A DNA stretch of 38,624 bases. It comes from Desulfomonilaceae bacterium. Lineage in GTDB: Bacteria; Desulfobacterota; Desulfomonilia; Desulfomonilales; Desulfomonilaceae. Both the position numbers and the translations under genes were made by a program. The DNA lies in NCBI GenBank assembly GCA_031082285.1, contig JAVHLK010000046.1, positions 1 to 38,624 on the forward strand. The letters run 5' to 3'. The notes beneath the pieces were generated by a model. The model searched no databases and was not told the DNA's origin. It saw only the letters and a list, made by a program, of their open reading frames with translations. Shown here one piece after another: positions 1 through 38,624 of this stretch (the first letter of the stretch is position 1; each line of letters starts with the position of its first letter).

Positions 1-357
1 TCTCAAAAGACCGGCGAGCCATTTACTGTCGGACATGTCGGTCTTGCGACCGGGTACATGCTTGGTGTGGCGTGCATTAACCAGAATCACCTGGACGGAA
101 TCTTCGAGCACATTGAAGACGGGACGCCAGTACACGCCGGTGCTCTCCATGGCCACAATCGGACATTCGTTCTCGAGCAACCATTCCTTGAGGGCTCTCA
201 AATCATGGGTAAAGGCACCGAATTCGCGGTGGTCAATCCTTTCACCGGTAGCCGTACCTGTGATCAAACAACAGGTGATCTTCTCCTTATGAACATCCAA
301 ACCGCAGCAAACAGGGTGCAATACTCTTATTACTCTGGTATCTTCCTTTTGGGCCAT
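1..357 (-). CDS. IS110-family transposase, N-terminal part (runs off the left edge)
   Basis: Translating the minus strand from the ATG at 355-357 gives 119 residues with no stop before the window edge. They match the N-terminal RuvC-like DEDD domain of IS110 transposases: GLDVHK (Asp21), MESTGVYW (Glu71) and KTDMSDSKW (Asp107, Asp110), so all four acidic residues are present. The start is well supported by GAGGAGG, five bases upstream. The C-terminal serine-containing Tnp20 domain lies outside the window. IS110 elements cut and join DNA as circular intermediates guided by a structured RNA made from the element's non-coding end. The visible part has no frameshift, so the gene may be active. 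Identity is sure; completeness cannot be judged. Confidence 0.93.
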   Translation of the reverse strand, partial: MAQKEDTRVIRVLHPVCCGLDVHKEKITCCLITGTATGERIDHREFGAFTHDLRALKEWLLENECPIVAMESTGVYWRPVFNVLEDSVQVILVNARHTKHVPGRKTDMSDSKWLAGLLR

Positions 358-481
358 GGCAACCTCCTCTTCGGTTTTATGCTTTACCTATGAGGATGCC
401 ATGGTCTTTCCCAAAAGGGTATTTTCATCTTCAGTTGTGATCGCCCCGATCATGGAGGTTTGTGAAACAATATACTCGGTT
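1..481 (-). mobile_element. Partial IS110 insertion sequence with candidate bridge-RNA leader
   Basis: The transposase start at 357 and the stop of the neighbouring pyrDK gene at 482 are only 124 bases apart, so the element's transposase-proximal end must lie in or near 358-481. On the minus strand this leader can form small hairpins, for example GATC-GGGGC-GATC and CCC-TTTT-GGG. In the IS110 group the guide (bridge) RNA is made from this upstream non-coding end, so the leader is the expected place. The exact end of the element and the RNA itself are inferred, not seen. Confidence 0.5.
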
Positions 482-2137
482 TCATTCCGCACACATGACG
501 GGACCGTCAACACACGACCTGAGACCGGTGCCGGTTCCGCAGCTTCCGCAGATTCCGATTCCGCATCGCATGATGTCCTCTCGTGCCGGAAAGATCTTGC
601 CGCGTGGGACCCTGTTTTCCAAAGCCTTTACCGTAGCCCGCATCATGGGATCCGGCCCGCACACGAAGACTCGGCAATCGGTATAGAGGGCCGGGTTCGA
701 GACGACGTCTTCCTCCAGGGCCCTCACGACCTCTCCCACGTGATCCGGGGAGTCGATGACAACACGGACATCCGGGTGCAACGACCCAGAGCTCGACACA
801 GACCTGGACCCCCGTATCTCATCCTGAAACCACGACTCAATTGGCGCGGAGAATCCGAAGAAGGCTCGGACGGCCAACTCTTTCCATCGCGCCAGGGCCA
901 TCAAGATCGGGGCCGCGCCGGTCCCTCCTGCAACCAGTACGATACGGCTCCCCGAGGCGGGTTCGGGAAAGCCTTGACCGTACGGTCCCCTCATGAAGAT
1001 TGAATCGCCCGGTTTGAGACTCTGAAGGGCCCGTGTAAACGGGCCGACGGCACGCACGAAGTACGTAGGCTCAAGGTCGCCGGCCGGCGAGAACGGCTTT
1101 TCACCGATTCCCGGTAAACGGAGAAAGAAGAATCGTCCGGGATTGCAGGCAGGTCCCCTTTCTAGAGACAATTTGAAAAGGTCCGGGCCGAATGGTTCGT
1201 TCCGCGTCACGGTCGTCTTCACGTATGTCGTTCGAGACGCGGTTGCAATACACTTGGGGGGCGACAATTGTTCGGGCCGTTGTCTCAAGGGCCGGCCCAA
1301 TTCACCAAAAAAGGAGACTATTTGGGGCGTGGTCATGTCCGCGAGAGCCGACCCTACCCCGAAATAGCTCGCGCCGGCCTGCTTGTACGCGAGTACGTCA
1401 TCCGCGCACGTGATGCCTCCCATGGCGATGATGGGAAGATCGACCGCGGCCGCGGCTTCTCTGACCGCCTTGATGCCGACCGGCAAAATGCCCGCTCCCG
1501 ACAAACCGCCGGCCGTGTTGGTAAGAATGGGATTGCCGTCCACATCGGCCGCGGTTCCCGGGCCGACGGTATTGATAAGGCACAGGCCGTCTGCGCCGGC
1601 TTCCTTGCACACCCTCGCCATCCCCGGAATATCGCCGAGATTCGGCGAGAGCTTGGGGATAACGGGTTTGTCAATGCGTTCCTTGAGCAGACCGATAATG
1701 GATCGCACGGCATTCGGATCCGACCCGATGCTCTGCCCCGCGCCTTTCACGTGGGGGCACGAGAGATTGAGTTCAAACGCGTCGGCAATGGGATTCAGTA
1801 TCAGGGCGCATTGGAGGAATTCCTCCACGTTCGTGCCCATGATGGAAACCAGCAGGGGTTTGTTCTCGTGCAAAGGCAACAACGGCTGCATGGCCTGCAG
1901 GAAGTTCTTCGCACCGGGATTTGCCAGACCCACCGCGTTCACAAAACAACCCGGATAATATTCGTAGAGGATCGGCTCCCGGTAGCCTTCTCGTGGTTCC
2001 ACACTGATGGTCTTGGTCGTGAGGAACCCGATCTCGGGGATATCTCGTGCGATTCGCGCGATCACCGTCGGGACCGTGGTGACAATGCCCGACGGGATGG
2101 TGAACGGCGAACGGATGCGCAATCCCGGAATTTCCAT
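482..2137 (-). CDS. Fused dihydroorotate dehydrogenase (PyrD) and electron-transfer subunit (PyrK)
   Basis: The 551-residue protein joins two enzymes normally made as separate chains. Residues 1 to about 300 are a class 1 FMN dihydroorotate dehydrogenase with GLANPG, the NLSCPH loop carrying the catalytic cysteine, and the phosphate-binding GGI and GVGSA segments. Residues from about 310 are a PyrK-type ferredoxin reductase: an FAD segment (EKPFS), the NAD-binding VAGGTGAAP, and a 2Fe-2S site with Cys525, Cys530, Cys533 and Cys542. Class 1B enzymes pass electrons from dihydroorotate to NAD+ through this subunit, in pyrimidine synthesis. I chose the ATG at 2137 because TAGGAG lies just upstream and a good promoter ends about 37 bases away; a longer frame opens at 2308 but adds an atypical N-terminus. 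The C-terminus is short after the last cysteine, perhaps trimmed by the adjacent IS110. Another substrate in the same family cannot be excluded. Confidence 0.9.
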   Translation of the reverse strand: MEIPGLRIRSPFTIPSGIVTTVPTVIARIARDIPEIGFLTTKTISVEPREGYREPILYEYYPGCFVNAVGLANPGAKNFLQAMQPLLPLHENKPLLVSIMGTNVEEFLQCALILNPIADAFELNLSCPHVKGAGQSIGSDPNAVRSIIGLLKERIDKPVIPKLSPNLGDIPGMARVCKEAGADGLCLINTVGPGTAADVDGNPILTNTAGGLSGAGILPVGIKAVREAAAAVDLPIIAMGGITCADDVLAYKQAGASYFGVGSALADMTTPQIVSFFGELGRPLRQRPEQLSPPKCIATASRTTYVKTTVTRNEPFGPDLFKLSLERGPACNPGRFFFLRLPGIGEKPFSPAGDLEPTYFVRAVGPFTRALQSLKPGDSIFMRGPYGQGFPEPASGSRIVLVAGGTGAAPILMALARWKELAVRAFFGFSAPIESWFQDEIRGSRSVSSSGSLHPDVRVVIDSPDHVGEVVRALEEDVVSNPALYTDCRVFVCGPDPMMRATVKALENRVPRGKIFPAREDIMRCGIGICGSCGTGTGLRSCVDGPVMCAE

Positions 2138-2180
2138 GAAGCTCCTAAGGTGGTCAAGACTAAAGGGTACAGCTTGGTGA

Positions 2181-2209
2181 ATAGTGTCAGAACACATTAA
2201 ATTCGTCAA
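2181..2209 (-). promoter_or_regulatory. Sigma-70-like promoter of the pyrD-pyrK fusion
   Basis: On the minus strand TTGACG (2204-2209) is followed after 17 bases by CACTAT (2181-2186). Transcription would start near 2174 and leave a short leader before the ATG at 2137. This position supports the shorter protein start. Confidence 0.5.
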
Positions 2210-2294
2210 CGTCACCTCGGGTCCTGCAGGCTCGCTATCGACTGCGTCGACTTCACACACTTTTCCCCTCACCGTTTGTGCGCTGCTTTCTCGC

Positions 2295-2324
2295 TTGACA
2301 GGTACCAAGTAATTCCGGTAACAT
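2295..2324 (+). promoter_or_regulatory. Sigma-70-like promoter of the M20 peptidase
   Basis: A perfect TTGACA at 2295-2300 is followed after 18 bases by TAACAT at 2319-2324, and the peptidase ribosome site lies about 45 bases further on. It is divergent from the pyrDK promoter, with about 85 bases between the two -35 elements. Confidence 0.55.
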
Positions 2325-2381
2325 GCCGGGCGAAATATCTGTGCAGAGTGTCAGAGCTACGTGTCTTGTTTTGGAGGGAAG

Positions 2382-3605
2382 GTGAGCTTTCACGAGGTTG
2401 CCGCCAGACTCGATGATCTGAAGGACGAATGCGTCGACTTTCTCGCTCGTATCTGTTCCATACCCGCGTTGGGACCGGAAAACGACGGTACGGGGGAGAT
2501 GGAGAAGTACAAAGTCGTCAAAGAGGCGGTGGTCGCGCTCGGACCGGATAGAATCGAGGAAGTGCACGCCCCGGACGACCGGGTGCCGGACGGGTTAAGG
2601 CCGAACCTCTTGGCCGTGTTCAACGGAAGGGACACGTCTCGAACTCTGTGGATACTTTCACACATCGACGTGGTGCCCCCCGGTGAACTGAAGCTCTGGG
2701 AGCACGATCCTTTTCAGCCCCACGTGCAGAACGGATTCCTGTACGGCCGGGGAGTGGAGGATAACGGACAGGCGATAGCAGCGAGCATATTTGCGGTCCG
2801 CGCGGTCAAGGAGACGTGCGGGTTCGGTTTGAATGTGGGACTCGCCCTTGTTTCCGATGAAGAATGCGGAAGCCGGTATGGGCTGGACTATGTTTTGACT
2901 GAGCGCCCGGACATGTTCCGACCCGAGGATCTGATCCTCGTGCCCGACGCGGGCAACGATCAGGGCGATCATATTGAAATAGCGGAGAAGCATCTTCTCC
3001 AAGTGCGTTTCACGGTGCTCGGGAAACAAGCTCATGCCAGCCGGCCCGACCAGGCCGTAAACTCCTTGCGGGCCGTGTCCCATCTTGTGGTGGAAGTGGA
3101 CCGGGTGCTTGCTGAGACTTTCACCGAGCGCAATCCTTTCTTCAACCCGCCGACAAGTACGTTTGAACCCACGAGAAAGGATGCGAACGTTCCCAACGTG
3201 AACACGATCCCGGGGGAAGACGTGGTCTATTTTGACTGTCGGATACTTCCCGAAGTGGATCTGTCGCGGGTGATGGAACTGATGGAGCAGGTTGCCGCCG
3301 GAATCGGCGAGAGATTCGGGGCGGGAGTTCGCGTCGAAGGACACATGAGAGTGGAAGCTCCGGAGCCGACCCCTGCCGATTCAGCCGTGGTAAGGGCATT
3401 GGCTCAGGCGGTTCAGGAGGTTTTCGGGGTACAGGCGCGGCCGCACGGGATAGGCGGACAAACCGTGGCCTCCTTTTTTCGCAAGAGAGGGTTGCCTGCG
3501 GCTGTCTGGGAAAAGCAGCTGCAAATGGCACATGCGCCCAACGAGAGGGTTTCCATAGAAAATCTTGTGGGAAATGCCCGGGTGTTTGCCAAGATGATGA
3601 TTTGA
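2382..3605 (+). CDS. M20-family zinc metallopeptidase (ArgE/DapE/CPG2 type)
   Basis: The 407-residue protein has the complete binuclear zinc site of the M20 family: His94 with Asp96 in LSHIDVV, bridging Asp127 in GVEDNG, the catalytic Glu160 and ligand Glu161 in DEECGS, Asp189 in VPDAG and His384 in MAHAPNE. A lid/dimerisation domain is inserted at about 200-310 and contains the usual GKQAHAS segment. No signal peptide is seen, so it acts in the cytoplasm. Family members remove N-acyl groups or cleave dipeptides; the substrate is not evident here. The GTG start at 2382 is preferred over a GTG at 2361 because GGAGG lies four bases before it. It is a single-gene unit with its own promoter. Confidence 0.9.
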   Translation: MSFHEVAARLDDLKDECVDFLARICSIPALGPENDGTGEMEKYKVVKEAVVALGPDRIEEVHAPDDRVPDGLRPNLLAVFNGRDTSRTLWILSHIDVVPPGELKLWEHDPFQPHVQNGFLYGRGVEDNGQAIAASIFAVRAVKETCGFGLNVGLALVSDEECGSRYGLDYVLTERPDMFRPEDLILVPDAGNDQGDHIEIAEKHLLQVRFTVLGKQAHASRPDQAVNSLRAVSHLVVEVDRVLAETFTERNPFFNPPTSTFEPTRKDANVPNVNTIPGEDVVYFDCRILPEVDLSRVMELMEQVAAGIGERFGAGVRVEGHMRVEAPEPTPADSAVVRALAQAVQEVFGVQARPHGIGGQTVASFFRKRGLPAAVWEKQLQMAHAPNERVSIENLVGNARVFAKMMI

Positions 3606-3775
3606 TTATTGCGGCCACGCAGGAAGATCGGGTGAAGAGTCCGGCCGATGGATCGGGGCTGCGGTCCTGCCGGACAACAACACCGTGTCGGTCTTCTCCG
3701 GATGTCGTCGCAATGTGATTTGGTTGTGTTCGGTCCAAGGTTTTGTGACCGTGTCTATACAGGAGGATCGGGGGT

Positions 3776-5191
3776 ATGGTTGGTTCAAGGTCATCGGCGA
3801 TATTATTGCGCGTCGCGGCTCTCTCGGCGGTCGTTGTGATGCTGGTCCCGGCGACGTCCTTCGGCGCCGGGGGCCGCAATCAGACACAACGAGCCGCCGG
3901 CAACACGCTTAACCTGGCGCAGGCCGTACAGATCGCGCTCGCGCGTAATCTGACGATGGCCGATGCTCGACTGCAGGTGGACGAGAAAGAGTACCAGCGT
4001 CGCGAGGCGTTCTCCGATTTCTTTCCCACCATAGACCTCACCTATTCTGCTACGGGATACAAGTACCGGCAGCCGGGAAACGTATCCGCACTCGCCTCCG
4101 CGCATGACAGCCGCAGACTTGCGGCCTTTACCCCCCCCGCAAGCTTTTCGAACTATCCGTACAGAACGGACCCGTACCGCGGTTTCACCATGAGCGCGAC
4201 CATGACCCAGCCCTTGTACACCGGCGGCAGGCTGCTCAACAACTACAAGTATGCACAGCTCGGGGTGGATTATTCCGCGCTCCAAGTAGAAGTGACGCGT
4301 CAGGATCTCATCCTTGAGGTGTACCAGGCCTATTACCAGCTGATTCAGTCCCAGAGGCTGCTCTTTGTTGCCGAGCGATCCATTCGGGCCCTTGAGGCGT
4401 TGAGGAACCAGACTCGTGAGTTCTACAGGGCGGGCGTGGTCCCCAAGGTGGATGTGTTGGCCACGGAAGGTCAACTGGCTCAGGCGCGCGTGCAGAGGAC
4501 TCAGGCGCTGACCGACATCGGCCTGTACAAGGCGACGCTCAATTTCCTTCTTCGCTACCCCCAGGAAACGCCCATCGATGTGGTTGAAGACATTGAATAC
4601 CGACCGAATCCGTACGAGATACCCGGGATCTATGCCACGGCGGCCGCAAACAGGATCGAAATAAGACAGGCGAACATTTCGGTGGACCAGGCCATGGCCT
4701 TGGTGCGCATCGCCAAGTCCGATCTGTTGCCCACTGTAGCGGTCCAGGCAAACGGGGCGCGCTTCAACGACGATTGGAACACCTTCGATCACGAGGCGGT
4801 CAACGACTGGCGCCTTCAGGGTATCCTCACATGGACCTTCGACATGTTTCGACGTCGGGACACGGTGAGCGACAGGCGGGCAAACCAGGCTCGATCGTTT
4901 GTTGCACGAGAGTTGCTCGTGGAACAGATCATGGAACAAGTGAAGACCGCGTATCTCGACATGAAACGTTCGGAAAGCGATATCCAGGACAACCGGAAGG
5001 GCGTCGAATTCCGCAAGGAGAACTTCAGGATCAATCAAGAACGGTACAAGGAGCAAGTGGCGACCTATGTGGAGGTTCTCGACGCGGAACGTCAGCTCGC
5101 GCTGTCCGAAGGAGAGTACTACATTTCTCTGACCGGGTACTGGATCAATAGGGCGGTGCTGGAACGAAACATGGGGATGCTCAGGCAGTAG
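3776..5191 (+). CDS. TolC-family outer membrane efflux protein
   Basis: The 471-residue protein begins with a signal peptide (about 1-30, ending ATSFGA) followed by the duplicated outer-membrane-efflux architecture: two halves, each with long alpha-helical coiled-coil segments and short beta stretches. Typical marks are LNLAQAVQIALARN at the start of the mature chain, TQPLYTGGR near the first outer-membrane hairpin, and the late segment VEVLDAERQLALSE. The length fits the family (about 420-490). AGGAGG at 3761-3766 sets the start. TolC proteins form the trimeric exit channel for tripartite pumps or type I secretion. No inner-membrane pump or adaptor gene is adjacent; only a small secreted protein follows, so the partner system is unknown. 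Confidence 0.92.
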   Translation: MVGSRSSAILLRVAALSAVVVMLVPATSFGAGGRNQTQRAAGNTLNLAQAVQIALARNLTMADARLQVDEKEYQRREAFSDFFPTIDLTYSATGYKYRQPGNVSALASAHDSRRLAAFTPPASFSNYPYRTDPYRGFTMSATMTQPLYTGGRLLNNYKYAQLGVDYSALQVEVTRQDLILEVYQAYYQLIQSQRLLFVAERSIRALEALRNQTREFYRAGVVPKVDVLATEGQLAQARVQRTQALTDIGLYKATLNFLLRYPQETPIDVVEDIEYRPNPYEIPGIYATAAANRIEIRQANISVDQAMALVRIAKSDLLPTVAVQANGARFNDDWNTFDHEAVNDWRLQGILTWTFDMFRRRDTVSDRRANQARSFVARELLVEQIMEQVKTAYLDMKRSESDIQDNRKGVEFRKENFRINQERYKEQVATYVEVLDAERQLALSEGEYYISLTGYWINRAVLERNMGMLRQ

Positions 5192-5322
5192 CGTCGGTGC
5201 ATGACGGTCCTGATCACTGCGACACGAATTCTGGGCGGGATGTCAAACTACGGAGAGATTCGGTCGTGCCCGGACCCCGGAAGATTCAAGCTGCCTATGA
5301 CCGAGGAAAGGCGAGGTTGACC

Positions 5323-5799
5323 ATGAGGTTGAGCATCTTTGTGTGCCTAATCGTTGCGATCGCATGCGCGCCGGTGACGGCGCAGGCACAGTCGACCGGG
5401 ACCGCGGCGGCCACCCCCGTGAACACGTCGACGGCCACCCCCAGTGCGTTTACGATCAAGCAACAGATACTCGCTCAGCAGCAAGCCGACATCCAACGTC
5501 GATTCGCGGAGGTAGCCAGGTGCATCCGTACCGCTTCACTCAACGTGGTCCTCTTTGATCCGGCCGGTCAAATAAACACCGTCCCACAGACCGACCTGGT
5601 CAACTGCGGCCGCCAACTGCGCGTTTTGGAAAGAAGACTGCAGCAACTGTCCCGCGCGGCGAAACAACTCTCCGGCGACGCGCAGGCCCAGGCCGTCGCG
5701 CTTGAAACGCAAGCTCGTTTGGCCCTGCTCCAACAGAACCTGCGCGCGCTCGCGAGCAACATTTTCGCGTCGTCGGCAAGATCTACCACGAACAGATAG
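5323..5799 (+). CDS. Small secreted protein of unknown function
   Basis: I do not recognise this family. From the ATG at 5323 the 158-residue product has a clear signal peptide ending near TAQAQ (residue 23), a Ser/Thr/Ala/Pro-rich linker to about 42, and then a mostly helical, Gln/Ala/Arg-rich body. Cys67 and Cys95 are the only cysteines in the mature chain and could form a periplasmic disulfide. A frame opens earlier at 5197, but its first 42 residues look non-coding and the signal peptide begins at 5323. It lies 131 bases after the TolC-family gene on the same strand, so co-transcription is possible. Function is unknown. Confidence 0.7.
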   Translation: MRLSIFVCLIVAIACAPVTAQAQSTGTAAATPVNTSTATPSAFTIKQQILAQQQADIQRRFAEVARCIRTASLNVVLFDPAGQINTVPQTDLVNCGRQLRVLERRLQQLSRAAKQLSGDAQAQAVALETQARLALLQQNLRALASNIFASSARSTTNR

Positions 5800-6215
5800 C
5801 GTGGATCCGGGACACGTCTAATGCTTGCCCGCCCCAAGGTCACTCCCAACGCGGCGAAGCCAACGGCATTGTTCTCAAGTGACGCGCTCTGAAGATCACG
5901 TTGATTCCAGCCCAGTGCCTCAACCTTCCCACAGGCCGCTCCCGTCGTAGCGAACAGCGCAGTCCCGCGCAGAACCCGGGAAAGCAGTCACAGTGCTTCA
6001 TGAAAGGCCGGCATGGCCGTCGTCAGAACGTACCACCGCCTTCCGGGACCCTCATCGCCTCACCTATTGGGAGCAAAACGCGACCCCGAGGAGGCCTCCG
6101 ATTCCGGTTGATTGTGGAAGTGATGCTGAAGGAACGGCCCGGGAGTGCTTAACCTGTTTCCAGGTGACGCCCTGTGTGGGCGACGGCGCACTCCTGGGGT
6201 TTGCAGGTCAAAAGA
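5800..6215. other. Gene-free stretch, nothing recognised
   Basis: These 416 bases lie between the secreted protein and the end of dsrC. Short open frames exist on both strands, but none has a ribosome site or protein-like composition. I see no RNA gene, no clear terminator and no repeat. Confidence 0.5.
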
Positions 6216-6533
6216 TTACACACAACCTGTGGGCTTGGGCAGCCCGGCGACCTTACAGGCGCCTTTGGCAGGTCCGGACGGAAAGAGTTCGTAGATCTTT
6301 TTCAGCTTGAAGCCCGTGTCTTTGCAGACCTTTCGGATCATCGGAGCAATATTGAACTCCAGGTAGTAATTGCGCAGGTAATGAACGACTTTCCAGTGCT
6401 CATCGGTCATTTCCTGAATACCCTCTGTCTTTGCGAAAAGAGCCGCAACTTCCTCGTTCCACAGATCCGGATCTTGAAGAAATCCGTCCTCGTCTACGTC
6501 AAAGGTTCTCCCTTCGATTTCCAGCGTCGGCAT
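6216..6533 (-). CDS. dsrC: DsrC, sulfur-trafficking partner of dissimilatory sulfite reductase
   Basis: The 105-residue product has the length of the Desulfovibrio protein and its hallmark C-terminal arm: ELFPSGPAKGACKVAGLPK followed by PTGCV. CysB (93) and CysA (104) are separated by ten residues, as required for the DsrC trisulfide that carries sulfur from DsrAB to the DsrMKJOP membrane complex. The N-terminal VDEDGFL segment is also typical. TusE-type relatives lack CysB, so this is a true DsrC. The ATG at 6533 is chosen because AAGGAGG lies eight bases upstream; the frame extends six codons further. No dsrAB is adjacent, which is usual in sulfate reducers. A 16-bp palindrome lies upstream. 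The gene points to dissimilatory sulfur metabolism in the host. Confidence 0.96.
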   Translation of the reverse strand: MPTLEIEGRTFDVDEDGFLQDPDLWNEEVAALFAKTEGIQEMTDEHWKVVHYLRNYYLEFNIAPMIRKVCKDTGFKLKKIYELFPSGPAKGACKVAGLPKPTGCV

Positions 6534-6593
6534 ACGAAAGCCCTCCTTCATCTCAAGTTTGCCGGGAACAACCGGTCAAATTCTATAATCTTC

Positions 6594-6609
6594 CTGATGT
6601 TATCATCAG
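6594..6609. promoter_or_regulatory. 16-bp palindrome upstream of dsrC, possible operator
   Basis: CTGATG-TTAT-CATCAG is a perfect inverted repeat with a four-base centre, about 60 bases upstream of the dsrC start. It is AT-rich against a GC-rich background and lies next to TATA-like sequence (6582-6589). It could be a regulator site; no regulator is identified. Confidence 0.35.
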
Positions 6610-6780
6610 TGCCATGCAAAAACAACCCGCAAATGACGGAAACGCGACGGTATGACCAAGAGTCTCGTCCAGCCGCTCACAGAGAGGTGGCACGGCACTC
6701 GCCTCTCACTAATCTCCACATTTTTCACGTGCGGGTCAGGTCTCCGATCTCAGGGGAGCGCGTCGTTCGTTAAAACGTGC

Positions 6781-7242
6781 TCATTTCATCTTTATCTTAC
6801 CTTGAACGTCTTCAATATATTTCTTGAGAACATTCTGCACCTGCGGGCGTTTTTCCTTCGCCAATGCGGCTTGATAAACCTTAAGGGCCGACCCGTAGTC
6901 CTGCTTGATCTCATAGACAAGGCCCATCAAACCGTAGGCATCCGGGTAGTCGGGATTCAGCTGAACGGCCTTTTTGAGGTCCTCTATGCTCTTGTCGTAC
7001 TCGCCCTTCTTAGAATACGCAATCGCGCGGTTGTGGTACGCGAAAAAAAACTTGGGATTGTCGCTGATCGATTTCGTAAACAGATCTATGGCGCGGTCCC
7101 ATTTCTGAACTCTCAGCGCAAACTCGCCCTGCTCGTAGTAGTCCAGATAGTCTTCCGCTCCTGCCTGCGCGCAGACAAGCGCGTTCGCAACGAGTGCACA
7201 CAGGGCAATAATGGGCAATACGGATCGTGTCGTTGTACTCAT
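6781..7242 (-). CDS. Exported tetratricopeptide-repeat protein
   Basis: The 153-residue product starts with a hydrophobic signal sequence (about residues 5-28, ending near CAQAGA) and then has three consecutive TPR units. Their consensus positions are visible, for example ALRVQKWDRAIDLFTKSI, AYHNRAIAYSKKGEYDKSI and AYGLMGLVYEIKQDYGSAL. TPRs are protein-binding helical scaffolds, so a periplasmic adaptor role is likely; the partner is unknown. A cysteine at the signal end could suggest a lipoprotein, but the lipobox is not good. The ATG at 7242 with GGAG just before it is chosen over a GTG three codons upstream. A possible small gene ends 25 bases upstream on the same strand. Confidence 0.85.
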   Translation of the reverse strand: MSTTTRSVLPIIALCALVANALVCAQAGAEDYLDYYEQGEFALRVQKWDRAIDLFTKSISDNPKFFFAYHNRAIAYSKKGEYDKSIEDLKKAVQLNPDYPDAYGLMGLVYEIKQDYGSALKVYQAALAKEKRPQVQNVLKKYIEDVQGKIKMK

Positions 7243-7267
7243 GTTCTCCACGCACCCGAAAAAAAAA

Positions 7268-7471
7268 TTACATTACCACAAAATCAGCTGGTTGGAACCT
7301 TTCTTTTTGAAAAGTCGCGGTTTTCATCCCACCGCAGGGAAAAGTGACGTTCATCAGCTGTCCCGAAGGAACGATAATCTCCATAGATGTTGGCCTATTG
7401 CGACCGCCGCACGGCACTACCTCCGGGGACCGGGCCTTAAAGTCGAGCTTGACTTCTCCGACGGATCTCAT
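7268..7471 (-). CDS. Possible 67-residue protein with two PCGG motifs
   Basis: This short frame looks protein-like in codon use and ends 25 bases before the TPR gene on the same strand. Its product carries a repeated PCGG motif (VVPCGGRNRP and VTFPCGGMKT) about 28 residues apart, which could bind a metal or form a disulfide. There is no signal peptide. GAGGAG lies upstream but 16 bases from the ATG, which is too far for comfort, and the PlsB promoter candidate overlaps its 5' end on the other strand. I do not recognise the family. It may be real or chance. Confidence 0.35.
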   Translation of the reverse strand: MRSVGEVKLDFKARSPEVVPCGGRNRPTSMEIIVPSGQLMNVTFPCGGMKTATFQKERFQPADFVVM

Positions 7472-7477
7472 AAGTAT
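7449..7477 (+). promoter_or_regulatory. Candidate promoter of the PlsB gene
   Basis: TTGACT (7449-7454) is followed after 17 bases by AAGTAT (7472-7477), about 80 bases before the PlsB start. The -35 is good and the -10 is weak. Confidence 0.35.
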
Positions 7478-7558
7478 CTGAATGGCACTCCTCGGTCAAG
7501 ACCCCATTTCGAGGCGGCCGGTCGCCATTAATGCAACAGGAGGTGAGTGGAGCTATCT

Positions 7559-10201
7559 ATGAAAAACCTCTCCGAAGTCAAGACGGTTCCCGATTACTTG
7601 AGCGACGGTCGCTTTCGACATGTCCCAGGCGTTCTCGACCAGGAACCTCCCTGGGTTCTGCGAAAACTAATGCCTGTTCTGTCATCTCGGGTCGTGATCG
7701 ACGACTACGTCCAGGACAAGCTGCGCAGCCTGGCCGGTTCCGGGCCGCTCATCTATGCCATGAAATTCCGGAGCATTTATGACCTGCACTATCTCAGAAT
7801 ACGATTCGGGCAACTCGGCCTGCCGCTTCCGTCTTTCGCATTCGGCGTTTCCCCCGCGGAGTCGGGGTCGCTCCTCAAATTGGCCCAAGTGTGGAAAAAC
7901 AGGGTTATAAACGTATTCCACGATCTTGCTCATCCGGAGCCCGTCGACGAACACGTTCTCAAGGAGATCTTGGAGCGCGGAGGTGCGGGGGTTCTTTTTT
8001 TGGTCGATGAGAAGACTTCACGCGCGCGATACATCCATCCGGACGTCGATCCCATCAGAGTTCTCCTTGACCTTCAGGGCCGTCTGGCCGCGTCCATCAC
8101 AGTGGTTCCCATGACGATCCTTTACGACAGGAGGCAGCCCCGGACCATTCGGCCCTTCTGGGAAAGCTTTCTCGGTGACCCGGATCAACCGGGGCCTCTC
8201 AAGAGAATCCTGATCGCGTTGCGTAAGTGGACGGTGCCGGAACTGCTCATCGGCGAGCCGGTATATCTTGTGGGGCAATTCGAGGAATTCGGCTCGGAGA
8301 AGTCTTGGGAGGAACTCCCCTTTGAGGTTCGTCAAGAACTCATTGCATCCATCAATGCCAGGATACGCGTAAACAGGGGGCCGGAAAGACTGTCGCGGAC
8401 CGAAATAAAGGAGCGCGTACTACAGGACCCGCGTCTGAAAAGAGCCGTGGACAGAGCCGTGAACAGAGATCCAGGCTCTGAAAGGAAGGTGCGCAAGCAG
8501 GCCGAATCCTTTGTCGACGAAATAGCGGGCGACCAACGGATCCAGGTCCATCATTTTCTCTTTTATGTATTGAGGTGGCTGTTTGCCACGATCTTTGACG
8601 GGATAGACCTGCGAGAATCGCAGTTCACAGTACTGAAATCAAAGAACCAGGAAGGTTCATTGATCTACGTGTCCTGTCACAAGAGCCATCTCGACTATCT
8701 ACTCGTGGGTTATCTGTCGTTCATCAATCAGATGGCAATTCCGTACATGGCTGCAGGGAAGAACCTCTCATTCTGGCCGGTGGGTCCCATACTTCGTAAT
8801 GCAGGTGCATTTTTCATCCGGCGGACGTTCAAGGGTCTGGGACTCTATCCTCACGTGTTTGCAGCGTACCTCAAAGTCCTGGTGAAGGAAAAGATCAATA
8901 TCAATTACTACATTGAGGGAGGCAGAAGCAGGACCGGCAAGTTCCTCCCTCCCCGAATGGGAATGCTCGCGTTTCTCCTGCAGACGGTGAAGGAAGGCTC
9001 GGTCAAGGATTTGACCTTTGTCCCGACGTTCGTGGGATACGACCAAGTGCCCGAGGAACGGTCCTATCTCAGAGAACTTGCCGGTAAGGACAAGCAAGCG
9101 GAATCCATGTTTGCGTTCGTTCGGTCCAGGGAAATCCTGAAGAGGCGATTTGGAAAGGCATACGTCCGATTTCATGAACCGATATCCTACTTGGACTTCT
9201 GCGATCGGTTCCAGGCCGCCGCGGGGCCGACCGACTCGCCCGGCGTGGAGGACAACAGACAGCTGCTCAACGCGTTCGCGTATTACATAATGCACGGCGT
9301 AGTCAAAGCCGGAGTCGTGACTCCCATAGACCTGGTTTCCGCCGCCCTCGCCTGCGCGAATCGTCGCACGGTGACCCACGCTCACGTCTTGGCGGCTATG
9401 AGGTATTTTATCGACGCTCTTAAAGAGAAGGGAACGGAATACGTTGAAAGCCTGGAACGCATCGATGAAGCCGCGGAGAATACCCTGATTCAGTTCAAGT
9501 CCAGGGGGTTCTTTGAGACGCGCGACGAGGTGCGGCAATCCGAGGAAGCAGCGTACCCGATCAGTGAATCGAAAAGGGCAAACCTGGATTTCTATCGGAA
9601 TTCGTTGATCAACTACCTATGGCCGGAATTCCTGTCGGCGACGGTGCTGCTCAAGGGGAACAGATCGGCCGGCGAGACCCGCGTCAATCTGAAGGAGGAC
9701 TTCACGTTCCTGAAAGACCTGCTGGCCAAGGAAGTAATTTGGAACCCACTGGTCGAGGATGACGAACTCTTGGAATGCTCTCTGGATCTTTTCAGAAAGA
9801 TGGGATGGTTACACGATCCCGCGATGCCGGGGCCCGAGATCTCCAATCGGCACGCCTTGGAATGTTTCCGAGGGGTTATCTCCGATCTGCTGACCGTGTA
9901 TTATCTCGTATTGGCATCCGCCGATGAGGCTGTAACTTCGGGGATTACTCTGAAAGAGTTCATTAAGCGAACAGCGAAGACGTCCATGGCCTTATTCCCT
10001 GAAAATGGGGCTCGTCCCGGGCCGATTCTCGCATCGGTACCGATCTCCAACGCGCTGACCAGATTCACCGAAATGGGCATCCTCGAGTATAAAGCGGCCC
10101 GAAAACAGTTGACTCACCTCATTGACCCGGATCGCATCGAGAAAATCCGAGGTTTCTTGGCCGAAATCCTGGAAATCAAGACTGAGGACTCTCATCCTTG
10201 A
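7559..10201 (+). CDS. plsB: Glycerol-3-phosphate 1-O-acyltransferase PlsB
   Basis: The 880-residue protein (E. coli PlsB is 807) transfers an acyl chain from acyl-ACP or acyl-CoA to sn-1 of glycerol-3-phosphate, the first step of phospholipid synthesis, at the inner face of the membrane. All four acyltransferase blocks are visible: HKSHLD with catalytic His374 and Asp379, GAFFIRR (416-422), YIEGGRSRTGK (451-461) and FVPTFVGYD (487-495). The long N-terminal helical region and the C-terminal region of about 350 residues are typical of PlsB and absent from PlsC or PlsY. The ATG at 7559 has GGAG six bases upstream; a GTG at 7547 in the same frame is a weaker start. It is a single-gene unit. Confidence 0.96.
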   Translation: MKNLSEVKTVPDYLSDGRFRHVPGVLDQEPPWVLRKLMPVLSSRVVIDDYVQDKLRSLAGSGPLIYAMKFRSIYDLHYLRIRFGQLGLPLPSFAFGVSPAESGSLLKLAQVWKNRVINVFHDLAHPEPVDEHVLKEILERGGAGVLFLVDEKTSRARYIHPDVDPIRVLLDLQGRLAASITVVPMTILYDRRQPRTIRPFWESFLGDPDQPGPLKRILIALRKWTVPELLIGEPVYLVGQFEEFGSEKSWEELPFEVRQELIASINARIRVNRGPERLSRTEIKERVLQDPRLKRAVDRAVNRDPGSERKVRKQAESFVDEIAGDQRIQVHHFLFYVLRWLFATIFDGIDLRESQFTVLKSKNQEGSLIYVSCHKSHLDYLLVGYLSFINQMAIPYMAAGKNLSFWPVGPILRNAGAFFIRRTFKGLGLYPHVFAAYLKVLVKEKININYYIEGGRSRTGKFLPPRMGMLAFLLQTVKEGSVKDLTFVPTFVGYDQVPEERSYLRELAGKDKQAESMFAFVRSREILKRRFGKAYVRFHEPISYLDFCDRFQAAAGPTDSPGVEDNRQLLNAFAYYIMHGVVKAGVVTPIDLVSAALACANRRTVTHAHVLAAMRYFIDALKEKGTEYVESLERIDEAAENTLIQFKSRGFFETRDEVRQSEEAAYPISESKRANLDFYRNSLINYLWPEFLSATVLLKGNRSAGETRVNLKEDFTFLKDLLAKEVIWNPLVEDDELLECSLDLFRKMGWLHDPAMPGPEISNRHALECFRGVISDLLTVYYLVLASADEAVTSGITLKEFIKRTAKTSMALFPENGARPGPILASVPISNALTRFTEMGILEYKAARKQLTHLIDPDRIEKIRGFLAEILEIKTEDSHP

Positions 10202-10236
10202 GTTCGGTCACGCATCTGTCGCACTGAGACCGCGGT

Positions 10237-10253
10237 CCCGCGTTCTGCGCGGG
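10237..10253 (+). terminator. GC-rich hairpin after PlsB, possible terminator
   Basis: CCCGCG-TTCTG-CGCGGG is a perfect six-base-pair stem starting 36 bases after the PlsB stop. It has no following T run, so intrinsic termination is uncertain. Confidence 0.3.
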
Positions 10254-10406
10254 AAAGCACAGGTCGCACGGACGCCGTCCATGTCGTCACGGCGACGTCA
10301 CGGCCCGCAGCACTCTCCGGCGGTCGAAGACCGGTAAACGACCGAGTGAGCCGCGGTCCTTTGCATTGCGTTCGCCGGAATGGAAGAGGGTACGCGTAAG
10401 GCAGGC

Positions 10407-10754
10407 CTAACGTCCTCGGTGGTTGCGTCTCCACCGCTCCGCAGCGCTGGTAAATACCCCCTCGCCGTGACCGAGAACCCCGTATCCCCCGTAGAGATCG
10501 AACATGTTGTACGCCTCTTGAATTGTCTTCTTGAAATCGTTGGTCTCCTGACCGGCCGGATTGAGCCATCGTCGAACACCAAAACTCCGTTCATACGGAT
10601 CCGCCTCTCTTGTGGGGTATCCCAGGGGGCGAATCAGCGGATAGTCAACCCCGAAGGGATTGACTTTGACCGTATTGGGCGGAAATGCAAAGGCAAGCGT
10701 ACCCGTTACGGCGATAGCTACACAAAAGAGCGATACCAGGATGGGTCTTCTCAT
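10407..10754 (-). CDS. Small secreted protein of unknown function
   Basis: The 115-residue product has a strong signal peptide (MRRP start, hydrophobic to about residue 23, ending LAFA). The mature part, about 92 residues, is rich in Tyr, Gly, Pro and Arg, with segments such as NPFGVDYPLIRPLGYP and NMFDLYGGYGVLGHGEG. It has no cysteine after processing. I do not recognise the family. The ATG at 10754 is chosen because TGGAG lies six bases upstream; two further ATG codons upstream in frame have no ribosome site. A promoter candidate precedes it and it is divergent from the tRNA gene. Confidence 0.7.
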   Translation of the reverse strand: MRRPILVSLFCVAIAVTGTLAFAFPPNTVKVNPFGVDYPLIRPLGYPTREADPYERSFGVRRWLNPAGQETNDFKKTIQEAYNMFDLYGGYGVLGHGEGVFTSAAERWRRNHRGR

Positions 10755-10808
10755 TGACATCTCCATAGGAGAACGTGATTCCGGCGCAAAAAGCTGGACG
10801 CCGCATTA

Positions 10809-10838
10809 ATAATATCACACAGGTCATTGAATTAGCAA
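10809..10838 (-). promoter_or_regulatory. Candidate promoter of the small secreted protein
   Basis: On the minus strand TTGCTA (10833-10838) is followed after 18 bases by TATTAT (10809-10814), about 55 bases upstream of the ATG at 10754, in an AT-rich intergenic stretch. Confidence 0.4.
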
Positions 10839-10866
10839 TGGTAATATGCAGACATATCTTTTGATA

Positions 10867-10895
10867 TTGACAGGAGCCCATCCATACGATAACGT
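10867..10895 (+). promoter_or_regulatory. Promoter of tRNA-Pro
   Basis: A perfect TTGACA (10867-10872) is followed after 17 bases by TAACGT (10890-10895), placing the transcription start a few bases before the tRNA at 10908. Confidence 0.5.
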
Positions 10896-10907
10896 AAAAT
10901 TTTGTCA

Positions 10908-10984
10908 CGGGGCGTAGCGCAGTCTGGTAGCGTACCTGAATGGGGTTCAGGTGGTCGCTGGTTCAAATCCAGTCGCCCCGACCA
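10908..10984 (+). tRNA. tRNA-Pro (anticodon GGG)
   Basis: The 77-base sequence folds into a full cloverleaf. The acceptor stem CGGGGCG pairs with CGCCCCG, the D arm is GCGC..GCG, the anticodon arm CCTGA-ATGGGGT-TCAGG shows GGG at positions 34-36, and the T arm CTGG-TTCAAAT-CCAG follows. The discriminator is A and the CCA end is encoded. It closely resembles E. coli tRNA-Pro(GGG), which reads CCC and CCU codons. It stands alone with its own promoter and terminator, just before the start of the glycan locus. Confidence 0.97.
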
Positions 10985-10999
10985 CGGATTTCTTAAGAG

Positions 11000-11038
11000 A
11001 ACCGCCTAGTTGCTTGTCGAAAGCTCGGGCGGTTTTTC
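11000..11038 (+). terminator. Intrinsic terminator after tRNA-Pro
   Basis: AACCGCC (11000-11006) pairs with GGCGGTT (11028-11034) and the stem is followed by a T run (TTTTTC), sixteen bases after the tRNA end. Confidence 0.75.
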
Positions 11039-11070
11039 TTTGAGCACAATCGGCATGGCCGAGCAATCCT

Positions 11071-12042
11071 TCACTTGGTCCGGAGGCGACCACCGGATTC
11101 CAACAAATCAAGGAAAGCCGCTTTCAACCGCCGAAGCGGCCCAGTGTAACGCCAGCTCCGTGATTGCAGGACCCGCAACATCTTATTACGCAGAGCTTCC
11201 TGATTCTGCCTGAGGACGTCGTTTTCCTTTCTGAGGCGTTCATTCTCTTTCGCAACGTCCTCGCCGGCTGAACCGGGAACGGTGTCGGGGGATGACGGAT
11301 CCCGTTTCTTGGCCACGTAGACCTGAGATTTGGGAATAAGAGTGTCCAACAAGGACTCAACTATATCGGATCCGCCATTCTTGTGAAATTCGTCCCAGAC
11401 CTCTTCCCAAAGCCTCACCAAATGAGTCCGAGCCTCTTGTCCGGTGGGCTTGCCACGACACGACGGCCAATTACACGAGTGGTGAGACGAGGAAATGATA
11501 GTGAAAACCCACCATAATGATGAAGAAAAGCCGACGAACGATCTTGACACAATCTCAAGTCCCGCATCAGTCAAAATCGATTCAATCTCAGCGCGATCAA
11601 AAACATGAATGTGGTTCGGGGGCTGAAAATATGAGGGATCGGCCACCAGTGCCAAGAGATTCTCCGAGAGCGAGTCGGGCACGGTAATGAGATACCGAGC
11701 ATCGGCAGTTCCGACACGGATCATCTCAGTCACAAGGCGTCGCGGGTTGGGCACATGCTCCAAGACTTCTTGAGCGATCACCGCGGTCACCGAACCGTCG
11801 TGAAGAGGAATGGGATCGCCGTCACTGCGAATGCACCCAAAGGACCGCACCGCGTTGCCGTTCATCCCCGCATGCGCACATTTCAGGTTCTCCGGATCTA
11901 TATCCAAAGCGATCACCCCAGCCCCGACTCGGCCCACCCGCACGCAAGTCTGCCCAATGCCGCAGCCGATGTCCAGAACGGTATCCCTGTCCGTAACCGT
12001 AAAACCCGGGTACAACGTTAACGAGTTCAGCAGGGTAGCCAT
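11071..12042 (-). CDS. SAM-dependent methyltransferase with coiled coil and C-terminal SWR motif
   Basis: Residues about 20-170 are a class I methyltransferase: motif I VLDIGCGIGQT, the acidic LDIDPEN after beta-2, and AQEVLEHVPNPRRL, typical of the Methyltransf_11 group. Residues about 260-300 form a short coiled coil (ENERLRKENDVLRQNQEAL). The chain then ends with RSWRYTGPLRRL, a motif that recurs at the C-termini of many bacterial glycosyltransferases and glycan methyltransferases. That tail and the location point to methylation of a sugar or chain end in the surface polysaccharide. The ATG lacks a close ribosome site. The frame stays open 14 codons upstream to a TAG, and those codons read like protein (SHERKRLFN), so the N-terminus may be shortened. 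It is last in the leftward block. Confidence 0.85.
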   Translation of the reverse strand: MATLLNSLTLYPGFTVTDRDTVLDIGCGIGQTCVRVGRVGAGVIALDIDPENLKCAHAGMNGNAVRSFGCIRSDGDPIPLHDGSVTAVIAQEVLEHVPNPRRLVTEMIRVGTADARYLITVPDSLSENLLALVADPSYFQPPNHIHVFDRAEIESILTDAGLEIVSRSFVGFSSSLWWVFTIISSSHHSCNWPSCRGKPTGQEARTHLVRLWEEVWDEFHKNGGSDIVESLLDTLIPKSQVYVAKKRDPSSPDTVPGSAGEDVAKENERLRKENDVLRQNQEALRNKMLRVLQSRSWRYTGPLRRLKAAFLDLLESGGRLRTK

Positions 12043-12250
12043 GTTGAAGAGCCGCTTCCTTTCGTGGGAATTTCCGAGCTTTGCCTATGGGCATAAGTGA
12101 CGCCGGAAGATTAGGTTCTTCAGACGTATCCGTTCAGGGGGAGCCCGACGCTCACCATGAAGACAGTGAACATGCCCCTGGGCTGATGAGTCGAAAGAAA
12201 TTCGCCGTCACGCGGAAAATTCCGATAGTATGAACTGATCCATGTGCATC

Positions 12251-12961
12251 CTATCCAAGAAATACGGTCCGTAATGCCCGGAGCAGGAGAATCCCGGTCT
12301 TCCGGACGGAGTCAAACATCTCGCTGATTTCGAGGCATAGAATGAAGGAGAAGGCATAGAACCACGAAGGATACTTGTGCAGCCAACGCATCGGAGCGCG
12401 TACAAGATTCAGACCGGTTTTGGATGTCATGACCAGTGACGCATAGCAGCCTCCTATGAGGGCACCCGCAATCATGTCCGTCGGGTAATGAAGGCCTACA
12501 TACATTCTCGGCAGAAAGCAGAAGATAAACACCCAAGCCAGGGCGAGTATCCCCATCCTCTTGGAAACAAACAGTAGGCCCGCGGCCAAAGCAGAAAAGA
12601 ACACGGCGTGGTCGCTGGGGAAAGCGCTCCAGTCACTCAGCAGCACCGTATCCATTCCATACGGCACCTTGAAATCTATGCGTGGATCGTGAATGGGTCT
12701 GATGCGGTACGGCATAGCCACGGCCAAGAATCTGCCCACCAGTAAGGCTATGAAACTTGAGCCGATCAACAAGGTGATACGCTCACGAACCCCGGTGTCC
12801 GGATCCTCATGTCGAAACCATAACCACCAGCACATTGCGCATATTATGCCGCCCTTGACAAGAGAGTTGCTGATCAGACTTACCACGATGTTGTCAAAGA
12901 TCTCACTCTTGTTGGAAACTGCCTGAAAACACGACATTATCGACGAATCGATGAAGTTCAA
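12251..12961 (-). CDS. PAP2-family membrane phosphatase
   Basis: The product (about 236 residues) has five or six membrane helices and the three PAP2 catalytic blocks: YRIRP (motif 1 arginine), FPSDHAVFF (motif 2 histidine) and RMYVGLHYPTD (motif 3 Arg, nucleophile-activating His and Asp). Members remove phosphate from lipid phosphates such as undecaprenyl pyrophosphate or lipid A at the periplasmic face. Inside a polysaccharide locus, recycling of the lipid carrier is a reasonable guess. The start is uncertain: a TTG at 12961 has GGAG eight bases upstream and gives a natural N-terminus (NFIDSSIMS). An ATG at 13021 has no ribosome site and would overlap the tail of the upstream transferase. 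Confidence 0.88.
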   Translation of the reverse strand: MNFIDSSIMSCFQAVSNKSEIFDNIVVSLISNSLVKGGIICAMCWWLWFRHEDPDTGVRERITLLIGSSFIALLVGRFLAVAMPYRIRPIHDPRIDFKVPYGMDTVLLSDWSAFPSDHAVFFSALAAGLLFVSKRMGILALAWVFIFCFLPRMYVGLHYPTDMIAGALIGGCYASLVMTSKTGLNLVRAPMRWLHKYPSWFYAFSFILCLEISEMFDSVRKTGILLLRALRTVFLG

Positions 12962-13032
12962 GCTTGATGCTCCGCAACATCCCAACGCACGGGCCGATCT
13001 TTCGTTCGGTACCCCGTGCATGGGAATCGAGA

Positions 13033-13147
13033 TTATTTCGAAGACTTCGCCAGCTTTTTGGAAGAAGGGGAAGAACCCCTGATATGCTCAACGAAGTTTC
13101 CAATGTGCGGCACTCGAGCGAGTCGTGGATCCTCGTAAACATCAACA
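13033..13147 (-). pseudogene. Out-of-frame tail of the upstream glycosyltransferase
   Basis: After the stop at 13148 the next frame continues for about 38 codons with protein-like content (NVDVYEDPRLARV, PHIGNFVEHIRG, KKLAKSSK) and ends at a TAA at 13033-13035. Removing one G from the CCCGGGACCGGG run near 13160 joins the frames smoothly as WPGPGNVDVYED. This suggests a true frameshift or a sequencing error in a short G/C run. Confidence 0.5.
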
Positions 13148-15217
13148 TTACCCGGTCCCGGGCCACACACGGAATTTGTAAGCGGTCATGACCTCGTATT
13201 CGTATTTGAGAGGCTCAGTAGCCGCAATGAACTCCAGCCTGCCGGTGCTGCGGTAGTCTGCGAGTAGTTCAAAACAGTGCCGATACAATTCCACATCCCT
13301 GTTCAGGCCTCCAAAGTACTCACGACTGGACGGTTTGCCCTGAAGGACCGATGTGTCGAACATGAACTTGAGACGCGGTATCCGAACCACGCCCCGCTCC
13401 TGTACGGCCTGTGCCACGGCAGCCAATTTCAGAGGATCCATTACCGGCAGCACGATCAAGTCCGTCGACTCAAGACCAAGTCGATCGATTATGGATAGGA
13501 ATTCGGTCCGGACCGCCTCTTGGATTCCGATCTCCCGTGCCGTGAAAGGAAACGGCGTCCTCTTGGACTTCACCGAACGGGCAGATTCGAGCCTTTCCCA
13601 AAGCACCTTCATGAGCCTCCCGACGGGACCTACTATCGTCCCCGAATGGTCGTCGGCCCTCCCCCTGTCTGTCCACTGCAAGATGCCCCGCGTGCATCTT
13701 GTCGTCAACGCTGCGATGCGTTCACTCACGTCATGCACGAAATTGCTGCCGGCGAACAATTTCTGCTCCCTCGATTTGTTGCGTCCGGTCAGAGTTCTTG
13801 GGTTCGAGCAGATGAAATCATCGTGTCGGTGACGTGTCCCGCCAATTGAAGTCCCCCGGCAATCGGTCTTGAACGAGCACTCGTGTATCCGGTAATTGTC
13901 ATCCGATGCCTCATCGCGAAGGAGCCCGCGGTAGACGGCAAGGTCCTCCGGCCACACCGAAGGATCATGCACGACCACTGCCTTGAACGTGCTCCGCGTA
14001 GTTGCTCCGGATTGCGGCCGATTCCGTTGCGAGGAATGGCTCAACGCGGTTTTCCCTCGCATAAAAACCTCTTTGCTCGCTGCCTCATACAACAGGTCCA
14101 TCGCCCCATCATAGCGATCTCGAGTGTGTCCTGCATCAATCTGTTCGATGGATCGTCGCGCGTAACGCTCCTGGAGGTACGGTGAATCAATGAGTGCAAT
14201 GATATGATCGGTGAACGATCGAAAGTCTTCCGCGATCAGTAATCTGTCTCGATCCACGTTCAATCCTGAGACGGCTTTCCCTGTCGCGACAACGGGTTTT
14301 CCCAGAGTCATGGCCTCGAGCAACTTGATATTGCATCCGGCTCCATACATGATCGGACAGATGACTATTCTGCACTGATCATAGAAATCCGCAACCTTGT
14401 CCAGCCGGCCCAACTTATGAACCGAATAGTCATGTATACCGAACTCATCCGAGACCTTTCCTGCCAGCACGAATTTGATTCCACGCGGTTTGAGCTCCGG
14501 CAGATAACTCTCGAAATAGAAATCGCGGATACTCTCGACATTGGGCGACCATGCGCTGCTCAAAAAACCAATGTCGAAGCGCTTTGGGGATTCTTGACGG
14601 TCGGATGGAGGTATGGGCACATAGGGAGGAACGTACCAGACCCGATCCGGAGGGAGGTGTTCGAGAAAACTGCTCTTTTCTTGAGGGGATATGGCTATGA
14701 CGTGGTCGAACCGCGCAAGAAGTTCGTCTTCCAGGGCCGCCTCCTGATGGAGATCATCGCCCCCGGTCGAGACCAATTCTCTCAGCGATGCCCATCGATT
14801 GTGGGTTTCGACGATAGAGACGCATTCCCGGCCCGTGCACTTCAGGAGTGCAGCGCTCGCGGCACTGTTGGTGACAAGGATATCCGCCTGCCCGATCTCC
14901 TCCCGGACTTCCGGACAACCGGCGAGCATGTCGAACGCGGCCGCATGCTCATGAAGATTCCACGCACTGAAATGGCGATAAAGCTTCGCACGAAAACTCG
15001 GCGCCTTTCGCGACAGCTTGATGAATCGAATCCCTACGCTCCCAAAGCGATCTTCGAAACCATGTTTCAGGTGCTCTTCACCCTCGGTCAGCAGGACGAC
15101 GATTCGAAGGTCCATTCCCCTGCGAACCAAATAGTCCGCGTGATTGGCAACGACGAGGGAGCCCCCCGTTACGGCCGGATGGAACATGTAGTGGTTGAAG
15201 AACACGACCAGGGGCAC
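13148..15217 (-). CDS. Two-part glycosyltransferase: GT4 domain plus partial second transferase domain
   Basis: The 689-residue product begins with a full GT-B, GT4-like transferase (about 1-400): an N-terminal Rossmann half with HPAVTGGSLVV and a C-terminal half with YGAGCNIKLLEAMTLGKPVVAT, where the glutamate binds the nucleotide-sugar. A linker of about 40 residues follows. The remaining 250 residues resemble only the N-terminal half of another GT-B transferase and stop at WPGTG, just where a frameshift is suspected. Even with the frameshift repaired no second nucleotide-sugar half is present, so the second domain may be non-catalytic or truncated. The GTG at 15217 with GGAGG seven bases upstream fixes the start; the frame extends 21 codons further. 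It belongs to the leftward glycan block. Donor and acceptor are unknown. Confidence 0.85.
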   Translation of the reverse strand: MPLVVFFNHYMFHPAVTGGSLVVANHADYLVRRGMDLRIVVLLTEGEEHLKHGFEDRFGSVGIRFIKLSRKAPSFRAKLYRHFSAWNLHEHAAAFDMLAGCPEVREEIGQADILVTNSAASAALLKCTGRECVSIVETHNRWASLRELVSTGGDDLHQEAALEDELLARFDHVIAISPQEKSSFLEHLPPDRVWYVPPYVPIPPSDRQESPKRFDIGFLSSAWSPNVESIRDFYFESYLPELKPRGIKFVLAGKVSDEFGIHDYSVHKLGRLDKVADFYDQCRIVICPIMYGAGCNIKLLEAMTLGKPVVATGKAVSGLNVDRDRLLIAEDFRSFTDHIIALIDSPYLQERYARRSIEQIDAGHTRDRYDGAMDLLYEAASKEVFMRGKTALSHSSQRNRPQSGATTRSTFKAVVVHDPSVWPEDLAVYRGLLRDEASDDNYRIHECSFKTDCRGTSIGGTRHRHDDFICSNPRTLTGRNKSREQKLFAGSNFVHDVSERIAALTTRCTRGILQWTDRGRADDHSGTIVGPVGRLMKVLWERLESARSVKSKRTPFPFTAREIGIQEAVRTEFLSIIDRLGLESTDLIVLPVMDPLKLAAVAQAVQERGVVRIPRLKFMFDTSVLQGKPSSREYFGGLNRDVELYRHCFELLADYRSTGRLEFIAATEPLKYEYEVMTAYKFRVWPGTG

Positions 15218-15398
15218 TGTCTCACCTCCAGCGGGCACCTTCAGAGCAAGGAATTGCTTCATCCGCATCCGGATCTTCACCGACGGCCCCGCTCACGCTT
15301 CGCCCCGGGTCTCATGCCGAGCAAATGTCAACAGCCCATCATGGCGAAAAGTCGGGCAGAACTAGAAAGTGCGCAACCGTCGATCGTGTCGGCAAATC

Positions 15399-17648
15399 CT
15401 ATCTCCTGAGCACTTTTCGAGCAAATGCCGGCAAGAAGCTTTTGCCCGCGGGAATACGGAATCGGTGACGCAGCCGGTATCTGATCTTCTTCGGGACGAT
15501 CATCTTGATCGCGGTCGACGGTACCCTGAGCCAGAACCGCAAAGGCATGGCTTCCGGGCTCACATTATCATATGCGTTGTACGAGAAGTTCTGGAAAAGG
15601 AGCAGAAAAAGCTCGTCTCCATATCTTTGGTACGTGTCGGCATGGGCCTTCACGATAAGTTGATAGGCAATCCTGGCCTCATAGGAGGTACTGCCGGAAT
15701 ATCTTGAATTTCGTCTCATTCTGTAGAAGAAGAGCACTTCCGGAATGACGACCCCGGCCCACCCGCTCTCGGCTATGGAGATCCACTGCTCATAATCTTC
15801 CAATATGGTGGGAACCCAGGCTTTTCGGTAGGCGCACCGACGGATAAGGCTGCACGAGAACGCCTGGTTCCAGAGCAATGAGAAGGGAAAGTCAAAGTTG
15901 GGAACCGTGCGGTATCCGGATGAGTTTCCAAATTCTCTGGCCCAGGACCCGACAAACCCCACATTGTCGTATTGCTTCAGGACCGCCGCGCATTTCGAGA
16001 AATACTCCGGGTGCACAAGGTCGTCGGCATCGAGGAAGCAGAGAAATTCGCCTTCGGAAACCGTTGCGCCTAGGTTGCGCACCTCTTCCACTCCCCGGTT
16101 TCTATCCTGTCTCAGGATGCTTATGGAAAGCTCCGGGTCCCCCAGATGAAGATTCTCGATCTCATCCAGCACTCGCCGCGTGAGTTCGTCCGTGCTCGCA
16201 TCGTCCACGACAATGAGTTCAATCGGTCTGTAGTCCGACCGGCACACGGAATCAATGCTTTCTCGAAGATATTTGCCTAAATTGTAACAAGGAATCACGA
16301 CGCTTATCAGATCTCTGCCGCAATCCTTCAGCTTCGGCGGAGCAGGTTGCCCGGAAAAAGAAGGAGTCGGTTTCCCGTCCAAACGCGCGAGGCGTGGAAA
16401 CAGTGTGCGGTTCGTACAGGCACTGCGCTCGATCAGGCCCTGATACCAGGCGACCCGTCCATTCAGTGACGAATTCGGGTCGCACCAGGTTCTGACACGT
16501 TCCTGAGCGCAACGTCCTAGCTCTTCGAGCTCGGAAGGGCCGGCAGCGAGGATGGTCTTGATATGCTCTTCGAGTTGGCCCAAATCTCGAAACATCAGGC
16601 CGGATCGTCCGGGCTCGATAAGATCCGCCTGTCCTCCCGACTGGGAAGCGATAACCGGCCGGCCGAAGGCCATTGCTTCCAGGTAGCTATGAGGCGTGTC
16701 GTCGAAGAGTGCGGGGTAAATCAGGGCTCTACTCTCCTTAAGCATCTCGCGGAGTGAAAGGTCGCCGCCCGTGCCGGTGGACAGATTGAGCAACCCACGG
16801 GAAACGTATCGCCTGTAACGGTCTCCTATGTGCGTTGCCATGTCGCAGCCCTTGACCGCGTGAAACTCGCTTCTGCCCGCGAGATTCACCTTGAAGACCA
16901 GTCCTTCGTCCCAGAGGTAGCGGCAAACCTTCAGGAGAGACAGCACGCCCGATGAATAACCCAGTCGTCCCCAAAACAGAAGCGTCTTGTTCGGAGCCGG
17001 AGCCATAGCATCGGGCCAATCATCATCCCTCACATAGGGTGGACATACGTAAGGAGATTCGCCATGTAAGCGCTCCTCCAGGGTGCTTCGCATAAACTGA
17101 GATGTTACGAGAATTGCGTCGGAAGCAACCAGCTGGTAAAGCTCGCGCGAATGGGCAAGATATCGAGGCAACTGATATGAATCTATCCAATTGGCCGGGT
17201 CGCGAAGAAAACCCGGAGCACGGCATGAAGTGACGACGGGCGCGCAGGCTTCTTTTCGCCCCAACAGGCGCTGATGCACCAGGAAGAAGCCGATTCCCTC
17301 AAGGGCATCGCAATCGACGACATCCGGAACAAAGCCTGTCTTGACGATGCCCGCAAAGCGGATCCAGTATTCGCATGCCAGTAGGAGGTCAAAGTCAGGT
17401 TGTTCACGGAGCGCGTGGAGCATCTCCCCATGGTCGCCCGCATCGCGGGGTCGCATAACCCCCGGCGCAAATTCATGAACCGTCACGCCTGCACGCTCCC
17501 GAACCTGTTCTCTTCGAGAAGGAACCAACAGGCGGACCTCATGACCCCGTCTCCCGAGGGCCGCCGCGGTACGGAGAGCGCACGTGGAATCATCGAGCGT
17601 ATCATCGGGATCTGCAGGCATATGAGGCAGGACGAACAGGATTCTCAT
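15399..17648 (-). CDS. Bifunctional GT4-GT2 glycosyltransferase
   Basis: The 749-residue protein fuses two transferase folds. Residues 1 to about 400 are GT4 (GT-B): an MRILFVLPHMP start, FWGRLGYSSG at the beginning of the second half, and SYLEAMAFGRPVIASQSGG with the donor-binding glutamate. Residues from about 440 are a GT2 (GT-A) domain: SVVIPCYNLGKYLRESI, IVVDDASTDE and the metal-binding FLDADD. The C-terminal region (about 640-749) is basic and helical and may touch the membrane. AGGAG five bases before the ATG at 17648 sets the start. Such fusions usually add two successive sugars of one repeat unit. It lies 61 bases after the next upstream gene, in the same transcript. Confidence 0.9.
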   Translation of the reverse strand: MRILFVLPHMPADPDDTLDDSTCALRTAAALGRRGHEVRLLVPSRREQVRERAGVTVHEFAPGVMRPRDAGDHGEMLHALREQPDFDLLLACEYWIRFAGIVKTGFVPDVVDCDALEGIGFFLVHQRLLGRKEACAPVVTSCRAPGFLRDPANWIDSYQLPRYLAHSRELYQLVASDAILVTSQFMRSTLEERLHGESPYVCPPYVRDDDWPDAMAPAPNKTLLFWGRLGYSSGVLSLLKVCRYLWDEGLVFKVNLAGRSEFHAVKGCDMATHIGDRYRRYVSRGLLNLSTGTGGDLSLREMLKESRALIYPALFDDTPHSYLEAMAFGRPVIASQSGGQADLIEPGRSGLMFRDLGQLEEHIKTILAAGPSELEELGRCAQERVRTWCDPNSSLNGRVAWYQGLIERSACTNRTLFPRLARLDGKPTPSFSGQPAPPKLKDCGRDLISVVIPCYNLGKYLRESIDSVCRSDYRPIELIVVDDASTDELTRRVLDEIENLHLGDPELSISILRQDRNRGVEEVRNLGATVSEGEFLCFLDADDLVHPEYFSKCAAVLKQYDNVGFVGSWAREFGNSSGYRTVPNFDFPFSLLWNQAFSCSLIRRCAYRKAWVPTILEDYEQWISIAESGWAGVVIPEVLFFYRMRRNSRYSGSTSYEARIAYQLIVKAHADTYQRYGDELFLLLFQNFSYNAYDNVSPEAMPLRFWLRVPSTAIKMIVPKKIRYRLRHRFRIPAGKSFLPAFARKVLRR

Positions 17649-17709
17649 GTGCACTCCTGTCGGATGGCCGCGGCGGGTTGCATGGGCGCCTCGCCAAAGG
17701 GAGATCCAT

Positions 17710-18936
17710 TCATTGGCTCCGGCTTCCACTGCTCCGAGGAGGCTGCCGGCGGAAATGCAGTGGAGGGGGTTCCTTCGTACGATTGTTTCCGCGCTTGGCT
17801 GAGATCAAGTCGACAAATCTGTCCGCCAACGTGTCCCAGTCGTGACTCTCCTTGACCAGCCGGTATCCCCATGCGGTTCGCTCCCGTACTTCATCCGGAC
17901 TGTTCAACAAATACTCGATTGCCTTCGCAAGACCATGCGGGGTTGAGGCGAAGCTGACAAACCGCCGTCCGAGTCGCTCCACTTCGAGAATGGGCGTACT
18001 GATGATCGGCTTTTTCAGGGCCGCGTATTGGAACAGCTTGAGAGGCGAGGCGGAGTGTGCCACGGGTCCTTGCTTGAAGGGGATCAGGCAGATGTCGAAA
18101 GACGATACATACTTCAGCCCGGTATGATAGTCCTGGTACCCGGGAAGGTATACGTTCTCCAGGCCCGTCTTCCGAAGTTTTGAGCGGGTCCGCGTCAATT
18201 CACGTCCTCCTCCCGCCAGGACGAAAGACGCATCGCTCATTCGAGCAGCGGTCTCGAAGACCAAATCGTAATCAACAAAATACTCGAAAGCCCCGAAGAA
18301 GCCGATAATCGGGCGAGGGAATTCCAACTCAAGCCCATCGGATCGCCCGGTGGGAAGGTCGTCGAAAGATACGCCGTTTGGAAGTAGTGATGCCCTCCCT
18401 TGAGTCATCTCCACCAGGCTGGACGATGCGGCGGTGGTGAGGTGGCAGGAATTGATAAGTTTGGATTCCATTCTCCGCGCAAGAGGCTCTACCAAAGGCC
18501 ATAATACCGGGCCTGTTTCATGCCGCAACATGGAGACAAGGTCGTCGGCCATGTCGAACACGGTCGTACACTTCACGTTACGGAGCATCGGGTATTGGGG
18601 AAGGTTGTACAGCATGAGCACCTCAATTTCATACCGGTCGATGAGGTCTTGGATCATGCGTGCAGAGGCAAGGCTAAGCAAGCCCTTCCACAACAGCTTC
18701 TTCATCGGAATCCACCGCGCCGACAGGAAGTCTGGAATCGAGACTTCACGGACAATCATGCCGGGTGGAAGCGAAATTTCAACCTCGAAAAAGCCATTTT
18801 CGTCGGAACATTCAAGAGGGGGGCTCTCCAGGACTACTACCTGGTGACCCTTCTTGCACAGGCTGGTCAACAACTGGTGAAAACGGCCCCAATTGGCTGA
18901 TCTCCACCTGGCCATATAGGGGAACAGGATATTCAC
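17710..18936 (-). CDS. GT4-family glycosyltransferase
   Basis: The 408-residue product has the GT-B layout: an N-terminal Rossmann half with the glycine-poor MARWRSANWGRFHQL segment, and a nucleotide-sugar half with IGFFGAFEYFVDYDL, DICLIPFKQGPVAHSASPLK and FQYAALKKPIIST. The SASPLKLFQY form of the donor-site motif replaces the common EAMA form. It is similar to the protein at 19,371-20,561, so the two are probably paralogues with related donors. The start is a GTG with AAGGA twelve bases upstream. The last 25 residues are basic, proline-rich and probably disordered. It adds a sugar to the polysaccharide of this locus; specificity is unknown. Confidence 0.88.
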   Translation of the reverse strand: MNILFPYMARWRSANWGRFHQLLTSLCKKGHQVVVLESPPLECSDENGFFEVEISLPPGMIVREVSIPDFLSARWIPMKKLLWKGLLSLASARMIQDLIDRYEIEVLMLYNLPQYPMLRNVKCTTVFDMADDLVSMLRHETGPVLWPLVEPLARRMESKLINSCHLTTAASSSLVEMTQGRASLLPNGVSFDDLPTGRSDGLELEFPRPIIGFFGAFEYFVDYDLVFETAARMSDASFVLAGGGRELTRTRSKLRKTGLENVYLPGYQDYHTGLKYVSSFDICLIPFKQGPVAHSASPLKLFQYAALKKPIISTPILEVERLGRRFVSFASTPHGLAKAIEYLLNSPDEVRERTAWGYRLVKESHDWDTLADRFVDLISAKRGNNRTKEPPPLHFRRQPPRSSGSRSQ

Positions 18937-19370
18937 AAAATCCGCTCATCCTTTCACTACTCTGCTTTTCCTGAGCTGGTCACAGCCTGATCGAGTGTTG
19001 TACTCGATCTCCATGCCCGGATTACGTTCAGGAACAATTCCAGTATTTCCGCGATTCGTTACCGTGCAATACCCTTCGGAGCCAATCGCGGACTCCAACG
19101 ATCGAATCGACCGGCGCAATTGAAATGACTGCAACAGAATAATTCAAGCAAATCCAACCGTGGAATTATCTACACCAGTTCGGTCTTGAAGGCAAGCGGT
19201 TCGACGGAACCCGCCACATACCTTGACGCTTTCTCCCACGGAAGCCGGGTTCTCCGTCTGACGACACAAACCGGGACGGTTCGGTCTCACGTCGTGTCAG
19301 TGGATGCCGTCTACTGCAGCGGCTTCATCGTCCTGCGGCGTGCGTCGGACTCGCATGATCCGGAGACATA
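18937..19370. other. 434-bp gap within the leftward block, possible internal promoter
   Basis: No convincing gene is seen. On the minus strand TTGCCT (19190-19195) is followed after 17 bases by TAGATA (19167-19172), which could start a transcript with a leader of about 220 bases before the GT4 gene at 18,936. A 62-codon minus-strand frame in the leader (stop at 18,946) has no protein-like character. Confidence 0.35.
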
Positions 19371-20561
19371 TCACGCGGCCGGCGAACCGAGTATCTGCCG
19401 CGCTCGCGCTTCCCACGTGTTTTCCCTGGCAACCCTGTCGATGAGCGCGAGGTAAGTTCGGTCGTCCGCCAGTTCCAACGCTCGGTCAATGGCCATCGAG
19501 AACTCTTCTTCAGTGGCCGCGGCCAGCACTCCCGGATATTGGACGCACTCTCTCATTGGAGTGACGACCACCGGTTTGCCGCCCGCCATATATTCAAAGA
19601 GTTTCAATGGTGACGTTGCGTGGGTCAGAGCGTTGAGAACAAACGGGATCATCGCGACGTGGAAGAGCGAAAGGTAATCAGGCAGCTCACGATATGAAAC
19701 CGGGCCGAGGTACGTCACGTTCGGTTCTCTCAAGAGAAGACTCTTGGAAAGCGTCCTGTCCCATTCCACTCCAATCAAGAGAAATCTGAGGTCACGTCGA
19801 CGTCTTGCAACATTCCTCAGGAGGACGTGGTCGAACCATCGAGCAATGGCCCCGTAGTAACCTATTATCGGCTTCCCGTCCAAGAAGTCCCGCCGGACCG
19901 TGCTTTTGGGCGGGGTCCTGTTCCGGGTTCCGCCCGATGCGAAATGATCGTAGTCGACTCCGTTGGGACAGTACAGACTGTCGGGACGTTCCTTTTCAAC
20001 TTCCCGGTACAGGTCTTGGGCGGTCGCAAGGACCCGGTGGGCAGACCGCACCAACGCCTTATGTCGGCGCCGAAGTACGGTCTGGTTGAACGGGAACACG
20101 CTCAGCTCGTCCAGGTAGTCGTACACGATGTGAGCCGAGTTAAGGGATTGTAGATTCCAGTTGGTCCAGGCCTGGGTTATGACCACCGGGCTCCGAAGAC
20201 GATGGAACGTGGCCGGCGGTACACGACACACGTACAGTCGATCGGCGAGTCTCTGAAATCCCACCGGCCTTTGGGAAAGTGGGGGGTCCACGTAGAATAC
20301 CAATGCTCCCAGCCTGGAAAGGGCCGTGGCCAGTTGCTGGGGTCTCTGGAATAGGACGATGTCCCACTGCACACTCGGAGTAAATATGATGATCTCGCGA
20401 TCCTGTCCTTCATTGCCGACTATGGCGTCCAAGTCTCTCCGGTACACGTCCACTCGCCCGCTTTGTCTGAAGTTCCATAGCGAATCGTAGGACCGCTTCA
20501 GTGACTGCTTGACACATGCGGGGAGATAATTCCTCAACGATTTTCGGGGAAGATTTGCCAT
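19371..20561 (-). CDS. GT4-family glycosyltransferase
   Basis: The 396-residue product is a GT-B transferase. The N-terminal half contains IFTPSVQWDIVLFQRPQQLA, a segment typical of a subgroup of polysaccharide and teichuronic-type GT4 enzymes (QRPQQLA). The donor half contains IIGYYGAIARWFDH, VAMIPFVLN and ATSPLKLFEYMAGGKPVVVTP, with the donor-binding glutamate in FEYMAGG. It is the first gene of the leftward glycan block and has a strong promoter candidate 70-100 bases upstream. The ATG at 20561 lacks a good ribosome site. It probably adds one sugar to the nascent chain on the cytoplasmic side; specificity cannot be read from sequence. Confidence 0.9.
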   Translation of the reverse strand: MANLPRKSLRNYLPACVKQSLKRSYDSLWNFRQSGRVDVYRRDLDAIVGNEGQDREIIIFTPSVQWDIVLFQRPQQLATALSRLGALVFYVDPPLSQRPVGFQRLADRLYVCRVPPATFHRLRSPVVITQAWTNWNLQSLNSAHIVYDYLDELSVFPFNQTVLRRRHKALVRSAHRVLATAQDLYREVEKERPDSLYCPNGVDYDHFASGGTRNRTPPKSTVRRDFLDGKPIIGYYGAIARWFDHVLLRNVARRRRDLRFLLIGVEWDRTLSKSLLLREPNVTYLGPVSYRELPDYLSLFHVAMIPFVLNALTHATSPLKLFEYMAGGKPVVVTPMRECVQYPGVLAAATEEEFSMAIDRALELADDRTYLALIDRVARENTWEARARQILGSPAA

Positions 20562-20629
20562 GCCTTGGGATTGGAGGTTTTTTCTCTCCTATCTTTCCGA
20601 TCTCTCTCCGGTAAAGCCTGAGCAGCTCG

Positions 20630-20658
20630 ATACTAACGGTCGTTACGAACCGAGTCAA
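20630..20658 (-). promoter_or_regulatory. Promoter of the leftward glycan block
   Basis: On the minus strand TTGACT (20653-20658) is followed after 17 bases by TAGTAT (20630-20635), about 70 bases upstream of the first GT4 gene. It is back-to-back with the rightward promoter at 20,755. Confidence 0.55.
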
Positions 20659-20754
20659 ATGATGCTTTCAGAAAATCTCTCGTCTCAAAGACACGAGTTA
20701 TGGACGGCTGGAGAAACCCTCCAAAGTGCGGTGGGACGGCTTCATCCTGGTCTA

Positions 20755-20783
20755 TTGACAGTGGTTTCAGGACGGCATAGATT
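20755..20783 (+). promoter_or_regulatory. Promoter of the rightward glycan gene pair
   Basis: A perfect TTGACA (20755-20760) is followed after 17 bases by TAGATT (20778-20783). The leader to the first gene at 20,942 is about 150 bases. The whole gap 20,562-20,941 holds these two divergent promoters and no gene. Confidence 0.55.
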
Positions 20784-20941
20784 GCACGAACCGGACACCC
20801 GGAACAACGGTCACGACAAGATACCGAAAGATTTGGGCGTTCGCCGGTTGATTTCCCCAGCATTGAGTATGTTTCTTGCGAAAAGACTATCTGTTCATCG
20901 CGGCTCTCCGTTGGAGGAGGCTGCCAAGGAGGCGGGTTCCG

Positions 20942-21367
20942 ATGAGCGACGATTCGTTGCCGGAGATCAAAAAAGAGGCTCTTTTAGCCCGAGCGCGACA
21001 CGCCCTTGATACTGATATGATTGCTGAGGACGAGACCGTTCGGGGAGAGACGCCCGACGGGACGGTGAACGAAGCGGATGACGCCATGCTGCTGGATCTG
21101 GCATGTTCCCTCAACCTGTGTGCTCAACGAATCCATGCTTTGAGCCGGCCGATCGAGCGCATACCCGAAACGTTCAAGAGGCGGTTGTTCATTCTGCGAC
21201 TCAAGCCCTTGGAGGCACTGGCGGTTCGGGTTATCGAGAGCATCTTCTGGAAGAATCGCGCATTGGCACGGGAGACCGCCGAGGCAGTGGAGATGGCGGC
21301 CGCGGCGCTGCGCTTGCAGTACCAGCGACAAAGGGCTTTGACGACCGAGCCAAGACTAAGGGAATAG
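20942..21367 (+). CDS. Small alpha-helical protein of unknown function
   Basis: The 141-residue product has no signal peptide and no membrane segment. It is almost entirely helical by composition, with an acidic N-terminal half and a basic C-terminal half (for example FKRRLFILRLKPLEALAVR and LRLQYQRQRAL). I do not recognise a named family. Small helical proteins of this kind, with a conserved central Arg/Pro helix, often accompany glycan methyltransferases and transferases and may act as assembly or chain-length partners; that is inference from context only. The ATG at 20942 has AGGAGG nine bases upstream. The frame is open from 20,876 but without a ribosome site. It precedes the double GT4 gene by 64 bases in one transcript. 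Confidence 0.75.
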   Translation: MSDDSLPEIKKEALLARARHALDTDMIAEDETVRGETPDGTVNEADDAMLLDLACSLNLCAQRIHALSRPIERIPETFKRRLFILRLKPLEALAVRVIESIFWKNRALARETAEAVEMAAAALRLQYQRQRALTTEPRLRE

Positions 21368-21431
21368 GGCTTGGACAAGTTCCGTCCGTTGTCGCACCGA
21401 CACCGGATCGGACGGCAAGGGGAAAGACGGC

Positions 21432-23762
21432 TTGGAAGGCACGGGGAAAAGAGTCCTGCACGTGTCCGACATTCGTTGTCCGCTCTCAGGCAACGGTCCC
21501 CATTACCTCGTCGAGGGAACGTTTGACGGATCCGGCAGTTTCGACATCGTCAACCGGAGCTTTGCACGCGCTCTTGAGGAAGCACTGCCGGGGCGAGTGG
21601 CCGTCTTCCCGTCGGAGGGTCGGGGACGGCTCGTGGGGGAAAAAGGCTTCGACCGAAGTGAGGGGCTTCACGAGCTGATCTCCCGCTTTGATTCGAAGGA
21701 CGTACCCCATGTGAACATTCGAAGCTTCTTCCCACTGAGAGTGCTCGGCATGAGCGGTCGAATCAACCTATTGTTTTTCCCGTGGGAAGAGACCCTCGTT
21801 CCCCACCAATGGGTCGAGCAATTCAACCTGTTCCTGGACGGCATATTGGTACCCAGCGCCTTTGTGAAAAAGGCGCTTGTGGACTCGGGAGTCTCCATAC
21901 CCATTGAGATAGTCGGCCATGGGCTCGACCACTTCGCTGAAGTCCTGAAGAGCCTAAGGAGGACTAATCCCAGGGAACGGACCGGATTTCTTCACATCTC
22001 TTCATGTCTGCCGCGCAAGGGGGTGGACGTCCTCCTCAAGGCCTATTCCAGGGCATTCGGCGCGCAGGACCCGGTAACGCTCACCATCAAGACATTCCCC
22101 GGCGAACTCAATAGGGTTCAAGACCAAATCCGGGCTCTGAAAGAGCTCAACCAGCAATACCCGGATATCGTTCTTATCAATCGGGATCTGGAGGAGGAGG
22201 ACCTCGCACGACTGTATCTCGCCAACGACGCGTTGGTTCTCCCCAGTCGAGGCGAGGGGTTCGGTTTGCCTCTTGGAGAAGCCATGCTCGCCGGCATCCC
22301 CGTCATCACGACCGGCTACGGAGGACAGACGGATTTCTGCACCCCCGAGAATACGTGGCTCGTGGATTTCACGCTTCAGAAGGCACGAAGCCATTTCAAT
22401 CAGAAGGATTCGGTCTGGGCGGAACCGGATGCGAAGCATCTGGAGTTGCAAATGAGGGCCGTCTATGAAGGCTTGAGAGAGAACTCGCCTGCTGTTCGTG
22501 CCCGAACGGAGTCGGCCCAAGCCTTTGCTCAAAGTCGGTTGCGATGGTCCGGCACGGTTGAGCGGACCGTCAGGTTCGTACGAAGACTGAAGCAACCCGA
22601 GATCCCCAAGCATCCCCTGGGGATCGCTTGGATAACCCCTTGCAGCGAAGACCGCGACATAGCCGACTATTCCCGTTCCCTGCTTCGCTTTTTCGACAAG
22701 AAGAGGTTCCGTCTACGAGTCTATTCAGCCGGAGGACAGACCGGATCGGACCGGTGGGATGATCTCGTCGCAACGGAACATGGAAAACTCGCCGAGGACC
22801 CGGAAGTCATGGCGAGGCATGTGCTGGACGACGATGCGGATTGTGTGGTGATTCAGTATCATCCCTCACTTTTCCCTTCCGGGGGATTGTCGTGTTTCAT
22901 AGAAAAGCTCAGTGCAAAGAACGTGCGTATTGTCCTTTCGCTCCACAGAACCCGGGATATGAACGAGACTTGCCGGGCAAAATCATTAGACTTCATCACC
23001 AATGAGCCGGCCCTATGCGACCGCATTCTGGTCAAGTCCATACCTGCGTTGAACCGTATGAAGGCTCTCGGGCTCATACACAACGTGACGCTTTTCCCCC
23101 ACGGCATCATGAGCCGTCAGCCGAGGCCCAAAACCGAGGTAAGAGACCTTCTGGGTATTTCCGCGTACGGGCCGGTGATATCGTCTCTCGGACCTCTGGA
23201 GGAGCAAGGGGGTGCCGGCGAATTGATCCGGGCACTTCCTGCGATTCTTGAGGCACATCCCAAAACTTTCCTGCTTCTTGTCAACAGGGTGGATGCCGGC
23301 GATTCGTCCGTGAGCTATCGCGATGATTGTGTGAAGCTCTTACGGAGCCTGGGCGTGAGCCGACACGCGGTACTGGTGGATGATCAGCTCACCGAAAGGG
23401 AGTCTCTTCTTCTCCTGGAAGCCGCGGATGTCGCGGTGTTTCCGGCCCAAGTTTCCGACGATTCCCAGATTGCTTCCGTCAGCCTCGCGTTGGCGGCCGG
23501 CCGGCCGATTCTCACAACCGACGTATGCGCTTCCGGCGAGTTCGAAGGAGCGATAGACCTGCTGCCGGGGCGAGAGAGCAAGGACATCGCTCACGGTCTT
23601 CTGAAGGCCCTAGAGGACCCCGAATTCACCCGTAAGCTTCCCGACGGGCGATCCGCGTTAATCAAGGCCCGCTCCTGGGGTACGTTGTCTGTTCGATTGC
23701 AGCGTATGATATTGGCTCTCGTTCGAGATCGCCAAGAGGTGGGCAGCCACATTTTTACCTGA
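21432..23762 (+). CDS. Double GT4 glycosyltransferase (tandem GT-B domains)
   Basis: The 776-residue protein holds two GT-B units. Unit 1 (about 1-390) is complete: ISSCLPRKGVDVLLKAY opens the donor half and SRGEGFGLPLGEAMLAGIPVITT carries the E-x7-E motif. Unit 2 (about 395-776) has a Rossmann half, an MSRQPRPKTEVRDL hinge and a donor half, but its motif is weak (SQIASVSLALAAGRPILTT) and lacks the first glutamate. Unit 2 may therefore be slower, differently specific or structural. The start is a TTG without a strong ribosome site; the protein-like sequence begins right there (KRVLHVSDIRCP). It shares its transcript with the small helical protein and ends convergently with the GT2-GT4 gene. 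Confidence 0.9.
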   Translation: MEGTGKRVLHVSDIRCPLSGNGPHYLVEGTFDGSGSFDIVNRSFARALEEALPGRVAVFPSEGRGRLVGEKGFDRSEGLHELISRFDSKDVPHVNIRSFFPLRVLGMSGRINLLFFPWEETLVPHQWVEQFNLFLDGILVPSAFVKKALVDSGVSIPIEIVGHGLDHFAEVLKSLRRTNPRERTGFLHISSCLPRKGVDVLLKAYSRAFGAQDPVTLTIKTFPGELNRVQDQIRALKELNQQYPDIVLINRDLEEEDLARLYLANDALVLPSRGEGFGLPLGEAMLAGIPVITTGYGGQTDFCTPENTWLVDFTLQKARSHFNQKDSVWAEPDAKHLELQMRAVYEGLRENSPAVRARTESAQAFAQSRLRWSGTVERTVRFVRRLKQPEIPKHPLGIAWITPCSEDRDIADYSRSLLRFFDKKRFRLRVYSAGGQTGSDRWDDLVATEHGKLAEDPEVMARHVLDDDADCVVIQYHPSLFPSGGLSCFIEKLSAKNVRIVLSLHRTRDMNETCRAKSLDFITNEPALCDRILVKSIPALNRMKALGLIHNVTLFPHGIMSRQPRPKTEVRDLLGISAYGPVISSLGPLEEQGGAGELIRALPAILEAHPKTFLLLVNRVDAGDSSVSYRDDCVKLLRSLGVSRHAVLVDDQLTERESLLLLEAADVAVFPAQVSDDSQIASVSLALAAGRPILTTDVCASGEFEGAIDLLPGRESKDIAHGLLKALEDPEFTRKLPDGRSALIKARSWGTLSVRLQRMILALVRDRQEVGSHIFT

Positions 23763-23801
23763 GGTTAATCAGACGGTAGTATGGCGGCGAATTGCCGAGG
23801 T

Positions 23802-23863
23802 CCTCGGTCTCTCCTTTCACTCATCCGCGGTAAGCAGTCATTGCAGGGGAGAGAAGGCCGAGG
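23802..23863. terminator. Long hairpin between convergent genes, possible bidirectional terminator
   Basis: CCTCGG plus TCTCTCC (23802-23814) can pair with GGAGAGA plus CCGAGG (23848-23863), with a three-base bulge. A tighter AAGG/CCTT hairpin followed by TTTCTT overlaps its right arm. It sits in the 162-bp gap between the two stop codons. Confidence 0.4.
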
Positions 23864-23924
23864 CCTTTCTTCCGAATATCCATCCGAGTCTTTCGGAGTT
23901 GACCCGTGATTATCTGTGCCGCTC

Positions 23925-26306
23925 TCAATACGGCAGGGAAGAATTTCTCCTTTTTCGATTCAAGAAATCTGCATTACTCTCCACAATCCGTTCAAGACGG
24001 GAACGAACCAAACTGCCGGTATTCGCAGGCGAAAAATCGGACTTGATCCGGGTTGCGGCTCGGAATCCAATTCGAGCGCAGAGGTCCGGGTCGCCGGCGA
24101 CCCGTTTCATGATTTCCGCTGCGTGTTCCGTATCGGGTTCCGCCCAGTGACTTCCTTTTTCAAAGGGGCCGACGTCCTCGTCGAGTTCAATCAACTCGAA
24201 TCGGACGGGAAAGGAGTTCTCTGTGTTCATGAAGTCCATGTTCCCGGAATATCCTGTTGCAATGACCGGTTTACCCAGGTACATGGCCTCGGCAATGGGC
24301 AAGCCGAACCCTTCGGATCTATGCAATGAAACCAGACAATCGCAGGCGTTTATGAGTGCGTCAATCCGTGAACGATCGAAAGCGCCGTCAATGTGGACGA
24401 TCGAATCCGAGGTGCTTAAGAAGCGTTGGATCGGCGGCATATCGTGTTTCCAGGAATGAGCTCCAATGGTCTTGAGACAGAGGTACACGCCATAGTTCTT
24501 CGACCCAAAGGCTTTGAAAAAAGCTTTGAGCGCTCCCACTGGGTTTTTTCGCTCAGACATGCTCGCAAAATCGGTCATTACCAGGAAGATGAATCCGCTT
24601 TCCGGAAGTCCCAGTTCCCGTCGGTCAATCCAGGCCGGCGGTTTGGGCGCTACATTGTGCGGCATGCGGACCACGGGGACATTCAACTCTCGGCTGAAGA
24701 TGTCCGCGCAGAAGGTCGAAGGAGTCCACACCTCGTCGAACGATTCGATGTACGGCCGCCACGGTCTGGGAAAGCGTTCTGTTTCCCAAACCCAATAGCC
24801 GATGTTGTACCGACGGCTGAAAAATGTGGACCCGAACGTCTTGCGTGCAGCGGGCACAAAATCCGCCCCGAAATGGAGAATGTTGAAAATGACGTCCCGA
24901 AAATCGGTCCCGGAACGGTCCGTGGGGTCCGCACGACAAGATGTTAGTCTGTCGGGGGATCCAAGACCATAGACGACAGTCCCGATCCCCGCTGCTTCGC
25001 ATGCGCGGACAATGGAGCGACAGCTTTCTCCAAGTCCGGTCGTCAAGTCGTACGGCCCTATGACGTTGGCGAATTTCAGATCCGGCGGTTTTTGCGACAA
25101 TGGAGATCGCCTACTACCTTTGGAGCGCTGCCGCAAAGCCTTCAGCAAAGATATCCCATGGGCCAGGCCCAGACCATCTCTGATCTCCCTTCGCCACCGC
25201 AAAGGCAACAGATTCCTCATGCCACGATAGGACGCTCGCGCAAGTTCGCTCGGATGGTTCCCATAGTACGCGACGGACTGTCGAAATCGCCACATCCACT
25301 CGGCGCGCCTGAACCGGCCATACTCGATGCAGTGTTCCGCAGCGTCGGCATCCGCGTGGCGCACCATGAACGGAGGATGCTTTAAGGGAAACTCCATCTC
25401 CTCGCAGGGAAGCCGGCCAAAGGGATGGTAGCGCAGACTGGTCCTGTCCTGCGAGAAACCGGCGTTCGTAATCAGGTTGCGACTCGGCACGATTGAAAGG
25501 CCGTTGCGAACCATACAGGCGAATGCCCATTGGTAATCCCAGGTATCCGCGCCTCCCGCAACGGCGTCAAATTGCTTGCGGTACGTTCTCGCCTGAGCAT
25601 TGTTTTCCATCAGGTGGAAGAGCCACCGGCCGTCTCTCAAGACCGGCCACAGCTCCATGTCAATGTCATAGTGCTTCCAAGCTCTCCGCCAGGTTGCCCA
25701 TCCCCAACAATGGCAGAATCTTGAAAAATAGTACGAATATGGTGTGCGGTTTCGCCCCATCTGGAAGTTGTCGCCGCTGATCATCATTACCCGCTCGTCA
25801 TCCCGGTAGCGGGCAAGCAATTCCTTGCAGAAACGGAAGAAAGTTGGATGAGGGATGCAATCATCCTCGAGGATGACGGCTTCTTCCACATTCTCGAATA
25901 CCCATTGCAATCCGCTTGACACCCTCGCCTTGCAACCCATGTTTACGGGGGAATAGTTCGTTAGGACTTCGCAATCCCAGTCAATGAGTTCAATCAGTGC
26001 ACGAGCTTCCGCACATTTGTCGGCGTCCTCCGGTACATGGGCTCGAGGACCGTCGGCCACGACCAGAACCTTCGAAGGCCTTGCCTGGGCCATCGAAGCG
26101 AGCACCTTCCCCGTGGGTTCCGGTCTGTTGAAGATCAGGAGGGCGACAGGCGGCGAAGAATCCCCCTCCGTCGACGAACCGGTTGCCATATCCGCAGCGT
26201 GGTCGCTATCCGCGGTTTTCTCTGCCCCAACAGCAGAGACCTGGTACCTAGGTTCCTTCTGTTCAAGATTTTCCGAAGACGGTCGATTCAGGTAGGGGAA
26301 CCTCAT
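23925..26306 (-). CDS. Bifunctional GT2-like and GT4 glycosyltransferase
   Basis: The product (793 residues from the ATG at 26306) first has a GT-A domain: PPVALLIFNRPEPTGKVL, VVADGPR and the metal-binding VILEDDCIPHP, followed by WGWATWRRAW, a segment characteristic of this EDD-type nucleotide-sugar transferase group. From about residue 400 a GT4 unit follows: GPYDLTTGLGESCRS, YNIGYWVWETERFP, and the donor half with LHRSEGFGLPIAEAMYLGKPVIAT. Both catalytic signatures are complete, so both halves should be active. The start is uncertain: a GTG at 26393 overlaps the stop of a gene remnant and would add 29 residues, and neither has a strong ribosome site. Last gene of the second leftward block. 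Confidence 0.88.
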   Translation of the reverse strand: MRFPYLNRPSSENLEQKEPRYQVSAVGAEKTADSDHAADMATGSSTEGDSSPPVALLIFNRPEPTGKVLASMAQARPSKVLVVADGPRAHVPEDADKCAEARALIELIDWDCEVLTNYSPVNMGCKARVSSGLQWVFENVEEAVILEDDCIPHPTFFRFCKELLARYRDDERVMMISGDNFQMGRNRTPYSYYFSRFCHCWGWATWRRAWKHYDIDMELWPVLRDGRWLFHLMENNAQARTYRKQFDAVAGGADTWDYQWAFACMVRNGLSIVPSRNLITNAGFSQDRTSLRYHPFGRLPCEEMEFPLKHPPFMVRHADADAAEHCIEYGRFRRAEWMWRFRQSVAYYGNHPSELARASYRGMRNLLPLRWRREIRDGLGLAHGISLLKALRQRSKGSRRSPLSQKPPDLKFANVIGPYDLTTGLGESCRSIVRACEAAGIGTVVYGLGSPDRLTSCRADPTDRSGTDFRDVIFNILHFGADFVPAARKTFGSTFFSRRYNIGYWVWETERFPRPWRPYIESFDEVWTPSTFCADIFSRELNVPVVRMPHNVAPKPPAWIDRRELGLPESGFIFLVMTDFASMSERKNPVGALKAFFKAFGSKNYGVYLCLKTIGAHSWKHDMPPIQRFLSTSDSIVHIDGAFDRSRIDALINACDCLVSLHRSEGFGLPIAEAMYLGKPVIATGYSGNMDFMNTENSFPVRFELIELDEDVGPFEKGSHWAEPDTEHAAEIMKRVAGDPDLCARIGFRAATRIKSDFSPANTGSLVRSRLERIVESNADFLNRKRRNSSLPY

Positions 26307-26389
26307 GGACTCTGTTCTCGTCCTATCACTATCAGATGATTGCAGCCGTCCGTCAGAAGATAGGGCAGGAAAGCCGCAAGCCCGGGGGA

Positions 26390-26643
26390 TCACTTCGTGC
26401 CCAATTTTCTTGGAGTCTGCCCGGGAACCTTCGCGTCGAGCGGGCTCGAGACAACTGCACCGCCCTTGCCAAGGGCAACAATGAGGTCAGTGCAGGCCTG
26501 CACACCGTCCCAATCTCCTCGTGGGTTCACGTCCAAAGGCTGCCAAAACACACGTTCGGAACAGGATCTCTTGCCGATCGAGATCTTACGAAACTCTCAA
26601 TCTCCTCGCACTTATTGAATCGTTCACCGAATCCATAGCGGCG
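26390..26643 (-). pseudogene. Remnant of an unidentified gene, split over two frames
   Basis: Within the 397-bp gap upstream of the GT2-GT4 gene the minus strand has two adjoining open pieces. The first (from just after a TAG at 26,644) contains YGFGERFNKCEEIE and ARDPVPNVCFGS; the second, one frame off, contains QPLDVNPRGDWDGVQAC, TDLIVALGKGGAVV and a natural end (GTK) with TGA at 26,390. Composition and codon use look like real protein, and a single frameshift near FGS/QPL joins them. I do not recognise the family. There is no start codon with a ribosome site, so this is most likely the decayed 3' end of a gene. Confidence 0.45.
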
Positions 26644-26703
26644 CTAGTTGGTTCCTGCCCTGAAGATTCTCACGATCCTCCCGGAGCGGTCAAGCGTTCA
26701 GCG

Positions 26704-28263
26704 TCACCTCACTTGCCCTTTCAGCCGAAAGAGTCGTTCCATTCCGTGCCGGTCGGCCCAACGCCTATCCTCCGGCTCCAACCCGGAGTATACCTCCTCC
26801 AGGACGTCCTTGATCTCTTCGTCGTCGTGAAGGCGGGAACCCCTCAGCAGGATGCGATTGGTTGCGTCCATCCTCGTCGGGTATGCGATGAAATCGGGAT
26901 ACAACTGCTTAAGGATGACCCCGTATTCTCCGCCGGCGTACGCGTTCCCCACGGACAATCCAAGAGGAATCGCTGAACTACCGAAAGCGCAGACCTGTGT
27001 CCAGCCTTCGTACCTCTCGAGGTTTCGAACAATCGTGAGTTGCGTATCACGGCATCGGTCGAGCATTTTGACGAGCGCAACCCATTGGGTCCCTTGGAAC
27101 GCCGCTATAAGGAAGAGCATTGTCAGGAATAGCCCTGCTCCGGATGTGGCTCCGACCTGTTCTCTTCTTTCCAAGAGGAGTCCCAGTATGAGTGCGCCGC
27201 TGAGTCCCAGCAAACCAAGCGCAGGCACCAGGTAATGATACAGGGGATGCTTGGCCGTAACGAGAATCTGCACTGCCATCGCAAGTGTCACTGCGAACAG
27301 CCCTCTCCTCAGCGCCTTGTGGAGGTCGGAGGTTTCGTCGGTTGTAATTCGGCACCAGACGAGCAACCCGGCCGCATAACATACGACCGTAAACAGGAGC
27401 CGCTCGTACCTGGCGAGATCGCCTATCGCGGCAACATAGGCGGAAACATCAATAAACGCCGCGGCTCCCTGTCCGTACAAGCCCGTGTGGGTGGACAGCT
27501 GGAGAATGAACGTGAAGAAACGGGTGAGTCTGCCGCCAATGATGACGGGAAGAAACGCAATAAGGGCTGCAAGGAATGCCGCGGCGAGATACGTCAACCT
27601 GCTCCGGCGATCGTCGAGTATGAGCAGGGGTATGATTGCAAGAACCGCTGCCGTGATCTTGGTCACGATTGCCAACCCGGTGACGATCCCGAGCATGACG
27701 GCGATCCTGACGCCCTTGGATGAATCACGCTTCCACAGGTGCGCAAGAACAAGTGCCCCCATGAGACAGGACAAGCTGAGAAGCAATGACTCGGGTTTCG
27801 GCCTGGTAAGGGAATCCAGGGACGAAACGCTCAAATGAGGTCCAATTTGAATCAGGAGTGCGAGAAAGATGTTCCCCGTTGCCTTGAATGCGATGACTCC
27901 CGCGGCAAAGACCAGCACGGCATGAATCATGAGCAAGGTATAAGAAATTGCATTGGCGTAAGGCTCGGGATTCTTGAGGACGTCCCGAACCAGCTCGCTC
28001 TGTCCCGAGAATACGTGCTTTACGCGAATCGCGGCCGCCCCGATCAATTGAACGGTGGTGCCGGGATGATCCACGTGACTTGAAACTTTGAATCGCGCGG
28101 CGTGCAAGGAATCGACGAGGTAATGGTAGTGGGGGTCGTTGTTGTGGCCCAGCCAATGGGGCCCTCGTGCAGCCATGAGCCTCAGCCCAAGGGGCACGGT
28201 GGCTGCGGCCGTCGCGATCAGGAGGATCCACGCGATGATGCGGGTTCTCTTTCCGTTGGACAC
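26704..28263 (-). CDS. Polytopic glycosyltransferase, GT39/ArnT-like
   Basis: The 519-residue protein has an N-terminal membrane helix, a first periplasmic loop with paired acidic/His residues (GHNNDPHYHYLVDSL and VDHPGTTVQLIG), then about ten further membrane helices and a soluble C-terminal domain from about 430. This is the layout of polyprenyl-phosphate-sugar-dependent transferases (GT39, GT83 and relatives), where the Asp of the first loop is catalytic. Such enzymes modify a glycan or lipid on the periplasmic side. The GTG at 28263 with GGGAGG eight bases upstream is preferred to a TTG at 28314. It lies between the Anp1-like gene and the GT2-GT4 gene on one transcript. Substrate unknown. 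Confidence 0.82.
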   Translation of the reverse strand: MSNGKRTRIIAWILLIATAAATVPLGLRLMAARGPHWLGHNNDPHYHYLVDSLHAARFKVSSHVDHPGTTVQLIGAAAIRVKHVFSGQSELVRDVLKNPEPYANAISYTLLMIHAVLVFAAGVIAFKATGNIFLALLIQIGPHLSVSSLDSLTRPKPESLLLSLSCLMGALVLAHLWKRDSSKGVRIAVMLGIVTGLAIVTKITAAVLAIIPLLILDDRRSRLTYLAAAFLAALIAFLPVIIGGRLTRFFTFILQLSTHTGLYGQGAAAFIDVSAYVAAIGDLARYERLLFTVVCYAAGLLVWCRITTDETSDLHKALRRGLFAVTLAMAVQILVTAKHPLYHYLVPALGLLGLSGALILGLLLERREQVGATSGAGLFLTMLFLIAAFQGTQWVALVKMLDRCRDTQLTIVRNLERYEGWTQVCAFGSSAIPLGLSVGNAYAGGEYGVILKQLYPDFIAYPTRMDATNRILLRGSRLHDDEEIKDVLEEVYSGLEPEDRRWADRHGMERLFRLKGQVR

Positions 28264-28371
28264 CCCTGGTGCCTCCCTGTCTCTCGCGTCACGGAGAAAT
28301 GCTTCTCCACTCAAGCGAATCGCATCTTCACCAGCCCGTCCAAGGCCGTCTTTCTAAAGCCCACATCGACG

Positions 28372-29193
28372 TTAGATCTTGTGCAGGACTTCCAGATTGG
28401 GCATTCCCCAGCATTCATGACCCATTTCATAGGCCATGATGCCGAAGCCTTCGGTCTCGATTTCGCCTTGAAACCGTCTTCTCAGGATATCCATCAAACT
28501 GTATCTCTTTACTATATCGGCCTTTGTGGACAGGTGGTTCCGGGAACGTATAAGAGGACTCCTCGTACCAAACAGAAAGGGAGGGAAGATCAAGCCGTCT
28601 CTGTGCAGGTCGGCTCTCACGAACAGCATGGAGCCCCCGACCGCGTGCAACCGTACGAGGTCCCCTTCCTGCCGCAGTTCCTCCATGTGACGCGTACCCC
28701 TCTCACTCCACGCGTTGAGGTCGAACGTCTTACGGTCACTCTCCCTTACGCAATGGGGGTGAACGATGTCCTTACCGGTTTTGAGGAGTCGCTCAATGAT
28801 GTCGGGTGGATAGCCGACCAAATCGACGTCGATCCAGAGAACCCAATCCTCGTCCGTGAGAGCCCTAAACAGAAGATGATTTCGACTCCGGGCAAGCACG
28901 GCTCTGCGTTCAATTTGAATCTCCGTCGCCCACCTCGACGCCCCCGGAGGTATGACGAAGCCGAAATCCTTTTTCCAGAGTCTTGTAGAGCGGAACTCCG
29001 ACCCCAGGCTTTCAAGAAGCCTCTTCGACTCGGTAAAGGTATTGTCCCTGCTGTCACTTTCCAGGAAGCCGATCGAGATCAGAGAACGCGGATAGGTCAG
29101 ATCCAGGAGAAGTTGGAAATACACGGCCAAGTGGTTCTCCGCATCCTTGAGCGGTGTCAGTATCAGTACTTTGTCGGTAGGAAGTGAGCACAT
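28372..29193 (-). CDS. Anp1/Mnn9-like (GT62-type) glycosyltransferase
   Basis: The 273-residue protein resembles the catalytic domain of the fungal Golgi alpha-mannosyltransferase subunits Anp1, Van1 and Mnn9 along its whole length. Shared landmarks in order are VLILTPLKDAENHL (9-22), LTYPRSLISIGFLESDS (32-48), RRAVLARSRNHLLF (96-109), WVLWIDVDLVGYPP with the metal-binding D122-x-D124, FDLNAW (157-162), VGGSMLFVRADLHRDGLIFP (185-204) and IETEGFGIMA (245-254). Yeast Mnn9 has closely matching text at each point. A stretch of about 35 residues (208-242) is inserted between the FP and IETEGF motifs. No signal anchor precedes the domain, unlike the fungal type II proteins, so it should act in the cytoplasm. 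The ATG at 29193 follows AGGGGGA; the frame extends to 29232 without a ribosome site. Sugar specificity, mannose in fungi, is unknown here. Confidence 0.82.
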   Translation of the reverse strand: MCSLPTDKVLILTPLKDAENHLAVYFQLLLDLTYPRSLISIGFLESDSRDNTFTESKRLLESLGSEFRSTRLWKKDFGFVIPPGASRWATEIQIERRAVLARSRNHLLFRALTDEDWVLWIDVDLVGYPPDIIERLLKTGKDIVHPHCVRESDRKTFDLNAWSERGTRHMEELRQEGDLVRLHAVGGSMLFVRADLHRDGLIFPPFLFGTRSPLIRSRNHLSTKADIVKRYSLMDILRRRFQGEIETEGFGIMAYEMGHECWGMPNLEVLHKI

Positions 29194-29502
29194 CGGTCCC
29201 CCTTGGGAGCGAGCTTCGAGCATGGCCTGCATTCACACGCAGGGGCCGGCCGCCGGAGCGCTCCGGTGCCGGATGGAGTGAGGCCCAATCTACAGGGCGG
29301 ATGGAAAAATTACAAGAACAGTCCGGACTCGCAAGGCTCTTGAAAATCTGCCGCCAATCCGGATTCGCGAATCATCGCTCAGCCGGGCGACCACAACGCC
29401 GCCGGCTCCAACCAGCGACGGCCAAGATGCTGGACGACCAGTGCCGGTGATGGTAGGATTCCGGATGTCCGAGCTTCGGGCCCCGCTCGGCACGTGGTCT
29501 GG
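29194..29502. other. Divergent regulatory gap between the Anp1-like gene and Wzm
   Basis: The 309 bases hold no convincing gene. They contain a GC-rich palindrome, CCGGAGC-GCTCCGG (29253-29266), next to GGCCGGCC (29244-29251), and the leftward promoter listed separately. A clear rightward promoter for Wzm was not found. Confidence 0.4.
29287..29315 (-). promoter_or_regulatory. Promoter of the second leftward glycan block
   Basis: On the minus strand TTGTAA (29310-29315) is followed after 17 bases by TAGATT (29287-29292), about 90 bases upstream of the Anp1-like gene. The same -10 hexamer occurs at the rightward promoter at 20,778. Confidence 0.45.
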
Positions 29503-30444
29503 ATGGCAACGGAGAAGGCGGCAAGGGGAAAAACTTTGTCTTGGATCAATGGATCACGGGAACACGGAGGATCGGTCTTGTCCTCGGAGTGCGCGGGAGA
29601 TCGGGAAAACCAGTGGACAAAGATCATTACACCGGAGCGGGCGTGGTTCGACATCGACCTTGGAGCACTCTGGCGTTATCGATACTTGGTCCGGCTCTTC
29701 GTACTGCGCGATCTCGTTGCCACGTACAAGCAAACGATTCTGGGACCGGCTTGGTTTTTCATCTCACCTCTCATAACGGCCGTCGTCTTCACTTTTGTTT
29801 TCGGCACGATAGCCGCCATTCCCACTGACGGCATGCCCCCGTTTCTCTTCTATTTGTGCGGAACGGTATGCTGGGGACAATTTTCGCGGTGCCTCGTCAC
29901 CACCTCGAGCGTGTTCGTGGACAACTCCCACATCTTCGGCAAAGTCAGTTTCCCGCGCTTGGCCATACCCGTGGCTACGGTAATCTCGAGCGGAGCCAAG
30001 TTTCTCGTACAGCTCGTCATCCTGCTGGGATTCATGATCTATTTCAGGAGCAAGGGATCTCCGGTTGCACCGAACTGGTGGGCGCCGGCCGTCCTTTTCC
30101 TCGGGTTGCAGGCGGGGATTATCGGTATGGCCGCCGGTATTCTCATCGCGTCGGTCACGACCAAATACCGTGACCTTATGTTTTTCGTGCAGTTCGGCGT
30201 TCAGCTTTGGATGTACGCCACACCCGTCGTGTATCCGCTGTCCCAGGTCCCGGAGCGGTACGGATGGTTCTTCCTCTTGAACCCTATGGTTGCCGTGGTC
30301 GAAAGCTTCCGATTGGCATTGCTCGGGACCGGCGGTGTCGGTCCTCTGCAGATGGGGATGAGCGTCGCTTTCACTATTCTCCTGCTTTTGGCAGGACTCG
30401 GATCGTTCAACAAAACCGAGAACACGTTTATGGATCGAATCTGA
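29503..30444 (+). CDS. wzm: Polysaccharide ABC transporter permease (Wzm)
   Basis: The 313-residue protein is an ABC-2 type permease with six membrane helices. After a polar N-terminus of about 40 residues comes the cytoplasmic lead-in WFDIDLGALWRYRYLV and LRDLVATYKQTILGPAWFF, the conserved helix of Wzm proteins, followed by PLITAVVFTFVFG, WGQFSRCLVTT and the late LWMYATPVVYPLS and LNPMVAVVESFR. With the Wzt ATPase encoded 74 bases downstream it forms the channel that moves lipid-linked polysaccharide across the inner membrane. The start is uncertain: ATG at 29503 or the GTG three codons upstream, neither with a strong ribosome site. No own promoter was found. Confidence 0.93.
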   Translation: MATEKAARGKTLSWINGSREHGGSVLSSECAGDRENQWTKIITPERAWFDIDLGALWRYRYLVRLFVLRDLVATYKQTILGPAWFFISPLITAVVFTFVFGTIAAIPTDGMPPFLFYLCGTVCWGQFSRCLVTTSSVFVDNSHIFGKVSFPRLAIPVATVISSGAKFLVQLVILLGFMIYFRSKGSPVAPNWWAPAVLFLGLQAGIIGMAAGILIASVTTKYRDLMFFVQFGVQLWMYATPVVYPLSQVPERYGWFFLLNPMVAVVESFRLALLGTGGVGPLQMGMSVAFTILLLLAGLGSFNKTENTFMDRI

Positions 30445-30518
30445 GGAGCATGCGGGATGCTCCCCCAGGCGGGTAAAGACAATCCCGTCGAGTTCCTCCT
30501 CGACAATAGCAGAAAACG

Positions 30519-31784
30519 ATGACAACTGTACTTCGCGTGGAACACGTCAGCAAAATGTATCGGCTCGGCGAGATCGGGTACGGTGCCCTTCGGGAGGATC
30601 TGACGGGCTGGTGGGCGCGCGTGAGAGGAAAAGAAGACCCAAACGCGTCCATTCACGAATCATGCAGGGGAGCGAACGGTTGCGATTCAACAACGATAAT
30701 GGCCCTCAACGACGTGTCTCTTGAGCTGGGACAGGGCGAGGTGACCGGAATCATCGGGGGAAACGGAGCAGGGAAGTCAACGCTCCTGAAGCTTATCAGC
30801 GGACTCACCGCGCCGACGCGAGGGAGGATCTTTCTCCGAGGACGCGTTGGGAGCCTTCTGGAGGTAGGAATCGGCTTCCATCCCGAACTTACCGGCAGGG
30901 AGAATGTGTTCCTCAACGGCGCGATCCTGGGGATGACCAAGGCCGAGGTGCGAAGGAAGTTTGACGAGATCGTTGCGTTTTCCGGCGTGGAAAGATTCAT
31001 CGATACACCCGTGAAGCGGTACTCGAGCGGCATGTACGTCAGGCTGGGCTTCTCGGTGGCTGCACATCTTGAGCCTGAAATAATGCTTATAGACGAAGTC
31101 CTGGCCGTGGGAGATGCGGAATTCCAGAAAAAATGTCGCGAGAAAATTCGTCGACTATCCAGAATGGGGCACAGCGTAATTTTTGTGAGCCACAACATGG
31201 AATCGATTCGAGAAATCTGCCGGCGGGGAGTCGTGCTCAATAGAGGGAAGATCGTGTGGTCCGGAAGAGCCGAGGAAGCAACCAGGGTTCATTTGGAACT
31301 CCATTCGGCCGGCCCCGGAGCATGGAATGCCGAATCCTTTTTCGGTCCGCTCACCTCGGCCGTCACCTATTCCACCATTGAGATCAATGGGACCAGGGCC
31401 CAGGGCGACAGCATCATATCCCCTGAATCGAGTATCCGAATATCCTGTTACGGAACGTGTTCCACCGGTCTGGAGTCGTACCGGACATCGGTCGGGATCT
31501 TCAGAGATGGAGTGAGAATATTCACCCTGCATGACCTGAAACGTCCCGAACCGTTACCCGAAGGGAATTTCATGTCCGAAGTGACAATTCCGCCCTTGTT
31601 GCTTCGTCCGGGGCGATACTCGATCGGACTTGGCGGACGCGACCATTCCGACGGGCAATGGCTGTGGGGGAGCGATCTGATCGGTTTTGAGATCGATAAG
31701 AGGTGGACTGACCAATACGGGAGAGACTCAACCGGCCTGGTCAATCTTCAGCAGGAAGGCAGGCGGGTCTTGCTGTCCGGTTAG
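30519..31784 (+). CDS. wzt: Polysaccharide ABC transporter ATPase (Wzt) with C-terminal glycan-binding domain
   Basis: The 421-residue protein has a complete ATPase: Walker A GGNGAGKST (80-88), signature YSSGM (168-172), Walker B IMLIDE (188-193) and the switch histidine in VSHN (His225). An insertion at about 36-58, before the Walker A strand, is common in Wzt. Residues from about 285 form the beta-rich Wzt_C domain, which in O-antigen systems of the O9a type recognises the modified non-reducing end of the chain before export. Its presence predicts a terminal modification, for which the two methyltransferases of the locus are candidates. Its stop overlaps that of the convergent small gene at 31,781. 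Confidence 0.95.
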   Translation: MTTVLRVEHVSKMYRLGEIGYGALREDLTGWWARVRGKEDPNASIHESCRGANGCDSTTIMALNDVSLELGQGEVTGIIGGNGAGKSTLLKLISGLTAPTRGRIFLRGRVGSLLEVGIGFHPELTGRENVFLNGAILGMTKAEVRRKFDEIVAFSGVERFIDTPVKRYSSGMYVRLGFSVAAHLEPEIMLIDEVLAVGDAEFQKKCREKIRRLSRMGHSVIFVSHNMESIREICRRGVVLNRGKIVWSGRAEEATRVHLELHSAGPGAWNAESFFGPLTSAVTYSTIEINGTRAQGDSIISPESSIRISCYGTCSTGLESYRTSVGIFRDGVRIFTLHDLKRPEPLPEGNFMSEVTIPPLLLRPGRYSIGLGGRDHSDGQWLWGSDLIGFEIDKRWTDQYGRDSTGLVNLQQEGRRVLLSG

Positions 31785-32131
31785 GAATTCTCCCCACCGG
31801 ATCTCATAATTCGCGCCTGTCGAAGAGTTTCGAATGAAGACCGGAGCGTGAAGGGATCTCGCGCACAAAAGATGTGGAGGTATCCTTCCCTCGGGGTCAC
31901 AGAGTATACCGGCGGATTGTGAATGTGGGTCCTGCGTTCGGTGGAGGGCACGAGGAAATCTTTCACCTGGTACGCTTCGTCCTCCATTGTTTTCCTGTAC
32001 GGCAAGTTGAAGCAGGCCTCGGTTTTGTCGATCAGGGTCCGCCGGAAGCTCAGGATCTTGGGATAACAGGCAAAGATGACCGTTTTGGGGTATGAACACC
32101 TGACCGCCCTCGGCCGTGCCCCAGCGTCCAC
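31781..32131 (-). CDS. Hypothetical protein or gene remnant downstream of FkbM
   Basis: This 116-codon frame begins immediately after the FkbM stop and in the same reading frame, and its stop overlaps the Wzt stop on the other strand. Codon third positions are strongly G/C, as in the real genes here, and the text is protein-like (KTVIFACYPKILSFRRTL, HNPPVYSVTPREGYLHIF). The only early start is a GTG with no ribosome site, and the first dozen residues (DAGARPRAVR) look poor. It could be a separate small gene with an internal start or the last part of a lost gene. I do not recognise the family, and no membrane segment or signal peptide is seen. Confidence 0.4.
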   Translation of the reverse strand: MDAGARPRAVRCSYPKTVIFACYPKILSFRRTLIDKTEACFNLPYRKTMEDEAYQVKDFLVPSTERRTHIHNPPVYSVTPREGYLHIFCARDPFTLRSSFETLRQARIMRSGGENS

Positions 32132-33067
32132 TCAGAAGAGCAGCAAATCGGTTTGTGAGGCGGTCGGCGGTCTTTCGGCCTTCAACAGAGCGCTGTATAA
32201 TGAATCCAGCTCGCTTGGACCTACGGTCACGAGTTCCTTGGATTGTTCCGATGCCCCGACGTCTACGATATGTTCATAGGCTGAAATCGCTCTGTGTAAT
32301 GAATCGTACCCTCCAACCCGCTCCAAGGCGTACGGCCAGAATTCCACCACCATAGGGACTCTTCGGTTCAGCAAACTCTCGGCTCCCGCGAGCACGTTAC
32401 CTTCGTAACCTTGGGTATCGAGCCAGCTAAGATCCACGTCGTCCACTGCAATTTCACCGTGTTCCACTAAGCTGTCGATGCTTCTCCCATCTACTTGGAC
32501 GCAAGACCTGCTTTCCTCGTCATACAAATTGGGCCTACCCCTGAATACGTGGTTCCTGATTCGGTGATCGCCGAGATTATCCTCCGATCTCTCCAACGTC
32601 AACGGTCCGTCAGTGTTGGAAGCGGCTATCTCGAAATTCGTGCACCGTGAGTCAACGTTATTGATGATCTGGTTCACTCTGAGCAACCTGAAGTTCAGTG
32701 GATCCGGCTCGATGAAAATTGCTCTCTGAAATGAGCTCTTGAGGGCGAAAATACCATGACCCCCGATGTTTGCTCCGACGTCAAGAAAGCACCGGGTCTG
32801 AAAATCGCTCACAAACTGCTTTATTATTGTAATTACGTTCGTTATTTGGCTGGTCCCGAAGTCACCGCAGTTCATAAATCCGGAGCCTATAACCATATCC
32901 TTCTTGCATACTACCATGTGCCCGAAAGTCGTCCTGCAGGCAACATAGGCAGATGCCTCCAGATACTTGACGCGTTGCATTTCATGCGCGGAATAAGCGC
33001 TCAAGGCCCCTTCAGCGATCAAGGAGCCGGTGGATGCGACTAGGCGTTTAATATACTTCTTAATCAT
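32132..33067 (-). CDS. FkbM-family methyltransferase
   Basis: The product (311 residues from the ATG at 33067) has the FkbM architecture: CFLDVGANIGGHGIFAL (SAM motif I), FIEPDPLNFRLLRVN (motif II), the NTDGPLTLE and VDGRSIDSLVE segments, and DLSWLDTQGYEGNVLAGAESLL, which matches the family signature where most members read D-x-K/Q-G-x-E. It ends in TDLLLF, as many members do. FkbM enzymes O-methylate sugars or polyketides. Here a role in methylating the polysaccharide, perhaps its end, is likely but inferred. The start is uncertain: a TTG at 33160 in frame would add 31 residues, and neither start has a good ribosome site. Confidence 0.88.
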   Translation of the reverse strand: MIKKYIKRLVASTGSLIAEGALSAYSAHEMQRVKYLEASAYVACRTTFGHMVVCKKDMVIGSGFMNCGDFGTSQITNVITIIKQFVSDFQTRCFLDVGANIGGHGIFALKSSFQRAIFIEPDPLNFRLLRVNQIINNVDSRCTNFEIAASNTDGPLTLERSEDNLGDHRIRNHVFRGRPNLYDEESRSCVQVDGRSIDSLVEHGEIAVDDVDLSWLDTQGYEGNVLAGAESLLNRRVPMVVEFWPYALERVGGYDSLHRAISAYEHIVDVGASEQSKELVTVGPSELDSLYSALLKAERPPTASQTDLLLF

Positions 33068-33537
33068 CGGTTGTTGAAAAGCCTTGTCCGCCTGAATTGC
33101 TCGACGCGCTTGTTCGAAAGACTTCAGGCCGTCGAAGGACCCTTCGATGGGTTCCGTCAAGCCTGCTTACCATGGACTCCTCCGGAGAGTCAAGGCGGTA
33201 ACCGGAAATCGTGTAATGTCCCTGAACGGGTTTGCACCTTTTCTCGACCCTTCCAAGGATCGAACAGGCCGTTGCGAACGTCAGGAAAATGAAGGCCCGA
33301 GTCATAATGCGCGGTGAAGCGTACAAGGTCTTGCCCCCGGTCGCGACCAAATTCGGAAACGAGACGGGTACGCGGGGCCTGCATATGACCGAACGCCTGC
33401 AGCGAAGTCGACAATTTCATTGACCAATCAGTTCATTCGAACTATAGCTATATCCATTGCCGCTTCCGCTGCGACAAGACATCATTCCACACTCCACGTG
33501 CACCGTTCGAGGAGCGCATAAAGGATTTTGAGCGAGC
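33068..33537. other. Gap between FkbM and the O-antigen ligase
   Basis: About 470 bases without a convincing gene. A minus-strand frame at 33,190-33,420 is mildly protein-like (RFTAHYDSGLHFPDV) and could be a remnant, but it has no ribosome site. The right part holds the ligase promoter. Confidence 0.35.
33420..33448 (+). promoter_or_regulatory. Promoter of the O-antigen ligase gene
   Basis: TTGACC (33420-33425) is followed after 17 bases by TATAGC (33443-33448), about 90 bases before the ligase start. Confidence 0.5.
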
Positions 33538-34785
33538 TTGGAGAGTATATCTGTTCGTCAACTTATACGATCGACGGCAACGGCCCCTTTTCGAGACAAG
33601 GCGGCCTTTGTCGTCTTTTGTCTCGTATCGCTTCAGGCGGCATTTCTCATGCCTCACGTAACCCTGATGCAGGGAGAAAGAGCGAACGTGTTCACCGGTC
33701 TGTTATGTGCGGTAAGTTTACTTACGGCTCTGGCGCTGGTGAAACCCAACTCGAGGAACGGGACCGTCGGTGAAGCGGTCGTCTCACTTGTTCTTCCAGC
33801 TTTGATCGTGATCAGCGGATGTGTAAGCGTATCGCCGCAGTCGTCATTGTTAAGGGGATTTGTTGTGGCGGCTTCCGGCCTTGGGGGGTTCTGGACCGCG
33901 AGAATGGTGCTGGACACTCCGGAGAAACAGCTTCTTTTCGCATGGTTGTGCACGATCGTGTTGGCGATGATGCTCGTATTTTGTGTGGCGGGGCATCTGA
34001 TCTTCGGCGACGTCAAACACTTGCTGGACTTCAATCCCCACCCTATCGCGGGTCGAATACTCCTGCTGTCTCTCGGTCCGTTGACCTTGATCCTTATCGG
34101 CGGAAGAGCAGCCCAGGTGTCGGCGGCAGCCCTGCTGTGCGGCGTCTACGCGGTGTTTTGTCTGACCGGTTTGCGGTCGGCCATGCTCGTCCCGGTTGCC
34201 CTGGCCGCGTTGGCTCTGGGGTTGCGAAAGCTGAGTCCTAGAAAATTCCTGACCCTCGCTGTTCCCATGGCACTGGTATTCGTTGTCTCGCTTCCGTACC
34301 TGCCCCAATATAAGACCGGTTTGGAGTACGAATCGGCGTACTACCGTGCAGAGAGTCTCCCATTTTCGTGGCACATCGTAAAAAAGCATCCCCTCTTCGG
34401 TATTGGGCTTCGCGCTCCGCGGGATCAATACCTCGAAGATTACGAGAAATGGTACCCTTACGTCACACGGGAGGAACTCGCTGAATCCGTACGAACCATC
34501 GTAACTTCGGAGAACACGTTTCTCACATTCACGACCGATGTGGGGATCCCTTTCTCATTGCTCTACGCCTTCTCCGTTCTGGTTCTGGTGCTCAAACTCG
34601 TCCGTTCCGTTCGAGGAGAGCCCCGGGTGCAGACTTCGTTACCTCCCATGGCCCTGCTCTTGCCGATTGTCGGGGCACTCCTGCATCTTCAGGTCGTTGA
34701 CGGACTGCTGCTCCCCCAGTACGGTTGGTTCTTTCACGTGCTCTTGGGTCTCATCCCGACCTTGCCGAATGTTCAAAAGGAATGA
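33538..34785 (+). CDS. O-antigen ligase/polymerase family membrane protein
   Basis: The 415-residue protein has about ten to twelve membrane helices and a large periplasmic loop after YLPQYKTGLEYESAYYRAES. The loop contains WHIVKKHPLFGIGLRAPRDQYLEDY and SENTFLTFTTDVGIPFSLLY, the Wzy_C (WaaL-type) pattern of G-x-G and N-x-x-L near the catalytic loop. In an ABC-exported polysaccharide system a ligase, not a Wzy polymerase, is expected: it moves the finished chain from undecaprenyl pyrophosphate to lipid A-core in the periplasm. The start is a TTG with AAGGA twelve bases upstream. Its last 16 codons lie inside the 229-bp repeat. Confidence 0.85.
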   Translation: MESISVRQLIRSTATAPFRDKAAFVVFCLVSLQAAFLMPHVTLMQGERANVFTGLLCAVSLLTALALVKPNSRNGTVGEAVVSLVLPALIVISGCVSVSPQSSLLRGFVVAASGLGGFWTARMVLDTPEKQLLFAWLCTIVLAMMLVFCVAGHLIFGDVKHLLDFNPHPIAGRILLLSLGPLTLILIGGRAAQVSAAALLCGVYAVFCLTGLRSAMLVPVALAALALGLRKLSPRKFLTLAVPMALVFVVSLPYLPQYKTGLEYESAYYRAESLPFSWHIVKKHPLFGIGLRAPRDQYLEDYEKWYPYVTREELAESVRTIVTSENTFLTFTTDVGIPFSLLYAFSVLVLVLKLVRSVRGEPRVQTSLPPMALLLPIVGALLHLQVVDGLLLPQYGWFFHVLLGLIPTLPNVQKE

Positions 34786-34964
34786 CCGGGCGGTTCTTCT
34801 CTTGGGCGGGTGCCGGTTCGCGTGTTGCGCCTTCCGTACGACGTTACCGTACTTCACTTACGACGCCTTCTCCCCTTGCGGATCGCAGCAAATTCAACAA
34901 ATCCATACGGACCAGTTCCTCGGCGGCATCGAGGGGAGTTTGACCGGCCTTGTTGCGCAGATGA
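34736..34964. repeat. 229-bp direct repeat, copy 1
   Basis: It matches 37,527-37,755 with three mismatches (34,749, 34,755 and 34,761), then 203 identical bases. It contains the end of the intact ligase gene and the severed end of an ankyrin gene on the other strand. The BipA gene and a RAYT remnant lie between the copies. Confidence 0.97.
34844..34964 (-). pseudogene. Severed C-terminal end of an ankyrin-repeat gene
   Basis: The last 40 codons (LRNKAGQTPLDAAEELVRM to the TAA at 34,844) are identical to the end of the intact ankyrin gene at 37,635-38,531. Upstream, the frame runs directly into the C-terminal part of a RAYT remnant, making a chimeric frame of about 122 codons with no ribosome site. 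It is a by-product of rearrangement, not a gene. Confidence 0.9.
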
Positions 34965-35392
34965 TTGACCGCGTGACCCAGACAACTCAGTTCACGGCCC
35001 AGTCGCTCGGAGAGGTCAATCAGGGCCAAGTGGTCTTCATACCAAACGAGAAGAGCGATCACTGCCCGGGCTTCGGCGCAGTTCCGCTTCTTGCCGGATT
35101 GCGCGAGAACCTCGGGGTCAGGCCCGTACCGCTTGCACACCTGAGTGATTATCTCTCCCTTTTGTCCCGGATTGAAACTCCTCCCGAGAGCCGGCGCTTG
35201 TCCCATCGGCATTGTTGCTCATCAAACACAGTGGAAGGATGCGAATATCGCATCGCTTGCCCCCTTCCCGCGACAGATAGTGGAAACGAACCCGGTGCTA
35301 CTCGTCAAAAAAAAATCCCCGCCGGAGTTCCCGCGAAGCATCACACGATAGCCGGCGCCCGGATAGTGCTCACCGTGCCGGCGGACTCCCAT
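34965..35392 (-). pseudogene. Degenerate REP-associated tyrosine transposase (RAYT, Y1_Tnp)
   Basis: The minus strand from 35,392 reads GEHYPGAGYRVMLRGNSGGD, close to the conserved RAYT start (YPGAxYHVxxRGN). A run of nine T then shifts the frame. In the next frame the text continues HRVRFHYLSREGGKRCDIRI and LPLCLMSN, again RAYT-like, with one internal stop. The HUH metal-binding motif and the catalytic tyrosine region are deleted. The piece resumes with IITQVCKRYGPDPEVLAQSG and ARAVIALLVWYEDHLALIDL, the DnaA-like helix-turn-helix C-terminus of this family, and breaks exactly at the edge of the 229-bp repeat. The element cannot be active. Full RAYTs are about 200-330 residues. Confidence 0.75.
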
Positions 35393-35662
35393 GCACTCAG
35401 ATACCAATATGTCGAGCCTGCCCCCGACATGACCCCTACACCGACAGACCTGAGATCTGTTTACACGGATTCGGATCGCGACTACAATGGGATGCGGTGA
35501 TCATCGTCTCCTCTTGATCGTGGTGGCTCCCCTGCCTCATGTCCATTAAGTCAAAGGAACAATGAGTGAACCAAAACGAGATCCGACCGATTACGGTGGA
35601 TGAGGGCTGCGGTTATTGCCGTGACGCGATTTCAAATGGAGGATAAAAGACAGACCCTACCC

Positions 35663-37459
35663 ATGGAAATTCGGAATATAGCGATCATTGCCCACGTAGA
35701 TCATGGGAAGACGACCCTGACCGACGCTATCATGAAACAGACCGGCATGGTCCACGATGACAGCGTCACGATGGATTCAGATACACTGGAGAAGGAGCGG
35801 GGAATAACCATCTATTCCAAGAACGCTTCCGTCTTCTACCAGGGAACGAAGATCAACATCGTTGATACTCCCGGACACGCGGACTTCGGCTCTGAAGTAG
35901 AGCGTGTCCTGCGATCCATTGACAGTGTGCTGTTGGTGGTTGACGCGCAAGAAGGCCCCATGCCCCAGACCAGGTTTGTTTTGAGCAAGTCTTTGGAGCT
36001 TGGCCTGAAGCCCCTGGTCATCATCAATAAAATCGACAAACCCGCGGCTGATCCCGATCTGGCTCAGGAAAAGGTATTCGAGCTTTTCTGCGACCTCGGA
36101 GCCAATGACGAACAGCTTGATTTTACCACCGTATATGCCGTCGGCAGGGATGGGATCGCGAAAACGCATCTGAGCGATGAGTCTGGTGACCTCACCCCCC
36201 TTTTGGACACAATCATTTCAGAGGTTCAGCCGGCCCCGGCACGCACTGATGTGCCGCTGCGCCTACAGGTTTTTAATCTGGGGTACGACAATTTTCTCGG
36301 TCGCCTGGCTGTCGGGAGGATATACGAGGGAACCCTGAAGGCCGGTAGCACGCTCTGTCTCAAGAAACTCAGCGGAGAGTCGGCAATCGGCAGAGTGACA
36401 AAGCTGTTTACGTTCAGGGGATTGGATAGACTCGCTGTTGAAGAGGCTCCAGCCGGCGATATTGTTATGGTCTCCGGCTTTTCGATTATCGATATTGGTG
36501 AGACGCTGTGTGAGAGTGCCGACCAGCGGGCTTTGCCTGCCATTACGGTGGACGAACCTACCGTAAGCGTGATGTTCTTCGCCAATAGCTCTCCTTTTGC
36601 CGGCCGTGACGGCGACTATGTAACCAATAAGCAGCTTCGCGAACGACTTGAAAAAGAGTTGGAGGTCAATGTCGGTTTGAGAATCGACTTCATGCCCGAT
36701 GTATACACCGTGTTCGGAAGAGGTGAACTGCACATCGCCATACTGCTGGAGAATATGCGGAGGGAGGGGTATGAGGTCCAGGTATCACAGCCTCAGGTGA
36801 TCGTGAAGAAAATCGACGGCTGCACCTGTGAGCCTTTTGAAGAGCTGACCGTTCAAGTACCGGAAAAGTATGCCGGCGCCGTAATTGACAAAATCGGGAC
36901 CCGCAAGGGCCTTCTTACTAATATGGAGAGCCATGGGAACCAGAAGATGATGCTCTTTGAAATCCCGACACGAGGTCTTCTGGGCTATCGCACCGACCTT
37001 GTTGTCGATACCAGGGGGGAAGGGGTCATGTATTCCCGCGGGCTGGGATTCAGACCCCACGTGGGTGAAATACGCAAGCGATTGGTGGGTTCAATGATTT
37101 CAATGGCCTCGGGCAAGGCTTCCGCGTTTTCCCTGTACAATCTTCAGGAACGAGGAACCCTTTACATTAGTCCGGGAACGGAAGTCTACGAAGGCATGAT
37201 CATTGGCAATTCATCCAGAGGAGACGACATGACGGTGAATCCCGTCAAGGGCAAGCATCTGACCAATATGCGAGCAGCAGGAGCAGACGATGCCATACAG
37301 CTCACGCCGGCATCGGAAATCACTATCGAGCGAGGGTTAGAGATTATGGGGGAGGATGAGTACTTGGAAATCACACCCAGGAGTGTGCGGCTGAGAAAAC
37401 GATTTCTTGCGGAAGCGGACAGGAAGAGGGCGTCCAGAAAGAAACGGACTGCTGCATGA
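35663..37459 (+). CDS. bipA: BipA/TypA ribosome-binding GTPase
   Basis: The 598-residue protein (E. coli BipA 607) has all expected parts: G1 AHVDHGKTT, switch I KERGIT, G3 [10 protein letters not shown]4 NKIDK, then EF-G-like domains II, III and V and the BipA-specific C-terminal domain ([37 protein letters not shown]). BipA assists 50S assembly and stress adaptation. Switch I continues [14 protein letters not shown] rather than the usual ILAKNTA form, so it may be a divergent or acquired copy. The ATG at 35663 gives the standard N-terminus ([13 protein letters not shown]), but no ribosome site is well placed; in-frame ATGs at 35600 and 35636 are alternatives. It lies alone between the two copies of the 229-bp repeat. 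Confidence 0.95.
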
Positions 37460-37478
37460 GTCCGATCGGCTTGACGAA

Positions 37479-37495
37479 GTCTGCCTCGTGCAGAC
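37479..37495 (+). terminator. Hairpin after BipA, possible terminator
   Basis: GTCTGC-CTCGT-GCAGAC is a perfect six-base-pair stem 19 bases after the BipA stop, without a T run. Confidence 0.3.
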
Positions 37496-37498
37496 AAT

Positions 37499-37576
37499 AT
37501 GCCTCAAATCTTGACGGCCGTTCTGAACGTGCTCTTGGGCCTCATGCCGACTTTGCCGAATGTTCAAAAGGAATGA
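37499..37576 (+). pseudogene. Severed tail of a ligase-like gene
   Basis: The 25 codons before the TGA at 37,574-37,576 end VLLGLMPTLPNVQKE, against VLLGLIPTLPNVQKE in the intact ligase. The three base differences from copy 1 are two silent changes and one conservative one (Ile/Met), a pattern left by selection on a coding gene. Upstream of the repeat (PQILTAVLN) it differs from the ligase here (PQYGWFFH), so it comes from a related gene. Confidence 0.6.
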
Positions 37577-37755
37577 CCGGGCGGTTCTTCTCTTGGGCGG
37601 GTGCCGGTTCGCGTGTTGCGCCTTCCGTACGACGTTACCGTACTTCACTTACGACGCCTTCTCCCCTTGCGGATCGCAGCAAATTCAACAAATCCATACG
37701 GACCAGTTCCTCGGCGGCATCGAGGGGAGTTTGACCGGCCTTGTTGCGCAGATGA
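37527..37755. repeat. 229-bp direct repeat, copy 2
   Basis: It matches 34,736-34,964 at an offset of 2,791 bases. It contains the severed ligase-like tail and the 3' end of the intact ankyrin gene. Confidence 0.97.
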
Positions 37756-38531
37756 GGAGACGCGCCTGCGTGCAGCAGCAGTCCCGTGCACTCTCGATTT
37801 CCCTTAAACACGGACCAATGGAGGGGAGTGTCGCCTTCATTGTCCGGATCGTCAATGATCGCACCTCTTTCAAGAAACAGTTTCACAAGATCCTGATTTC
37901 CTTCCAGGCATGCCCAGTGCAGGCAGGTCCTTCCATTGAAATCCTTGCCGTGCAGATCGGCTCCCCGTTGCAGGATCATTTCCGCGGCCGTCCGGTTGCC
38001 TTGTCTCGCAGCCTCTATGAGAGCCGTCACACCGTAGCGTCGGTGTTTGAGATTGACATCCGCGTGATGGTCCAGGAGCAACTCGACGACATCCCAGTGA
38101 CCTTCTTCCGCGGCCCACGTCAGAGCCGATACGCCTTCCTGGGATTCTTCATACAGTTTTGCGTCGTTATCCAGGAGTAAACGGGCCACGGGCACGCTTC
38201 CGGACAAGCAGCACCACATGAGAGGAGTCAGGCCCAGGTAACCCGCTGCTTCAATGTCCGCGCCCGATTGTATGAGGAGCTCGGCTATGGAGGCATTTCC
38301 CGTCCTCGCGGCCGCAATGAGCGGCGTATCCTGATTTCGCGCCTTGGCGTTGGGATCGGCTCCATGTCTCAGAAGCTCCTCCACGACCTTGACATGGCCC
38401 CCAAAAACGGCCGGCATCAACGGTGTTTTCCCCGCCCAGTCGCGACAATTCACGTCGACTCCCTCGGCGAGAAGGCGTTTCACTTCGTCGAGTCTGCCTG
38501 TCAGTGCAGCCGTAAGAAGGCGACTGGACAT
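37635..38531 (-). CDS. Ankyrin-repeat protein
   Basis: The 298-residue protein consists almost wholly of ankyrin repeats: about eight units of 33 residues with the TPLxxA core (GKTPLMPAVFGGHVKVVEELL, DTPLIAAARTGNASIAELL, LTPLMWCCLSGS, VTALIEAARQGNRTAAEMIL, RTCLHWACLEGNQDLVKLFL, DTPLHWSVFKGNRECTGLLL). There is no signal peptide, so it is cytoplasmic. Such proteins bind other proteins; the partner is unknown. AGGAG six bases before the ATG sets the start and overlaps the TAG of the upstream gene, so the two are translated from one transcript. Its last 40 codons lie in the 229-bp repeat and are duplicated at 34,844. Confidence 0.92.
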   Translation of the reverse strand: MSSRLLTAALTGRLDEVKRLLAEGVDVNCRDWAGKTPLMPAVFGGHVKVVEELLRHGADPNAKARNQDTPLIAAARTGNASIAELLIQSGADIEAAGYLGLTPLMWCCLSGSVPVARLLLDNDAKLYEESQEGVSALTWAAEEGHWDVVELLLDHHADVNLKHRRYGVTALIEAARQGNRTAAEMILQRGADLHGKDFNGRTCLHWACLEGNQDLVKLFLERGAIIDDPDNEGDTPLHWSVFKGNRECTGLLLHAGASPHLRNKAGQTPLDAAEELVRMDLLNLLRSARGEGVVSEVR

Positions 38532-38540
38532 GGAAGGCTC

Positions 38541-38624
38541 CTACGAGGGCGTCAGTCCCTCGGCGGACACTAAGTGCTCTGTGGCATAAATACGGTCGCA
38601 CATTTCTTCCGCGTCGAGATTGCT
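38541..38624 (-). CDS. C-terminal end of an unidentified protein (runs off the right edge)
   Basis: The minus strand from the window edge stays open for 27 codons to a TAG at 38,541-38,543 and contains LDAEEMCDRIYATEHLVSAEG, an acidic helical text. The TAG is part of the ankyrin gene's ribosome site (TAGGAG), ten bases before its ATG, which suggests tight coupling of the two genes. Too little is visible to name it. Confidence 0.6.
   Translation of the reverse strand, partial: SNLDAEEMCDRIYATEHLVSAEGLTPS

What the first reader, a model, noticed from the sequence alone, without database searches (positions are those of the whole stretch)
28372..29193. Bacterial homologue of the fungal Anp1/Mnn9 mannosyltransferases inside an O-antigen locus
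The protein follows the Anp1 family motif by motif: ILTPL near the start, SRN-LLF, WVLWIDVDL with the DxD metal site, FDLNAW, a VGG...HRDG..FP block and IETEGF..MA. In fungi these proteins build the mannan backbone in the Golgi as heteromeric type II membrane complexes. Here the domain has no membrane anchor, has about 35 extra residues between the HRDG..FP and IETEGF blocks, and is transcribed with a GT39-like and a GT2-GT4 transferase. A soluble, probably self-sufficient bacterial form would inform both the origin of fungal mannan synthesis and the chemistry of this polysaccharide. The match is from memory of the family; donor and linkage are unknown.
Basis: partly seen in the sequence, partly recalled or inferred. 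Interest (0 to 1): 0.78.

Follow-up and report, generated by a model that had tools for sequence, protein, structure and literature searches.

The report
Bacterial relative of fungal mannan polymerase
A bacterial surface-polysaccharide gene cluster carries a soluble enzyme of the family that fungi use to build their mannan coat, with every mutagenesis-tested catalytic residue kept; related bacteria often place it next to a second fungal mannan-enzyme family, which makes the origin of fungal mannan synthesis testable.

Summary
The minus-strand gene at 28372-29193 encodes a soluble 273-residue protein that matches Pfam Anp1 (PF03452) at 2.2e-50 (172 bits, cut-off 28.8). Its AlphaFold model (pLDDT 92) superposes on yeast Mnn9 at 1.7 Å over 223 residues (Z 29.3), well above the next fold. 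All four Mnn9 residues whose mutation abolishes activity (R209, D236, D280, H389) are invariant in it and 31 other bacterial sequences. It lies in a Wzm/Wzt ABC-export polysaccharide locus. The most likely role is a cytoplasmic, Mn2+-dependent, retaining GDP-mannose alpha-mannosyltransferase; donor and linkage are inferred. The '35 extra residues' are real: an extended form of an insert found in all stand-alone bacterial members. Bacterial Mnn9 homologues are not new: a 2022 paper used one as an outgroup. What seems unreported is their context. In 15 of 30 related loci GT62 directly abuts a homologue of the fungal Mnn1/Mnn2 family (PF11051, GT71), and a second bacterial lineage, with fungal-like indels, is fused to the Och1/Hoc1 family (PF04488, GT32). 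The window genome has no detectable GT71. One yeast sequence cannot settle the direction of descent.

The parts
28372..29193 (-). GT62 (Anp1/Mnn9-family) glycosyltransferase gene, 273 aa (286 aa if the upstream ATG at 29232 is used)
   Evidence: Pfam PF03452 2.2e-50; 3zf8 top PDB by sequence and structure
28822..28830 (-). DxD metal site D135-V-D137 (286-aa numbering), equivalent to Mnn9 D236/D238
   Evidence: invariant in 32 of 32 bacterial sequences; Mnn9 D236N is inactive (PMC3787745)
28720..28722 (-). D171, equivalent to Mnn9 D280
   Evidence: invariant in 32 of 32; D280N inactive
28381..28383 (-). H284, equivalent to the Mn2+-coordinating Mnn9 H389
   Evidence: invariant in 32 of 32; H389 indispensable
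28465..28575 (-). insert between FPPF and EIETEG: 38 residues here, 15-23 in other stand-alone bacterial members, 5 in Mnn9 and in the fused bacterial lineage
   Evidence: alignment lengths; low-confidence stretch of the model
26704..28314 (-). multi-pass membrane protein directly downstream of GT62 (57-base gap); GT-C/GT39 identity not established
   Evidence: hydropathy segments; no Pfam family; poor model, pLDDT 43.8
23925..26393 (-). GT2-like/GT4 two-domain protein; its GT4 half is 35% identical to the GT4 domain directly N-terminal to GT62 in Azospirillum picis
   Evidence: Pfam GT4 match, GT-like N-terminal half without a significant family; BLAST E 3.6e-51 to L031
29494..30444 (+). Wzm-like ABC-2 polysaccharide export permease, divergent from GT62
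   Evidence: PF01061 1.1e-14; best NCBIfam galactan export Wzm, below cut-off
30519..31784 (+). Wzt-like ATPase with a C-terminal extension (weak Wzt_C)
   Evidence: ABC_tran 1.6e-21, Wzt_C 0.041
32132..33160 (-). FkbM-family methyltransferase
   Evidence: PF05050 8e-13; TIGR01444 over cut-off
13148..23762 (.). further glycosyltransferases of the locus (13148-15280 -, 15399-17729 -, 17710-18936 -, 19371-20561 -, 21432-23762 +)
   Evidence: Pfam GT1/GT4 and GT2 domains

Best explanation
The gene encodes a bacterial GT62 glycosyltransferase: a soluble, cytoplasmic GT-A enzyme. It most likely uses Mn2+ and GDP-mannose to add an alpha-linked mannose (retaining; alpha-1,6 is the best single guess) to a polyprenyl-linked surface polysaccharide. 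The neighbouring GT4-type enzymes build the rest of the chain and the divergent Wzm/Wzt transporter exports it. Shown here: family, fold, catalytic residues, lack of an anchor, locus type, and a GDP-mannose pyrophosphorylase-like gene in the genome. Inferred: donor, linkage, acceptor, action without a partner, and co-transcription.
For: Anp1 profile 172 bits. Mnn9 is the best PDB match by sequence (1.1e-22; 1.6e-37 with the bacterial profile) and by structure (Z 29.3, rmsd 1.7 over 223 residues, against Z 23 for COLGALT1). R209, R210, D236, D238, D280 and H389 equivalents are invariant and T365 is 31 of 32; R209A, D236N, D280N and H389 mutants of Mnn9 are dead. The guanine-burying Q124 is K (R in two), and RmMGS, another GDP-Man enzyme, also has K there. 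A GMP_PMI-type match lies elsewhere in the genome. Wzm/Wzt and many GTs surround it. The GT4 domain of the operon's third gene is found fused directly to GT62 in Azospirillum picis, and weaker relatives lie immediately upstream of GT62 in two other genomes. The contig is native: its TypA is 87% identical to same-family genomes and is the only full-length copy.
Against: No bacterial GT62 has been assayed as far as the searched library shows. The acceptor side differs from Mnn9: the 262-283 hairpin is 14 residues instead of 22, the 284-325 region (with E305, named in the Mnn9 paper as a possible linkage determinant) is mostly missing, and a new insert is present. So linkage and acceptor cannot be carried over safely. 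No sugar-nucleotide gene or Mnn2-type gene is in the window.
Confidence: 0.72

Rival explanations
1. It is a true GT62 by descent, but bacterial members have changed donor or bond, for example another GDP-sugar (GDP-rhamnose, GDP-fucose), and make a non-mannan O-antigen.
For: The acceptor-side loops differ from Mnn9 and E305 is absent. The surrounding loci are heterogeneous.
Against: The donor-side residues R209, D236, D280 and H389 are invariant; 15 of 30 relatives lie beside a family whose fungal members are mannosyltransferases.
Confidence: 0.2
2. It is a non-catalytic or structural subunit, as Mnn9 can activate Van1 without being active itself.
For: In yeast the Mnn9 protein, not its activity, is needed for Van1 polymerase activity (PMC3787745).
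Against: All catalytic residues are strictly kept. There is a single GT62 in the genome, so no GT62 partner.
Confidence: 0.04
3. It is an ordinary GT2 or GT25-type enzyme and the Anp1 likeness is superficial.
For: Weak Pfam GT2 match (21 bits) and COLGALT1 as second-best fold.
Against: The GT2 score is below its cut-off; Anp1 scores 172 bits; Mnn9 leads the structure list by about 6 Z units.
Confidence: 0.02

Closest known systems
S. cerevisiae Mnn9 (GT62, PDB 3zf8) with Van1/Anp1 of M-Pol I/II
   Same: Family profile, fold, DxD, arginine pair, D280, H389 and IETEG motif
   Different: Yeast Mnn9 is an anchored Golgi subunit working with Van1; the window protein is soluble and cytoplasmic, has a shortened hairpin, lacks most of the 284-325 region and carries a 38-residue insert
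Aspergillus fumigatus AnpA (GT62, PMC9769593)
   Same: Same family; shown to be an alpha-1,6-mannosyltransferase that works alone in vitro with GDP-Man and Mn2+
   Different: Fungal, makes the galactomannan core; identity to the window protein not computed (sequence not available here)
Rhizobial Mnn9 homologue of Mesorhizobium opportunistum, used as outgroup in PMC9769593
   Same: A bacterial Mnn9 homologue already in print
   Different: No function, context or structure given there in the passages read; sequence not compared here
RmMGS, Rhodothermus mannosylglycerate synthase, and Kre2/Mnt1 (GT15)
   Same: Related GT-A retaining GDP-Man enzymes; RmMGS has K at the guanine-burying position, as here (PMC3787745)
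   Different: Different families by sequence
E. coli O8/O9a-type ABC-dependent mannan O-antigens (from general knowledge)
   Same: GDP-Man-derived polysaccharide exported by Wzm/Wzt
   Different: Those polymers are made by GT4-type enzymes, not GT62

Membership tests
GT62 / Pfam Anp1 (PF03452) | score over the curated Anp1 cut-off | tested here: met
   172 bits against 28.8
GT62 / Pfam Anp1 (PF03452) | Mnn9-type GT-A fold | tested here: met
   Z 29.3, rmsd 1.7 over 223 residues to 3zf8, next fold Z 23.1; model pLDDT 92
GT62 / Pfam Anp1 (PF03452) | catalytic residues shown by Mnn9 mutants (R209, D236, D280, H389) | tested here: met
   all present and invariant in 32 bacterial sequences (mutants)
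GT62 / Pfam Anp1 (PF03452) | GDP-Man donor, Mn2+ dependence, retaining alpha-1,6 transfer | not testable with these tools
   needs an enzyme assay; GMP_PMI-type gene present in the genome
fungal M-Pol subunit | type II membrane anchor | tested here: not met
   no hydrophobic segment, maximum mean hydropathy 1.07
fungal M-Pol subunit | second GT62 partner | tested here: not met
   one GT62 gene in the genome; MAG 99.9% complete
fungal M-Pol subunit | Mnn9 hairpin 262-283 | tested here: not met
   14 residues instead of 22
GT2 (PF00535) | score over the GT2 cut-off | tested here: not met
   21 bits against 23.3
bacterial GT62-GT71 gene pair | PF11051 gene beside GT62 | tested here: not met
   no PF11051 match in the window's genome, though 15 of 30 relatives have it adjacent

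The most novel reading that the evidence does not exclude
The enzyme families of fungal outer-chain mannan (GT62, GT71, and perhaps GT32) existed together first as bacterial surface-polysaccharide modules: a mobile GT62-GT71 gene pair in stand-alone form, and a GT32-GT2-GT62 fusion whose indels match Mnn9. Ascomycete ancestors took them from bacteria. The window protein is a soluble relative from the stand-alone lineage that still makes an alpha-mannan-like polymer.
Probability: 0.2. Interest if true: 0.78.

Novelty: new variant of a known kind. Interest (0 to 1): 0.55.

Why it matters
A 2017 survey stated that PF03452 occurs only in fungi (PMC5225481), and a 2022 paper used a single rhizobial homologue only as an outgroup. 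Here GT62 is shown to be rare but scattered over many bacterial phyla with an intact active site, recurrently paired with GT71 or fused to GT32, the other families of fungal mannan assembly. If these bacterial proteins make alpha-mannans, fungal mannan synthesis has a bacterial counterpart and perhaps a bacterial source. Soluble single-chain enzymes would also be convenient tools for studying GT62 chemistry without the Golgi complexes.

Tried and rejected
Phages: no match by tblastn; viral contigs: no relative. Plasmids: only Azospirillum and Gemmobacter fused forms. PHROGs and NCBIfam give nothing for the GT62 protein. Contamination of the bin was considered and rejected because TypA on the same contig is native. 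The GT39 claim for the neighbour could not be settled: no Pfam or PDB hit, only two homologues found, model pLDDT 43.8, so it was not searched for folds. Its positional counterpart in L008 matches PMT_2 only weakly. Grouping yeast Mnn9 with the fused bacterial lineage was tested and not rejected (p-AU 0.435), but one long-branch fungal sequence cannot place the root. Naming the organism was not possible with anonymous handles.

Full report
Observation. The gene lies on the minus strand at 28372-29193 (a longer ATG at 29232 lacks a ribosome-site-like run). All quoted motifs are there. The codon-position G+C profile resembles that of its neighbours. The gene occurs once in the genome. The contig is native to the bin, since its TypA is 87% identical to two genomes of the same family and no other full-length copy exists.

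Family. Pfam Anp1 matches at 2.2e-50, 172 bits against a cut-off of 28.8; GT2 reaches only 21 bits against 23.3. Among solved structures yeast Mnn9 (3zf8) is the only strong sequence match (1.1e-22), rising to 1.6e-37 with a profile of 28 bacterial sequences. The AlphaFold model built from that alignment has pLDDT 92 and pTM 0.90. Foldseek ranks Mnn9 first (3.6e-19), and VIA-align gives Z 29.3, 1.7 Å over 223 residues and 32% identity, against Z 23.1 for the next, COLGALT1.

Active site. The Mnn9 structure paper (PMC3787745) shows that R209A, D236N, D280N and loss of H389 abolish activity. The equivalents R109, D135, D171 and H284 (286-aa numbering) are invariant in the window and 31 other bacterial sequences; R210, R217, D238, E364 and E366 are also invariant, and T365 is 31 of 32. 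Q124, which buries guanine in Mnn9, is lysine (arginine in two); the GDP-Man enzyme RmMGS also has lysine there. The catalytic and donor side is therefore conserved; the acceptor side is not. The hairpin that the Mnn9 authors call unique (262-283) is 14 residues instead of 22. The 284-325 region, with E305, shrinks from 42 to 14. The FPPF-IETEG spacing grows from 5 to 38 residues, the longest in the set; other stand-alone members have 15-23. The middle of this insert is low-confidence in the model.

Two bacterial lineages. Stand-alone proteins like the window's share the insert. A second, well-supported group (99/98) from Streptomyces, Azospirillum, Gemmobacter and an unnamed alphaproteobacterium has no insert and keeps a Mnn9-like 284-325 region (31-38 residues). 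In the members scanned with Pfam, GT62 is the C-terminal domain of larger proteins that carry a PF04488 (GT32) domain: GT32-GT2-GT62 in Streptomyces and A. lipoferum, GT32-GT62 in Gemmobacter, and GT32-GT2-TPR-GT-D-like-GT4-GT62 in A. picis. GT32 is the family of Och1 and Hoc1 (PMC5225481), but PF04488 is broad and this alone says little about function. Grouping Mnn9 with this lineage is not rejected (p-AU 0.435). Only one fungal sequence was available and it sits on a very long branch, so direction of descent is open.

Distribution. In sampled genomes, full Anp1 domains are rare: the window genome alone among 198 of its phylum (a few others give partial or sub-threshold matches), two of 337 genomes of the Labrys class and two of 251 of the phylum of L004 over the cut-off, the query genome included in each count. 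None of 41 other genomes of its class has one. Yet a collection scan finds relatives in Pseudomonadota, Chloroflexota, Thermomicrobiota, Bacteroidota, Melainabacteria and Actinomycetota (ranks; many are MAGs). The window protein has no well-supported nearest neighbour in the tree. This pattern suggests horizontal transfer between bacteria; a recent transfer from fungi is not indicated.

Context in relatives. Seventeen of 31 genomes searched carry PF11051 (Mannosyl_trans3, GT71, family of Mnn1/Mnn2/Mnn5). In 15 of the 30 related loci the GT71 gene directly abuts GT62 and in one more it lies 4.5 kb away, in both orientations and on either side. Matches tested individually score 4e-25 to 4e-36. 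In 337 genomes of the same class as a base rate, only one had any PF11051 match, at 24.7 bits, and it was not among those with GT62. The loci are not independent (several Devosia and Reyranella), but the pair also occurs in a Bacteroidota and a Thermomicrobiota MAG. Among 90 neighbour proteins scanned, PF11051 and GT4 domains are the commonest families. The window genome has no PF11051 match, so the pairing bears on the family and not directly on this gene.

Context in the window. GT62 is followed on the same strand by a multi-TM protein and by a GT2-like/GT4 protein, and is divergent from wzm and wzt. Further glycosyltransferases fill 13148-23762. The GT4 half of the third gene is 35% identical to the GT4 domain lying directly before GT62 in A. 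picis, and weaker relatives lie immediately upstream of GT62 in two other genomes (L025, L030). This supports a shared pathway for these two window genes. The closest relative by local identity (L008, 60%) also has wzm, wzt, a GT4 and a membrane protein with a weak PMT_2 match around its GT62 copy, which is interrupted by a stop. A GMP_PMI-type match on another contig (guanylyltransferase part 332 bits, isomerase part nearby; the model's cut-off is for the fused form) suggests GDP-mannose is made.

Known or new. A 2017 survey of 52 bacteria found PF03452 only in fungi (PMC5225481). A 2022 study of A. fumigatus AnpA used a Mesorhizobium Mnn9 homologue as outgroup, and showed that AnpA alone transfers alpha-1,6-mannose in vitro (PMC9769593). 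Bacterial members are therefore already known to exist; I found no paper in the open library describing their function, the GT71 pairing or the GT32 fusions. Subscription journals and CAZy listings were not searchable. The window gene is a member of a known family in a form differing from the fungal one by soluble state, indels and locus type.

Verdict. Family membership is near certain. Mannosyl transfer from GDP-Man in polysaccharide assembly is likely (0.72). An alpha-1,6 bond is the best single guess at roughly 0.4. Bacterial origin of the fungal family is possible and testable, not shown.

Noticed in passing
L006, L010, L011, L012, L013, L016, L017, L018, L020, L021, L022, L023, L024, L028, L033: A PF11051 (GT71, Mnn1/Mnn2-family) gene directly abuts the bacterial GT62 gene, in both orientations; in L024 and L006 the GT71 protein also carries GT4-like domains.
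   Followed up: partly
L031:2865-8762, L029:6375-8840, L055:8387-10756, L056:7230-8786: Natural fusions of a GT32 (PF04488) domain with GT62, with GT2 between them in three of the four; the Azospirillum picis form is 1965 residues with six recognisable parts.
   Followed up: partly
L026:9886-10908 and L027:8751-9887: A PqqD-like protein and an uncharacterised nucleotidyltransferase (PF14907) near GT62 in two loci; three neighbour proteins match PF14907 in all.
   Followed up: no
window 30519-31784: The Wzt-like ATPase has a C-terminal extension of about 150 residues with only a weak Wzt_C match, possibly a glycan-binding domain of a divergent type.
   Followed up: no
L059:1216-2919 and L060:955-2667: Two tandem relatives (about 30% identity) of the window's multi-TM protein 26704-28314 in another genome of the phylum; no Pfam family covers them.
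   Followed up: partly
L008:5404-6260: The closest GT62 relative by local identity (60%) is interrupted by an in-frame TGA.
   Followed up: no
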